A stretch of DNA of 64,000 bases from Diacronema lutheri (taxonomy: Eukaryota > Haptophyta > Pavlovophyceae > Pavlovales > Pavlovaceae). The stretch spans positions 1,612,001 through 1,676,000 of the forward strand of contig JAGTXO010000002.1 of the NCBI GenBank assembly GCA_019448385.1. Reading direction: 5' to 3'. Below the pieces are notes generated by a model. The model was not told the origin of the DNA, did not search any database, and saw only the letters and a list, made by a program, of their open reading frames with translations. Made by a program: the position numbers and the translations under genes. Below are positions 1 to 64,000 of this stretch, in pieces (the stretch's first letter is position 1; the number at the start of each line of letters is the position of its first letter).

Positions 1-1
1 C

Positions 2-288
2 GCCGGGCGCGACAGCACCGTGCTCATCGCGCGCATCGACCACCACTCGCCCGACGAGGGCACGTTCGCGTTTGCATGGCTGCACCGCCAGTTCCCGGTG
101 CGGCCGGCGTAACAAGGCGCAGGGTCAAGCGCTCGGGTGCGCGGGCGTGTGGCTCGCCGAGCCGTGCTTCACGCACGGCCAGCTCTACGTGGCCGCTTCG
201 CGCGTCGGGCACGCGTCGCGCATCCGCTTTGCGCTTGGCCCGGACCATGTGACGCGCACCGTCGTCTTCAAAGAGGTGCTCCGCGCGG
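2..288 (+). pseudogene. PIF1/Helitron-type helicase, C-terminal remnant
   Basis: This is the last part of an SF1B PIF1-family DNA helicase of the kind found in Helitron transposons. One frame (from base 2) reads GRDSTVLIARI and HRQFPVRPA, then stops. A second frame (from about base 112) resumes with NKAQGQAL, FTHGQLYVAASRV and RTVVFKEVL, which match helicase motifs V and VI and the usual PIF1 tail. The short FAMTI-like link normally found between FPVRPA and NKAQGQ is absent, about 14 bases short, so the frame is broken. The 5' part lies outside the window. No Rep or HUH domain is visible, so assignment to a Helitron rather than a cellular PIF1 is inferred from the RRQFPVRPA style. The Ala/Gly-rich reading after base 288 looks like run-off, not protein. 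Confidence 0.75.
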
Positions 289-2089
289 TCAGCGGTGGCG
301 AGGCGGCGGCGGCGGCTGCGGCATTCGCCGCGGCCGCCGTCGCCGCCGCGCGCGAATGCGCGGCGGCGGCGCGCGGTGGCGGCGGGCGCGGCGGGCGCGG
401 CTCGGACGGCGCGCGCGGCGCCGGCGGCGGGCGGCGCGCTGGCGGCGGGCGCGACGCCGGCGCGCGGTGCTGCCCAGCACCCGCCGGCGCGACGCCCGTC
501 GCGCCGCTCGCGGCCGACGCGCAGCCGGCGGGTGCTCGCCAACACCGCGCGCCGCGCGACTGGCCCGCGTACCTGCGCGCCCTTCTAGGGCGCGCAGGGG
601 CCTCAAGCCGGCGCGCTGCCCGCCGCCGCGTGGGTCGCCGCCGCGCGCGTGCCGTCGGCGCTGCCGCCGTCCGGCGTCGCGCTCGCGCCGCTGCCGCAAC
701 CGCAGCCGCCGCCGCCGCCGCCGCCTGCCGGCAAGCTGGGCAAGCGCGCAGCGGCGGCGACGGCGGTGCGCGGCCCGGCGAGCAAGCGGTAGCGGTGCCG
801 CCGAGCCGGGGGCGGGCTCCGTGGGCGACGCGGCTTGGCTCGCCACTCGCACCACTCGCGCCGGGCGCGCACAACGCGCCGTGGTCCGCTGCGCGGCCGG
901 GCGAAAATGCGGTCCTGGCTGCGGGGCGGATCCGACACGCCGTGGCCGTACAGCGCGTTCGGCATGGATTTGTTACTCATGCCATGGCGTCGCGCCACGA
1001 TGACGCCCGTGGCCCCGGCGGCCAGCCTCGCGCCGCTACGCCGTGTCGTCGCGGCCGGCGCACACAGCGAACTGTGTGTCCGCGGCACATGCCCGGCTGC
1101 TCGCGCGCTGCAAGCTTGCCGAACTGCTCGCGCTGGAATGGCGCGCTGCGGGCGTGCCCGCGCACCGCGCGTGTGCCATGCGCGTTCCGGGAGCGCCGCG
1201 CCGCGCGCCGAAGCGGCGCGCGGCGCACGTGCGGCCTCGGGCCGAAGAGGGGCCGGCGCGACCGGCCGCGAGGCGGGCGCAGACGCTCGGCGTGCCGGTC
1301 GATGCGTCGTCCAAATCCGCGTCGGGCGGGTGCGCGCCTGGGCCGGCGCTGCGTGCAGTCGGCGGGGCCCGGCCACGCGCTCGGGCGTAACGTTCGCGCC
1401 TGTTCGGCCGAGGCGCACTCGCCGTCCCCTCGCGCCGGCAACGTGCGTGCGGGCCAGCACGCAGGCAGCGTACGATGCCACGGCAGCGGCGAGCGCGTCC
1501 CCGCCGGTGTGCCGCTCGGCGCCCCGTCACGCGCAACGTGCGCGCCGCCCGCTGCATGCGCACGCATACGCGCGCTGGCAGCGTGCGCACAATTGCCCGG
1601 GCAAGATCGTCCCGCGCTCGCGCCGCCGACGCATCATTCCATGTGTCCGTTTCGGCATCTGCCACCATCCACCAGCCCTCGAAAGCCGGCTTGCGCGTGG
1701 GCGCCCGTCCGGTGCGAGAAGCGGCTCGCGTCCTCGCGCGGGGCGCCTCCGCGCCAGGCGCCCGGCGCGCGCTCGTCTTGCCGCGCCACCACGCTGATCT
1801 GCGCCCAACCCTCGCTCGCCAATTCCCCCGTCGTCCCTGCTGCGCAGCCCGCAACAGCGCGCGCATGGCGCGCGCACGGCGCAGCGCCCTTGAGCAAGTT
1901 TTACGTCGTCGGTCGGCAGCCTGTGGAAGACGCGTTTGACGGCCCGATGTGGCCGGTGAGAGTGCCCGGCGTGCCGCGTGGTGAGCGCCTGCACGGCTTG
2001 CCGGGCTCGGCGCGCGCCCAGCCAGCCTCCCTCCACCCCGCCGCAAACCGTGCGTGCGCACCCCGCACACCCGGCGCTGCGCGGCGCGG
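289..2089. other. GC-rich stretch without a recognised gene
   Basis: Low-complexity DNA with GCC/GGC-type triplet runs (about 300-500 and 690-730). All six frames stay open for long distances because stop codons are rare at this base composition, and the readings are Ala/Arg/Pro filler. A minus-strand peptide near 940-1020 (VIVARRHGMSNKSMPNALYG) faintly recalls the RHG motif of KDZ transposases but has no support around it. Confidence 0.5.
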
Positions 2090-3260
2090 CGCAGGCGCGA
2101 AGAACGAGGGCAACGCGTGCTACACGACGTCCTTATGCAATCGCTCTTCGCCCTGAACGTGCTCCGTGCGATGCTTCGCTCCGCTTCGCGCCGTGCCAAC
2201 AGCGTCGAGAGGGCGCGTTTTCGGGACTTTGGCACGCTGATCGAGGACACCAAGGCGCCGACACGGCTGTGTCTTGTGTCCGTCATCGACGTCATCTCGG
2301 GCCGTGGCGCGCGAAGGACGCCGCAGGATGCCGCTGAGTTCTTCCGGTTGCTACTCGGCCGAGTGCCCGGGCTCGCTGCGGCCTTCGGAGCCGACACACG
2401 CGTCGGGCCAGTGCTCGAGCAGATCGCCGTGCCTTCAGAGTCCGGCGAGGGCATCGCCGTACTCGTCAGCGTCGGCGGCGATGCGGCGCGCGCGCTTGCA
2501 CACGCTCTGGGGTGCGCCGCTGGGCCGCCGCGGGATCGCCACACGAACGCGGGCCACTCGGGCGTGCTCACGCCAGCCAGCATCGCTGTCGAGGCGCCGC
2601 GCACGACGCGCGGCAATGGCCCGCAGTGCAAGAACAACCGCGCGCTCGTGTGCGCGCCGCGGCTGCTACTCGGCGGGCGCGACCACCTCCTCGTCGCCGG
2701 CGTGGTGCACGTGGGCGAGGGGCCGATGAGCGGGCACCTTGTCGCCATCGTGCTCCGCAACGAGGCTTGGCTTCCGTGCGACGACTACAACGTGCGGCGG
2801 CGCGCACGGTCGCTCGGTGCCGCGACCGGCGGTCGAGCGCAGCCGCAACCGCCCCGTCCTCCCGCGCGGCACGCGCGCGTGGCCTGAAAGCTCGCGCGCG
2901 CGCCTGCCGCACGCACGCGCGTTGCCCGCGCAGATCTACAACGTGCCTGAGTCCGACGCGCTGGCGTGGGCAAGTGGTGCGAGCATGCTCGTTCACAGCC
3001 GGCTCGACGTGGAGCCGTTGGACCCGGCGCCGGGCTCAGCGTCACCGCCGTCGGCCGCATCGCCTGCGTGGCCGAGCTCGGAGCCCGACGCGCCGACCTT
3101 GCCGGCAGCCTGGCCGCGGGTGCGGCAGATGGCAGCGGTGCCAACAGATGCGACGATCGGCATCGCGGAGACGGCTGCAGACATCTCTACGGCGGCGATC
3201 GGCCCAGCTGCGCGCGAGGCCCGCCAAGTTGTCTCCGTGACGCGCGCATTGCCAACAGCG
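2090..3260 (+). pseudogene. Ubiquitin-specific protease (USP, C19) domain gene, frame-broken
   Basis: USPs are cysteine proteases that remove ubiquitin from proteins. The Cys box reads NEGNACYTTSL with the Cys codon at 2118-2120. It is followed by MQSLFALNVLRAML, then a QDAAEFFRLLL box near 2322. The His box reads SGHLVAIVL with the His codon at 2735-2737, and WLPCDDYN holds the usual Asp. After a 142-base intron the frame resumes with IYNVPESDALAW and ASMLVHSR, the normal closing strand of a USP fold. The Cys box is in another frame than the rest: one base appears missing near 2132, where NSLLQ would be expected. Every catalytic box is otherwise present, so decay is recent or the base is a sequence error. 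The domain, about 250 residues, is short for the family. A strong donor (GTGAGTGCG) at 3261 suggests a further exon that I cannot place with confidence. Confidence 0.65.
2792..2933 (+). other. Intron in the USP gene
   Basis: The donor is GTGCGG after the Asn codon of CDDYN, and the acceptor is GCGCAG before ATC TAC. Removing 142 bases joins two USP segments that lie in different frames, with phase 0 on both sides. This gives the local splice style (GTGCG donors) that recurs in the giant gene and the SAM gene of this window. Confidence 0.65.
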
Positions 3261-3288
3261 GTGAGTGCGTCCTCGTCTCCGGCGGCCG

Positions 3289-3293
<5 letters not shown>

Positions 3294-3335
<42 letters not shown>

Positions 3336-3336
3336 C
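3294..3336. repeat. C homopolymer followed by CA microsatellite
   Basis: About 28 consecutive C residues run directly into about seven CA units. It sits in a probable intron of the USP gene. Confidence 0.95.
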
Positions 3337-3621
3337 ACTCTCCCTACCTTCTTCCTCCTTTCGCACCTCGCACGCGCACGCCGTCCGCTGCCCGCTGTCC
3401 GCGGCCCAAATTGCCTTGCGGAAGCCGAGCAGGCAGAGCCCTGCTTGGATGGCTCCAGCGCGCATCTTGTGGATGGCGACGCTGTGGGCGAGCACGGACG
3501 CTTAAATGTGACCAGTGGCGCGCTAACTGGACGTCGAGCGTGTGCGCCTTGTCCGCACGTGTGCACTTACGTGCGTCTGCGGCGATCTGCCCGGCGTAGT
3601 AGTCCGCGCGCGCGGGAACCG

Positions 3622-3771
3622 CGTCGGCAGTAGGAGCAGGATAACGTACTTGCGCCTGACGAGGACGGCGAGAAGTGCGGCTTTTCGCTCGGGGCCTACC
3701 ATGCCGCAGAGGTTGGCGCTGGCGCGCGTGAGGCAGTCGGAGCGCGCTGGGCCCGGGTTGAAGGCCTCACC
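3622..3771 (-). other. Possible LINE ORF2 start (2A-like motif plus endonuclease-like strand)
   Basis: On the minus strand the reading gives PWGEAFNPGPARS. This resembles the GEA.NPGP or 2A-like motif near the N-terminus of some algal and animal LINE proteins. After it come ANLCGMVGPERKAALLAVL and KYVILLL, which could be the first beta-strand and helix of an APE-type endonuclease. No catalytic endonuclease motif and no reverse transcriptase follow within the frame. The call rests on a short motif and could be chance. Confidence 0.22.
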
Positions 3772-3864
3772 CCAGGGGACGGGAGGATTCAAGGCGCCGA
3801 GCCGCTGCGGGTGCGGCGGGAGGCCCCGGGCGGGTGTGCTAATGCGGCTCGATGGCCGCCTGCC

Positions 3865-3924
3865 GGGGGGGGGGGGGGGGGGGGGGGGGGTGGGGGGTGG
3901 GGGGGGGGGGGGGGGGGGGGGGGG
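3865..3924. repeat. G homopolymer run with two T interruptions
   Basis: About 60 bases of G broken by two T residues lie about 290 bases from the outer left end of the PLV pair. Similar but shorter G or C runs occur at 16492-16505, 21837-21853, 35193-35210, 41769-41797 and 43160-43183. Runs of this kind are prone to miscounting, so lengths are uncertain. Confidence 0.9.
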
Positions 3925-4209
3925 CGCGTTGGGCCGCCCGCGGAAACGGAGGTGAGCGTGTGGGAGCGGCGCGCGTCGGCGCGCGCGGCTGGCGTGCAGC
4001 ACGGATAAGTCTTGTGTGGACTTCGCGGGGCGGATCCCGGTGCAGGGATTGCCGACGTAGGCCGCGAGCGCGAGCAGGGCGGGGATGAAGACGGATGATG
4101 GGGTTGGGGCCAAGGCCGCCGCACCCGCAGCTATCACGGTGGCAGCGACCGCCACGGTCAGTGCGAGGCTCGCGTGGCCGCTGCGCGGGCAGCTCGCCCG
4201 CCAGGTCCA

Positions 4210-4811
4210 GCTGCTCTCTATGCCCGTGCCGACGGTCGCGCCCCGGCTCCCGCGCGCCTCCTGCTCGGAGCTTCCGAGTGTCTTCGCTTCATTCCGCGCT
4301 CTGCTCGGTCTTCGTAAGGGGCTTTCTGCCTCTCCGTCGGTTTGTCGAGGTGTTACGGCCTGATCTTGGGTCACTCGGCGGTCGCGCGTCGAATCGCCCT
4401 CACACGGGCTCGTAAGGGCGGAAAGTGCCTGGAACGGTCGAAGCGCCGGGGGGAGGGAGGGAGGTGGGGGCACTCGGGGCGGTCGCGCGTCGAAGCGCCG
4501 CGCGCCCGGGCCGGTCGCGCGTCGAAGCGCCCGCACTCGAGCGCGTAAGGGCGAAAAGTGCCTGGAACGGTCTAAGCGCGCGTGGGGGGGGGGAGTCGGT
4601 CGGCCGAGGCGTCGAAGCGCCCGCACTCGGGCTCGTAAGGGCGAAAAGTGCCTGGAACGGTCTAAGCGCCGGGCCGTCGCCCGCCCGCCGGCGCCGCCCG
4701 CCGCCCGCCGCGGTGAGCTCGAGGGGCGTTAGGACCGCCGGACCGGCCGTGTGCTAGGACCGTCCGGCCGGTCGCGAGCGCGTAGAGAGAGCGGCGAGAA
4801 TAACCGCCGGC
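4210..4811 (+). repeat. Left terminal inverted repeat, PLV copy A
   Basis: It begins GCTGCTCTCTATGCCCGTG and matches the reverse complement of 22306-22911 to its inner edge near CCGCCGGC. Inside it a unit with the core AAGTGCCTGGAACGGTC recurs near 4421, 4553 and 4646, mixed with copies of GTCGCGCGTCGAAGCGCC. Such arrays could bind a replication or end-recognition protein; that role is inferred. Confidence 0.92.
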
Positions 4812-4828
4812 GAGGCTCATCCGCGCGA

Positions 4829-5524
4829 ATGCGAGGTGACCGGGACACCCGCTTTCGGCGCATCAGTCGCGAGCTCGCCACCAGCCCGCGCACCCGTCGC
4901 GTCGAGTTCCCAGACACCGAGCTCGACGCGGGCGACCTGATGCGCCTATCATACCTGCCACGCGGCCCCCAGTTCTCCGCCGCGGCCGACCTAGGCTACT
5001 CGGTCGATCAGGATCTTACGACTCCTGAGACCGCCGTGCTGCGCGACCCACTGGGTAAGCCTGTGATCGTACATCGCGGGTCGGCATCTGCGAAGGATTG
5101 GCTGCTCTCCGACGTCGCGATCGGAGCGGGCAAGGCCCACCACGACCCGCGGCAGCGAGAGGCGCGGCGGCTGACCGAGCAGGTCCAGCGCAAATACGGC
5201 CGCGCGGCCGACGCGTTGGGCCACTCGTTGGGAGGGCGCCTCGCCGAACAGAGCGGCGCGGGCGGTCGTGTCATCACGTTCAACAAAGCCGCCGGGCCGA
5301 TGGACCTAGCGATCGCCCCGGCGAACGGTGCCCGGCAGCTCGATATGCGTGTGCCGGGGGATGTGGTGAGTGCGCTGTCCAACCGTACGGACCGACGGAT
5401 CGAACGCCGCACGGTGGCGCCCGTTGGACGAGGAGGTATAGCGGGTGCCCACTCGTTGGCGAATCTCCCGAGCCGAAGGTCCAAAGATACCCGTGCGACT
5501 CGTTCATCTAAGCACGGTGCTTAG
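4829..5524 (+). CDS. Lipase-like alpha/beta hydrolase (PLV copy A)
   Basis: A protein of about 231 residues with the lipase nucleophile elbow GHSLGG near residue 130. Before it is the HRGS strand and helix typical of class 3 lipases, and after it RVITFNKAAGP. Class 3 lipases hydrolyse acylglycerols or phospholipids; in PLVs and virophages they are thought to help membrane passage. I chose the ATG at 4829 because upstream frame would lie in the terminal repeat. It is the first gene inside the left repeat and overlaps the tail of the opposing gene by about 21 bases. Viral lipases are often very divergent, so substrate cannot be told. Confidence 0.7.
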   Translation: MRGDRDTRFRRISRELATSPRTRRVEFPDTELDAGDLMRLSYLPRGPQFSAAADLGYSVDQDLTTPETAVLRDPLGKPVIVHRGSASAKDWLLSDVAIGAGKAHHDPRQREARRLTEQVQRKYGRAADALGHSLGGRLAEQSGAGGRVITFNKAAGPMDLAIAPANGARQLDMRVPGDVVSALSNRTDRRIERRTVAPVGRGGIAGAHSLANLPSRRSKDTRATRSSKHGA

Positions 5525-6466
5525 AGGGTCCCGGATGAAGGTCTTGACCGCTGCCGCTGAGACGCCGTAGGTCTCTGCGATTTGCTTATGAGCCTGTTTG
5601 ACAGATGTAGTACGGTTGTCAAAAGCGTTCATGACAGCTTCGCGGTTTTCAGCGAGCATCGCTAATGCCGCCTGGCCCGTGAGCGTACCGACCTTTTCAT
5701 CCAGCGGAGATTTTGAGATGCCTCCGCTCCCTGAGGCCCCGGGCGTGAGTCCGATCCACGGCGTGCTTGGCGTGATCGGCTGAGGTGGCTGTACAGGCGT
5801 AGACGGGGTGCGCGAGCGTGTGGGCGAGGCCGCAACCATGCGCATAGGTTGAATGAGTGACGAAGGTTGGAGGGGTGCTGGACCTCCGGCAGCCTGGGGT
5901 GCCAAGGGCGCTGTGGTCGATGAAGCGACAGGCTGGAGTGGCTGGGCGAGCGCTCCGACCGGCATGGTGGCGGCCGTTGGTGGAGCAGCCATGGTGGCGG
6001 CCATCGCCTGCGACATCGGGCGGGGTGCCTGGAAGTCGCGGGTCGGCATGATCATAGATGAGAGCGGCTCGCGCACCGCGCTGAACGGCGGTCGGCGCCC
6101 GGGCAGCGTGATCTGCCGAAGCTCCGGGGGGTATGCCGGGTCGAGCTGGATGTCCTCGATCGACGGTGCCGGTGCGAAGACCGAATCGACGGTCCTAGGG
6201 TCGCGCGGCAACCGAGGCAGATTGTCGACGTGCTCGCGCTCGTCCTCGGAATACTCCATCGGCACGTCATGCCGGCGCAGCTTCTCCGAGTACGTCGAGT
6301 GGCGGATGCCTGTGTACCACCGTCGCCCCCCGCTCGTGAAGTGCGAGTGGTACGGGCCGACGTACGGCTCACCGCGCAGCGTAAAGTACGCCATGTCGGG
6401 GCGCGCGTCGTACTGGTTTCGGTCGCCGAGCTTCTCGCGCTCCAGAGCATCGACGAAGGTCGTCAT
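5504..6466 (-). CDS. YVGPYH-motif virion-associated protein with C-terminal helix-turn-helix (PLV copy A)
   Basis: 320 residues in three parts. Residues 25-65 hold YFTLRGEPYVGPYHSHF and WYTGIRHSTYSEKL, a short motif (GxxYxGPYH...TG..H) shared by many small and large DNA viruses and PLVs, usually next to capsid genes and of unknown role. Residues 100-260 are a Pro/Ala/Thr-rich linker. Residues 268-320 contain IAETYGVSAAAVKTF, which reads like a helix-turn-helix. The combination suggests a structural protein that can also touch DNA, but that is inference. It is transcribed with the ATPase, which begins 22 bases upstream of it. Confidence 0.6.
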   Translation of the reverse strand: MTTFVDALEREKLGDRNQYDARPDMAYFTLRGEPYVGPYHSHFTSGGRRWYTGIRHSTYSEKLRRHDVPMEYSEDEREHVDNLPRLPRDPRTVDSVFAPAPSIEDIQLDPAYPPELRQITLPGRRPPFSAVREPLSSMIMPTRDFQAPRPMSQAMAATMAAPPTAATMPVGALAQPLQPVASSTTAPLAPQAAGGPAPLQPSSLIQPMRMVAASPTRSRTPSTPVQPPQPITPSTPWIGLTPGASGSGGISKSPLDEKVGTLTGQAALAMLAENREAVMNAFDNRTTSVKQAHKQIAETYGVSAAAVKTFIRDPLSTVLR

Positions 6467-6488
6467 CGGTGCCGTATGCGCGCGGAAA

Positions 6489-7313
6489 TTAATTGTCGTC
6501 GCGCTCGCCCCCCGGTTGGTCCTCGGGCGGCGCGTCGAACCGGATGCGCGCGAACCGGTTGTAGATGTGGCCGCTCGACATATCGAGCGTCATGAACTGG
6601 TGGGGGTCTGCGCCGGGCGGGAAGACGTGCTGGAAGACCGCTTCGAACATGCGCTTATCGATCGGTACGAGCTCGCTGCGGATGCTCTCGAGCTCACTCG
6701 TGTTGCTCGGGCGGAACAGAAAGGCGTGCGTCAGCAACTTGCGCGTGCTGAGGGGCAACGCCCGGTATGTCTGTGCGATCAGCCAGACCGACAGTCGAAG
6801 GTGGCGCCGATTGTTCGCGAACCGCTCGAGGTGCTTCCGCAGCTCGGCATCTTTCAGATTGGCCGCGAAATCGTCGATGATGAGCAGCGTGTTCTCCGGG
6901 CGGCGGGCTCGAGCGCGCTGTTCGAGGATCGGCGTGAGTGCTGCGAGCAGCGGGGCGTCGAACGTGTGGTGCACCTTGCGCGGGTCGTGGTGGGCAAACG
7001 GGCTGTTCGTCATCGAGAGAAACGACGCCTGGGGGATCACGAGGTGCACGTGCTCGAAGACGCCCCGGTACACCCGCGGGCTTGCCTGGCAGAGCAGCGC
7101 GGTCGACAGACTCGTCTTACCGCTGCGTGGCGGGCCGAGAAAGGCGACGAAGTGTGCTTGGCGGGGCAGGGGTTCGGGTATGTGCTCGCCCAGACTGTTG
7201 TCCACACTGAACTTGGGGATCGTTAGGTCGATCGTGTGGCCGTCGTCGGTCACGTGCATCGATTGAGGGGATGCCCCGATTTTAAATTCACACGAACCGA
7301 ATGTTGGGCACAT
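6489..7313 (-). CDS. FtsK/HerA-type genome packaging ATPase (PLV copy A)
   Basis: The protein drives viral DNA into the preformed capsid. It is 274 residues long from the ATG at 7313, close to the normal size of PLV and virophage ATPases. Walker A is GPPRSGKTS at about residues 60-68. Walker B is LLIIDDF at about 143-149. VWLIAQT at about 176-182 holds the polar sensor typical of the A32/FtsK-HerA clade. I prefer this start because upstream residues are Arg/Pro repeats overlapping the neighbouring gene. It overlaps the end of the proline-rich gene by 26 bases, so the two are probably co-expressed. Confidence 0.88.
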   Translation of the reverse strand: MCPTFGSCEFKIGASPQSMHVTDDGHTIDLTIPKFSVDNSLGEHIPEPLPRQAHFVAFLGPPRSGKTSLSTALLCQASPRVYRGVFEHVHLVIPQASFLSMTNSPFAHHDPRKVHHTFDAPLLAALTPILEQRARARRPENTLLIIDDFAANLKDAELRKHLERFANNRRHLRLSVWLIAQTYRALPLSTRKLLTHAFLFRPSNTSELESIRSELVPIDKRMFEAVFQHVFPPGADPHQFMTLDMSSGHIYNRFARIRFDAPPEDQPGGERDDN

Positions 7314-7761
7314 GGCGGACGACCGGTGGCGGCATGTAGTACCGCTGGGGTGCTGGCGGAACCGAGGTCGGGGGCGGGGGCGCGGGCGCGGGCGCGGGCG
7401 CGTAGTAGGTCTGGGGTGCCGGCGGCGTGGGCGCGGGAGCCGAGGCGTACACACCGGCGACCTCGCCCGCCACGCGCCTCGGCAGCATGACCCACACGAA
7501 ATCTTCGCCGGCCAGCCGTTCTGCGCTCTGGACGGGCGGTTCAGGGAGCGCGATAGGGCGCGTGGCCGCCCGCCCGGCTTCGATGAGCGCGCGTCGCTTG
7601 TCGTTGCCCGACTGCAAGTTCCTCAGTAGCCTGGCCCGGCGCGCTTCGGCCTTTGCCTTTACCGCCGAGTCGACGATCGGTGGCGATGGGTCGCTAGGAG
7701 CGGTGAACTCGGGTTGCTCGGTTGGTTCGGTGATGGGGTCGGGGTCGGGGCCGGGGTCCAT
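7288..7761 (-). CDS. Proline-rich protein of unknown role (PLV copy A)
   Basis: 157 residues from the ATG at 7761. The first 30 residues are Asp/Pro/Glu-rich. Residues 35-60 form a basic helix (VKAKAEARRARLLRNLQ), residues 80-105 look folded (LAGEDFVWVMLPRR), and the tail is Pro/Ala/Tyr-rich with PPP runs. I know no family for it. Its place between ATPase and penton and its divergent promoter with the penton suggest a late virion protein. An in-frame ATG at 7812 also exists but would overlap the penton start, so it is less likely. Confidence 0.5.
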   Translation of the reverse strand: MDPGPDPDPITEPTEQPEFTAPSDPSPPIVDSAVKAKAEARRARLLRNLQSGNDKRRALIEAGRAATRPIALPEPPVQSAERLAGEDFVWVMLPRRVAGEVAGVYASAPAPTPPAPQTYYAPAPAPAPPPPTSVPPAPQRYYMPPPVVRHVPNIRFV

Positions 7762-7783
7762 CGCGTTATGCACCTCCCGCGCG

Positions 7784-7794
7784 ATTTTTATTTT
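7784..7794. promoter_or_regulatory. AT-rich divergent promoter motif (PLV copy A)
   Basis: ATTTTTATTTT lies in a 49-base gap between the divergently transcribed proline-rich and penton genes. It stands out in GC-rich DNA. Similar A/T tracts precede the major capsid, DUF5754-like and membrane-peptide genes, which suggests a shared late promoter element. Confidence 0.5.
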
Positions 7795-7810
7795 CGGTCG
7801 CAACGGGTCC

Positions 7811-8596
7811 ATGGCACCATCCGGCCGCACCCGCCTGTTCCTCACTTCGGCCCAAGCCGACGTTCTGCCACTCGGCCCCGAGCGCAACGACCGTTGCATC
7901 TTCGACGTCAGCCCCATTCACGCCAACAGCGGGCAGCGCATCGTGTGCCGTCTCGAGAGCGCGTCCATCCCGATCACCCGCCCTTCGATCCACCGCGGCA
8001 ACCGCGTGCTGCGCCTGCGCTTCGGCGCGACGCCCATTTCGTACGAGCTCGACTCGCCTCGGGTGATCGGTACGTCGGCGGAGCTCGCGGCCTACCTCAG
8101 CGAGTACTTTGCCGGCCGCGGCTTGGTATGGAGCTTCTCGAGCGATGTGTCGCGGCTCTCGGTGACCAACACGACCACGTCGATCGTCACTCTGCTCGGC
8201 GCGGCGGACGGCTGCACGAGCGCAGGGCTCATAGGTCTCGGCCGGCAGGGCGTCGTCGTGCCGATCGGAGCCACGGTCCAGCTGCCTGCGGTGCCCGACG
8301 TGATGGGTGGCGCGCGTATGGTGCTCGTCGTGGCGGAAGGCCTCGAGTTGGGCTCGTCGGACTCGGGCTCGCTGCTCCGCCCGCGCTCGCACACATCGAA
8401 CATCCTGGCCGCGGTGCCCATCGGCGTTCCGTACGGCGGGCTCCAGCAGTACACCGCGACGACGGGCCTGTCGTTCCCCACGGGGCGTGCGACCATTAGC
8501 TCGATCGATCTGCAGCTGCTCGACCAGGATGGCGTCGAGTACAACACGAACGGCAGCGAGTGGAGCGCGGTCGTCCATTTCGAGGTCATCGGCTAG
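7811..8596 (+). CDS. Penton (minor capsid) protein, single jelly-roll (PLV copy A)
   Basis: 261 residues, the usual size for a PLV or virophage penton, which occupies the capsid vertices. The N-terminus carries RCIFDVSP and RIVCRLESASIPIT, and the C-terminus carries ISSIDLQLLDQDG and WSAVVHFEV, the closing strands seen in this family. The ATG at 7811 follows the AT-rich motif by 16 bases. It opens the late cluster penton, small basic protein, major capsid. The call rests on size, the C-terminal strand pattern and synteny, because pentons diverge fast. Confidence 0.75.
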   Translation: MAPSGRTRLFLTSAQADVLPLGPERNDRCIFDVSPIHANSGQRIVCRLESASIPITRPSIHRGNRVLRLRFGATPISYELDSPRVIGTSAELAAYLSEYFAGRGLVWSFSSDVSRLSVTNTTTSIVTLLGAADGCTSAGLIGLGRQGVVVPIGATVQLPAVPDVMGGARMVLVVAEGLELGSSDSGSLLRPRSHTSNILAAVPIGVPYGGLQQYTATTGLSFPTGRATISSIDLQLLDQDGVEYNTNGSEWSAVVHFEVIG

Positions 8597-8632
8597 CCGC
8601 GTCCCCACGCGCCGCTCTATTTTCCGCGAGGA

Positions 8633-8998
8633 ATGACCACCCACAGAACCCCCAGAATCGCCATGCTCTTCGGTCGATTCGGCGCACGCGTCCGGCAGTG
8701 GGGGCGCACAGCTCTTCCCAAAGCCCAGCTTTTCGGCCGCCAGCTCGCCCAAGGCCTGCACACCGGCGCGCGCATCGCGCGGCAGATCACCGATTTCGGC
8801 GACCGCGCCATCCAGTACGCGACGGACCACCACCTGGGCGGCGATGCGATTCGACCGGTGCTCGACTCGGGCCGCGCGATCCTGGGCGAGGCGCGGCTCG
8901 GCGCGCGCATCGCGGATGACGTGGGCTCCGGCCTCGATGGGCTCGTGACCGGCTTCGAGCGCCGACCGGCAGGCCCGGGGCCCGGTCCGCGGCGGTAG
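8633..8998 (+). CDS. Small basic protein between penton and major capsid (PLV copy A)
   Basis: 121 residues, Arg-rich, with alternating amphipathic helices (LFGRFGARVRQWGRTAL, QLAQGLHTGARIARQI) and a Gly/Pro/Arg tail. The position suggests a virion core or membrane-active protein like the small basic proteins of adenovirus and adintovirus virions; that is inference from position and composition. It starts 36 bases after the penton stop. Confidence 0.5.
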   Translation: MTTHRTPRIAMLFGRFGARVRQWGRTALPKAQLFGRQLAQGLHTGARIARQITDFGDRAIQYATDHHLGGDAIRPVLDSGRAILGEARLGARIADDVGSGLDGLVTGFERRPAGPGPGPRR

Positions 8999-9061
8999 CG
9001 TCCCCGCGCGTCCCGCGCGTCCCGCGCGTCGCGCGCGTCCCACGCGCGGCAGCCGGCCGCC

Positions 9062-9073
9062 AATAAAAATGGG
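9062..9073 (+). promoter_or_regulatory. A/T-rich promoter-like motif before the major capsid gene (PLV copy A)
   Basis: AATAAAAATGGG sits about 7-18 bases upstream of the major capsid ATG at 9080, after a GC-rich tandem stretch of GTCCCGCGC units (about 9001-9042). It matches the A/T tracts before other late genes. Confidence 0.45.
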
Positions 9074-9079
9074 TGATCC

Positions 9080-10426
9080 ATGCCACCCCCCACGCGTCGA
9101 ATCATGATGCCCATGAGCCCGATCGATGATGGCCATCACGAGGTGTCCAACTCGCTCCCTGAGGGCTACCACCTGAAGAAGCATTCGATCGCCCCGCCCG
9201 CCCAGTCCACCCGCTCGTACATCACGCCGCGCGGCGCGTCCACCTTCCTCCCGGGCGCCAAGATCGAGTTTGACATTCCGTGCGGCTCGCCCGGCCAGTT
9301 CCTCGACCCGAGCCAGACGGTCCTCGCGTTCACCGTGCGCAACACGAACAACGTGAACACCGACACGCTTCGTCTCGACGGTTCGGCGGCGTCGGTGATC
9401 GGTGAGATCCTGCTGTACCACGGCTCGACCCAGATCTCGCACATCAGCGACTACGAATCGTTGGTGAAGCTGTTCGAGGACGCGACGACCGACCTCGACT
9501 CGCTGCGCAGCTCGGGGACCGTCCGCGGCGTCGCCGAGTACGCGCCGACTGCCAACGATTTGGCGGGCCTCGTGGCGGCGTACTACTCGCGGGCCGGCGC
9601 GACGATCAACGGCGGCGGCTCTCTTGAGGTGGCGATTCCGCTGATGTGCATCATCGGCACCATGGCACACCGCGTCCTGCCGCTGAGCGCCATCAGCGAC
9701 TCGCTTCGGCTGGAGATCAAGCTCAATCCGGCGGTGCTCTGGGGCGGCTGGAATGATGCCGATCAGTCCGGACTCGTGAGCGACGTTCGGTTGTACCTCT
9801 CGCACGTGATTCTCGACGGTGCGGTGGAGCGCGCCATGATGTCCAGCCTCGGCGGTCAGTACGAGATTCCGGTCACCGACGTCCGCTCGTTTAGCCATAC
9901 CATCGAGGCCAGCTCGGGCGCGGCCACGTACCAGTTTCCGCTGCGGGTGTCGAGCGCCAACAAGGTGTTCGTCGTGTTCCGCCCGCGCGCATCCGCCTCG
10001 ACGAGCCGGGCGTATTGGGCGATCGGCCGCACGCGCGGGACCATCTCGAGCTACCGCTTCCGCCTCGGCGCCCAGAACATCCCCGCGAGCGAGGTGCCGT
10101 GCACCGGCTCGGCGGCCGAGGCGCGCGCCGAGTTCATCCGCGCGATGGGCAGCATCTCGGACTCGGCCGCGCGCTCGTGCGTGCCGACATCGCAGTACAT
10201 ATCGGACGCCGCGGGCGACTACGCCCAGGGCGGCTTTGCCATCGGGCTCGACCTCCAGGCGTTCGCGGCGGGCGACGCGCTCGCCGACGGCCGCAGCCTG
10301 CGCCACGAGTACCTCACGCTCGACTTGCGCATGGCGAACAACAACCCGGCGCTCACGATGACGGCGTACATCCTCTTCGACAAGTTGCTCACCGTGCACA
10401 GTGGGCTGCTGAGCTACTCGGACTGA
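9080..10426 (+). CDS. Major capsid protein, double jelly-roll (PLV copy A)
   Basis: 448 residues, in the range for PLV major capsid proteins. It forms the hexameric capsomers of the icosahedral shell. Recognisable parts: a first barrel starting near STFLPGAKIEFDIPCG with a buried strand LAFTVRNTN, a middle segment LEVAIPLMCIIGT, and a second barrel with SDVRLYLSHVILD and a closing segment YLTLDLRMANNNPALTMTAY. The pattern of a soluble protein rich in beta-strands with no membrane segment fits the double jelly-roll fold. It is followed by the DUF5754-like gene after a short A/T-rich spacer. Confidence 0.85.
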   Translation: MPPPTRRIMMPMSPIDDGHHEVSNSLPEGYHLKKHSIAPPAQSTRSYITPRGASTFLPGAKIEFDIPCGSPGQFLDPSQTVLAFTVRNTNNVNTDTLRLDGSAASVIGEILLYHGSTQISHISDYESLVKLFEDATTDLDSLRSSGTVRGVAEYAPTANDLAGLVAAYYSRAGATINGGGSLEVAIPLMCIIGTMAHRVLPLSAISDSLRLEIKLNPAVLWGGWNDADQSGLVSDVRLYLSHVILDGAVERAMMSSLGGQYEIPVTDVRSFSHTIEASSGAATYQFPLRVSSANKVFVVFRPRASASTSRAYWAIGRTRGTISSYRFRLGAQNIPASEVPCTGSAAEARAEFIRAMGSISDSAARSCVPTSQYISDAAGDYAQGGFAIGLDLQAFAAGDALADGRSLRHEYLTLDLRMANNNPALTMTAYILFDKLLTVHSGLLSYSD

Positions 10427-10430
10427 GCCG

Positions 10431-10445
10431 TTAAAAAATATGCGT
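10431..10445 (+). promoter_or_regulatory. A/T-rich promoter-like motif before the DUF5754-like gene (PLV copy A)
   Basis: GTTAAAAAATATGCG, with TTTAAAATCC just after it, lies 32-46 bases before the ATG at 10477 and directly after the major capsid stop. It could act as a terminator for one gene and a promoter for the next. Confidence 0.4.
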
Positions 10446-10476
10446 CCTTTAAAATCCTCTGACTGAGCCCTACATC

Positions 10477-10788
10477 ATGACAATGACCGCTGCGATCCAC
10501 CGCTCTCCAATAACCGGGAAAAAATGGCGTGTCGAGTTCAGTGACGGCCATACGGTCGATTTCGGCGCGGCGGGGTACCAGGACTTCACGCAGCACGGAG
10601 ACCCGGCCCGCCGCAAAGCGTACATCGCCCGGCATGCGAGCAGGGAGCACTGGCGAGATCCGCGCACGGCCGGCTTCTGGGCGCGCTGGCTGCTATGGGA
10701 GCGGCCGACGATGCGCGCCGCCGCCCGGGAGATCCACGCGAAGTTTGGCATCCAGGTGGTGGTAGCGCGGCACATGCGGGTGGAATGA
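10477..10788 (+). CDS. DUF5754-like small viral protein (PLV copy A)
   Basis: 103 residues. It reads WRVEFSDGHTVDFGAAGYQDF, HGDPARRKAYIARH and TAGFWARWLLWERPTMR, the signature of a small protein family (DUF5754-like) found in algal large DNA viruses and PLVs, often beside capsid genes. Its function is unknown to me. The match is strong through the whole length and the size is normal. Confidence 0.7.
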   Translation: MTMTAAIHRSPITGKKWRVEFSDGHTVDFGAAGYQDFTQHGDPARRKAYIARHASREHWRDPRTAGFWARWLLWERPTMRAAAREIHAKFGIQVVVARHMRVE

Positions 10789-10809
10789 AACGTGCGCGTG
10801 ATGCTAACC

Positions 10810-13800
10810 ATGGCCACCGTAACCTCGAGCCAGCAGTTCGGTCTGGCTCTGAAAGCGGCTCGCATAGATAAGCCGCCTCGTACGTCTGGCCTCTACATCG
10901 TTCGCCCGGGCTGGAATACAGAGCAAAACCTGTTCAAGGTGGGGCGAACGGCGGTGATCGGGCGTCGGCAGGGCTACTACTCCCAGGCGATGCCCCACGC
11001 CGCCGGGTCCGTGCAGCTCATCGCGTTTCTCGTCGTCTCCGAGAACCTGCTGGTCGAGCGCGAAGCGGCGCTCAAAGATGCCACGCTCGACGGGTTCGAT
11101 TTCAAAAAGGCGCACGAGGGCGACAGCGAATGGAGACGCTACGTCGGGGGCAACCTGGCCCATTCGATCCGAGCGCTGTTCGCCTCCATTCGCAAGCCCG
11201 TCGACGGTATTATGTACCTCTTCGACGATCGCACCGGCGAGGTCGAGAAGCGGGACGGCCGCGAGTCTCATGTGCAGCAGTCGAACGCCATGTCGCTCGG
11301 CCCGGCTGTCACCCTTCGCTCGCAGGCCGATCGCCGCCGGTTGGGCTCGGTTCGACCCGACGGGACGGCGGCCGACCCATCGACGCAGAACGGGGTGCAC
11401 ACGCGGCTGCTGCGTCCCCGGGCCCGCGTCCACCGCGACGCATTTCTTATGTCGGTATGGAGTAGCACCGAAGAAATGGCGTCTGTCCTAGGCACGATCA
11501 AGCTGGTCGACGAGCCGACGGTTGAGGAGGAAATGCTCGAGCCACTAACGGGTGACTTGGTCGCAGGTTCCAGGAAACTGCTCGAATCGCCGCGCTTCAC
11601 GTCAGACACTACGCTCGCGGACGACTACTCGAGCGTGTACGGCTGGGACACCAACGAGGGTTGGGCGGTCACAGCGAGCGCATCCTTAGGCGCGGCTCGG
11701 GCGGCAAGGGCTTTCAACAAAACAAATACTGATAATGATGACTGCTGGCATAGCATAACCGCCCCAGTCAAATGGCTGAAGATTCAATTTCCACATGCGG
11801 TCGTGTTGGACTCGTATACGATTACGTCCAGGAATGATAAGGGATTTGTATGGTTCCCGACAAAGTGGCACGTGCGCGGCTCGTTGGACGGTACGACATG
11901 GACCGATCTGGAAGAACCTCGTCTAGAGACCACGTGGGCTCACAACACGAGCAAAACGTTTGATGCAGGTATCACCAAATCAGTGGCATATCGTCAATTC
12001 ATGCTCTATATAGAGTCTTCTAGGCAAACCGATACAATTGCCGACAGCGCCCATGTAGTAATCGGCGAGTGGATCCTCAAAGTATACACAAATTTTATCG
12101 AACCCGAGCGGTATGCTAAGCCAGTGGACGGCACCTTCTTTGACACCCCATGGTACGGCGCTCCACTCACACCATCGTCCGCCTTTGGTCTCGTCGGTGT
12201 GAAGCAGGACTTGATCACACCCCTGGGGCATGTCGGCGCTCGCCTTGGTGATCGCTCCTTCTTCACCACGCCCAAGTATTACGTCCCGACGACGGAGGCC
12301 GGAATGGACTACCTCTTCGAGACAATAAAGGGTGGGGCACAACTCGCCGGTGGGCACTATGCACGGGGCTTTGCTATCTCAGTCGATAGGCAGGGTGTTG
12401 TGAGCGTGAAAATGAACGATTCGAGCATGGTGCCCACAAGCATTGTGCTCACAGATGGATGGTATTTCATACAGTGGCAGCTAGATAGCGCTCGGCGGAT
12501 TGTGATTATCCGGGCGCAGTCGTATGCAAGCGGTACGGTGCAGACAGATTTCAAAATTACCGCAAACATTGTCTTCGAGATCGGAGCGGGCGTGCGCTAT
12601 GGATCGGGTGGCGCTGATGTGGCTCGGCTGTATGTCCGAGAGGTGTTTGGTAATCTGAATACGCTGGATGCTCTCGAGAATCCCAAATTCACGTCTGCAA
12701 ACACCGTCGATATGACGGGGTACGAGGGGTGGGCCGTCAATGATGTCGGTCCGTTCGAGTGGGCGGTGCGTGCATCGCATCCAGGCTTGGATTCCATCTT
12801 CGAGCCCTATAAAAATGCTGATAAAATAGCCTTGGCTAATCGTTACTTGTTTGACACTCTCGAAGGTGACGACCGTTGGTGGGAAATTCGGTATCCTACG
12901 CGCGTGATTCTCACATCGTTTCGAATGCAGTACCGGACAAATATAGATAATAACCGACTGGTGAACAAGTGGACTATCCAGGGATCAGATGACGGTGTGA
13001 ATTACACCACCATTCAGTCATACACAAACCCTTTTGCGCAGGGGTTCGACGCAGATTATGACTATACGGTAGCAAATCAAGGCACCGCATACCTCTACTG
13101 GCGCATCAACATTCTCGACAATGTGGGCTCCATCAATAAGACGCAGATGATCGAGACACGGTTTTTCACTATTTTTCCTAAAAAACCCTTCTACGAGCGT
13201 TCCTCTCCCACTGGCGCCGAGCTGACCGACACCGTGATGTCGCCTACGCAGTCGGTGAGGTACCCCATCGGTCCAGCAGTAGTGGGTAAGACCGGGCTGC
13301 TCATAGACGCGCATGTCCAAGCCTCGGGCACCGGCGTGGTGATGGGCGTGCGGGCTTCCCCATACTCGACCGATGCGATATGGAGGTTGGAGCGGCTCGA
13401 GGACGGCCATCTCAAGCTCGTTGTCGGTCCGGCGGCTACCACAACCACGAGCCCCATCGACCTCGGCACGATGAAGCGGTTGACGTTGGACATCTCTCAC
13501 ACAGTAGGTCGCTCCTTTTTGCAGATCTTCGTGGATGGCGTACGTTTCACGGAGAGCGCGTGGGTTGACGGGGATGTTGAAGTGCTTCCCGACACTGCGT
13601 CGCTCGTGTTCGGCGGCACGCCGGGCATCACAGGTGTGGTCGAGCGCGTCGCCGTGCGGACAGACCACTCGCGAGTGAGGGCGGACCATGACGGGCCGCT
13701 TGCAAGCAAGATACGAAGCGTGTACTACGATGAGTTGTATACCGAGCCAACAAGGGGGGGTTCCGCGAGCCAGGTGTTGGCCGGTGCGCGCATCCCTTTG

Positions 13801-16056
13801 GATATGGACAAAGAAATGTCAAAGATGATTGAACCACTTACGGGTGACGTGGTCGCAGGGTTCGGGAACCTGCTCGAATCGCCGCGCTTCACGTCAGACA
13901 CTACGCTCGCGGACGACTACTCGAGCGTGTACGGCTGGGACACCAACGAGGGTTGGGCGGTCACAGCGAGCGCATCCTTAGGCGCGGCTCGGGCGGCAAG
14001 GGCTTTCAACAAAACAAATACTGATAATGATGACTGCTGGCATAGCATAACCGCCCCAGTCAAATGGCTGAAGATTCAATTTCCACATGCGGTCGTGTTG
14101 GACTCGTATACGATTACGTCCAGGAATGATAAGGGATTTGTATGGTTCCCGACAAAGTGGCACGTGCGCGGCTCGTTGGACGGTACGACATGGACCGATC
14201 TGGAAGAACCTCGTCTAGAGACCACGTGGGCTCACAACACGAGCAAAACGTTTGATGCAGGTATCACCAAATCAGTGGCATATCGTCAATTCATGCTCTA
14301 TATAGAGTCTTCTAGGCAAACCGATACAATTGCCGACAGCGCCCATGTAGTAATCGGCGAGTGGATCCTCAAAGTGCTCACTCCTCTTCCTCTCAAACCC
14401 GTGCTGACTGGTGTACCACCAACTGCCTCTGGAATAGAGGTGTATGAGCAGTTCTCCGTGCTGTCAGACAACGTCTTGGAGAACCCGAAATTCACCTCCG
14501 CTTCCACGGTCGATTTCAGCGAGTACCCGGGATGGCCGATGAGCACTTTCACCGACCCTGGTGTGGAATCGGCTATGATGGCCATTGGTCGTGTTGTCGA
14601 AACAGAAATTCCCTCGGGCGGTTTTGACGCGGCCTTCAACAAGTCAACGGATACCACCATCGACATGGTCCGAACCCACCCGGGAGGTTGGATGGGTATC
14701 GACTATGGCGTGCCCGTGGCGTTGCAGTCTATCTCCTTCACGCCGGGCCGTATTGGCGGGGATCATAACGTTGCGCAACGTACCGTCAGCCGCTTCGTGA
14801 TCGAGTACTCCAACGACCTGGCCACACCAGCAGCAGATCGTCAATGGTTGCTGCTTGAAGAGTTCTCCCTTTCCCAAACCCAGAGCCAGAGTATTTCCGT
14901 ACTCGAATTCGAACCACCTAAAGAGCTCTCTATATCCGATGAATTTCTCACGGCATCCGCAAGCCAAGACACATACTACTCGTTCTCGACGTCGGCGCAG
15001 GCCAACCAACGGGTGGCTCGGTCGTTCCGATTCCGCCACCTGCAGACCTCGGGTAATCAGCTGGCCCAAATCGGCGAGCTCAAGTTCTTCACCAAACTAG
15101 CTGTAGCACCCGTGATGTCGCCTACACAGTCGGTAAGGTACCCCATCGGTTCGGCAGCAGTGGGTAAGACCGGGCTGCTCATCGACGCGCATGTCCAAGC
15201 CTCGGGTACCGGCGTGATCATGGGCGTGCGGGCTTCTCCATACTCGACCGATGCGGTATGGCGGTTAGAGCGGCTCGAGGATGGCCATCTCAAGCTCGTC
15301 GTCGGTCCGGCGGTGACCACCACAACCACGAGCCCCGTCGACCTCGGCACGATGAAGCGGGTGACGTTGGACATCTTCCACGTCGATGGTCGCTCCTTTT
15401 TGCAGATCTTCGTGGATGGCGTACGTTTCACGGAGAGCGGGTGGGTTGACGAAGATGTTGACGCGCTTCCCGACACTGCGTCGCTCGTGCTCGGCGGTGT
15501 GCCGGGTGTCACAGGTGTGGTGGAGCGCGTCGTCGTGCGGACAGATCACTCTCGAGTTCAGGTAGACCACGACGGGCCGCTTGCAAGCAAGATACGAAGC
15601 GTGTACTACGATGAGTTGTCGAATTGGGTGTATGAGCGTTTGCAAACGGTTCAGGCCGCGCTCGAAGGTCTCTCAGCGACAGTGACCGCCCGGCCTATTC
15701 ACTCATTTGCTTCATTCGCATTCACGAGCGGGCAAGTCGATAACACTACCCTGAAGCATATTCTGGTTCTCACGTTCTCACCCGCGTTCCCCACTGCTTC
15801 ACGGCCAGTATTTTCGTACACAACCGCGCCGTGGTTTTCGGGGCTCCTTCGTGATCGCGAGATGCGGCTGTTGCGGCACGACACAACGAGCGCTACATTC
15901 GCATTGGTCATGCCCAGCACCTTCCAGGTCATGTCGATGACGACCGAAAGTCGTACCTACACGCTGCACCTAACGGTTACCGACAGTGTGACGGGTCGTG
16001 TGATGCTCGCGCAGAGGTTCAAAATCGATTTTGATAATCAGATGGTGTCCGTGTGA
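10810..16056 (+). CDS. Very long fibre-like protein with GIY-YIG-like start (PLV copy A)
   Basis: About 1,748 residues. The ATG at 10810 is chosen for its ACCATGG context. Residues 15-110 read SGLYIVRPGW, FKVGRT and a lone Glu in LLVEREAAL, the GIY-YIG/T5orf172 pattern. The rest is beta-rich. Two discoidin (F5/8C)-like modules (WLKIQFPHAVVLDSYTI, KWHVRGSLDGTTW) are identical over 506 bases at 11578 and 13870. Two concanavalin/LamG-like modules (GLLIDAHVQASGTG, RSFLQIFVDGVRFTE) lie at 13234 and 15112. A coiled segment precedes a C-terminal knob-like domain. Discoidin and LamG modules bind sugars or lipids, so the protein probably forms a host-attachment fibre. AT content is higher than in neighbouring genes, which hints at separate acquisition. 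Confidence 0.7.
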   Translation: MATVTSSQQFGLALKAARIDKPPRTSGLYIVRPGWNTEQNLFKVGRTAVIGRRQGYYSQAMPHAAGSVQLIAFLVVSENLLVEREAALKDATLDGFDFKKAHEGDSEWRRYVGGNLAHSIRALFASIRKPVDGIMYLFDDRTGEVEKRDGRESHVQQSNAMSLGPAVTLRSQADRRRLGSVRPDGTAADPSTQNGVHTRLLRPRARVHRDAFLMSVWSSTEEMASVLGTIKLVDEPTVEEEMLEPLTGDLVAGSRKLLESPRFTSDTTLADDYSSVYGWDTNEGWAVTASASLGAARAARAFNKTNTDNDDCWHSITAPVKWLKIQFPHAVVLDSYTITSRNDKGFVWFPTKWHVRGSLDGTTWTDLEEPRLETTWAHNTSKTFDAGITKSVAYRQFMLYIESSRQTDTIADSAHVVIGEWILKVYTNFIEPERYAKPVDGTFFDTPWYGAPLTPSSAFGLVGVKQDLITPLGHVGARLGDRSFFTTPKYYVPTTEAGMDYLFETIKGGAQLAGGHYARGFAISVDRQGVVSVKMNDSSMVPTSIVLTDGWYFIQWQLDSARRIVIIRAQSYASGTVQTDFKITANIVFEIGAGVRYGSGGADVARLYVREVFGNLNTLDALENPKFTSANTVDMTGYEGWAVNDVGPFEWAVRASHPGLDSIFEPYKNADKIALANRYLFDTLEGDDRWWEIRYPTRVILTSFRMQYRTNIDNNRLVNKWTIQGSDDGVNYTTIQSYTNPFAQGFDADYDYTVANQGTAYLYWRINILDNVGSINKTQMIETRFFTIFPKKPFYERSSPTGAELTDTVMSPTQSVRYPIGPAVVGKTGLLIDAHVQASGTGVVMGVRASPYSTDAIWRLERLEDGHLKLVVGPAATTTTSPIDLGTMKRLTLDISHTVGRSFLQIFVDGVRFTESAWVDGDVEVLPDTASLVFGGTPGITGVVERVAVRTDHSRVRADHDGPLASKIRSVYYDELYTEPTRGGSASQVLAGARIPLDMDKEMSKMIEPLTGDVVAGFGNLLESPRFTSDTTLADDYSSVYGWDTNEGWAVTASASLGAARAARAFNKTNTDNDDCWHSITAPVKWLKIQFPHAVVLDSYTITSRNDKGFVWFPTKWHVRGSLDGTTWTDLEEPRLETTWAHNTSKTFDAGITKSVAYRQFMLYIESSRQTDTIADSAHVVIGEWILKVLTPLPLKPVLTGVPPTASGIEVYEQFSVLSDNVLENPKFTSASTVDFSEYPGWPMSTFTDPGVESAMMAIGRVVETEIPSGGFDAAFNKSTDTTIDMVRTHPGGWMGIDYGVPVALQSISFTPGRIGGDHNVAQRTVSRFVIEYSNDLATPAADRQWLLLEEFSLSQTQSQSISVLEFEPPKELSISDEFLTASASQDTYYSFSTSAQANQRVARSFRFRHLQTSGNQLAQIGELKFFTKLAVAPVMSPTQSVRYPIGSAAVGKTGLLIDAHVQASGTGVIMGVRASPYSTDAVWRLERLEDGHLKLVVGPAVTTTTTSPVDLGTMKRVTLDIFHVDGRSFLQIFVDGVRFTESGWVDEDVDALPDTASLVLGGVPGVTGVVERVVVRTDHSRVQVDHDGPLASKIRSVYYDELSNWVYERLQTVQAALEGLSATVTARPIHSFASFAFTSGQVDNTTLKHILVLTFSPAFPTASRPVFSYTTAPWFSGLLRDREMRLLRHDTTSATFALVMPSTFQVMSMTTESRTYTLHLTVTDSVTGRVMLAQRFKIDFDNQMVSV
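11578..12083 (+). repeat. Discoidin-like module, first copy (PLV copy A)
   Basis: A 506-base unit that recurs without visible change at 13870-14375 in the same gene. Identity at the DNA level points to recent duplication or gene conversion within the fibre gene. Confidence 0.9.
13870..14375 (+). repeat. Discoidin-like module, second copy (PLV copy A)
   Basis: The second copy of the 506-base unit at 11578-12083. The adjacent LamG-like units (13234-13737 and 15112-15619) are also duplicates but have diverged, so the two duplications have different ages or conversion histories. Confidence 0.9.
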
Positions 16057-16090
16057 CCACTCGCGGCAGGTGATCACGGACGCGGCGCGG

Positions 16091-16100
16091 ATTAAAAAGC
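16091..16100 (+). promoter_or_regulatory. A/T-rich promoter-like motif before the membrane peptide (PLV copy A)
   Basis: ATTAAAAAGC lies 20 bases before the ATG at 16120. It matches the A/T tracts before the major capsid and DUF5754-like genes. Confidence 0.4.
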
Positions 16101-16119
16101 CGTGTATCAAACCCCAACG

Positions 16120-16206
16120 ATGATCGAGCTCGCGTTCGTTGCTTCTAGCGTCGCACTGATCGGAGCCTTGCTCGGCTGGCTCGCACGTATCTATCCGGCG
16201 GCCTAA
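16120..16206 (+). CDS. 28-residue single-span membrane peptide (PLV copy A)
   Basis: A short frame coding for a peptide that is nearly all one hydrophobic helix (FVASSVALIGALLGWLA) with a short basic end (RIY). It has its own A/T-rich upstream motif and is kept in both copies. It ends four bases into the opposing zinc-finger gene. A holin-like or virion membrane role is possible, but nothing shows it directly. Confidence 0.5.
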   Translation: MIELAFVASSVALIGALLGWLARIYPAA

Positions 16207-16442
16207 GCCACGCTGGCACGCCCGGCCCGATGGCTGATCAGCTCCTTGCCCTCCCGTCGGAGGCGCATCGTCTCCTGCCGGGCTCGAACGCCTAGACGAG
16301 TGCACACCACGCAGTTGCGGGTGCGGAACACATGCTTGTCACTCCAGTGCCGGCGGTAGGCCATCTCCTGCGCGGGCACCTCGCGCTTGCACGTGTGGCA
16401 CGTGCAGATCTCGTTGTCATCGGCGATAAGGATGCGAGGCAT
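16203..16442 (-). CDS. Small zinc-finger protein (PLV copy A)
   Basis: 79 residues from the ATG at 16442. It holds a CHTC pair, then HWSDKH, then CVVC, which together can bind zinc in a C2H2/treble-clef manner, followed by a basic helix. Such proteins often act as transcription or replication factors in small DNA viruses. It lies downstream of the replication gene on the same strand, across a C run. Confidence 0.6.
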   Translation of the reverse strand: MPRILIADDNEICTCHTCKREVPAQEMAYRRHWSDKHVFRTRNCVVCTRLGVRARQETMRLRREGKELISHRAGRASVA

Positions 16443-16510
16443 CGTGGCTGACCATGGTCTGCGCTTTCTTTCGTCGCCGAATGGACGCACCCCCCCCCCC
16501 CCCCCTCCCC

Positions 16511-19500
16511 TCACCACGGCTTGACCACCATCCGGAGGTCTGGGATCAGCCCGCGAATCGACTCGTTGACCCGCTCGAGAATGGCCGCGCCGCCATCGCG
16601 CCCCAGGATGTCCCGCGGCACGAGCATGCCGTCGAACACGAGCACGATGCGCGGGTCGTCAGCGAACTCGGCTCGGGCGCGCATCAGGCACTCGTGCTCG
16701 AGCGTCTGCCACACGAGCGATAATAGACTCGCGTCGTTGCGAGCCTTCTGCGCGAGGCCCTCGAAGCACGCCTCGCTCCGCAGCACCGCCGCGAGACTCC
16801 GCATCTCACCCGCGAGAAGATCGAGCATCGACCCGTGCGCCACCCCGGGCGCCCCGCCACCATGGAGCGTCTTGTTGAAGATGAGCTTCGCCTCGTCGAT
16901 GGAGCACCCGCGCTCGTCTGCCAGGCGGGCCCTCGCGGCCTTGACGTCGTCGACCAGCAGTCGCAGCGTGGGCGTTTGGACCCCGAGCTGTCGAGCCACC
17001 TCGGCGATGATGCACGGCGCCGCCCCGACCATGTCGACGTCCACGTACTCGCGCTCGGCGATCCGCTTCCGGATGTCCCGGGGGCACCCCTGCAGGTTGC
17101 TCGCCCGCCAGCTCCCGTCGATCACCCCGCCGCCGCACCCCTTGACGTATGCCCGCCCGTACTCGCTCCCATCAGCCGCCTTCTTGCGCTCGTATGTGTA
17201 GTCACCGGGCTTCGGGAACTTTTCAATGTACTCGGTGAGGTCCGTGTCCGGCGACCTGTCGGCGCGCACCACGAGGCACTCCACGCCGATGCTCTCATAA
17301 AACTCAAGCTTGTCATCCGAGGGCGGCGAGGTATTCACGATCTCGACCACGTATACAGGCGTCCCGTCCTCACCAAGACACGCCACATCTGCGACGAGAT
17401 GGCTGCCCGTAAACGGATACTCAGTGCGTGCCCTGACGAACGGCACCGGGCACTTCATGATGCCCGCGTTGAGCTCGTGAGCTACCCTCCCCTTAGTGAC
17501 CAGGTGCCCGATCGACTCGCCGATCCGCTTACTCTGCACGAACGGATCGTCCACGAGCCACAGCTGCGACGCATCGCGCACGCGGCTGGCGCCGACGTAC
17601 GCGAGCTCCGACTTGAACAGGAATCGGATGTCCAGAAACACTCGGGCGGGCGCATCGACTGTCAGACCCTGGCACTGCGAGAACGTGGTGGCAGGCCCCT
17701 CCGTCCAACCGTGCCCCTCCGGGCGAACCTTGGAGAACATCCGTGTACCCTTCGCGACCGTGGCGTCGCCCGAGCTCGCAGCCCAGACGCCACTATCCTT
17801 GACCTCCCGGCACCAATCGATGACCCCCGAACGGATCGTATCGCCCTTACACGAGCACGCCTCTGAGGTGGTGGCCCCGCATGTCTGGCATCTGCGGGTG
17901 GAGGTGAGGATGACGTCGCCCCGCGCCCCATCAAACATCTTCGCAACCTGAGGCCTCGTCACGATCTGCTCCGGCGCGTTCGCGCGGAACGCGTTACGCA
18001 CGAGGTTCCACGTGGCCTCTGGCGGGTCGCACCGGATGAGCGAAGCCCGCATCTGGTCGTGGAGTTCGACGAGCCACTGCGTCGCGCATCGCCGCTGCCC
18101 CGGGACGTGCGAGTGGCGCAGGCCCTCTGGGTTCATCGAAACCGTGGTCATAGGTGTCGCCTGCATAGGCACGAAGCTCACCGGGTCGAAGTCGCCCAAG
18201 AACACCAGCCGTGTACCCCACTTGGCACACCGCTCAATGATCGCTTCCTTCATTTTCTGGGTGAGCATAGTGGCCTCGTCGATCGCGAGCACCGCCGGGG
18301 GGTGCTTCTCGAGGCACCGCACCGAGTCTGAGGTCTGAGCCGGACAATCGCCGAAGAGCCGCGCGTGCGTGGTGGTCTCGCTAAATCGACCCTTTAGGTC
18401 CTGCCTGAGCAGGTGGCTGGGCGAAGCGATCACGACGTCCACGAGCCCCCCCATCGCCACCCGCGTCGTCTTGCCGGCGCCGGCTTGACCGGTGATAAGA
18501 CTCGGCGTATCGTCCAAGAATCCGAGCGCCCCCCACAGATCCTCCTTGAACGGCTCGGCGAGTGACTCAACCGTGGCGTGGTCGAGGCCCGTGTAGCGGA
18601 GCGCGTTGAGCGATGGTGCGAACTGCGTGATGGGCACCTGCTTAAGCCCGGAGGCACCCTTGAACCGGAACGTCGGGAGGATCACCGGGTCCTCGTGCGC
18701 TGCATCCAAATAAATGCCATCCATCACCGTCTCGAAGCGGTATCGAAGCGGGATGACCATGGTCTGCAAGCTCACCCACACCCGGGAGCCGGCGCAAATG
18801 TATGCCGCGATGTGGGCGCCGGTGAACCCGCGGGACTCGGACGACTCTTCGCGGAATTCGATCGTATCCTCGCCGACCATGTACACCCCCCCCGTCCCCA
18901 TGAACCGATGATACCCCCCACTCATATCGAGAATCGCGGCGAATTGCTCGGCGTCCTCCTGCGCACCGTCGATGCGGACCCGGGCACCGTCCGACGGGAT
19001 GTGCATGAGCGTGCCGACCACCTTAGCATAGAAGGCGATTCCACGCCCCTGCTTCTCGTGCGAGGTCTCGTCGAACAGAACGGGCGCGAGGTCGGTCGTC
19101 GTGAGCGCCGTGGTGATCTCGAACCCCACGCCGCACATGCGCAAGAAGCGAGCCTCGAGCAGCGTGACGGACCCCGGGGCACACCACTCTTCTTGCTGGG
19201 TGGAGCGCATGTCGAAGATTCCCTCGATCGTGGTACGTACGTCCTCGTTGCTCGGCATGTGACCATCCGTCACCCCGAGCGCGCGCAGGTGGGTGCGCAG
19301 CGCCTCCGTCAACCCAGCGGCCCCGAGGTCCCACGGCGTGGTAATCACGATGCCCTCGACCGCCCCGTCCAAGATCGCATCGTGCTGGGCGCGCGTCTCG
19401 ACCCTGAAAAAGTGCTGGAACTTTCCAGGTGCGTGGTCTTCGCGCACGAGGAGGCGACCGTGCCCTTGCAGCGCCCTCGTGTACGCCTTGCTCTGGTCGA

Positions 19501-21495
19501 TCTCCCGAGCGAAGCGGTCGCCGCCCTCTGTGTCGAGCCCGGCCGCCGCGTATGCCGGCCACTTGCACCGCCCGGACACCTTGCACGCGGAGTAGAGCAG
19601 TGACTTTGTCTCGGGGGTCAGCGCGCTGTACGGGCACAGCGCCCCCTGGACCGTCTTCATCCACTCGGTTTTCCACTCCTTATAGGGGTTCGTGTCGACC
19701 CAGCTGCGCCCGTCGATCGTCTGGATGGCATATGGGACGCCCTCGCCGGGGTACAGCCGATACGCGAAACGGGCACCCTCCGCCCGCAGCCGCTCCATCT
19801 GGCCGACCATCTCCTCGGTGGGGAGCACGACCGGCGGCTGGAAAGCCGCGGCCGAGAAGATCGTCATCGAAGCTGCCTCGTGCTTGGCGCCAGAGGTCGC
19901 TCGCGCGATCGCCTCCTTCGCGCGGGTGATCATCCGCGCCCGGTCCCATCCCACCTTGTACAATATGGCAGTATGCACGATCATGAACGCCGCGCGGAGC
20001 CGCAGGAAGGGCACGTTCGGAACGACCGCGCACGGCTCGACGTGCCCGCTCGACACGATGCAGAAGCGCGCGGGAGTCCGCTCCGCGCCTCGCGTGTTGG
20101 GTGGGGGCGGCTTGGGGTTCACGATGCGCAGGACGGGCCTCGCGATGTTGTTCGGCAGCGAGATGTGCAGCTCGGTGCGCCGGGCGGCGACGACGATGCG
20201 CGTGAGGAGCGCCTCGTCGCGGATGCCCACTCCTTCCTGGCCGATCTCGTCGCGCAGCGACTCGAGGTCGCGCACCACCGCCGACACGTTCTTCGCGACG
20301 AGCTTCGCGAGATGGCGGGCCTTCCGGAGCTGCTCGCGGGTCACGTTGGCCGCGGGGTCGTACGGGATCTCTGCCACCATCTCGGCCTCGCGCTCGAACC
20401 GGCGGGCGCGCTCGCGCTCGTATCTGATGAGCGGGGTGAGCACACAGTTCTTGATGCTCGCCCGGAGCGGCGCGATCGTGGGTGCTGCCTGGACCGACAA
20501 GACAACCTTCAGCGTGATCTGGCAGTCCATCGCCAGGTACGGCAGGTATATCGGCTCCCCGGGGGGGCGTGGGTATGGGTACTCCTCGGGGAACTTCCCG
20601 GCCAGCCAGCGATACACGCCACCGGCCATTTCTCGAGATGCTTGTAACTCTTAAACTCGATAGAATGGCGCTCGATGATCTCTCCGGATCCGTAGGTTTC
20701 GTACCCCTGAAGCACTCGCTCGCCTTGCATGGTGGTGTAGTACACCGGACTCCAGCGCTCAATTCCCACGATGGAGGTGCTCCCACCAAATTTCACGAAC
20801 CGCCGCCCATCCGGGTAGCCGATGGTCTTGATCGTCACCTCGACGTCGGCCCCATCCATCGGGATGCGCTCGGCGATGGGCAGGCTGTTCATATAGGTCC
20901 TGACGACCTTCCGGAGCGCCCACGGTCCCTGCCAGTTGTAGTCGGCCGGGTAGTCGCGTGCGCGGCGGTGCACCCAAGTCCACTGCGACCGGGGTGGTCG
21001 GGCCTGGGGGGCTATGACCATGAAGCGGTCCGAACGACCCAGGAAGCGGATGGGAGCGGTCTGCGGCAAGACCACCGGCGGCATGCTCTGGGTCCTCAGC
21101 GCGGCAATGAGTCCAGCCCCGAATCCGCCCAGCGCGAAGTGGCGCAGCACCCGTTGAGCGGCCGCGACTTCGGGTCCAACGTACGGCAAGACCGACGCCG
21201 AGCCCGCGGCGGGGGCGGCGCGGGCGGGGGCGCGGGCGGGGGTCGACGAGGAGGATCGCGAGCCGCCCCCGAAGACGGCGAGCATGGACGGGGCGAGGCG
21301 AGGTGCGGGGTGGGGCTGGCTGATCGGGGCAGGCGCCCAACGCGCGGGTCGGGCGCCTACGCCGCTACCGAAGAGGGAACGCATGGGCATGTCGGCACGG
21401 GCATCGAGAGCAGCCTGGCGGGCGGCCGGTAGAAGCCGGGCGCTGTAGCGAACGAGGGGGAAGCTCGAGGGCGTGTTCTCATTGGCGTTGGACAT
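16511..21495 (-). other. SF1 helicase / TV-Pol replication protein region (PLV copy A)
   Basis: This part of the element encodes the large replication protein. Domains, N to C: about 350 residues rich in Ala/Pro then beta strands; a long middle region with DQSKAYTRAL; an SF1 helicase with Walker A GQAGAGKTT, Walker B LAIDEATM, motif III FLGDFDP and motif VI YVGASRVRD; a PD-(D/E)XK-like stretch (LVADVACLGEDG then VYVVEIVNT); and a C-terminal TV-Pol domain with YVDVDMVGAAP (motif A), EAKLIFNKTLHGGG (motif B) and IVLVFDGML (motif C). TV-Pol is a family A-like polymerase known from transposons, virophages and PLVs, often fused to SF1 or SF3 helicases. It takes the place of a family B polymerase. 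Break count is given only at element level. Confidence 0.8.
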
Positions 21496-22305
21496 GACGT
21501 CTGATGGTCGGGGTACATCCAGGCGTCGGAACTTTTTGGGCCCGAATGAACGCACGTGCGCGCGCCACCTGACGCGGGGGGGACGGCCGCCGGTTCGCAC
21601 TTGGGCGCGCCGAGGGGGTGCCGCTCCGGTCGGTGATCGCACGTGCGGGTGGGCGGCGGTCGGGCGGCGGGCGGCGGGCGGCGGCCGGCGCTTCGACCGT
21701 TCCAGGCACTTTTCGCCCTTACGCGCGTAACCCCCCCCCCCCCTCCCCCGCTTCGTCGCGCGACCGGCCGGGCGGTCCTAGTGCGCGATCGTGCGTACCT
21801 GCCAGGACGGTCCTAGTGCGCGATCGCCCGCGCGGCGGGGGGGGGGGGGGGGGCGGTCCTCGTGCACGCCGTGCGGCCGCGCGTTGTGCAGCGTGGTCGA
21901 GGTAGGGGGATTCGAGCTGCGGGCGCTCGTCGACGGTCGTAGCGGCGTCGGCGTTGGCGGTGCGGGCCTCGACTGGGTGCCACCTCTCCCCCGACGACGT
22001 AGTGGCTGTCTGTAAGGGGGGGTGGGGGGGGGGGGGCGGGCATGCTGGTACCCTTTATAAGTATTTTAGATATAGAGGTACCAGGTACCTGGTACCGGAT
22101 GCCGCAGACCCCCCGAAAACTTTATACCCTATAGAGAGTATAAAATACATTCTCACTTTTAAATTTTTTTCTAAAAGTGAGAATGTATTTTATACTCTCT
22201 ATAGGGTATAAAGTTTTCGGGGGGTCTGCGGCATCCGGTACCAGGTACCTGGTACTTTGCATATGTGACAGGTACCTGTGACGCTGAGTGACGCTGGCGT
22301 GGCGT
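21496..22305. other. Right subterminal non-coding region (PLV copy A)
   Basis: No gene is seen. It holds one extra copy of the terminal-repeat unit (21684-21728), G and C runs, repeats of CGGTCCTAGTGCGCGATCG near 21774 and 21812, and the AT-rich palindrome. The lack of genes and the dense repeats suit a replication or end-processing region. Confidence 0.6.
22078..22255. repeat. Perfect 84-bp-arm AT-rich palindrome (PLV copy A)
   Basis: The left arm is 22078-22161, the loop 22162-22171 and the right arm 22172-22255. The arms pair without visible mismatch. The outer part is itself nested (GTACCAGGTACCTGGTAC) and the inner part is rich in A/T (TATAGAGAGTATAAAATACA). It could be a cruciform origin, a transcription stop for the replication gene side, or a small MITE-like insertion; the sequence cannot decide. 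Confidence 0.9.
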
Positions 22306-22911
22306 GCCGGCGGTTATTCTCGCCGCTCTCTCTACGCGCTCGCGACCGGCCGGGCGGTCCTAGCACACGGCCGGTCCGGCGGTCCTAACGCCCCCTCGAG
22401 CTCACCGCGGCGGGCGGCGGGCGGCGCCGGCGGGCGGGCGACGGCCCGGCGCTTAGACCGTTCCAGGCACTTTTCGCCCTTACGAGCCCGAGTGCGGGCG
22501 CTTCGACGCCTCGGCCGACCGACTCCCCCCCCCCCCCACGCGCGCTTAGACCGTTCCAGGCACTTTTCGCCCTTACGCGCTCGAGTGCGGGCGCTTCGAC
22601 GCGCGACCGGCCCGGGCGCGCGGCGCTTCGACGCGCGACCGCCCCGAGTGCCCCCACCTCCCTCCCTCCCCCCGGCGCTTCGACCGTTCCAGGCACTTTC
22701 CGCCCTTACGAGCCCGTGTGAGGGCGATTCGACGCGCGACCGCCGAGTGACCCAAGATCAGGCCGTAACACCTCGACAAACCGACGGAGAGGCAGAAAGC
22801 CCCTTACGAAGACCGAGCAGAGCGCGGAATGAAGCGAAGACACTCGGAAGCTCCGAGCAGGAGGCGTGCGGGAGCCGGGGCGCGACCGTCGGCACGGGCA
22901 TAGAGAGCAGC
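22306..22911 (-). repeat. Right terminal inverted repeat, PLV copy A
   Basis: The inverse of 4210-4811, ending in ...CATAGAGAGCAGC. It abuts the left repeat of copy B directly, so the junction is one long palindrome of about 1.2 kb centred between 22911 and 22912. Confidence 0.92.
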
Positions 22912-23515
22912 GCTGCTCTCTATGCCCGTGCCGACGGTCGCACCCCGGCTCCCGCGCGCCTCCTGCTCGGAGCTTCCGAGTGTCTTCGCTTCATTCCGCG
23001 CTCTGCTCGGTCTTCGTAAGGGCTTTCTGCCTCTCCGTCGGTTTGTCGAGGTGTTACGGCCTGATCTTGGGTCACTCGGCGGTCGCGCGTCGAATCGCCC
23101 TCACACGGGCTCGTAAGGGCGGAAAGTGCCTGGAACGGTCGAAGCGCCGGGGGGAGGGAGGGAGGTGGGGGCACTCGGGGCGGTCGCGCGTCGAAGCGCC
23201 GCGCGCCCGGGCCGGTCGCGCGTCGAAGCGCCCGCACTCGAGCGCGTAAGGGCGAAAAGTGCCTGGAACGGTCTAAGCGCGCGTGGGGGGGGGGGGGAGT
23301 CGGTCGGCCGAGGCGTCGAAGCGCCCGCACTCGGGCTCGTAAGGGCGAAAAGTGCCTGGAACGGTCTAAGCGCCGGGCCGTCGCCCGCCCGCCGGCGCCG
23401 CCCGCCGCCCGCCGCGGTGAGCTCGAGGGGCGTTAGGACCGCCGGACCGGCCGTGTGCTAGGACCGCCCGGCCGGTCGCGAGCGCGTAGAGAGAGCGGCG
23501 AGAATAACCGCCGGC
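22912..23515 (+). repeat. Left terminal inverted repeat, PLV copy B
   Basis: Nearly identical to 4210-4811. It faces the right repeat of copy A with no spacer. Confidence 0.92.
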
Positions 23516-23532
23516 GAGGCTCATCCGCGCGA

Positions 23533-24228
23533 ATGCGAGGTGACCGGGACACCCGCTTTCGGCGCATCAGTCGCGAGCTCGCCACCAGCCCGCGCACCCG
23601 TCGCGTCGAGTTCCCAGACACCGAGCTCGACGCGGGCGACCTGATGCGCCTATCATACCTGCCACGCGGCCCCCAGTTCTCCGCCGCGGCCGACCTAGGC
23701 TACTCGGTCGATCAGGATCTTACGACTCCTGAGACCGCCGTGCTGCGCGACCCACTGGGCAAGCCTGTGATCGTACATCGCGGGTCGGCATCTGCGAAGG
23801 ATTGGCTGCTCTCCGACGTCGCGATCGGAGCGGGCAAGGCCCACCACGACCCGCGGCAGCGAGAGGCGCGGCGGCTGACCGAGCAGGTCCAGCGCAAATA
23901 CGGCCGCGCGGCCGACGCGTTGGGCCACTCGTTGGGAGGGCGCCTCGCCGAACAGAGCGGCGCGGGCGGTCGTGTCATCACGTTCAACAAAGCCGCCGGG
24001 CCGATGGACCTAGCGATCGCCCCGGCGAACGGTGCCCGGCAGCTCGATATGCGTGTGCCGGGGGATGTGGTGAGTGCGCTGTCCAACCGTACGGACCGAC
24101 GGATCGAACGCCGCACGGTGGCGCCCGTTGGACGAGGAGGTATAGCGGGTGCCCACTCGTTGGCGAATCTCCCGAGCCGAAGGTCCAAAGATACCCGTGC
24201 GACTCGTTCATCTAAGCACGGTGCTTAG
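23533..24228 (+). CDS. Lipase-like alpha/beta hydrolase (PLV copy B)
   Basis: Twin of the gene at 4829-5524, with the same GHSLGG elbow and start choice. I see no coding difference from it within the chosen frame. Confidence 0.7.
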   Translation: MRGDRDTRFRRISRELATSPRTRRVEFPDTELDAGDLMRLSYLPRGPQFSAAADLGYSVDQDLTTPETAVLRDPLGKPVIVHRGSASAKDWLLSDVAIGAGKAHHDPRQREARRLTEQVQRKYGRAADALGHSLGGRLAEQSGAGGRVITFNKAAGPMDLAIAPANGARQLDMRVPGDVVSALSNRTDRRIERRTVAPVGRGGIAGAHSLANLPSRRSKDTRATRSSKHGA

Positions 24229-25170
24229 AGGGTCCCGGATGAAGGTCTTGACCGCTGCCGCTGAGACGCCGTAGGTCTCTGCGATTTGCTTATGAGCCTG
24301 TTTGACAGATGTAGTACGGTTGTCAAAAGCGTTCATGACAGCTTCGCGGTTTTCAGCGAGCATCGCTAATGCCGCCTGGCCCGTGAGCGTACCGACCTTT
24401 TCATCCAGCGGAGATTTTGAGATGCCTCCGCTCCCTGAGGCCCCGGGCGTTAGTCCGATCCACGGCGTGCTTGGCGTGATCGGCTGAGGTGGCTGTACAG
24501 GCGTAGACGGGGTGCGCGAGCGTGTGGGCGAGGCCGCAACCATGCGCATAGGTTGAATGAGTGACGAAGGTTGGAGGGGTGCTGGACCTCCGGCAGCCTG
24601 GGGTGCCAAGGGCGCTGTGGTCGATGAAGCGACAGGCTGGAGTGGCTGGGCGAGCGCTCCGACCGGCATGGTGGCGGCCGTTGGTGGAGCAGCCATGGTG
24701 GCGGCCATCGCCTGCGACATCGGGCGGGGTGCCTGGAAGTCGCGGGTCGGCATGATCATAGATGAGAGCGGCTCGCGCACCGCGCTGAACGGCGGTCGGC
24801 GCCCGGGCAGCGTGATCTGCCGAAGCTCCGGGGGGTATGCCGGGTCGAGCTGGATGTCCTCGATCGACGGTGCCGGTGCGAAGACCGAATCGACGGTCCT
24901 AGGGTCGCGCGGCAACCGAGGCAGATTGTCGACGTGCTCGCGCTCGTCCTCGGAATACTCCATCGGCACGTCATGCCGGCGCAGCTTCTCCGAGTACGTC
25001 GAGTGGCGGATGCCTGTGTACCACCGTCGCCCCCCGCTCGTGAAGTGCGAGTGGTACGGGCCGACGTACGGCTCACCGCGCAGCGTAAAGTACGCCATGT
25101 CGGGGCGCGCGTCGTACTGGTTTCGGTCGCCGAGCTTCTCGCGCTCCAGAGCATCGACGAAGGTCGTCAT
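24208..25170 (-). CDS. YVGPYH-motif protein with C-terminal helix-turn-helix (PLV copy B)
   Basis: Twin of 5504-6466, with the same 320-residue three-part layout. The protein appears identical. Confidence 0.6.
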   Translation of the reverse strand: MTTFVDALEREKLGDRNQYDARPDMAYFTLRGEPYVGPYHSHFTSGGRRWYTGIRHSTYSEKLRRHDVPMEYSEDEREHVDNLPRLPRDPRTVDSVFAPAPSIEDIQLDPAYPPELRQITLPGRRPPFSAVREPLSSMIMPTRDFQAPRPMSQAMAATMAAPPTAATMPVGALAQPLQPVASSTTAPLAPQAAGGPAPLQPSSLIQPMRMVAASPTRSRTPSTPVQPPQPITPSTPWIGLTPGASGSGGISKSPLDEKVGTLTGQAALAMLAENREAVMNAFDNRTTSVKQAHKQIAETYGVSAAAVKTFIRDPLSTVLR

Positions 25171-25192
25171 CGGTGCCGTATGCGCGCGGAAA

Positions 25193-26017
25193 TTAATTGT
25201 CGTCGCGCTCGCCCCCCGGTTGGTCCTCGGGCGGCGCGTCGAACCGGATGCGCGCGAACCGGTTGTAGATGTGGCCGCTCGACATATCGAGCGTCATGAA
25301 CTGGTGGGGGTCTGCGCCGGGCGGGAAGACGTGCTGGAAGACCGCTTCGAACATGCGCTTATCGATCGGTACGAGCTCGCTGCGGATGCTCTCGAGCTCA
25401 CTCGTGTTGCTCGGGCGGAACAGAAAGGCGTGCGTCAGCAACTTGCGCGTGCTGAGGGGCAACGCCCGGTATGTCTGTGCGATCAGCCAGACCGACAGTC
25501 GAAGGTGGCGCCGATTGTTCGCGAACCGCTCGAGGTGCTTCCGCAGCTCGGCATCTTTCAGATTGGCCGCGAAATCGTCGATGATGAGCAGCGTGTTCTC
25601 CGGGCGGCGGGCTCGAGCGCGCTGTTCGAGGATCGGCGTGAGTGCTGCGAGCAGCGGGGCGTCGAACGTGTGGTGCACCTTGCGCGGGTCGTGGTGGGCA
25701 AACGGGCTGTTCGTCATCGAGAGAAACGACGCCTGGGGGATCACGAGGTGCACGTGCTCGAAGACGCCCCGGTACACCCGCGGGCTTGCCTGGCAGAGCA
25801 GCGCGGTCGACAGACTCGTCTTACCGCTGCGTGGCGGGCCGAGAAAGGCGACGAAGTGTGCTTGGCGGGGCAGGGGTTCGGGTATGTGCTCGCCCAGACT
25901 GTTGTCCACACTGAACTTGGGGATCGTTAGGTCGATCGTGTGGCCGTCGTCGGTCACGTGCATCGATTGAGGGGATGCCCCGATTTTAAATTCACACGAA
26001 CCGAATGTTGGGCACAT
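25193..26017 (-). CDS. FtsK/HerA-type genome packaging ATPase (PLV copy B)
   Basis: Twin of 6489-7313, with Walker A GPPRSGKTS and Walker B LLIIDDF in place. The protein appears identical. Confidence 0.88.
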   Translation of the reverse strand: MCPTFGSCEFKIGASPQSMHVTDDGHTIDLTIPKFSVDNSLGEHIPEPLPRQAHFVAFLGPPRSGKTSLSTALLCQASPRVYRGVFEHVHLVIPQASFLSMTNSPFAHHDPRKVHHTFDAPLLAALTPILEQRARARRPENTLLIIDDFAANLKDAELRKHLERFANNRRHLRLSVWLIAQTYRALPLSTRKLLTHAFLFRPSNTSELESIRSELVPIDKRMFEAVFQHVFPPGADPHQFMTLDMSSGHIYNRFARIRFDAPPEDQPGGERDDN

Positions 26018-26465
26018 GGCGGACGACCGGTGGCGGCATGTAGTACCGCTGGGGTGCTGGCGGAACCGAGGTCGGGGGCGGGGGCGCGGGCGCGGGCGCG
26101 GGCGCGTAGTAGGTCTGGGGTGCCGGCGGCGTGGGCGCGGGAGCCGAGGCGTACACACCGGCGACCTCGCCCGCCACGCGCCTCGGCAGCATGACCCACA
26201 CGAAATCTTCGCCGGCCAGCCGTTCTGCGCTCTGGACGGGCGGTTCAGGGAGCGCGATAGGGCGCGTGGCCGCCCGCCCGGCTTCGATGAGCGCGCGTCG
26301 CTTGTCGTTGCCCGACTGCAAGTTCCTCAGTAGCCTGGCCCGGCGCGCTTCGGCCTTTGCCTTTACCGCCGAGTCGACGATCGGTGGCGATGGGTCGCTA
26401 GGAGCGGTGAACTCGGGTTGCTCGGTTGGTTCGGTGATGGGGTCGGGGTCGGGGCCGGGGTCCAT
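25992..26465 (-). CDS. Proline-rich protein of unknown role (PLV copy B)
   Basis: Twin of 7288-7761, with the same overlap with the ATPase gene and the same divergent promoter with the penton. Confidence 0.5.
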   Translation of the reverse strand: MDPGPDPDPITEPTEQPEFTAPSDPSPPIVDSAVKAKAEARRARLLRNLQSGNDKRRALIEAGRAATRPIALPEPPVQSAERLAGEDFVWVMLPRRVAGEVAGVYASAPAPTPPAPQTYYAPAPAPAPPPPTSVPPAPQRYYMPPPVVRHVPNIRFV

Positions 26466-26487
26466 CGCGTTATGCACCTCCCGCGCG

Positions 26488-26498
26488 ATTTTTATTTT
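26488..26498. promoter_or_regulatory. AT-rich divergent promoter motif (PLV copy B)
   Basis: Twin of 7784-7794, between the proline-rich and penton genes. Confidence 0.5.
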
Positions 26499-26514
26499 CG
26501 GTCGCAACGGGTCC

Positions 26515-27300
26515 ATGGCACCATCCGGCCGCACCCGCCTGTTCCTCACTTCGGCCCAAGCCGACGTTCTGCCACTCGGCCCCGAGCGCAACGACCGTTG
26601 CATCTTCGACGTCAGCCCCATTCACGCCAACAGCGGGCAGCGCATCGTGTGCCGTCTCGAGAGCGCGTCCATCCCGATCACCCGCCCTTCGATCCACCGC
26701 GGCAACCGCGTGCTGCGCCTGCGCTTCGGCGCGACGCCCATTTCGTACGAGCTCGACTCGCCTCGGGTGATCGGTACGTCGGCGGAGCTCGCGGCCTACC
26801 TCAGCGAGTACTTTGCCGGCCGCGGCTTGGTATGGAGCTTCTCGAGCGATGTGTCGCGGCTCTCGGTGACCAACACGACCACGTCGATCGTCACTCTGCT
26901 CGGCGCGGCGGACGGCTGCACGAGCGCAGGGCTCATAGGTCTCGGCCGGCAGGGCGTCGTCGTGCCGATCGGAGCCACGGTCCAGCTGCCTGCGGTGCCC
27001 GACGTGATGGGTGGCGCGCGTATGGTGCTCGTCGTGGCGGAAGGCCTCGAGTTGGGCTCGTCGGACTCGGGCTCGCTGCTCCGCCCGCGCTCGCACACAT
27101 CGAACATCCTGGCCGCGGTGCCCATCGGCGTTCCGTACGGCGGGCTCCAGCAGTACACCGCGACGACGGGCCTGTCGTTCCCCACGGGGCGTGCGACCAT
27201 TAGCTCGATCGATCTGCAGCTGCTCGACCAGGATGGCGTCGAGTACAACACGAACGGCAGCGAGTGGAGCGCGGTCGTCCATTTCGAGGTCATCGGCTAG
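26515..27300 (+). CDS. Penton (minor capsid) protein (PLV copy B)
   Basis: Twin of 7811-8596; 261 residues, apparently identical. Confidence 0.75.
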   Translation: MAPSGRTRLFLTSAQADVLPLGPERNDRCIFDVSPIHANSGQRIVCRLESASIPITRPSIHRGNRVLRLRFGATPISYELDSPRVIGTSAELAAYLSEYFAGRGLVWSFSSDVSRLSVTNTTTSIVTLLGAADGCTSAGLIGLGRQGVVVPIGATVQLPAVPDVMGGARMVLVVAEGLELGSSDSGSLLRPRSHTSNILAAVPIGVPYGGLQQYTATTGLSFPTGRATISSIDLQLLDQDGVEYNTNGSEWSAVVHFEVIG

Positions 27301-27336
27301 CCGCGTCCCCACGCGCCGCTCTATTTTCCGCGAGGA

Positions 27337-27702
27337 ATGACCACCCACAGAACCCCCAGAATCGCCATGCTCTTCGGTCGATTCGGCGCACGCGTCCGGC
27401 AGTGGGGGCGCACAGCTCTTCCCAAAGCCCAGCTTTTCGGCCGCCAGCTCGCCCAAGGCCTGCACACCGGCGCGCGCATCGCGCGGCAGATCACCGATTT
27501 CGGCGACCGCGCCATCCAGTACGCGACGGACCACCACCTGGGCGGCGATGCGATTCGACCGGTGCTCGACTCGGGCCGCGCGATCCTGGGCGAGGCGCGG
27601 CTCGGCGCGCGCATCGCGGATGACGTGGGCTCCGGCCTCGATGGGCTCGTGACCGGCTTCGAGCGCCGACCGGCAGGCCCGGGGCCCGGTCCGCGGCGGT
27701 AG
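27337..27702 (+). CDS. Small basic protein between penton and major capsid (PLV copy B)
   Basis: Twin of 8633-8998; 121 residues, apparently identical. Confidence 0.5.
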   Translation: MTTHRTPRIAMLFGRFGARVRQWGRTALPKAQLFGRQLAQGLHTGARIARQITDFGDRAIQYATDHHLGGDAIRPVLDSGRAILGEARLGARIADDVGSGLDGLVTGFERRPAGPGPGPRR

Positions 27703-27765
27703 CGTCCCCGCGCGTCCCGCGCGTCCCGCGCGTCGCGCGCGTCCCACGCGCGGCAGCCGGCCGCC

Positions 27766-27777
27766 AATAAAAATGGG
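27766..27777 (+). promoter_or_regulatory. A/T-rich promoter-like motif before the major capsid gene (PLV copy B)
   Basis: Twin of 9062-9073, just before the ATG at 27784. Confidence 0.45.
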
Positions 27778-27783
27778 TGATCC

Positions 27784-29130
27784 ATGCCACCCCCCACGCG
27801 TCGAATCATGATGCCCATGAGCCCGATCGATGATGGCCATCACGAGGTGTCCAACTCGCTCCCTGAGGGCTACCACCTGAAGAAGCATTCGATCGCCCCG
27901 CCCGCCCAGTCCACCCGCTCGTACATCACGCCGCGCGGCGCGTCCACCTTCCTCCCGGGCGCCAAGATCGAGTTTGACATTCCGTGCGGCTCGCCCGGCC
28001 AGTTCCTCGACCCGAGCCAGACGGTCCTCGCGTTCACCGTGCGCAACACGAACAACGTGAACACCGACACGCTTCGTCTCGACGGTTCGGCGGCGTCGGT
28101 GATCGGTGAGATCCTGCTGTACCACGGCTCGACCCAGATCTCGCACATCAGCGACTACGAATCGTTGGTGAAGCTGTTCGAGGACGCGACGACCGACCTC
28201 GACTCGCTGCGCAGCTCGGGGACCGTCCGCGGCGTCGCCGAGTACGCGCCGACTGCCAACGATTTGGCGGGCCTCGTGGCGGCGTACTACTCGCGGGCCG
28301 GCGCGACGATCAACGGCGGCGGCTCTCTTGAGGTGGCGATTCCGCTGATGTGCATCATCGGCACCATGGCACACCGCGTCCTGCCGCTGAGCGCCATCAG
28401 CGACTCGCTTCGGCTGGAGATCAAGCTCAATCCGGCGGTGCTCTGGGGCGGCTGGAATGATGCCGATCAGTCCGGACTCGTGAGCGACGTTCGGTTGTAC
28501 CTCTCGCACGTGATTCTCGACGGTGCGGTGGAGCGCGCCATGATGTCCAGCCTCGGCGGTCAGTACGAGATTCCGGTCACCGACGTCCGCTCGTTTAGCC
28601 ATACCATCGAGGCCAGCTCGGGCGCGGCCACGTACCAGTTTCCGCTGCGGGTGTCGAGCGCCAACAAGGTGTTCGTCGTGTTCCGCCCGCGCGCATCCGC
28701 CTCGACGAGCCGGGCGTATTGGGCGATCGGCCGCACGCGCGGGACCATCTCGAGCTACCGCTTCCGCCTCGGCGCCCAGAACATCCCCGCGAGCGAGGTG
28801 CCGTGCACCGGCTCGGCGGCCGAGGCGCGCGCCGAGTTCATCCGCGCGATGGGCAGCATCTCGGACTCGGCCGCGCGCTCGTGCGTGCCGACATCGCAGT
28901 ACATCTCGGACGCCGCGGGCGACTACGCCCAGGGCGGCTTTGCCATCGGGCTCGACCTCCAGGCGTTCGCGGCGGGCGACGCGCTCGCCGACGGCCGCAG
29001 CCTGCGCCACGAGTACCTCACGCTCGACTTGCGCATGGCGAACAACAACCCGGCGCTCACGATGACGGCGTACATCCTCTTCGACAAGTTGCTCACCGTG
29101 CACAGTGGGCTGCTGAGCTACTCGGACTGA
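27784..29130 (+). CDS. Major capsid protein, double jelly-roll (PLV copy B)
   Basis: Twin of 9080-10426; 448 residues. The one base change I noticed between the copies (an ATA or ATC in the TSQYISD segment) is silent in this frame. Confidence 0.85.
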   Translation: MPPPTRRIMMPMSPIDDGHHEVSNSLPEGYHLKKHSIAPPAQSTRSYITPRGASTFLPGAKIEFDIPCGSPGQFLDPSQTVLAFTVRNTNNVNTDTLRLDGSAASVIGEILLYHGSTQISHISDYESLVKLFEDATTDLDSLRSSGTVRGVAEYAPTANDLAGLVAAYYSRAGATINGGGSLEVAIPLMCIIGTMAHRVLPLSAISDSLRLEIKLNPAVLWGGWNDADQSGLVSDVRLYLSHVILDGAVERAMMSSLGGQYEIPVTDVRSFSHTIEASSGAATYQFPLRVSSANKVFVVFRPRASASTSRAYWAIGRTRGTISSYRFRLGAQNIPASEVPCTGSAAEARAEFIRAMGSISDSAARSCVPTSQYISDAAGDYAQGGFAIGLDLQAFAAGDALADGRSLRHEYLTLDLRMANNNPALTMTAYILFDKLLTVHSGLLSYSD

Positions 29131-29134
29131 GCCG

Positions 29135-29149
29135 TTAAAAAATATGCGT
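29135..29149 (+). promoter_or_regulatory. A/T-rich promoter-like motif before the DUF5754-like gene (PLV copy B)
   Basis: Twin of 10431-10445. Confidence 0.4.
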
Positions 29150-29180
29150 CCTTTAAAATCCTCTGACTGAGCCCTACATC

Positions 29181-29492
29181 ATGACAATGACCGCTGCGAT
29201 CCACCGCTCTCCAATAACCGGGAAAAAATGGCGTGTCGAGTTCAGTGACGGCCATACGGTCGATTTCGGCGCGGCGGGGTACCAGGACTTCACGCAGCAC
29301 GGAGACCCGGCCCGCCGCAAAGCGTACATCGCCCGGCATGCGAGCAGGGAGCACTGGCGAGATCCGCGCACGGCCGGCTTCTGGGCGCGCTGGCTGCTAT
29401 GGGAGCGGCCGACGATGCGCGCCGCCGCCCGGGAGATCCACGCGAAGTTTGGCATCCAGGTGGTGGTAGCGCGGCACATGCGGGTGGAATGA
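29181..29492 (+). CDS. DUF5754-like small viral protein (PLV copy B)
   Basis: Twin of 10477-10788; 103 residues, apparently identical. Confidence 0.7.
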   Translation: MTMTAAIHRSPITGKKWRVEFSDGHTVDFGAAGYQDFTQHGDPARRKAYIARHASREHWRDPRTAGFWARWLLWERPTMRAAAREIHAKFGIQVVVARHMRVE

Positions 29493-30282
29493 AACGTGCG
29501 CGTGATGCTAACCATGGCCACCGTAACCTCGAGCCAGCAGTTCGGTCTGGCTCTGAAAGCGGCTCGCATAGATAAGCCGCCTCGTACGTCTGGCCTCTAC
29601 ATCGTTCGCCCGGGCTGGAATACAGAGCAAAACCTGTTCAAGGTGGGGCGAACGGCGGTGATCGGGCGTCGGCAGGGCTACTACTCCCAGGCGATGCCCC
29701 ACGCCGCCGGGTCCGTGCAGCTCATCGCGTTTCTCGTCGTCTCCGAGAACCTGCTGGTCGAGCGCGAAGCGGCGCTCAAAGATGCCACGCTCGACGGGTT
29801 CGATTTCAAAAAGGCGCACGAGGGCGACAGCGAATGGAGACGCTACGTCGGGGGCAACCTGGCCCATTCGATCCGAGCGCTGTTCGCCTCCATTCGCAAG
29901 CCCGTCGACGGTATTATGTACCTCTTCGACGATCGCACCGGCGAGGTCGAGAAGCGGGACGGCCGCGAGTCTCATGTGCAGCAGTCGAACGCCATGTCGC
30001 TCGGCCCGGCTGTCACCCTTCGCTCGCAGGCCGATCGCCGCCGGTTGGGCTCGGTTCGACCCGACGGGACGGCGGCCGACCCATCGACGCAGAACGGGGT
30101 GCACACGCGGCTGCTGCGTCCCCGGGGCCCGCGTCCACCGCGACGCATTTCTTATGTCGGTATGGAGTAGCACCGAAGAAATGGCGTCTGTCCTAGGCAC
30201 GATCAAGCTGGTCGACGAGCCGACGGTTGAGGAGGAAATGCTCGAGCCACTAACGGGTGACTTGGTCGCAGGTTCCAGGAAA

Positions 30283-30788
30283 CTGCTCGAATCGCCGCGC
30301 TTCACGTCAGACACTACGCTCGCGGACGACTACTCGAGCGTGTACGGCTGGGACACCAACGAGGGTTGGGCGGTCACAGCGAGCGCATCCTTAGGCGCGG
30401 CTCGGGCGGCAAGGGCTTTCAACAAAACAAATACTGATAATGATGACTGCTGGCATAGCATAACCGCCCCAGTCAAATGGCTGAAGATTCAATTTCCACA
30501 TGCGGTCGTGTTGGACTCGTATACGATTACGTCCAGGAATGATAAGGGATTTGTATGGTTCCCGACAAAGTGGCACGTGCGCGGCTCGTTGGACGGTACG
30601 ACATGGACCGATCTGGAAGAACCTCGTCTAGAGACCACGTGGGCTCACAACACGAGCAAAACGTTTGATGCAGGTATCACCAAATCAGTGGCATATCGTC
30701 AATTCATGCTCTATATAGAGTCTTCTAGGCAAACCGATACAATTGCCGACAGCGCCCATGTAGTAATCGGCGAGTGGATCCTCAAAGT
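30283..30788 (+). repeat. Discoidin-like module, first copy (PLV copy B)
   Basis: Same 506-base unit as 11578-12083 and 13870-14375; its partner in this copy is at 32575-33080. Confidence 0.9.
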
Positions 30789-32574
30789 ATACACAAATTT
30801 TATCGAACCCGAGCGGTATGCTAAGCCAGTGGACGGCACCTTCTTTGACACCCCATGGTACGGCGCTCCACTCACACCATCGTCCGCCTTTGGTCTCGTC
30901 GGTGTGAAGCAGGACTTGATCACACCCCTGGGGCATGTCGGCGCTCGCCTTGGTGATCGCTCCTTCTTCACCACGCCCAAGTATTACGTCCCGACGACGG
31001 AGGCCGGAATGGACTACCTCTTCGAGACAATAAAGGGTGGGGCACAACTCGCCGGTGGGCACTATGCACGGGGCTTTGCTATCTCAGTCGATAGGCAGGG
31101 TGTTGTGAGCGTGAAAATGAACGATTCGAGCATGGTGCCCACAAGCATTGTGCTCACAGATGGATGGTATTTCATACAGTGGCAGCTAGATAGCGCTCGG
31201 CGGATTGTGATTATCCGGGCGCAGTCGTATGCAAGCGGTACGGTGCAGACAGATTTCAAAATTACCGCAAACATTGTCTTCGAGATCGGAGCGGGCGTGC
31301 GCTATGGATCGGGTGGCGCTGATGTGGCTCGGCTGTATGTCCGAGAGGTGTTTGGTAATCTGAATACGCTGGATGCTCTCGAGAATCCCAAATTCACGTC
31401 TGCAAACACCGTCGATATGACGGGGTACGAGGGGTGGGCCGTCAATGATGTCGGTCCGTTCGAGTGGGCGGTGCGTGCATCGCATCCAGGCTTGGATTCC
31501 ATCTTCGAGCCCTATAAAAATGCTGATAAAATAGCCTTGGCTAATCGTTACTTGTTTGACACTCTCGAAGGTGACGACCGTTGGTGGGAAATTCGGTATC
31601 CTACGCGCGTGATTCTCACATCGTTTCGAATGCAGTACCGGACAAATATAGATAATAACCGACTGGTGAACAAGTGGACTATCCAGGGATCAGATGACGG
31701 TGTGAATTACACCACCATTCAGTCATACACAAACCCTTTTGCGCAGGGGTTCGACGCAGATTATGACTATACGGTAGCAAATCAAGGCACCGCATACCTC
31801 TACTGGCGCATCAACATTCTCGACAATGTGGGCTCCATCAATAAGACGCAGATGATCGAGACACGGTTTTTCACTATTTTTCCTAAAAAACCCTTCTACG
31901 AGCGTTCCTCTCCCACTGGCGCCGAGCTGACCGACACCGTGATGTCGCCTACGCAGTCGGTGAGGTACCCCATCGGTCCAGCAGTAGTGGGTAAGACCGG
32001 GCTGCTCATAGACGCGCATGTCCAAGCCTCGGGCACCGGCGTGGTGATGGGCGTGCGGGCTTCCCCATACTCGACCGATGCGATATGGAGGTTGGAGCGG
32101 CTCGAGGACGGCCATCTCAAGCTCGTTGTCGGTCCGGCGGCTACCACAACCACGAGCCCCATCGACCTCGGCACGATGAAGCGGTTGACGTTGGACATCT
32201 CTCACACAGTAGGTCGCTCCTTTTTGCAGATCTTCGTGGATGGCGTACGTTTCACGGAGAGCGCGTGGGTTGACGGGGATGTTGAAGTGCTTCCCGACAC
32301 TGCGTCGCTCGTGTTCGGCGGCACGCCGGGCATCACAGGTGTGGTCGAGCGCGTCGCCGTGCGGACAGACCACTCGCGAGTGAGGGCGGACCATGACGGG
32401 CCGCTTGCAAGCAAGATACGAAGCGTGTACTACGATGAGTTGTATACCGAGCCAACAAGGGGGGGTTCCGCGAGCCAGGTGTTGGCCGGTGCGCGCATCC
32501 CTTTGGATATGGACAAAGAAATGTCAAAGATGATTGAACCACTTACGGGTGACGTGGTCGCAGGGTTCGGGAAC

Positions 32575-33080
32575 CTGCTCGAATCGCCGCGCTTCACGTC
32601 AGACACTACGCTCGCGGACGACTACTCGAGCGTGTACGGCTGGGACACCAACGAGGGTTGGGCGGTCACAGCGAGCGCATCCTTAGGCGCGGCTCGGGCG
32701 GCAAGGGCTTTCAACAAAACAAATACTGATAATGATGACTGCTGGCATAGCATAACCGCCCCAGTCAAATGGCTGAAGATTCAATTTCCACATGCGGTCG
32801 TGTTGGACTCGTATACGATTACGTCCAGGAATGATAAGGGATTTGTATGGTTCCCGACAAAGTGGCACGTGCGCGGCTCGTTGGACGGTACGACATGGAC
32901 CGATCTGGAAGAACCTCGTCTAGAGACCACGTGGGCTCACAACACGAGCAAAACGTTTGATGCAGGTATCACCAAATCAGTGGCATATCGTCAATTCATG
33001 CTCTATATAGAGTCTTCTAGGCAAACCGATACAATTGCCGACAGCGCCCATGTAGTAATCGGCGAGTGGATCCTCAAAGT
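32575..33080 (+). repeat. Discoidin-like module, second copy (PLV copy B)
   Basis: The partner of 30283-30788. All four units in the window look identical. Confidence 0.9.
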
Positions 33081-34795
33081 GCTCACTCCTCTTCCTCTCA
33101 AACCCGTGCTGACTGGTGTACCACCAACTGCCTCTGGAATAGAGGTGTATGAGCAGTTCTCCGTGCTGTCAGACAACGTCTTGGAGAACCCGAAATTCAC
33201 CTCCGCTTCCACGGTCGATTTCAGCGAGTACCCGGGATGGCCGATGAGCACTTTCACCGACCCTGGTGTGGAATCGGCTATGATGGCCATTGGTCGTGTT
33301 GTCGAAACAGAAATTCCCTCGGGCGGTTTTGACGCGGCCTTCAACAAGTCAACGGATACCACCATCGACATGGTCCGAACCCACCCGGGAGGTTGGATGG
33401 GTATCGACTATGGCGTGCCCGTGGCGTTGCAGTCTATCTCCTTCACGCCGGGCCGTATTGGCGGGGATCATAACGTTGCGCAACGTACCGTCAGCCGCTT
33501 CGTGATCGAGTACTCCAACGACCTGGCCACACCAGCAGCAGATCGTCAATGGTTGCTGCTTGAAGAGTTCTCCCTTTCCCAAACCCAGAGCCAGAGTATT
33601 TCCGTACTCGAATTCGAACCACCTAAAGAGCTCTCTATATCCGATGAATTTCTCACGGCATCCGCAAGCCAAGACACATACTACTCGTTCTCGACGTCGG
33701 CGCAGGCCAACCAACGGGTGGCTCGGTCGTTCCGATTCCGCCACCTGCAGACCTCGGGTAATCAGCTGGCCCAAATCGGCGAGCTCAAGTTCTTCACCAA
33801 ACTAGCTGTAGCACCCGTGATGTCGCCTACACAGTCGGTAAGGTACCCCATCGGTTCGGCAGCAGTGGGTAAGACCGGGCTGCTCATCGACGCGCATGTC
33901 CAAGCCTCGGGTACCGGCGTGATCATGGGCGTGCGGGCTTCTCCATACTCGACCGATGCGGTATGGCGGTTAGAGCGGCTCGAGGATGGCCATCTCAAGC
34001 TCGTCGTCGGTCCGGCGGTGACCACCACAACCACGAGCCCCGTCGACCTCGGCACGATGAAGCGGGTGACGTTGGACATCTTCCACGTCGATGGTCGCTC
34101 CTTTTTGCAGATCTTCGTGGATGGCGTACGTTTCACGGAGAGCGGGTGGGTTGACGAAGATGTTGACGCGCTTCCCGACACTGCGTCGCTCGTGCTCGGC
34201 GGTGTGCCGGGTGTCACAGGTGTGGTGGAGCGCGTCGTCGTGCGGACAGATCACTCTCGAGTTCAGGTAGACCACGACGGGCCGCTTGCAAGCAAGATAC
34301 GAAGCGTGTACTACGATGAGTTGTCGAATTGGGTGTATGAGCGTTTGCAAACGGTTCAGGCCGCGCTCGAAGGTCTCTCAGCGACAGTGACCGCCCGGCC
34401 TATTCACTCATTTGCTTCATTCGCATTCACGAGCGGGCAAGTCGATAACACTACCCTGAAGCATATTCTGGTTCTCACGTTCTCACCCGCGTTCCCCACT
34501 GCTTCACGGCCAGTATTTTCGTACACAACCGCGCCGTGGTTTTCGGGGCTCCTTCGTGATCGCGAGATGCGGCTGTTGCGGCACGACACAACGAGCGCTA
34601 CATTCGCATTGGTCATGCCCAGCACCTTCCAGGTCATGTCGATGACGACCGAAAGTCGTACCTACACGCTGCACCTAACGGTTACCGACAGTGTGACGGG
34701 TCGTGTGATGCTCGCGCAGAGGTTCAAAATCGATTTTGATAATCAGATGGTGTCCGTGTGACCACTCGCGGCAGGTGATCACGGACGCGGCGCGG

Positions 34796-34805
34796 ATTAA
34801 AAAGC
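34796..34805 (+). promoter_or_regulatory. A/T-rich promoter-like motif before the membrane peptide (PLV copy B)
   Basis: Twin of 16091-16100. Confidence 0.4.
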
Positions 34806-34824
34806 CGTGTATCAAACCCCAACG

Positions 34825-34911
34825 ATGATCGAGCTCGCGTTCGTTGCTTCTAGCGTCGCACTGATCGGAGCCTTGCTCGGCTGGCTCGCACGTATCTATC
34901 CGGCGGCCTAA
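34825..34911 (+). CDS. 28-residue single-span membrane peptide (PLV copy B)
   Basis: Twin of 16120-16206, unchanged. Confidence 0.5.
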   Translation: MIELAFVASSVALIGALLGWLARIYPAA

Positions 34912-35147
34912 GCCACGCTGGCACGCCCGGCCCGATGGCTGATCAGCTCCTTGCCCTCCCGTCGGAGGCGCATCGTCTCCTGCCGGGCTCGAACGCCTAG
35001 ACGAGTGCACACCACGCAGTTGCGGGTGCGGAACACATGCTTGTCACTCCAGTGCCGGCGGTAGGCCATCTCCTGCGCGGGCACCTCGCGCTTGCACGTG
35101 TGGCACGTGCAGATCTCGTTGTCATCGGCGATAAGGATGCGAGGCAT
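34908..35147 (-). CDS. Small zinc-finger protein (PLV copy B)
   Basis: Twin of 16203-16442; 79 residues with the same CHTC, HWSDKH and CVVC pattern. Confidence 0.6.
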   Translation of the reverse strand: MPRILIADDNEICTCHTCKREVPAQEMAYRRHWSDKHVFRTRNCVVCTRLGVRARQETMRLRREGKELISHRAGRASVA

Positions 35148-35216
35148 CGTGGCTGACCATGGTCTGCGCTTTCTTTCGTCGCCGAATGGACGCACCCCCC
35201 CCCCCCCCCCCTCCCC

Positions 35217-38200
35217 TCACCACGGCTTGACCACCATCCGGAGGTCTGGGATCAGCCCGCGAATCGACTCGTTGACCCGCTCGAGAATGGCCGCGCCGCC
35301 ATCGCGCCCCAGGATGTCCCGCGGCACGAGCATGCCGTCGAACACGAGCACGATGCGCGGGTCGTCAGCGAACTCGGCTCGGGCGCGCATCAGGCACTCG
35401 TGCTCGAGCGTCTGCCACACGAGCGATAATAGACTCGCGTCGTTGCGAGCCTTCTGCGCGAGGCCCTCGAAGCACGCCTCGCTCCGCAGCACCGCCGCGA
35501 GACTCCGCATCTCACCCGCGAGAAGATCGAGCATCGACCCGTGCGCCACCCCGGGCGCCCCGCCACCATGGAGCGTCTTGTTGAAGATGAGCTTCGCCTC
35601 GTCGATGGAGCACCCGCGCTCGTCTGCCAGGCGGGCCCTCGCGGCCTTGACGTCGTCGACCAGCAGTCGCAGCGTGGGCGTTTGGACCCCGAGCTGTCGA
35701 GCCACCTCGGCGATGATGCACGGCGCCGCCCCGACCATGTCGACGTCCACGTACTCGCGCTCGGCGATCCGCTTCCGGATGTCCCGGGGGCACCCCTGCA
35801 GGTTGCTCGCCCGCCAGCTCCCGTCGATCACCCCGCCGCCGCACCCCTTGACGTATGCCCGCCCGTACTCGCTCCCATCAGCCGCCTTCTTGCGCTCGTA
35901 TGTGTAGTCACCGGGCTTCGGGAACTTTTCAATGTACTCGGTGAGGTCCGTGTCCGGCGACCTGTCGGCGCGCACCACGAGGCACTCCACGCCGATGCTC
36001 TCATAAAACTCAAGCTTGTCATCCGAGGGCGGCGAGGTATTCACGATCTCGACCACGTATACAGGCGTCCCGTCCTCACCAAGACACGCCACATCTGCGA
36101 CGAGATGGCTGCCCGTAAACGGATACTCAGTGCGTGCCCTGACGAACGGCACCGGGCACTTCATGATGCCCGCGTTGAGCTCGTGAGCTACCCTCCCCTT
36201 AGTGACCAGGTGCCCGATCGACTCGCCGATCCGCTTACTCTGCACGAACGGATCGTCCACGAGCCACAGCTGCGACGCATCGCGCACGCGGCTGGCGCCG
36301 ACGTACGCGAGCTCCGACTTGAACAGGAATCGGATGTCCAGAAACACTCGGGCGGGCGCATCGACTGTCAGACCCTGGCACTGCGAGAACGTGGTGGCAG
36401 GCCCCTCCGTCCAACCGTGCCCCTCCGGGCGAACCTTGGAGAACATCCGTGTACCCTTCGCGACCGTGGCGTCGCCCGAGCTCGCAGCCCAGACGCCACT
36501 ATCCTTGACCTCCCGGCACCAATCGATGACCCCCGAACGGATCGTATCGCCCTTACACGAGCACGCCTCTGAGGTGGTGGCCCCGCATGTCTGGCATCTG
36601 CGGGTGGAGGTGAGGATGACGTCGCCCCGCGCCCCATCAAACATCTTCGCAACCTGAGGCCTCGTCACGATCTGCTCCGGCGCGTTCGCGCGGAACGCGT
36701 TACGCACGAGGTTCCACGTGGCCTCTGGCGGGTCGCACCGGATGAGCGAAGCCCGCATCTGGTCGTGGAGTTCGACGAGCCACTGCGTCGCGCATCGCCG
36801 CTGCCCCGGGACGTGCGAGTGGCGCAGGCCCTCTGGGTTCATCGAAACCGTGGTCATAGGTGTCGCCTGCATAGGCACGAAGCTCACCGGGTCGAAGTCG
36901 CCCAAGAACACCAGCCGTGTACCCCACTTGGCACACCGCTCAATGATCGCTTCCTTCATTTTCTGGGTGAGCATAGTGGCCTCGTCGATCGCGAGCACCG
37001 CCGGGGGGTGCTTCTCGAGGCACCGCACCGAGTCTGAGGTCTGAGCCGGACAATCGCCGAAGAGCCGCGCGTGCGTGGTGGTCTCGCTAAATCGACCCTT
37101 TAGGTCCTGCCTGAGCAGGTGGCTGGGCGAAGCGATCACGACGTCCACGAGCCCCCCCATCGCCACCCGCGTCGTCTTGCCGGCGCCGGCTTGACCGGTG
37201 ATAAGACTCGGCGTATCGTCCAAGAATCCGAGCGCCCCCCACAGATCCTCCTTGAACGGCTCGGCGAGTGACTCAACCGTGGCGTGGTCGAGGCCCGTGT
37301 AGCGGAGCGCGTTGAGCGATGGTGCGAACTGCGTGATGGGCACCTGCTTAAGCCCGGAGGCACCCTTGAACCGGAACGTCGGGAGGATCACCGGGTCCTC
37401 GTGCGCTGCATCCAAATAAATGCCATCCATCACCGTCTCGAAGCGGTATCGAAGCGGGATGACCATGGTCTGCAAGCTCACCCACACCCGGGAGCCGGCG
37501 CAAATGTATGCCGCGATGTGGGCGCCGGTGAACCCGCGGGACTCGGACGACTCTTCGCGGAATTCGATCGTATCCTCGCCGACCATGTACACCCCCCCCG
37601 TCCCCATGAACCGATGATACCCCCCACTCATATCGAGAATCGCGGCGAATTGCTCGGCGTCCTCCTGCGCACCGTCGATGCGGACCCGGGCACCGTCCGA
37701 CGGGATGTGCATGAGCGTGCCGACCACCTTAGCATAGAAGGCGATTCCACGCCCCTGCTTCTCGTGCGAGGTCTCGTCGAACAGAACGGGCGCGAGGTCG
37801 GTCGTCGTGAGCGCCGTGGTGATCTCGAACCCCACGCCGCACATGCGCAAGAAGCGAGCCTCGAGCAGCGTGACGGACCCCGGGGCACACCACTCTTCTT
37901 GCTGGGTGGAGCGCATGTCGAAGATTCCCTCGATCGTGGTACGTACGTCCTCGTTGCTCGGCATGTGACCATCCGTCACCCCGAGCGCGCGCAGGTGGGT
38001 GCGCAGCGCCTCCGTCAACCCAGCGGCCCCGAGGTCCCACGGCGTGGTAATCACGATGCCCTCGACCGCCCCGTCCAAGATCGCATCGTGCTGGGCGCGC
38101 GTCTCGACCCTGAAAAAGTGCTGGAACTTTCCAGGTGCGTGGTCTTCGCGCACGAGGAGGCGACCGTGCCCTTGCAGCGCCCTCGTGTACGCCTTGCTCT

Positions 38201-40238
38201 GGTCGATCTCCCGAGCGAAGCGGTCGCCGCCCTCTGTGTCGAGCCCGGCCGCCGCGTATGCCGGCCACTTGCACCGCCCGGACACCTTGCACGCGGAGTA
38301 GAGCAGTGACTTTGTCTCGGGGGTCAGCGCGCTGTACGGGCACAGCGCCCCCTGGACCGTCTTCATCCACTCGGTTTTCCACTCCTTATAGGGGTTCGTG
38401 TCGACCCAGCTGCGCCCGTCGATCGTCTGGATGGCATATGGGACGCCCTCGCCGGGGTACAGCCGATACGCGAAACGGGCACCCTCCGCCCGCAGCCGCT
38501 CCATCTGGCCGACCATCTCCTCGGTGGGGAGCACGACCGGCGGCTGGAAAGCCGCGGCCGAGAAGATCGTCATCGAAGCTGCCTCGTGCTTGGCGCCAGA
38601 GGTCGCTCGCGCGATCGCCTCCTTCGCGCGGGTGATCATCCGCGCCCGGTCCCATCCCACCTTGTACAATATGGCAGTATGCACGATCATGAACGCCGCG
38701 CGGAGCCGCAGGAAGGGCACGTTCGGAACGACCGCGCACGGCTCGACGTGCCCGCTCGACACGATGCAGAAGCGCGCGGGAGTCCGCTCCGCGCCTCGCG
38801 TGTTGGGTGGGGGCGGCTTGGGGTTCACGATGCGCAGGACGGGCCTCGCGATGTTGTTCGGCAGCGAGATGTGCAGCTCGGTGCGCCGGGCGGCGACGAC
38901 GATGCGCGTGAGGAGCGCCTCGTCGCGGATGCCCACTCCTTCCTGGCCGATCTCGTCGCGCAGCGACTCGAGGTCGCGCACCACCGCCGACACGTTCTTC
39001 GCGACGAGCTTCGCGAGATGGCGGGCCTTCCGGAGCTGCTCGCGGGTCACGTTGGCCGCGGGGTCGTACGGGATCTCTGCCACCATCTCGGCCTCGCGCT
39101 CGAACCGGCGGGCGCGCTCGCGCTCGTATCTGATGAGCGGGGTGAGCACACAGTTCTTGATGCTCGCCCGGAGCGGCGCGATCGTGGGTGCTGCCTGGAC
39201 CGACAAGACAACCTTCAGCGTGATCTGGCAGTCCATCGCCAGGTACGGCAGGTATATCGGCTCCCCGGGGGGGCGTGGGTATGGGTACTCCTCGGGGAAC
39301 TTCCCGGCCAGCCAGCGATACACGCCACCCGTATGATCCTCAGTAACTCCCGGCCATTTCTCGAGATGCTTGTAACTCTTAAACTCGATAGAATGGCGCT
39401 CGATGATCTCTCCGGATCCGTAGGTTTCGTACCCCTGAAGCACTCGCTCGCCTTGCATGGTGGTGTAGTACACCGGACTCCAGCGCTCAATTCCCACGAT
39501 GGAGGTGCTCCCACCAAATTTCACGAACCGCCGCCCATCCGGGTAGCCGATGGTCTTGATCGTCACCTCGACGTCGGCCCCATCCATCGGGATGCGCTCG
39601 GCGATGGGCAGGCTGTTCATATAGGTCCTGACGACCTTCCGGAGCGCCCACGGTCCCTGCCAGTTGTAGTCGGCCGGGTAGTCGCGTGCGCGGCGGTGCA
39701 CCCAAGTCCACTGCGACCGGGGTGGTCGGGCCTGGGGGGCTATGACCATGAAGCGGTCCGAACGACCCAGGAAGCGGATGGGAGCGGTCTGCGGCAAGAC
39801 CACCGGCGGCATGCTCTGGGTCCTCAGCGCGGCAATGAGTCCAGCCCCGAATCCGCCCAGCGCGAAGTGGCGCAGCACCCGTTGAGCGGCCGCGACTTCG
39901 GGTCCAACGTACGGCAAGACCGACGCCGAGCCCGCGGCGGGGGCGGCGCGGGCGGGGGCGCGGGCGGGGGCGGCGCGGGCGGGGGTCGACGAGGAGGATC
40001 GCGAGCCGCCCCCGAAGACGGCGAGCATGGACGGGGCGAGGCGAGGTGCGGGGTGGGGCTGGCTGATCGGGGCAGGCGCCCAACGCGCGGGTCGGGCGCC
40101 TACGCCGCTACCGAAGAGGGAACGCATGGGCATGTCGGCACGGGCATCGAGAGCAGCCTGGCGGGCGGCCGGTAGAAGCCGGGCGCTGTAGCGAACGAGG
40201 GGGAAGCTCGAGGGCGTGTTCTCATTGGCGTTGGACAT
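35217..40238 (-). CDS. SF1 helicase / TV-Pol replication protein (PLV copy B)
   Basis: A frame of 1,673 residues from the ATG at 40238. Approximate positions: low-complexity Ala/Pro/Arg stretch 70-150; beta-rich N-terminal region to about 350; DQSKAYTRAL near 680; helicase Walker A near 1,015, Walker B near 1,083 and motif VI near 1,313; PD-(D/E)XK-like stretch near 1,380; TV-Pol motifs A, B and C within the last 190 residues. A cysteine cluster (CQTCGATTSEACSC) near residue 1,200 may bind zinc. A helicase, a nuclease-like segment and a polymerase in one chain would cover unwinding, end processing and synthesis for the element. Confidence 0.82.
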   Translation of the reverse strand: MSNANENTPSSFPLVRYSARLLPAARQAALDARADMPMRSLFGSGVGARPARWAPAPISQPHPAPRLAPSMLAVFGGGSRSSSSTPARAAPARAPARAAPAAGSASVLPYVGPEVAAAQRVLRHFALGGFGAGLIAALRTQSMPPVVLPQTAPIRFLGRSDRFMVIAPQARPPRSQWTWVHRRARDYPADYNWQGPWALRKVVRTYMNSLPIAERIPMDGADVEVTIKTIGYPDGRRFVKFGGSTSIVGIERWSPVYYTTMQGERVLQGYETYGSGEIIERHSIEFKSYKHLEKWPGVTEDHTGGVYRWLAGKFPEEYPYPRPPGEPIYLPYLAMDCQITLKVVLSVQAAPTIAPLRASIKNCVLTPLIRYERERARRFEREAEMVAEIPYDPAANVTREQLRKARHLAKLVAKNVSAVVRDLESLRDEIGQEGVGIRDEALLTRIVVAARRTELHISLPNNIARPVLRIVNPKPPPPNTRGAERTPARFCIVSSGHVEPCAVVPNVPFLRLRAAFMIVHTAILYKVGWDRARMITRAKEAIARATSGAKHEAASMTIFSAAAFQPPVVLPTEEMVGQMERLRAEGARFAYRLYPGEGVPYAIQTIDGRSWVDTNPYKEWKTEWMKTVQGALCPYSALTPETKSLLYSACKVSGRCKWPAYAAAGLDTEGGDRFAREIDQSKAYTRALQGHGRLLVREDHAPGKFQHFFRVETRAQHDAILDGAVEGIVITTPWDLGAAGLTEALRTHLRALGVTDGHMPSNEDVRTTIEGIFDMRSTQQEEWCAPGSVTLLEARFLRMCGVGFEITTALTTTDLAPVLFDETSHEKQGRGIAFYAKVVGTLMHIPSDGARVRIDGAQEDAEQFAAILDMSGGYHRFMGTGGVYMVGEDTIEFREESSESRGFTGAHIAAYICAGSRVWVSLQTMVIPLRYRFETVMDGIYLDAAHEDPVILPTFRFKGASGLKQVPITQFAPSLNALRYTGLDHATVESLAEPFKEDLWGALGFLDDTPSLITGQAGAGKTTRVAMGGLVDVVIASPSHLLRQDLKGRFSETTTHARLFGDCPAQTSDSVRCLEKHPPAVLAIDEATMLTQKMKEAIIERCAKWGTRLVFLGDFDPVSFVPMQATPMTTVSMNPEGLRHSHVPGQRRCATQWLVELHDQMRASLIRCDPPEATWNLVRNAFRANAPEQIVTRPQVAKMFDGARGDVILTSTRRCQTCGATTSEACSCKGDTIRSGVIDWCREVKDSGVWAASSGDATVAKGTRMFSKVRPEGHGWTEGPATTFSQCQGLTVDAPARVFLDIRFLFKSELAYVGASRVRDASQLWLVDDPFVQSKRIGESIGHLVTKGRVAHELNAGIMKCPVPFVRARTEYPFTGSHLVADVACLGEDGTPVYVVEIVNTSPPSDDKLEFYESIGVECLVVRADRSPDTDLTEYIEKFPKPGDYTYERKKAADGSEYGRAYVKGCGGGVIDGSWRASNLQGCPRDIRKRIAEREYVDVDMVGAAPCIIAEVARQLGVQTPTLRLLVDDVKAARARLADERGCSIDEAKLIFNKTLHGGGAPGVAHGSMLDLLAGEMRSLAAVLRSEACFEGLAQKARNDASLLSLVWQTLEHECLMRARAEFADDPRIVLVFDGMLVPRDILGRDGGAAILERVNESIRGLIPDLRMVVKPW

Positions 40239-41044
40239 GACGTCTGATGGTCGGGGTACATCCAGGCGTCGGAACTTTTTGGGCCCGAATGAACGCACGT
40301 GCGCGCGCCACCTGACGCGGGGGGGACGGCCGCCGGTTCGCACTTGGGCGCGCCGAGGGGGTGCCGCTCCGGTCGGTGATCGCACGTGCGGGTGGGCGGC
40401 GGTCGGGCGGCGGGCGGCGGCGCGGCGGCCGGCGCTTCGACCGTTCCAGGCACTTTTCGCCCTTACGCGCGTAACCCCCCCCCTCCCCCGCTTCGTCGCG
40501 CGACCGGCCGGGCGGTCCTAGTGCGCGATCGTGCGTACCTGCCAGGACGGTCCTAGTGCGCGATCGCCCGCGCGGCGGGGGGGGGGGGGGGGGGCGGTCC
40601 TCGTGCACGCCGTGCGGCCGCGCGTTGTGCAGCGTGGTCGAGGTAGGGGGATTCGAGCTGCGGGCGCTCGTCGACGGTCGTAGCGGCGTCGGCGTTGGCG
40701 GTGCGGGCCTCGACTGGGTGCCACCTCTCCCCCGACGACGTAGTGGCTGTCTGTAAGGGGGGGTGGGGGGGGGGGCGGGCATGCTGGTACCCTTTATAAG
40801 TATTTTAGATATAGAGGTACCAGGTACCTGGTACCGGATGCCGCAGACCCCCCGAAAACTTTATACCCTATAGAGAGTATAAAATACATTCTCACTTTTA
40901 AATTTTTTTCTAAAAGTGAGAATGTATTTTATACTCTCTATAGGGTATAAAGTTTTCGGGGGGTCTGCGGCATCCGGTACCAGGTACCTGGTACTTTGCA
41001 TATGTGACAGGTACCTGTGACGCTGAGTGACGCTGGCGTGGCGT
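40239..41044. other. Right subterminal non-coding region (PLV copy B)
   Basis: Counterpart of 21496-22305 with an extra terminal-repeat unit at about 40428-40472 and slightly different G/C run lengths. No gene is seen. Confidence 0.6.
40817..40994. repeat. Perfect 84-bp-arm AT-rich palindrome (PLV copy B)
   Basis: Arms 40817-40900 and 40911-40994 with a 10-base loop, identical to the palindrome of copy A. Both arms are kept perfectly in both copies. Confidence 0.9.
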
Positions 41045-41649
41045 GCCGGCGGTTATTCTCGCCGCTCTCTCTACGCGCTCGCGACCGGCCGGGCGGTCCT
41101 AGCACACGGCCGGTCCGGCGGTCCTAACGCCCCTCGAGCTCACCGCGGCGGGCGGCGGGCGGCGCCGGCGGGCGGGCGACGGCCCGGCGCTTAGACCGTT
41201 CCAGGCACTTTTCGCCCTTACGAGCCCGAGTGCGGGCGCTTCGACGCCTCGGCCGACCGACTCCCCCCCCCCCCCACGCGCGCTTAGACCGTTCCAGGCA
41301 CTTTTCGCCCTTACGCGCTCGAGTGCGGGCGCTTCGACGCGCGACCGGCCCGGGCGCGCGGCGCTTCGACGCGCGACCGCCCCGAGTGCCCCCACCTCCC
41401 TCCCTCCCCCCGGCGCTTCGACCGTTCCAGGCACTTTCCGCCCTTACGAGCCCGTGTGAGGGCGATTCGACGCGCGACCGCCGAGTGACCCAAGATCAGG
41501 CCGTAACACCTCGACAAACCGACGGAGAGGCAGAAAGCCCCTTACGAAGACCGAGCAGAGCGCGGAATGAAGCGAAGACACTCGGAAGCTCCGAGCAGGA
41601 GGCGCGCGGGAGCCGGGGTGCGACCGTCGGCACGGGCATAGAGAGCAGC
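41045..41649 (-). repeat. Right terminal inverted repeat, PLV copy B
   Basis: The inverse of 22912-23515, ending in GAGAGCAGC at 41649. The outer flank then reads AGGGCCGGCC, which does not repeat the left outer flank (...CAGGTCCA). Confidence 0.92.
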
Positions 41650-43707
41650 AGGGCCGGCCTGCGGCCTCAGTGCCCAGCGTTGGGCATGTCAGCGTCTGCG
41701 TCTGCGGGCCCGCCACTGCGATGGCGCTTTGAGCCTGGCGCACCAAAACGCAATCGGTCCGCCGATCGGGGGGGGGGGGGGGGGGGGGGGGGGGGGCGAG
41801 GCGTGCGGGCTTGGGGTGGGCTCCGGGTGCCGGCGCTGTGCCAGCGGCGGGCTTGGTTGACGCCGTCTCGCCGGGGCCCTTGCGCCTTGCGGCGCGAGCG
41901 TCGCGGAGGGGCGTCGGCTGCGCTGGCTCCGCGTCGGCGGTGGCGTGGGGCAGGCTCTTGTGGAGGGCGGAGCGCTCGCGCACGAGTCGGTTGCCAAGGC
42001 GGGCTGTCTGCGTGCCGTTGGGCTGCGCTTGGGCAGGTAGGACCTGCGGCCTCGGGGGCGGGCGCGTTTTCGTGTTGGGCCAGGCGGCAGCGCGCACCGG
42101 CCGTGTTCGCGGCCGGCAGGCGGACGTCCGCAGCGGGGCGGAGAATGCGGGCGAAGCGCCTGCATGAACGCGGTTCGCACCTGGCGGCCAGGCGATCACG
42201 AACCGTTGGGTCGCCCGGCTGTTTGGTGGAGCCGAGGGCAGCAAGGATAGCAAGCTTGGCCGCCTCATCGGTGACGAGCGGCACTGTTGCCCAGCTCTGT
42301 ACCTCGAAGCCCTGGATGTGCAGGCGTCGGGGAAGTTCCCGGCAGCGTCGCCTGCGTCCGTCGAGAGGCGGACCGAACTCGCGCCCGTGCCCCCGTTGGC
42401 GACACCGAGCTCTCGCTCGTTCACACCGGCCCGCCGACGCGGGCGCGTGGTGCGCGCGCGTTGGGTGCGTGTCTGCCTCGAGCAGCGTGCCCAGTCGCAG
42501 TGTGGGCGCGTGTCCGTCTGCCTCAAAACGCCACGTGGAGGGGAAGGCGCGGGGCGGGCTCGCCGAGGAGGTGCCGCCGCTCGCTGCCACCCGGCGCGGG
42601 CTCGGGGCAGCCGTCTTCGGGTGCCGCGCTCTTCGCGCCATGCACGAACGTTCCGCCGCGCTCGCAGCGCGCGAGCGCACACACAGAGCGCGCGGCGACC
42701 CCGGCGGGGGCAGTGCGTCCCGGTGGCACTCGCGGGCGCGCGCCTGGTCTGGGCGCAGCTTGGCGCGTTGCCGCCCGCGCAGCGAGCCGCCCGCGCGCCT
42801 CGCCGCGCGCGCGCTTCGTCGCACGCGTGCGCCCTGCATGCACGCGCACAGCGCGCGGCGGCTCGGCGCAGTGCAAGGCAGAGCGTGCTGCAACGGTTGC
42901 GAGGGCGCGCACGCGCGGCGCGGCGCGCCCCTGTGTGGTCGCCTGCGCGCGGCGCGTGGTCCGGACGCAGCTCGGTGGCGTGATGCCGTTCGTGCAACAC
43001 AGTGCGCGTGAGAGCCGCACGTGCACATCTGCAGTGCAACGCGGCATTGCGCGCGTTGCGTGCGCGGAGCGCGGCTGGATGTGCCTGAGGTCGCGCAGCA
43101 TGCCGCGCGCCGCGCGCTGTGCGGCGCAGCGAGTCGGCCATGCCCCTGGTCCTCGTCTCCGGGGGGGGGGGGGGGGGGGGGGGTTTGGTGGTGGTGGCAA
43201 CCAGGATCCGCCAGCGCGTGGTGGGCGCCGTCCAACTCCCAACCAGGATGCGCCCCGTTCTTCCCCGACACTCTCCGTCCAAACCCGCCGCCCAGCCTGC
43301 CGCCGCACCCGCCGCCAACGCCGCCGCGCACCCATCCGCCGAGCTCACCGCGCGCGCGCTCGCGCTCACGCTGCGCGACGAGGCTGCGCAGGCCGGCGCG
43401 CGGCCGTGCAGAGCAGCGCAGGCCGGCGCGCGGCCGCGCGCGCGCGCTCACGTTGCGGCCGCGCAGCGAGCTTTCGCCGCGTCGCAGCCCCTCCGAGCAG
43501 CCACGATGCACGCCCCCGGAGGACGTTGGCCGCGCTCGGAGGCCGCGCTCGGGCGCGCAAAGAGAGGCGGCGCGGGCAAACGAGTAGGCTCGGCGCGCTG
43601 GCGGGTCCTGGTTGTGGGAGAGCGGGGCATTCTCCAGGGCATCATGTAAATTCTCCCAAGTATCATCCGGGCCGCCATCCGGACACTGACGTGCCCACAG
43701 TCTGCAG
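41650..43707. other. Low-complexity right flank, no recognised gene
   Basis: G runs at 41769-41797 and 43160-43183 and long stretches of alternating GC. Long open frames on both strands are Ala/Arg/Pro filler. One minus-strand piece near 42330-42181 reads like folded protein (LHIQGFEVQSWATVPLV, AAKLAILAALGST) but is isolated and matches nothing I know. The last 100 bases (AT-richer, TGTAAATTCTCCCAAGTATC near 43645) may be the promoter or 5' leader of the giant gene. TCTGCAG directly before the ATG could also be a splice acceptor from an earlier exon. Confidence 0.45.
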
Positions 43708-46700
43708 ATGGAGGACTCCGTGAAGGACGCTTTGCCCGGCGGGCGGGGCGGCTCGGACAGTTTCTCGCTGGCCCTCAGCACCATTCTGTCGCCGGGAGAT
43801 ACCCACCCCCACGTGGTCCCATCCACTTGCCTCATCGCCCTGCTGCGTTACGCGGATTTCGGCACGAGCAGGGTTAGGGTGGGCGACACGGGGTGCTCGC
43901 AGCATGCGCTCAAGGTGGCGCTGCGCAACCTGGGCAAAGCATGCGCGGCTGCGGACCGGTTTGGGCAGGTGCTCGTGGTCGTGCTACCGTTCTGCCTCCG
44001 CGCGTCCAGCGGCCTCGCGCACTGGACGGCGGCGTACCTGCTCCTCGCGCCGCCCGCGCAGCGCGGCGCGCCGCCCGGCGCCGCGCTCGCCCTGCTCGCC
44101 GATTCGCGCACCTTGGGCAACGGCGAATCGGCGTACGCCACGGCGGCCGGCGTGCTCATCAAGAAGCTTGCGCAGCGCATCGGCAGAACAGCGCCGCCCA
44201 TCGATGCCTTCAAGGCGCCCCCGCAGAGTGGGGCCGCGTGTTGCTTCGCCGCGGCAACAGTCGCGGCCGAGGTCGCGGCGAGCGCATCGACGCTCTACGG
44301 CCGCCGCGCGAATGTCCTTGTCGAGATCAAGAAGGCTTTGGACGCGCGCCTCGCGCGCCTCACGACGGCCGCGTACGAGGAGACCCGCGCGCGCACGCTC
44401 CGCGCCGCCATCGGCGCTCTGCTCGGCGACCGCGCCAGGCGCTTCGGCCCGTTCACCCGCGAGGCCGCGCGGCTCGCCGAGGCCGCGCGGCTCGCCGAGG
44501 CGTGCGATGCCAGTGTCGGCGGATCCGCGCCCGACGGGCTGCTGCAGGCCGTCGAGGCGGCGCTGCGCGCGCCCGACGACCGCATCGCACGCACGGCCGC
44601 GCTCGACGCGCTCACGGGCGCTGCAGGCCGCGCGCTGTCGACGGCGGCCAGGCCGCGCGGCGCGGCGGCGCCAAGGCCGCCGTCGCGAGCGCCACCGCCG
44701 CGTGCGCCGCAGCGGCGCGCCGCCTCGGCGTGGGGGCCCCGACCATTCAGCCTCCTCGGCGGGGGCGAGGGCGACGGGGACGATGGCGACGCCACCACCG
44801 CTGACGACGGGGAGGGCGCGGAGGACGGGGACGACGACCTCGCGGGCGCGGCGGCTGCGGCGGTGGCGACGGGCACGGCGGCGACGAGCGCGGTGGCGGC
44901 GGGCGCGGCGCCAACCTCGCCGGCGGCGGCGGACGGCGGTGGCTCGGCGCCGCTCGAACGCCGCTGCGTCTACACTGCGCCTGATGAGGGCGACGCGGAC
45001 GCGCGCGTGTACGACGCCAAGGACCCCGAGCAGCTAAAAGCGGGTAGGGCGCGGCTGCGGGCGAACAGCAGGCGCGCGCCCGCCGTGGTCGACACGCTTT
45101 TCGCGCACGCGACGGGCACGATCGTCACGCGGCAGCGCACGGAGGGCGTGACCGGCGCGGGCATGCACCACCTCGCCGCCCCGACGCAGGGCGCGGGGTA
45201 CGGTACCGTCGTGCGGGCCGAGCTGGGCGAGCCCGGCTTCGCGGGGACGACACGGCACATGACGTCGGGCGTGGAGAACCAGCCGCGCGCGGTACGAGCG
45301 GCCGCGCGCGCGTACGCGCACGACGGCTGGGGCGGCGTGTACAATGCGCACGAGGACTTTGCCGCCTTCGAGGGCTTGCCGCGGCTCGCCGCGCCCGAAT
45401 CGCTCGCGGCCATCGCCGGCGGGTCGGCGGACGCGGTGTTCTGCTGGCGGTCCGGCCGGTCCGTCAACGGCGAGGTGACGACGGTTCACTTCAATGGCGA
45501 CCGCGCCGCCGCCATCGACCACGCGCGGGCGCTGCGCGTCAGGCCCGATTGGCGCTCGCAGCCCAGGATCTACGAGGCGGCGTGCGGCGCGGAGGGCACG
45601 GTGCTGCTCGTGTGGGTCGTGCCCGACCGTCACAAGAACCCGCGGCTGGACTGGGCGCCGATTCTCGTCGTGATCCACCTGCCCGCCGACCCCGACTGGC
45701 TCGCGCGCGCCACGCCGGCGATCGCGAAGGCGCGGCGCGAGGTCGAGGACGGACGCGCGCGCGCGGAGGCGCGCGGCGTGCCGCAGCACCTCGCCTACAC
45801 GCTGAGCCCACGCTTCCGAGGCACCGCGCCGCGCGGCGCCGCGCGCGTGCCGCCGCGCCTCGGCGCGAGCGACGCGCGCGAGGCGCGCGCGCTCGCGGCG
45901 CTCGAGTCGGCGCTCATGTTCGCGCCGGCCTGGCGGCGCGCGGTGCGCGCGGCGAGCCGCGCCCCCGGCAGTGGCGCCGCGGCCGTCGAGCGCGCGCTCG
46001 CGCGCCTGCACAACGCGCCCGAGCCCGATGACGAGAGCGCGCCCGAGTCGGCGCGCGTCGCGCCGCTCGCCGCCGCGCTCGAGCAGTCGGCGGGCTGGCC
46101 GGCGGGCACGGCGCGCATGGCGGCAAGCGTGACCAAGGGCCCCGGCGTCGGAGATGGCGCAGGTGGCGACGAAGCGATCAAGGTGGAGGAAACGGCGAAG
46201 ACGAGCGGCGACGGCTGCACCGGCACGCCTCCTCTGCGCCCGGCCGCGCGCGCGGCCGGCGCGGCGGACGACGGAGGGGCGGCGGTCGTGGCGGGCGTCG
46301 AGGGCGAGCGCGACGCACTCGCCAAGACGGGTGCCGGCGGCTGCGACGACGACGCTCGCGAGCCGCTGTCGGCCGGCAAGCCCGGCGCACTCGCCGCCGC
46401 GGCGACCGTCGGGGGTTTCGGCGAGCTCGTCGGCAGCCTATGCGCGTGGCTGGCGCACGGCGCGGCTGGCGGCGCCATCGCGGCCATCTCCCCCGGGACG
46501 GCCGCGCGCGGAGCAAACGGCACGCCGCAGCGCGCCGAGCCGCCGGCCGCCGGCGATCCCGTCGCTCCGCACGCGCGCGTCGCCGCTGCGGCGCCCTTGG
46601 CGGGCAGCGCGGCGGCGCCGTCGTCGGACGCGCGCGACGCGCAGCGCGGCGTCGCGGGATTCGACGCGGCCGCGCACGCGCACGCGCGCGACGGCAGGCG

Positions 46701-49700
46701 GGCGGCACGGCGGATGCGCGAGCAAGAGGGGGCGGTGCACAGGGCCTTCCGCATGTCCCTCTGGCGCGACGCGACGTTTGCCGAGTTCGTTGAGAAGCTG
46801 CGCCCCGACGGCGGCGCGCAGCTGCTCGCGCGCGAGCCCACGCGGCGCGCGGCGGCGGTGCTGTGCGAGCTCGCGCGCGGCCGCGACGGCGCGAGCGGCG
46901 CGGCCGGGCTGCTGCACGAGATGAGAGCCGCCGATGCGCGCGCGCGCGAGGCCGCCAAAGCGGCGGCGGAGGCAGCGCGGCCTGCGCACGGGACGCTGCG
47001 CATCGTGGCAACCGTGGCGCTGGGCGGTGCGGTCTTCGCCGGCGTGTCAGCGCTGGTCGTTGCTTGCGCGGCGCGCACGGCGACCGGTGCGCTCTTTGGG
47101 GCCCGCCGCCCGCGGGCGGCCGCGCGCGGAGCCGACGACGCGCTCGGCGCGCCGCAGCGCGCCGAGCCGCCGCCCGCCGACAAGGGCAAGCGCAGGCGCG
47201 CCAGAGCCAACGACGACCCCGTCGACGCGGCGCGCAAGGCCGTGGGCAAGGCGGAGGGCAACTGCCGCAAGGCAGCCCGCCGGCTGCACCTCGCTGCACT
47301 GGGCGAGGAGGAGGCGCAGCAGCGCGTGCTCGACGCCGAGGCGGCGGAGCAGCTGGCGCGCTCGCGCGAGCCGGCCGGCGGCTGGGTAGGCAGCGCGCGC
47401 GCGCGCGCGCGCGCGCGCCCCGCCGCGCGCGCGCCCGTCGATTGGCGTGCGCGCAGCGCAGAACGGCGCGCCAGCTCCGTCACCCGCGCGCCGCCGCGCC
47501 CGTGCCCCTCGCGCGCAGGGGCGCCCTGCGGACCTGCGGCTGCAACAGGCGCACTTTGGCATGCGCGAAGATGCCGACGCGGATGTGCGCCGCGCGCACG
47601 AGGCGCTGCGCCGGGCGAGACAGGGTGTGGCGTGCGCCAAGGCCAGCGTGCGGCAGATGGAGGCGGCGTTGCTCAACGCGACGCGCTGCGCCACCGCGGT
47701 GCTCGCGCCGCGTGGCGTGCCGGAGGGTGACGAGCAGGCCGCGGCGAGAGAGCAGGCGGCGCTGGACCGGGAGGCGCCGCCGGCCGCGCAACGCGTGGCG
47801 CCGACGGCGCGCTCGCCCTCGGAGCCGCCGTCCGAGTGGGGCCCGCCAGCGGTCGGCCGGCGCCCGACGCCGCGTGCACTGTCGCACGCCGCGGGGCGCG
47901 GGGACGACAACCCGTTTGCGCCGCTCGCAACCGTCAGCGGCGATTGGTCGCCCACGCCGAGCTCGCGCTCGCCGTCCTCGCCGCCGCGGCAGCCGCCGTC
48001 CGACCGCCGCAGCGCGCAGCGTCGCAGCGCGCGCGCGCGGCCGCCGAGGCCGACCGTTTCGCCCGAGGACGCGCTCGCAGCCGAGCGCCAGGCGCGCGCG
48101 CTGTCGGAGCAGGCGGAGCAGAGGCGCGCCAAAAAGGCCGCCGCCAAGGCCGCGCGCCGCGCCGCGCGCGCCGCCGACAAGCGGACGGCGCGCGTCGTCC
48201 ACGCGTGCGTAAGCGCCGCCTTGCGGCGCGTCTGCACGAGCGTCGCCACGGGCACGCCGCTCGCCGTGCTCCGCGAGCGCGCCGAGGGGCCGCGCGCGCC
48301 GAAGCCCGCGCCCGCGCCGCCACGCCGCGCAGCGGACGGCGGCCGCGCGCTCCGCCACGCGCGTACGGCGGCCGCCGCGGCGGCGGAGCGCGAGGCGGCG
48401 GTGGCGGCCGACGCCGACGAGCGGTTCGAGCGGCAGCCCTCCGCCGCCCGGTTCGACGGCGGCGATGGCGGCGGAGGCGGCCACGTCGAGGCGAGCGCGC
48501 GACCGCGCGCCGGCGAGGCCGGCGAGGCTGGCGCGCACGGCGCGCCTGGCGCAGCGGGGACCCCGGCGGCGTCGCTCGCGTCGCGCAGCCCGTGTGATGC
48601 GCGCCGCACGGCACGCCTCCCGCACGCACGCGCCGCAGCCACCTGCGCACGCAACGGCGGCTGGGGTGGCAACGTCGGCGGCGACGTGTGCGGCGATTGT
48701 TTCGGCGGCGGCGGCGTCCGTCGCGACGCCTGCGGCGGCGGCGACGCCACCTGCGGCTGCGGCGATGGCGGCGTCGGTGCTGGCGCTGGCGAGGCCCCTG
48801 CACACGGTGCGCCGGCGCGCGCGACGGCGTCGCGCTTGCTGCGCTTGCTCGGCGCGCCACGCGCCGTGCTCGGTGCGATGGCGCACGCCGCGGTCGTGTT
48901 GGCGCGCGGCGTGGCCGCAGCCGTCGCTGGCGTGCGCGCCGCCGCGCGCGCCGTGCGGCGCGCGCGCCGCCGAGCGCCTCGCGCGCGCCGCACGGCTGCG
49001 CGGCGGGCTCGCGGCCCGCCGATGCGCGACGTCGACGGCGCCCTGCGGCCCTCGCCGTCCTGGTTGCGCACACGCCTCGTCTGCGGCCGGCGCCTCGCGC
49101 CTCTGCGCCGCGCGGGCGCGCGCCCGCCGCCCGCACACGCCGCGCCGAGTTCCCGCGCGCGCGCTGCGCAACCCGACAGCGACGCGCCGGCGTGCGCGCC
49201 GCGGCGCTCGGCGCCTGTCGGTGCGCCGCCGCGCGCGCGTGGCCTACGCGCGGCGCGCGCACGGCGCTTCCTCGACGTCGCCGGCCGCGCGGCGCGGAGC
49301 GCGCGCCTCGGCGCGCGCATCACGCGCCAGCGCACGCCGGGTTCGCCATCGGAGCCCTGCACGGCCGAGAGCGGCGACGGCGCGGGCGCCGGCGGCGTCG
49401 GCGCGGCGGCGCCTGGCGCGGCGACGATGCGCGCCACCGGCGCGCGCGCAGCGCGCGCTGCGGCGGCGGCGGTCGGTGGCGCCTCGCGTCTCGCGCGCCG
49501 CGCGATGGCAAGCGCCGCCGCCGCTGCCACCTCCATCGCCGGCGCTGCCGCCTCGACCGTCGCCGCCGCCGCCGTTGCCATCGGCGCGGCCGTCACGTCA
49601 CCGGCGTTCGCCGCGGCGCGCGGCATGGCGGCCGCATGCGTCGCTGCCTGCGCCCGCCCCACCGCCGCGCAGGCGGCCGCGTCGCGCGCGCTCGGCGCGC

Positions 49701-51915
49701 TCTTCGTGCTCGTCGACGCGGCCGACGCGGCGGGCGACAGCGACGCCGCGCTCGGCGCGCTCGCGGCCGCGGTCGACGCGACGGAGCTGCGCCCGCCGCC
49801 GGCCTTTTGGCGCGCGGGCCGCGCCGCGGCGTACGCACCGCGTCCGCCGCCCCTCGACTCGGCGCGGCCGCGCTACAACCGGCGCGCGCGCGCACCTAGC
49901 CCTCCCGTCGCGGCCGCGCGGCGCAATCTCGCGCGCGCGGTGCGCGAGCTCACGCGCGCCGCGCGCGCTGAGCGCGATCGCGCGCCGGCGCCGCGCGGCG
50001 CGCGCGGCGGCGTGCTCCACGCGCTGCGCGCGTCGCTCCCCGTGCACGCGCGTGCCGCGCTCGGCACGGACGCGGAGCTGCGCGCGGACATCGCCGCGTT
50101 CGCGCGCGCGCGCCGCGAGCTGCACAGCCTCACCGACGCCGAGGTGGCGGCGCTCGCGCGCCCGGACGGGCCGCCGCTGCCCGTGCGGCTCGCGTGCACG
50201 GCGGTCGCGCGCGCGCGCGGCGTGACCGTGCTGCTCGACATCGTGCCGCGCGGCGGCGGCGCGCCCGAGCGGCTCGTGTGCCGCGCCCGTCGCCGCGGCG
50301 CCGCCACGCGCACGCCACGGCCGACAGCCGCCGTTATCGCGCGCGCGCCTTGCATAGCGGCGCGCGTTGGCCACACTGAGCCGGCGCGCGCGTGCGCGGG
50401 CGGATCGATCGGGGTCGCGCGCCTCCGTTCAGCGCGCCGCCGCTCTTGGCGTGGGGCGCGGCTCGACGTGCACACCCGCGAGCGGCTGGCCACACCGGTG
50501 CCAGGCCACGTCGTGGCCTGCGCCGCCGCCTCGGCCATCGGCGCGTGCGTCGCTCGCGCGCGGCTTGGGCTTGCACGGCTGGCGCGCGCGTGGCCCTGCG
50601 CCTCCGCTCCACTGGCCACTGCTGCTGTCGCCTTCGCGCCTGCCGCCGACGGTGTTTTCTGCGCCCCGCTGGGCGCTCCTGCATCCGCCTTCGCGCCTGC
50701 CGCCGACGGTGTTTTCCCCGCCGTACTAGCCGCTGCTGCATCCGCCTTCGCGCCTGCCGCCGATTTTCCCGCCCCACTAGTTGCTCCTGCACTCGCCTCC
50801 GCGCCAGCCACCGACGGCATTTTCCCCGCCCCACTAGTCGCTGCCGCTGTCGCGTCCGCGCCTGCCGCCGCGGGCGTGTCTTCCGCCCCACCAGCCATCG
50901 CCGCCGCGCCCGCCGCCAACGTGCGCACCGCCAACGTGCCCGTTGCCAACGAGGCTACCGCCACCGAACCAGCCGCCCTTGAGCTTCCCCTCCAACCCGC
51001 CAACTCGGCGCTGCTTGCGTGGGCGGGCGACGCGGCTGCGCGCCGGCTGGCCTCCGCCGCCGCGAGCGCCGGCCTCCCGCAGGCAGAGGTGGAGCGCATC
51101 GCCAGCGGCGACATGCTCGCCTCAACCGTCGACGCGTGCTGCGAGGTCGTGCTGCGCGTGCACGGGCAGGCCGGCGGCGGGCATGTCTGCCACGTGCCGC
51201 TCGCCGCGCAACCCGCGGTGTTCCAGGACGGCGCCGAGCGCGCCGCGCTGCTGCACCGCCTGCGCAGCGAGGCGACAACGCAGGCTGTCATCGGCGTGTG
51301 GAGCCCGTCGGACGAGCGCGGCGGCGCGGGCGGTGACGACGGCGCGCAGCTCGCCTCCGGCCATTTCACCGCGTTGCGCCTTGTGCGCGTCGCGCGCGCG
51401 GGCGAGCATCGCTACGACGCGGTGCTCGTCGACACGCTCGCGTCGCCCTGCAGGCAGGCGCTCATGCTCGCCAAGGCGATAACTGCCACGCTGCACGCGG
51501 CGGGTCTCGACATTTCGCGCGTGCGCCGCGCGCTGCTGCTCAACGAGGCGGCGCAGCGTGGCGCGACGTGCGGCCTCGCGATAGTGGGCGCGCTCAACGA
51601 CGCGCTCGCCGCGGCGGGCTGCTCGTCCGCGCCGCGCACGTTCAGCGTGGCGGACATGTACGCTGTCGGCGAGCGCCTCCGCGTCGCGCTGACCGGCGCG
51701 GCCAGCGATCGTGCGCCGGGCGGCGTCTGCGCGGTCACGAGCGCGGTGCGTGGCGGGGGCAGCCCCGATCGCGCCGAAACGCCGCCGCAGACGCGCGGCG
51801 CCAAGGCCGCCGCTGGCGTCACCGCCGCCGCCACCGCCGCCGCCGCCGCTGCTGCCGCCGCCGTGGCCGCGCCGCCACCGCCGCCACCGCCGCCGCCGGC
51901 CGGCGACGAGGACGA

Positions 51916-51966
<51 letters not shown>

Positions 51967-54900
51967 GCGCACGTTCTTGAAGCTCGCGCCCAGGGCGCGC
52001 GCGGCCGCCTCGGCGCGTGAGGCGTTGCGCGCCGCGTGTGCGCGCGCGGACGCGGCGGCGTCGTCACACGCGTCGGCGCCGCACGCGCCCGCCGGTGCGC
52101 GCCGCCGGCGGCGCGCGGGCGCAGGCGAGCTGGCGCTCGCGGCTGCGCGCGCGCTCGCCTCGACGGAGCACGGCGATTTGACGGACGACGCGCTCGAGGC
52201 CGCCATCGAGCAGGAGCTGGGCGACGAGCGCGGCCAACTGCTGCTGTGCACGCGGGGCGCAGCGGCGCAAAGGCCCGCGCTTTGCCGGCTCCTGAAGCAC
52301 GCGTGCGCGTCGGCGCGCGCGGCAAAGCGCGCGCAATTCACGGTGTTCGTCGTGCGCGCGGCCACGCGCGGCGAGCGGGGGGGCGCCGCCGCGAGGCGCG
52401 TGGACTCGGTGGTCGAGCTGTCGTGCGCGCTGCACGAGAAGGCGGGCGCGCTCGGCGGCCTCCAGAGCGTCTGTGTGCGTGGCTTCGCCCTCGAGCGCCG
52501 CCGGACACTCGACGCTGGCGCCGAGGCCGGCGCGTCCGCCATCGGCCAGGACGAGCAGGTCGAGGCAGAGGCGGGCGAGGCGTGCGTCGCCGGCGTGACG
52601 ATGGCCAAGCAGCTGCGTCAGTTTGCCGAGCAAGCTGCCCGCGACGACGTGCTCTTCCACGTCGCCGTGTCCGAGGCCGACGCCCACGCCCGGCTGGCGC
52701 GCGTTGCGGGTGACGATGTCGGCGCGTACAGCGTCGTGCTCGCAGTCGCCGGGCTCGTCTGGCTGGCCAAGGCCGACGAGGTTGCGCCGGCGGCCGCCCA
52801 GCCCGCCGCCGCGCCGCCCGCCGCCTCGCCTGCTGCCGCCACGTCCGCCGACGCCGAGCGCGACGCCTCGCCTTCCGACCGCCTGCGCGCGCTGACGCTC
52901 GCCGTGCGAGTCGCGCTCGCGCGCGGCGTGCTGCGCCACCTCCTCGCCGACGCGTCGCCGGGCGCGTCCGCGACCGCTGGCGGTAGTTGCGCGACGCCCG
53001 TCGAGGCGGCCGCGTCCGCCGCCGCGCCGCCCGCCACGGGCGTCGTAACGAGTGGCGTTGCGGCGGGCGCTGTGGCGGCCGCACCGGCTGCTGCGGGCGG
53101 GGCGACGGCGGGTGCATCGCCCATTACGCGGCCGGCGAAGCGCGCGCGGCGCACGCTCACCGCCGCTCCAGCCACCTCGGCCGTTGCGGCCGCTGGAGGC
53201 GCACGCGCTGGCGCACGCGGCGCGGCCGGCGCGCCTCGCGCGCGCGCCGCGCGCGCGCCGGCCGAGTACGTCTGGCTTGCCATCGCGCGCCGGATGCTGG
53301 CGGCGCGACACGCGGCGGCCGCGGGCGGCGACTTTGTCGCGTCGTGCGTCGCCGCGATGCAGGCCGAGTACGGCGACGGCTGTGCCGTCGTCGTCGGCGA
53401 CGCGCCTGGTGACGCCTTGGTCGAGGCTGCGGCGGCGGCGCTGCTCGAGGGCAAGCACGCGGCGGTGAGCCTCGGCTGCGTCGACCGGCCGGCGGTGCTC
53501 GTCGTGCAGCGCGCCGTGGACGCGCCCACGTCGCGCGTGCACGGGTGGTGCGCGCACGCGGCGGGCGCCGCCGAGTTTGACGAGGGCGCCGCGCACGGCG
53601 TGTTCAACGCGATCGTCGAGCGCGCGTGGGCGCTGCGTCCGGACCCGGCCGACGGCAGCCCGCCGCCCACGCGCACGTGGGAGGTCGAGCGCATCGCTGA
53701 CGACGCGCCCGACCAGGCGGGCGTGGCCGCGCTGCGCGTGCTCTACGCGCTCGTCGCGGCGCACGGCCGCTACCGCTCGGCCGCCGCGCTCTCTGGCGCG
53801 CTCGCGCAGCTGCACGCGCCCGACGCCGCCGGCGCGCGCGCGGAGGTCGTCGCGGCGGCGTGCGCGGTGCCGCCCGGCGCGCGGCCGGGCGCCGCGCCGG
53901 CGGCCGCGCGGGACGACGCGAGGGAGCGCGCATGGGAGGGCGCTCGGATCGCCGCGCTCGCCGTCGGCGCGGACGCTGCGCGCAGGCGTGTCGCGCCCGT
54001 GCGCGCGCTCGTCGACGCGCTCGGCACGCCACCGACCTCGGCGATCACGGGCGGGCCGGCGGTGCGGCTCGCGGGCGCGGGCGACGGCGGCCACGGTGCA
54101 CGGTGGGTGGGCGGGCAGGCGGCGACGCCCGCCGAGCAGCTGCCGAGGGAGCTGCTGCGCGCCTACCACGAGGCGGTGCTGTGCGTCACGCCCGGCAGCC
54201 TCCAGCTCGACTCGGCGGCGCTCGACGCGGTCACGCGGCCGCGCGAAGACGACACGCTGGAAGGCCTCCTCGCGCGCGTCAGCTGGCAGTGCGGCGCGAG
54301 GGCGAGCACGTGCGCCATGCTCGCCACGTTTTCCGAGCAGGCGGGCACCGGCTCGCGCGTCGCGCTCAAGGCCCTCCGCACGAGCTCCGACCTGGCCGGG
54401 CTGACGGCGGCTGCGGTCGGGCAGCAGGCGCCGCAGACGCCGCCGCCGCCGCTGCTCGTGATGCTCGGCCGCTGCCCCAGCCCGCTCGTCGGCGGCGGCC
54501 TCTTCCCGCCCGACCGCGCGACGGGCGAGCCGGCGGTGCACGCGGCGACGTCCGAGCTCGCCGTCGAGCTGCTGCGCGACGCGCGCGCGCTGGCCGGCAC
54601 GGACGGGCGGCTCGTCGTGCTGTGCCTCGAGGCGTCCAACCCGCTCTGGTTATGCCCCAAGGTGCGCGAGCTCGAGCTGCCGCGGACGCGGTCGGACGGC
54701 GTGCGCGCGTCCGGCTGCACCTGCCCTGCGACGTGCAGCGATGCGCGCGGCGCGGCGGGTGGCGCTGCCCGCGGCGCATCGACGCGGCCGGCGGCGCGCG
54801 CGATCAACAAGGCGGTGCTCGACCACTTCGTCGCGCTTTTCGGCCGCGAGGGCTTCGCGACCTTTGAGTTTGCGGGCGGCGGCGAGGCGAGCTGGCTGTG

Positions 54901-57900
54901 CGACAGCGCGGCCGGCAAGACGACCGTCGCGGCGTGCGCGTCGCTCCCGCCGCGCATGGGCGATGGGCAGCTGGCCATCCGGCGGCACACGCTCGGCACG
55001 GGCGCCGACGCGCCGGCGCACGCCGTCGTCTCGCTCCGCGTCGCGCACGTGAGCCACGCCATCCGCCGCGCGGCGGACGACGGCGGCGCGCGCGCCGAGC
55101 GGATGGCGCGCGCCGCGCGCGCGTTTTGCGATGTGGCGGCCGCGCTGCGCGTCGACGCGATCCTGGCGGAGGTGCCCGAGGACCGCCCGACGGGCACGCC
55201 CTTCCTTGGCGGGCTGCTCGAGTTTTGGAACAAACGCCACGGGAGCTCGACGGCGCCAGCCACGCTCGCGCTCGGAGACGTGCGCGAGGTGGCCAAGCGG
55301 ACGGCCGACGCAGCGGCCGGCCGAGCGGACGAGGTCCCTGCGGCTGGCCGTCCGCAGGTCGCGGCGCGCGCGTGCGCTGGCGCGATTGGCGGCGGCGCGG
55401 GCGCGGCGGGCGCCTCGGACGCTGCGCCCCGTGCACTGGCGGGCGCGTCGGGTGCGCGCACGGACGGCGGCCCTGCCGACGCACCGCGCCAGCTGGAGAG
55501 CCGCTACGGCGAGGCGAGCAAGCTCGACCTACCCCAAGATTCCACTACGGGCTGCGTCCTCGACGCTCGCGAGGCCCAGGACCGCGCGCGCGTGCCTGCT
55601 GCGCCCGACGGCACAGCGCTGCGCCGCGTGCTCGACGCCGTCGGCGCGGGCGCGCCCGCGCAGCGCAGCCCGCGCTGGCACGACGAGCGATGGGAGGAGG
55701 TCACGGGCAGCAAGGTTGGCGACGTCGTGAACGACAACGCCGGCGTCGCGCACGAGACGCTCACCGACGAGTACGTGCACCGGCGGCGGCGCGAGGTGCG
55801 GACCAAGGCGACGACCGCGGGCATCCTCGGCGAGGCCGTCGCGCTGCGCAAGCTGGCGGCCGCGTACGGCATCACCGTCGTGTGCAACCTGCCGATGGTG
55901 CGTGCGGACCCGCACGACAAGAGCGCGCCGTTCGCCTTCTCGCCGGACGGGCTCGCCATCCTCCCCGAAGACAACGAGCAGGTCCTCGTCGAGGTGAAGA
56001 CGCTCACCAAGGCGGACGCCAAGGCGCACGAGGACGGGCCGCCGCAGCCGCACCGCGATCAGCTGCAGCTCGGCATGCACGTCCTCGGCGTGCGCAAAGC
56101 GCTCTACGTGCAGTACCTCAGGCACGAGGACCGGATCGTCGTGCACGTCGTGACGCGCGGCGTCGGCTGGCTTGCATTCGCGCAGCCGAGGGTGCAGGCC
56201 TTCTGGGCGCGCGTCGTCGAGCGGCGCGCGCGGCTCGAGCGCGCGCGCGCCGACCACCCGGCTGCGAGCCGGCGGCACCGGCGGCAGCGGACGCCGGCCG
56301 GGCCGCCGCTCGTGCTCGCGCTGGACGGGCGCATCCCCGCCGCGCGCGCCGCCGCGCTGCACGCCGTCGCGCACGGCACCGCGAGCGCGGCGGCGGTGGC
56401 GGCGACGGCGGCGACGGGCGACGCGACGGCGTTGCAAGACGCGATCGCGGCGCTGCGCGCGCCCGTCGGCAATGCGGCGATCGACAGCGCAGCGCGTGCG
56501 GAGCGCGCGGCCGTCGAGCGGGCGATCGCGTACCTCGGGCAGCCGGCAGGCGACGCCGCCGCCCGCGGCACGGCCGAGGCGGCCGAGGAGGAGAGGACGG
56601 TCGACGCCGACATCTGCGCGTTGCTGCACCAGCTCGGCGCGAGCGTGGCGCACGTGCACGTCGAGGACGCGGATTGCGTCACGCGTGAGCACTGGGGCGA
56701 GGCGGTGCTCGCTGCAGCGGGCGACCCGTCGAGCGCCCCCGCCATTTCGAGCGTCATCGTCGCGCACATCGTGCGGCTCGCCGGCTTTGGCGTCGAGCTC
56801 CCGCAGTCGATTCGCGTCGCCCCCAGCACGGCCGACTGGCACGAGGGCTGGCTCGACGTGCAGTGCGTGCTGCTGCGCACGCGCCGGCGCGGGCGGCGCG
56901 ACGACGACTTTGTGGCCGTCGTCAGGCGCGGTGGGCGCTGGTTTGCGTGCGAGCCCGGCCGCGCGCGGCGGCTGCAGTGGCGGTCGGTCCTGCGCCGCGC
57001 GCGCGGCGGCGTCGACGGGACCGGCGAGGAGGCGTTCGCGGTCGTCTACGTGCGGCGCGGCGACGCGGCCGGCGACGCGGCTGGCGACGCGCAGGCCGAA
57101 CGGGCGCGCGGCGGGCGCGCGCGCAGGCGCACGCGCGGCGGCACGCGCAAGCGCAAGCGCGGCGCCTCCGCCGGGCTCGAGGCGGCCGCGCCCGCCGGCG
57201 CGCCGGCTGCCGCGCCCGCCGGCGCGCCGGCGGGCGCTGCTCACCGCCCGCCCGCCATGCGCGCGACGGTCGCCGCGCGCACCACGCGCTCTGTGACCGA
57301 CGCGCGGCACTCGGCGCCTGCCGCCACGGTTGCACCTGTCTTCGACTGGCGCGCCGGCCGCCCGCCCCCCGCCGCTCGAGCCCGCCACCCGCGGCCGCGT
57401 GGGCGCGCGCCACCGGGCAAGGCCTGGGACAGCGTCTCGGGTGCGTGGGCGGACAAGCCGACTGGTGCTGCCGTCGCCGGCGCGCCGCCGCCGCTGCCGC
57501 TCGCCGCCGCGCCGCCGCCCACCGCCGCGCCGCCGCCCGCCGCCGCGCCGCCGCCCGCCGTCGCGCCGCCGCCCGCCGCCGCGCCGCCGCCGCCGCCGCC
57601 ACCGGCGGCGCTCAACCGCTGGCAGCACGTCGGCGCGGGCGGCAGCGCGGCGGGCCGGCGGCTCGCGGCCATCGCACGGCGGCAGCGCGGCGTGCGCGCG
57701 CCGCCGCCCACCGCGCGCTGCCTCGCTACGCTGCCGCCACCGCCACGCGACGGCCTCGCGCGCACGAGCAAGCAGGCGCGCGCGAGGCGCAACGCGGACG
57801 GACGGCCGGCGCACGCGCGCGCGGCCAACGCGCGCGCCTTCTACCGCGGCGTGGAGCTCGGCGTGCACGCGACGCGCGCCATCGTCGACGCGCGCCACGC

Positions 57901-60900
57901 CGACCTGCCGCAGGCCGTCTTCGTGGCGGAGGCGCGGGCGATCGTCGCGCGCTCCGCCGGCGGCGGCGCGCTGCTCGCGCCGGACGACGTGCGCGACCTG
58001 TGCGACGCGCAGACGGACGCCGATCGCGCTGCGATCTGGGCGTCGGTGGGCGCGCACGAGGCGACGCGCATCTTCGCGCTCGTCACGCGCAACGCGAGCT
58101 TGGCGGGCGCGGCGCTGCTCGTGCTGCACACGCCGGCGGGCGCGCCGGCGCGCGCGCTCGGGCTCGTGGCGACGCGCTCGCGCGCGCCGTCGACGGGCGC
58201 GCCGCGCGACGCGCACAGGGCGCTGGTGCAGCGGTTGGACGTGCTGATGGACGCGATCGCCGCGGCGCGAGGCGCGTCGCCGCTCGAGCTCGAGCTCGCG
58301 CTCGCGCCCGAGCCGCAGAGCGCGTGCAACGCGCGTGCGGCCGCGCTGCTCTGCCTGCAGGCCGTCGCGGACGCGAGCGGCCGTCCCGCCGCTGAGGACG
58401 CGCTGGCCGCGCTCGACGACGCGCGCGGCATCGACCGGCACTGCCACGCCGTCCGGCAGCAGATCGAGGCGAAGCTCGCGTGGCGGCGCGCCGACGGCGA
58501 CGTCGGCGTTGACGGCGCCGACGGCGCGCCCGCGCTCGCGCCTGCCGCCGCACCGCCGGCGTGCGCGCCGGCGCACGCTGCCGGCGAGGCGGCGGTCGAC
58601 CAGGCGATCGTCACGCGGGTGCGCGACGCGCTGCGCGCGTGGGCGACGACTGGCACCGCGCCCAGCGCGGCGGTGCTCGACGACGCCTGCGCCGCGTACA
58701 CGGCGCGCGCACGCGCGCGCAAGGACGCGCGCACGGCGCTGGGCCCGACGCGCGCGGCCGAGCTGCTCGCCGCGGCCGCGCGCGGCGGAGCCGACGGGGC
58801 GGATGCCGCGCGCGCGCTGCTCGGCGGCACGCCGCGCCTGCTCGTCGTGCTCCTCTGCGTGCCCGTCGCCGCGCCGTCCGGCGAGCCGCCGCGCCCGGTC
58901 GGGCTGCTCGTCGCCGACCGGCCGATGGACGACTCGCGCCCGGCCGCGCTCGTGCGCTACGACTTTGCGCCGCTCGACGCGGACGTGGCCGTCGCGGTCG
59001 GCGCGCATGCCGTCGCGCTGGCCAGTGCGATCTGGGCGCTGCTCGCGGCCGAGGGGGAGCCGCGGCCATCGCCCGTCGTGCGCTCGCAGCCGCGCGGCGG
59101 CGACGATGGCGCGCGTGCGCTCGCAACGTTCGCGTGCCTCGACGCGCTGATGACCGCCAGCGTCGGCGCGCACGGCCTCGCGGGCGGCGCGGGCATGCTG
59201 CCCGCGCTGGTCGCGCGAGGCGCCGCGGCCGCCCAGCGCGAGCGGCAGCTGCGCGCGGCCGCCGAGAGGCTGGGCGGCACGGTCGCTGGGTGGCCGGACA
59301 CGGGCGCGAGCGCGGCGGGCGCGAGCGTCGACGAGGAGGCGCGCACGTACGAGGTCGAGGCGGTCGTCGACGAGCGCCGCAAGGCGGGCAAGAGGGTGAC
59401 GTTCCAGTTCCGGATCAGGTGGCGGGGCTACGACGAGAGCGCCGACACGTGGGAGCCTGAGGCCAACGTGAGCAGCGACCTCGTCGCCCAGTTCCGCAAG
59501 ACGCGCGACGAGCAGAAGCGGCGCGCGGGCGGATCGGGCAGCGGCAGCGGCGGCGCGGGCGCGGCGTCGGCATTGGCGTCGGCGCCGCTTCGCGCGCACG
59601 GCGTGTCGGGCGCCGCGGGCGAGCGCGCCGCGGCGGGTGCCGCCGCGAGCGCGCGCGACGCCGCGGGCGCGCGCGCGCCGAGCGTTCCCCGCGCGCGCGG
59701 CGTCGAGCGCGCGCGCGTGGACGAGCCCGCTGCGCCGAGCGCGCGCGCCGCCGGCGGCGCGACGGCGCGCACGCGCGGCAGCGTGCTCCCGGGCTTCGTG
59801 GTCAAGCGCTCGACGCTCAACGCGGGGCCGCAGGCGGTGACGGCGCAGCCCGGTGCGCGGACGGAGCTGCGGCGCATCGCGGCGGCCGTGCACAGGCTCA
59901 CGACACAGGCGTACCGCGTCATCAACAAGGTGGTGCGCGACGAGGCTGCGGTGGCGAGCGCGCAGGCCGTCGGCGCGGCGTCGGGCGGCCCGTCGACCAG
60001 CGTGCACACGTCGACCACGATGGACAAGGGAACCGTCCGTGCGATCTTCTCGGCCATCGGCTGGCACAAAGACGAAAGCAGGTACGGTGCAACGCCCACG
60101 GGCAGGCCCACCGAGCAAGCCGCCGCGCAGACCAAGGCGGCGACGGCGCGCGCCGTCGGCGAGATGGCCGAGGGCGTCCAGCCCGTCTGCGCGGTGGGCC
60201 TCACGGAGATCCTCAGGGAGGAGGCGACGCAGGTGTCCACCGCGTGCCTGATGCACCCATCGCGCGTCGTGAACGGGCTGCTCCGCGACGTCGTCCGCGC
60301 GGCAGTCGAGCGCGACGAGGCGCTCGTCGCGCTGCCCGAGATGCAGCGAAACGTGCGCGTGCGCGAGCTGTGCGAGCGGCTGCTGCGCGGCGACGTGGAG
60401 GGCGCGCGCGTCGGCTGCCCCGCCGCGCTCGACCGCCACCTGCCCGACATGGTCCTCCACAAGATCGACTACAAGTGCACGCCCACGAAAAGGTGGAACT
60501 ACGACCGGCACACGACGCGCTACTTCCTCGTGCAGATCCGCAACCTGCAGCACGTGGCCGAGGGGCAGGCGCTGCTCTGCCGGCTCGCGCACATCCACAC
60601 GCAGCTGACCGGACGGCCGCCGCGGTACAATGTGGCGCCACTGCGCACGCACAATGTGCGCGCGAGGCGCGGCTGCCGCTGCCGCCGCCGAGCGCCCAAG
60701 CGCGCGCGCCGCCGCCGTGCGCGCCGCCCCGCGGCCAGGTTGGTCACGCGCCCGCGCGCTCGCATGCCGCGCGCTGCGCGCAGGTGCCGCGCAACGTGCG
60801 CCTCACCGCGAACGCCATCTGGGAGACGCTCCCGGACGACGAGCGCAAGGAGCTGCGCGTGCGGCTCAAGGCGCTGGACCTGCGCGACCACGATGGTGAG

Positions 60901-62288
60901 CCGATCAGGTGGACAGGCACAAACGGCAACACCCCGCCGATGTCGGACGTGCGCGTCAGGTACGCGGTCTTTGCGACGCGCTTCGACATCTCCAACCGCG
61001 TCTTCGACTACGCCGGGCGCGAGCGGCCGCCGGCCGATCTGCCGTGGCACGCGCGGCGCTCGTGGGTTGGCCTCGCGCCGCTGCCGCGCGTGCCGCTCCC
61101 GGGCCGGCAGCCCGTCACGTCGGTGGTGACGGACGGCGTCGCCGTGCACGCCGTCGGGACCGTCCTCGTGCCGAAAGCGCAGGCGCCGGCCGGCGGCTCG
61201 GGCGTCCTGCACCGCTGGCGCCGGCCGGACGGGCGCATCGCCGTCGCGCTCGGCTCCGAGCTGCGGCGGGCGATCGACGTCGAGGCGGCGGTCGTCGTCG
61301 CGGCCGACCCGAACATGGGCAACATCACCACCTACTCTGCGCACGTCGGGCGGGCGGCCGTCTGGCGGCAGTTCACGCAGCGCGCGCGCGCGCGCGCCGC
61401 GGGCTTTGCGCGCGAGACGGCCAAGACCAACGCGGCGCGGCGGCGCGTGCGCAAGGACGGGCGCGGCGAGGAGTTCAGCGTGGAGGCGGACGAGGCGCGG
61501 CTTGGCGAGGCGCACAGCGCCAAGGTGCTCGACGCGGGCAAATACATCGCCTTCCACCGCGAGAGCGCGCGGGTGCGCGAGCGCGCCGCCGAGCACGTGT
61601 ACGACGCGCCGGCGCGCCGCAAGGAGCGCTGGCGGCGCGACAGCGGCGGGCGGTCCAACGCGGCGTGCGTCGCCGAGGCGCTCATCGCGGCGCACTGCGT
61701 CGACGGCGTGACGCGCGACCGGCTGCTCGTGTGCGTGGGCAAGTGGCTGCGCGACCACAAGGGCGCGCAGCCCAAGGGCGCGCCGCCCGCCTTCCAGGTG
61801 GGGCTGCTGCGCGAGCTGCGGCGGCGCGGCGTCGCGGCCGTCTTCGTGCCCGAGCCGTACACGTCGATGCATTGCTCGATGCCGCGGCTCGCCAAGGGCG
61901 GCAGGCTGCAGCGCTGCGGCGCGGAGCTCGCGCAGAACCCGCGCCTGCCCGTGGCAAAGGGCGGCACGCGCACGGTGCACGCGCTCGTCATCTGCCCGGC
62001 GTGCAACGGCGGCAAGAAGCCCGTGCACCGCGACTACAACGCCGCGCGCAACATCTTCTACGACGTGCACGACATGGCGGCGCACGCGGCCGGGCGCGAC
62101 ACCACGTCGACGCCTGAGCGCTTTGCCCTCGTGCTCGCCTGGTGGGCGCGCGGCGAGGTGTGGGAGCGTGAGGAGCGCATGGTGCACGGCGAGGGCGACG
62201 ACTGCGACGACGAGTGCGACGGCGACGACGAGGGCGACGACGAGGGCGACGACGACGACGACGACGACGGCAGCGGCGACGGCGGCGG

Positions 62289-62321
<33 letters not shown>

Positions 62322-62508
62322 AGGCGGCGGCGGCGACGACGACGATGACGGCGGGGGAGGCGGCGGCGGCGACGGCGGTGGCGACGACGGCGGCGGGCGC
62401 GGCGGCGGTGGCGGCGGCGGCTCTCGCGCCCGCACCCCCGCCCGCGGAGCTGCCAGCGCCAGTGCCGGCGGCGGCAGCGCGCGCGGGCCGAAGCGCGGCC
62501 GGCGTTGA
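43708..62508 (+). CDS. Giant multidomain protein: Ulp1-like proteases, YqaJ nuclease, chromodomain, Fanzor
   Basis: Model: exons 43708-47385, 47519-60655 and 60784-62508, introns phase 0, about 6,179 residues. Order: Ulp1-like protease (about 60-195), unrecognised folded region (about 430-720), one membrane span (1098-1122), coiled coil, Ala/Arg-rich region with hydrophobic Ala stretches (about 1885-1945), second Ulp1-like protease (about 2420-2600), degenerate Ulp1-like module, YqaJ-type nuclease (about 3943-4127), USP-like C-lobe, Pro-rich linker, two more degenerate modules, chromodomain (5169-5224), Fanzor (about 5320-6070), Asp/Gly tail. Exon 2 is free of stops for 13.1 kb, far longer than other open frames here. 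Splitting into several genes, or extra short introns in low-complexity parts (for example 48550-48850 and 50300-50630), remains possible. These parts are typical of large DNA transposons; no transposase or terminal repeat was found, so element or host status is open. Confidence 0.6.
43885..44310 (+). other. Ulp1-like (C48) protease module 1, catalytic residues present
   Basis: The pattern of a SUMO or ubiquitin-like protease: VLVVVLPF then LAHW with His codon 44020-44022, LLADS with Asp codon 44101-44103, and PQSGAACCF with Gln codon 44224-44226 and Cys codon 44242-44244 six residues later, the usual Gln-to-Cys spacing of Ulp1/SENP enzymes. The usual Gly after the Cys is Phe here. The family cleaves after Gly-Gly of SUMO-like modifiers and is common in DNA transposons. 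Confidence 0.6.
47386..47518 (+). other. Intron 1 of the giant gene
   Basis: Donor GTAGGC after the Trp codon of AGGW; acceptor GCGCAG before GGG CGC CCT. It is 133 bases and phase 0. It holds a (GC)n run at about 47394-47415. Joining changes frame and links one coiled-coil segment (NCRKAARRLHLAALGEEEA) to another (VRRAHEALRRARQG), which supports it. Confidence 0.6.
50630..50895 (+). repeat. Tandem repeat of about 57-60 bases, five units
   Basis: In frame in exon 2 of the giant gene. Units read like AFAPAADGVFPAPLVAAAS with drift from unit to unit (for example FCAPLGAPAS, FPAVLAAAAS, GIFPAPLVAAAVAS). It gives a flexible Ala/Pro spacer just before the second protease module. Confidence 0.8.
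51110..51640 (+). other. Ulp1-like (C48) protease module 2, catalytic residues present
   Basis: ASGHFTALRLVRV with His codon 51362-51364, AVLVDTLAS with Asp codon 51431-51433, and AAQRGATCGLAIVGAL with Gln codon 51554-51556 and Cys codon 51569-51571 followed by Gly. This is the best protease match in the chain. A short Gln-to-Cys spacing (five) is the only irregularity. It is followed by a GCC-repeat poly-Ala run (51785-51965). Confidence 0.7.
51785..51965 (+). repeat. GCC-type triplet runs coding for poly-Ala and poly-Pro
   Basis: Two poly-Ala tracts separated by a poly-Pro tract within the giant gene. In another frame it reads as poly-Arg. It probably serves as a spacer and is prone to length change. 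Confidence 0.9.
53260..53780 (+). other. Degenerate Ulp1-like module 3
   Basis: It follows the strand order of module 2: AVLVVQRAV, a long helix FNAIVERAWAL, then DAPDQAGVAALRVLYALVAAHG, which sits where Q...CG...... of module 2 lies. The catalytic Cys position is Val/Ala. The similarity is by pattern only and is weak. Confidence 0.35.
55640..56220 (+). other. YqaJ-type (lambda exonuclease-like) nuclease domain
   Basis: A PD-(D/E)XK nuclease of the YqaJ viral recombinase group, which resects DNA ends for strand annealing. It opens with QRSPRWHDERWEEVTGS, the family's usual SPxWxxxRxxxxTGS start. A helix follows (AGILGEAVALRKLAAAYG). The catalytic core is FAFSPDGL (Asp near 55946) and LVEVKTL (Glu 55991-55993, Lys 55997-55999), and the closing helix is RDQLQLGMHVLG. 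All expected residues are present, so activity is plausible. In mobile elements such domains are thought to help recombination or end processing. Confidence 0.8.
56600..57075 (+). other. USP-like C-lobe without the catalytic His
   Basis: WLDVQCVLLRTR, DDDFVAVVRRGGRWFACEPG and EAFAVVYVRRGD follow the closing strands of a ubiquitin-specific protease. Asp stands where the catalytic His of GHY/GHL would be, and no Cys box is seen upstream in the usual place. It may be a binding-only domain. The intact-looking His box of the USP gene in the left flank (2735) shows the active form of the same pattern. Confidence 0.35.
57820..58400 (+). other. Degenerate Ulp1-like module 4
   Basis: IFALVTRNASLAGAALLVLH, LGLVATRS, then PEPQSACNARAAALLCLQAV, which mimics Q..xC......l.al of module 2 and keeps Gln and a Cys three residues later. 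The His and Asp positions are not convincing, so activity is doubtful. Confidence 0.35.
58610..59190 (+). other. Degenerate Ulp1-like module 5 (Cys replaced by Asp)
   Basis: RLLVVLLCVPV, VGLLVADRPMDD, and then RSQPRGGDDGARALATFACL, which is a close copy of the family's QPNGYDCGVF motif with Asp in place of the nucleophile Cys. That points to a pseudo-protease that may still bind a SUMO-like modifier. It lies directly upstream of the chromodomain. Confidence 0.45.
59345..59515 (+). other. Chromodomain
   Basis: Chromodomains read methylated lysine on histone H3. TYEVEAVVDERRKAG, FQFRIRWRGYDES and DTWEPEANV match the family from end to end, with a basic helix after it (LVAQFRKTRDEQ). The aromatic cage is complete: Tyr 59348-59350, Trp 59420-59422 and Tyr 59429-59431. 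The usual length (about 55 residues) is kept. Its place just before the Fanzor domain in the same frame suggests chromatin targeting of that nuclease. Confidence 0.88.
59790..62190 (+). other. Fanzor (TnpB-like RNA-guided nuclease) domain
   Basis: Fanzor proteins are eukaryotic relatives of TnpB/Cas12 that cut DNA guided by an RNA from the element end. Visible: YNVAPLRTHN joined across intron 2 to VPRNVRLTANAIWETL, the usual Fanzor segment before the wedge; VVVAADPNMGNITTY with RuvC-I Asp 61306-61308; VFVPEPYTSMHC with Glu 61852-61854, where Fanzors carry the Glu-TS-Cys motif; and CPAC then VHRDYNAARNI with RuvC-III Asp 62032-62034. The zinc ribbon is partly irregular: the first pair reads CSMP rather than CxxC, and another Cys follows in RCGAEL. 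The domain length of about 750 residues fits Fanzor1. A guide RNA cannot be read from the sequence but would be expected near the 3' end of the gene. Confidence 0.82.
60656..60783 (+). other. Intron 2 of the giant gene, inside Fanzor
   Basis: Donor GTGCGC after the Asn codon of LRTHN; acceptor GCGCAG before GTG CCG CGC. It is 128 bases and phase 0. Removing it restores a conserved Fanzor segment in a single frame, so this is the best supported splice in the window. Confidence 0.8.
62190..62505 (+). repeat. GAC/GGC triplet-rich tail coding for an Asp/Gly run
   Basis: About 80 residues of Asp and Gly after the Fanzor core, ending in a basic stretch (GPKRGRR). The acidic part could bind basic proteins such as histones and the end could act in nuclear import; both are inferred. 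The DNA is a hexamer-like GGCGAC repeat and may vary in length between alleles. Confidence 0.85.
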
Positions 62509-62990
62509 CGCACGGCCGAGCCGCGCAGCGGTCGACGCTTTGCGGGCTCTGCCCAGGTCGCGCGCGGCTGGCGACGCGTACCGCATTCGGCACGCCCGTG
62601 CACGCCGCCACCCGTGGCCGAGCGCGCCGCACCAGCCGGCCCGCTCCAACCGCCGTGCGGATCACGGACGCTCGCTACGGCTCGTCGGCGCGCGTCACCT
62701 GCGCCGGCGGCCACGGCGCCGTCTGCTCCGGCCTCGTCGCGAGCAGCCCGACCGCTGCTCGCCGCCCGCACGCCGCCGCAGCAACGCTGCGCGTCGTGCT
62801 CCCCCGCTCGCCAAACGCGAAGAGCTCCCTCACAAGGACGTCCTTCCGAATGGCCCGCGCTGCACTCGGGGCGCTCGATCGTGCCCCTGATCGGATTTGG
62901 CTTGACCATCTATACGTACTTCCCCGGCCATCCCCCGGCCGGACGGCATCGTGCGGTTCGTAAAAACACGTGACGCAGATTGCGGCCAGA
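62509..62990. other. Intergenic region between giant gene and SAM gene
   Basis: It would hold the 3' end of the giant gene, possibly the Fanzor guide-RNA region, and the promoter of the SAM gene. A less GC-rich patch (CTATACGTACTTCC near 62909, TAAAAACACG near 62961) lies within 90 bases of the SAM start codon. No gene is seen. Confidence 0.4.
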
Positions 62991-63888
62991 ATGCGGCCTC
63001 TCGCGCTCGCAGTGGTGGCGCTCGCGGCGGCGCGAGTGGGCGGTGAGGAGGTGGCGGTGGACGCGCTCGGCGGGCAAGCGGACACGCGGACGGACGTGGG
63101 CGCTGGATCCGTGGAGGACGTGAGCGCATGGCTCGACGACATCGGCTTTGCTGACTTGAAAAAAAAGTTTGCCTCCAACGTCATCGACGGGCCGGCGTTG
63201 CGCGAGATCACCGAGGAGGAGCTCAAGGAGCTCGGTGTGAAGAAGATTGGGTGCGGCGCACACTTGATTATTGCGCCGGTGTATCGTGCGCCACACCGTG
63301 CTAGGTGCGCACAGCGCGCCTCGCGAGACGCCACATGGAGCTGACGATCTGCGCGCCGCTCGCTCGCCCGCCACCACGACGCGCATGCGGCGCCCCGCAG
63401 CGCGCGCAAGCTCTTCGGTCGGATGCTGTGCGAGGCACTGCCGGACTGCGAACGGCCCAATCTCACCGCGCCGGAGGGCGAGCTCAACGTCAGCGCCATG
63501 TCGGTCAGCGAGGTGGGCGAATGGTTGGGTCACGAGGGCTTTGCCGATGCGAAAAAGGCGTTTGCCACGCAGGGCGTCGACGGGCAGGCGCTGCTTGATT
63601 TGAACGAGGTACGCGGCGCGCGGCGCAGCGCGGCACCGGCTTGCGCGCTCGACTCGAGCATGGGCGTGCGGGCGCGCCACCTTGCGGCGCCTCGCTCGAC
63701 GCACCCACCGCACGCGCCGCCGCGCGGCGCAGGACGAGCTCAAGGTCGACCTCGGCGTGGCCAAGCTCGGCCAGCGGCGCCGCTTCGCGCGCACGCTGTG
63801 CACCGTGATGCCCGGATGCCGAAACCCGCGCCGCGCGGACGTCGTCGCCTCGTGGAGCGTGGGCGACGTGAACGAATGGCTCAAGGAG
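62991..63888 (+). CDS. Secreted or membrane-targeted protein with repeated SAM domains (5' part)
   Basis: Exons 62991-63250, 63401-63608 and 63733-63888; the gene runs off the window in its third intron (donor GTGCGCG at 63889). It starts with a signal peptide (MRPLALAVVALAAARVGG). SAM 1 reads SVEDVSAWLDDIGFADLKKK, IDGPALREITEEELKELGV and, after splicing, KKIGARKLFGRMLC. SAM 2 reads MSVSEVGEWLGHEGFADAKK, VDGQALLDLNE then DELKVDLGVAKLGQRRRF. SAM 3 begins WSVGDVNEWLKE. SAM domains form oligomers and bind proteins or RNA. The two full repeats end alike (LC...PDC or PGC), so each is one tandem unit with a conserved Cys pair, fitting an extracellular or lumenal setting. Function is unknown. The start codon is chosen for the signal peptide. 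Confidence 0.75.
63251..63400 (+). other. Intron 1 of the SAM gene
   Basis: Donor GTGCGG and acceptor CCGCAG, 150 bases, phase 2. Splicing gives GVKKIG-ARKLFGRMLC, which lines up with GVAKLGQRRRFARTLC of the second repeat. Confidence 0.7.
63609..63732 (+). other. Intron 2 of the SAM gene
   Basis: Donor GTACGC after LLDLNE and acceptor GCGCAG before GAC GAG CTC, 124 bases, phase 0. It lies within SAM 2 at a place that in SAM 1 is uninterrupted. Confidence 0.7.
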
Positions 63889-64000
63889 GTGCGCGCGGCC
63901 GCGCACACGTCACGCGCGCCGGGCTCGCTGCCGTTGCGGCCGCCAGCCGGCTGGCACGTTGCCGCGCAGCGCTGCTGGAGGGCCAAAAGCCCGAATGGGA

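Follow-up and report, generated by a model that had tools for sequence, protein, structure and literature searches.

A giant gene most likely encoding a RecE/YqaJ-type exonuclease, a chromodomain and a C-terminal Fanzor in one protein of an abundant mobile element in Diacronema lutheri

The window analysed in this work is a stretch of 64,000 nt from contig JAGTXO010000002.1 of Diacronema lutheri, and all coordinates are positions within it (Table 1). It contains a gene of three phase-0 segments with GT-AG junctions, which amount to 1226 + 4379 + 574 = 6,179 codons and lie in stop-to-stop frames of 1346 aa (43690-47730), 4579 aa (47390-61129) and 1015 aa (59461-62508). This structure agrees with the original prediction of a gene of about 6,200 residues, in which two phase-0 introns join a stop-free frame of 13.1 kb to segments on either side. 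In-frame stops were absent from exon 2, whereas 500 first-order simulations yielded a mean of 29.9 (range 11-49) and no open run longer than 1,618 codons. The remaining forward frames hold 32 and 18 stops. With zero stops against 29.9 expected, a chance open frame was ruled out for exon 2.

Table 1. Features of the window in order of position.
Feature	Position	Strand	Evidence or remark
5' module of the Fanzor element	1..4210	+	End of helicase remnant and ubiquitin-protease-like remnant
UCH/USP (ubiquitin carboxyl-terminal hydrolase) His-box region	2684..2803	+	Pfam PF00443, E 4.3e-5
Foreign insertion	4211..41649		Two head-to-tail copies of an 18.7-kb element; self-BLAST
3' module of the Fanzor element	41646..62915	+	Up to the 3' terminus (...GGCTTGACCATCTATAC)
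Exon 1	43708..47385	+	1226 codons
C48/Ulp1-like His-Asp-Gln-Cys motif 1	44020..44247	+	Regex match
E-x-K-like motif, possible second PD-(D/E)XK nuclease	45469..45492	+	Read by eye
Putative intron 1	47386..47518	+	GT-AG, 133 bp, (GC)n tract inside
Exon 2	47519..60655	+	4379 codons, 13,137 bp, 0 stops
C48/Ulp1-like His-Asp-Gln-Cys motif 2	51362..51571	+	Regex match; motif letters kept in short variant L104
RecE/YqaJ-type (lambda-exonuclease-like) nuclease domain	55652..56227	+	PHROG_434, E 2.4e-15
Chromodomain	59348..59500	+	PF00385, E 9.9e-12; PDB CDYL chain, E 1.1e-8
Fanzor N-terminal half	59783..60655	+	In frame with exon 2; corresponding stretch before the family B Fanzor (by eye)
Putative intron 2	60656..60783	+	GT-AG, 128 bp, within Fanzor coding sequence
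Exon 3	60784..62508	+	Fanzor C-terminal half (RuvC, zinc-ribbon region) and acidic tail; relatives P0004-P0007
Cas12f1/TnpB-like TNB domain	61816..62055	+	PF07282, E 2.8e-6, above cut-off; zinc-ribbon, RDYNAARNI
Candidate guide (omega) RNA region	62509..62915	+	Stop codon to 3' terminus; inferred from TnpB/Fanzor biology

Further copies of the gene were compared with that of the window. In six comparisons, the coding frame was stop-free while every other forward frame had at least one stop, and the gap clusters between copies summed to multiples of three (six comparisons). Among the matches listed, the first 191 codons of exon 1 were stop-free at 148 of 150 places, and the exonuclease segment contained a stop at none of 150. 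The exon-1 frame was also free of stops in comparison with a related family, family B, which shares exon 1 and has its own Fanzor. Intron 1 is plausibly real; for intron 2, support comes from family B, where one frame, aligned by eye, reads through the intron-2 site without interruption. Matches to exon 1 and to the exonuclease gave equal open-frame lengths (4,864-6,136 aa) in each of five other copies, so that both parts appear to share one frame. From these sequence comparisons, a single multi-domain protein of approximately 6,180 residues is most likely encoded. That the three exons are instead two or three separate genes, each with its own start, seems improbable. A short variant (C27) does carry another N-terminus in place of exon 1, and the predicted relatives P0005 and P0007 start, by eye, with Met exactly at the exon-3 start; however, besides the shared open frame in five copies, family B is unbroken across the exon 2-3 join (by eye), and exon 3 by itself has no apparent Fanzor N-terminal half. 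Relatives carrying the domains as separate genes, named beforehand as evidence against one protein, were not encountered among those seen, although the relatives did not bear out the same protein throughout: exon 1 is missing from the short variant, and family B copy C1 has coding pieces in more than one frame.

The presence of a YqaJ/RecE exonuclease, a chromodomain and a C-terminal Fanzor in one gene, as proposed in the original prediction, is supported by profile matches. The exonuclease was matched best by a RecE-like PHROG profile; TIGR03033 (E 8.2e-6) matched it more weakly, as did Pfam YqaJ (E 0.018), each below its own cut-off. The exonuclease of copy L001 lies above the Pfam YqaJ cut-off. 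Its catalytic D..ExK was read by eye as SPDG...EVK. The Fanzor contains the RuvC-III RD motif (RDYNAARNI), candidates for the RuvC-I Asp (ADPNMGN) and the RuvC-II Glu (VPEPYTS) were read by eye, and a search against PDB gave a weak Cas12f1 match (E 0.72). Its N-terminal half is without profile support of its own. The Ulp1-like proteases, and with them the predicted SUMO link, stayed at motif level: Peptidase_C48 (PF02902) had no match at E<=10 in nine slices (Pfam search), while a His-Asp-Gln-Cys pattern set after looking at the sequence matched twice, compared to 0.0035-0.0115 matches expected per residue shuffle. The E-x-K-like motif in exon 1, likewise without profile support as a second PD-(D/E)XK nuclease, reads GEVTTVHF in the window copy and copies L033-L035 and GEVKTVHF in family B. 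No relatives of the giant frame (P0002, region 2300-2950) were found in the protein collection among 1,449 candidates scored, and a search of viral contigs returned no relative of the Fanzor.

The start of exon 1 occurs at no fewer than 150 places in the genome (93-100% identical), as does the exonuclease segment (97-100% identical), and the Fanzor exon occurs at 97 places among the matches listed, the window copy being included in each count. In 29 of 29 other copies, the 3' end lies at about 62914-62915 (BLAST ends 62914-62922), beyond which differing flanks follow in 27 copies and a contig end in two. These copy numbers, together with a fixed 3' end and differing flanks, strongly support the gene as the core gene of a large eukaryotic mobile element, as had been suggested from the window. 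The other suggestion, a domesticated product, did not survive the high copy number and recent spread. A domesticated host gene of transposon origin would account for the long open frame kept between families, but with at least 150 places at 93-100% identity, an unvarying 3' end and flanks that differ, it is extremely improbable. A unique gene was likewise ruled out by the high copy number.

The element ranges from 21 to 29 kb, with long copies of approximately 29.1 kb, and begins 3,607 bp before the window (C69:1608393). Its 5' end reads CTATATA[CG] preceding GGCGCGG, and CTATA is common to both ends (CTATATA...CTATAC). For this comparison of ends, rows of the window copy's 3' terminus (L002, L056, L088) and flanks that recur were set aside. 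A terminal inverted repeat was not found, and inspection by eye of 18 copies having both flanks showed no target duplication. The 3' module matched 39 other places (best 40 of 249 candidates scored), 38 of them in one piece from window position 41646 and one (C44) in pieces. As for the 5' module, window 1-3000 was matched over its whole length at 22 or more other places, and at least 18 places match without interruption from L038:6389-6400 onwards. Between the two modules, a foreign element with 605-bp terminal inverted repeats was inserted as two copies of 99.7% identity; in copies L033-L035, which are free of this insertion, position 4210 is joined directly to 41646. Judged by its sequence, the 5' module carries interrupted remnants of a PIF1/Helitron-type helicase and a ubiquitin protease. 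The PIF1-like pieces (E 2.7e-23 and 8e-19) are spread over several frames, the PF00443 match reached 23.7 bits against a cut-off of 23.9, and a Cys-box-like stretch of the protease remnant was read by eye in another frame. The earlier reading had missed the upstream extension, the inserted pair and these remnants.

Substitution patterns were mixed. Constraint is favoured by the Fanzor exon, which differs from copy L008 by seven synonymous and three non-synonymous changes, and by one exon-2 stretch with an omega (dN/dS) of 0.47 against C27. Further parts gave 0.86 and 1.13, and exon-2 parts differ from L001 by 8 synonymous and 23 non-synonymous changes; between near-identical copies, the compared parts of exon 2 look neutral. 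The coding frame of exon 1 reached omega values of 2.67 and 2.22; since a different frame scored lower, with a minimum of 0.37, substitutions in this exon do not by themselves single out the coding frame. All omega values are weakened by a GC3 of 0.91-0.95, and the two high exon-1 values may partly be a composition effect. Since the short variant does without exon 1, this exon may be dispensable for spread. The exonuclease and chromodomain were not detected in the two frames scanned of family B copy C1, which suggests that not every relative needs them. The identity of C27 to the window changes within exon 2 from 86% to 99%, while that of C1 is 89-99% in the 5' module and 92-95% in exon 1, and beyond window position 46116 BLASTN matched nothing. 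Such sharp changes along both copies are compatible with copying by recombination.

An RNA-guided nuclease adjoining the 3' end of a mobile element is the TnpB-type arrangement, and the region after the stop codon is thus considered here as a candidate guide RNA. The fold z-score of the element's 3' end is -2.61 for the last 256 nt and -1.43 for 404 nt, and no Rfam match was obtained in the candidate region. The reading we favour, at somewhat less than even confidence, is that of a young and very abundant giant transposon whose protein of about 6,180 residues would act by RNA-guided cutting, resection and recombinational copying. A guide RNA from the element's 3' end, reaching into neighbouring host DNA, would direct the Fanzor part to matching DNA that is free of the element. 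The fused lambda/RecE-type exonuclease would resect the cut, the element would be copied in by recombination, and the chromodomain might keep the protein on silent chromatin. A cut-and-copy idea for Fanzor/TnpB has already been published (PMC10432273, excerpts). The frames scanned yielded no transposase; as the helicase of the 5' module is decayed and no Rep is recognisable, either Helitrons acting in trans or some unrecognised part of the giant protein may carry out insertion.

Other movers were weighed against this. One alternative, possible but rather doubtful, is a non-autonomous giant Helitron that lost its Rep, retained a helicase now in decay and took up the giant gene, with a Helitron Rep mobilising it in trans; the giant protein would then be cargo or a helper instead of the copying machine. 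This alternative would explain the PIF1-like pieces, the lack of terminal inverted repeats and visible target duplications, and a similarity to the C63 locus (92% DNA identity over 128 bp; 49 aa at 73%), which was the only Helitron_like_N match returned by the genome search; moreover, Fanzor1 has been reported in Helitron2 elements (PMC3627910, excerpts). However, the stretch in common with C63 is short, the ends do not fit 5'-TC/CTRR-3', the end regions have no Helitron2-like inverted match of 7 bases, and neither Helitron_like_N nor Rep (HUH) was found in the element frames scanned, while pattern searches for HUH or tyrosine-recombinase motifs gave only matches judged stray. We regard a Crypton-like element as less probable still. 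Here, CTATA would be a short terminal direct repeat, the element would pass through a circle, and the tyrosine recombinase would be too diverged to be seen. CTATA at both termini and the missing inverted repeats and target duplications agree with this, as do the terminal direct repeats of 4-6 bp described for Cryptons, some of which carry C48 peptidases (PMC3212892, excerpts). Against it, no tyrosine recombinase profile matched in the frames scanned, and where one repeated target was hit, the first base differs among the insertions, the leading C being the element's own.

Within the favoured reading of RNA-guided cutting and recombinational copying, a bolder version can be formulated: a class of transposase-free giant elements spreading by homing, with cutter, exonuclease and heterochromatin reader in one polypeptide, and with exon 1 diversifying as in an arms race with the host or rival elements. 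We consider this version unlikely, and the dN/dS of 2.2-2.7 behind the rapid diversification stems from one pair of copies. If it were true, guided cutting and recombinational copying would replace a classical transposase.

Several known systems resemble parts of the element. Helitron2 with Fanzor1 shares the eukaryotic mobile element, the Fanzor gene, an algal host and a Helitron link (PMC3627910, excerpts), whereas the Fanzor described here sits at the C terminus of a protein with about 6,180 residues that also has an exonuclease and a chromodomain, and the element of 21-29 kb has ends that do not fit Helitron2. Among terms looked for in PMC3627910, Ulp1 and YqaJ did not occur, and one word began with 'chromo'. 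In TnpB-type systems, the nuclease also adjoins the element's 3' end (PMC10432273, excerpts), but here no TnpA was found and the nuclease is fused to many other domains. CryptonS and CryptonF with a C48 peptidase have short identical termini without inverted repeats and an Ulp1-like motif in common with our element (PMC3212892, excerpts), in which, by contrast, no tyrosine recombinase was detected and the protease is at motif level. The recombination modules of lambda exonuclease/RecE (YqaJ) share the PD-(D/E)XK exonuclease domain (profile E 2.4e-15), which here is joined to an RNA-guided nuclease inside the protein of a eukaryotic transposon; an annealing partner was not noticed. To our knowledge, the giant protein would rank among the largest transposon proteins. 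The combination of Fanzor, exonuclease and chromodomain hints at a new means by which a selfish element may be copied. As it occurs in well over 100 young copies, in an alga that can be cultured and has a long-read genome, the cut-and-copy idea is open to direct tests. If the fusion protein is real, the element would be a source of natural RNA-guided nuclease-exonuclease fusions.

With 150 copies of 21-29 kb, the element would account for about 7-10% of the 43.5-Mb genome. A search for empty sites with joined flanks returned mostly the flanks themselves and no clean empty site; it also found a repeat at whose end insertions are frequent. Telomere targeting was considered for 14 contigs that appear to begin at the element's 3' end, although assembly breaks at repeat edges are a simpler explanation. 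In each of them, a reversed copy has its exon-1 segment at a distance of 18.2-18.8 kb from the contig start, and the exact base was seen at the start of C12 and the end of C71.

The Fanzor element is a mobile element with a fused coding frame and nuclease, exonuclease and chromodomain domains. The long frame of the original prediction was borne out: exon 2 is stop-free over 13,137 bp, and phase-0 GT-AG junctions at two putative introns link the frames into a joined coding length of 1226, 4379 and 574 codons. In 500 first-order simulations of exon 2, each frame contained 11 to 49 stops versus none observed, and the longest open run reached at most 1,618 codons; read in its two remaining forward frames, exon 2 contains 32 and 18 stops. 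In five copies (contigs C11, C48, C75, C21 and C33), exon 1 and the exonuclease were matched in open frames of identical reported length (4,864–6,136 aa) and so appear to share one frame. Putative intron 1 contains a (GC)n tract, and the intron-1 stretch between fixed points measured 222 bp in L107–L111 (the four of these five copies other than C11, L106, plus C75:530101) versus 220 bp in the window, L113 and L114. The intron-2 site is read through uninterrupted in the related family B (alignment by eye), and a 425-aa EukProt record named Pavlova lutheri matches exon 2 at 423 residues. Together, the equal frame lengths, the intron-1 comparison, the family B read-through and the EukProt record favor a single putative gene comprising exons 1–3.

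Coordinates of frames, introns, element copies and related loci (window positions unless a contig or locus is named)
Feature	Position	Remark
Stop-to-stop frame 1	43690–47730	
Stop-to-stop frame 2	47390–61129	
Stop-to-stop frame 3	59461–62508	
Putative intron 1	47386–47518	GT-AG, phase 0
Putative intron 2	60656–60783	GT-AG, phase 0
Candidate second PD-(D/E)XK nuclease	45469–45492	in exon 1
18.7-kb element, first copy	4210–22911	99.7% identical to second copy
18.7-kb element, second copy	22912–41649	99.7% identical to first copy
Uninterrupted Fanzor element	C86:554646–583740	~29.1 kb
Imperfect palindrome	L038 8257–8576	320 bp; ~window −1743 to −1424
Short variant (C27), no match	3293–4210 and 41646–50990	
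Short variant (C27), aligned	50991–60891	
Family B	C1:118301–138300	L060, L061
Diverged Fanzor	C74:351754–352086	

The predicted domain set of Ulp1-like proteases, a YqaJ nuclease, a chromodomain and a Fanzor nuclease held up in part. Profiles recovered the chromodomain (Pfam, E = 9.9e-12; CDYL in the PDB, E = 1.1e-8), the TNB domain of Fanzor (E = 2.8e-6) and an exonuclease of YqaJ/RecE type, which matched the RecE-like PHROG family (E = 2.4e-15) and fell under the cut-offs of TIGR03033 (E = 8.2e-6) and Pfam YqaJ (E = 0.018); the L001 copy clears the latter cut-off in the genome profile search. Four relatives of the Fanzor protein were present in the protein collection, with identities of 98, 48, 40 and 39% over 100, 94, 60 and 44% of the query, respectively. 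The Ulp1-like assignment is at motif level: none of the nine slices searched matched C48 in Pfam at E ≤ 10, and two His-Asp-Gln-Cys arrangements were observed versus 0.0035–0.0115 per shuffle, with a pattern set after looking. Exon 1 also contains a candidate second PD-(D/E)XK nuclease, which, read by eye, has Lys in family B and Thr instead of the catalytic Lys in the four family A copies examined. The domain combination is not described in the open-licence literature examined on Fanzor, Helitron, Ulp1, YqaJ and chromodomain transposons (including PMC3627910, PMC10432273, PMC3212892, PMC6338049, PMC11423790 and PMC8379373), and none of six terms was found in PMC10711439.

The genome searched comprises 43,492,796 bases in 103 contigs. 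According to PMC8379373, the published assembly of D. lutheri strain NIVA-4/92 has 43,502,671 bp in 103 contigs (longest 3.042 Mb, 73.25% GC) and 22.9% repeats; a term search of its main text found no word beginning with 'transpos'. Counting the window's own copy, and in each case as a lower bound, the Fanzor exon matched at least 97 places (best 97 of 413 candidates; all listed stop-free in the matched stretch), the first 191 codons of exon 1 at least 150 (best 150 of 187; 93–100% identity, a stop in 2 of the 150 listed) and the exonuclease segment at least 150 (best 150 of 233; 97–100% identity, stops in none of the 150 listed). In all 29 other copies compared (L003–L031), similarity to the window stops at 62914–62922, beyond which 27 have differing flanks and two meet a contig end (C71 end, C12 start). 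At the 5' end, CTATATA[CG] is followed by GGCGCGG, with the leading C in 19 of 23 distinct flanks, and CTATA forms the 3' end, the next base being C in 37 of 39 distinct flanks. Neither an inverted match of 7 bases between the end regions nor, by eye in 18 copies with both flanks, a target duplication was found. The 3' flanks are AT-rich by the junction (53% at bases 2–6, 35% at bases 40–60), while far 5' flanks reach 26–28%. Another repeat has received four insertions in its AT-rich end, at three points, and a fifth (L057) at a further point; since the points differ within one repeat, the leading CTATATA seems to be the element's own. A further repeat in the flanks of L094 and L022, with CTATATACGGAGCG, resembles the element's 5' end and may represent a related family that has a transposase of its own. 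In 14 contigs (C1, C2, C5, C6, C10, C12, C26, C29, C79, C80, C83, C90, C91 and C92), a copy in reverse orientation has its exon-1 segment 18.2–18.8 kb from the contig start; these contigs seem to start with the 3' terminus of the element, through repeat-edge assembly breaks or a location at chromosome ends.

For the spread of the element after its first insertion, we propose that RNA from its 3' end would direct Fanzor to copies of the flank that lack the element, the exonuclease would resect the cut, repair would copy the element into the cut site and the chromodomain would act as a tether. The predicted RNA fold of the 3' end gave z scores of −2.61 (last 256 nt) and −1.43 (404 nt). A published parallel is the cut-and-copy model for TnpB, which PMC10432273 discusses with regard to Fanzor.

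Within the window, the Fanzor element is split, as three copies (L033–L035) join 4210 directly to 41646, and its 5' end lies 3,607 bp upstream of the window. The insert consists of two head-to-tail 18.7-kb element copies with 605-bp terminal inverted repeats. It encodes a packaging ATPase resembling Pox_A32 (E = 7e-10), a helicase-like AAA_30 protein (E = 2e-9) and a third protein in which three discoidin-type matches occur, and it looks like an integrated Polinton-like virus. In the 5' module of the uninterrupted copy on C86 (L059), a UCH/USP match (E = 4.3e-5) accompanies PIF1-like helicase pieces (E = 2.7e-23 and 8e-19), and both seem to extend over more than one frame. The helicase resembles contig C63 (128 bp at 92%, 49 aa at 73%), the site of the sole Helitron_like_N match returned by the genome search. 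Rep, DDE and tyrosine recombinase were detected neither by pattern nor by profile in the frames scanned, some short frames being left out. Within the 5' module and adjoining the helicase remnant is an imperfect palindrome (located in L038), which copies match in reverse at 75% and which is possibly a small nested transposon.

The short variant on C27 spans ~21.6 kb by its ends and, given its second unmatched stretch, is without exon 1, in whose place it has a different N-terminal stretch; the aligned part covers protease motif 2, the exonuclease (confirmed by profile) and the chromodomain. Family B has the 5' module (89–99% identity) and exon 1 in common with the window element and differs in the middle. 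Its exon 1 includes an internal 1.9 kb of additional sequence and is 92–95% identical up to window position 46116, beyond which no BLASTN match over 150 bp was found. Introns or damage distribute its coding pieces over more than one frame, and neither exonuclease nor chromodomain was detected in the two frames scanned. Its own terminal Fanzor is 48% identical to that of family A over 103 residues, and this segment occurs at 23 further places besides C1 with all 226 residues at 96–100%, and at more with lower identity. Comparison of family A, C27 and family B indicates a modular build of the giant gene, in which families have exchanged segments and all three have kept the Fanzor end. On C74, a 4,321-aa open frame includes another diverged Fanzor, which matches that of family B at 53% over 102 aa and is possibly a third giant-Fanzor family.

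All dN/dS values are rough, given a GC3 of 0.91–0.95. Exon 1 versus family B gave 2.67 (370 codons) and 2.22 (424 codons), and the same stretches in wrong frames gave 0.75–0.81 and 0.96/0.37; with lower values in wrong frames, substitutions there are no proof of frame. One exon-2 stretch versus C27 reached 0.47 over 255 codons, with 1.11 and 1.41 in the remaining frames, and more similar C27 stretches gave 0.86 and 1.13. The Fanzor exon versus L008 gave 0.15, resting on 10 differences; over a longer Fanzor stretch, nine copies showed 0–12 synonymous and 1–12 non-synonymous differences, with 26% synonymous expected under uniform change. L001 differs from the window by 8 synonymous and 23 non-synonymous changes, which is near neutral. 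None of the six comparisons showed a stop in the coding frame, and each showed at least one in every other forward frame.
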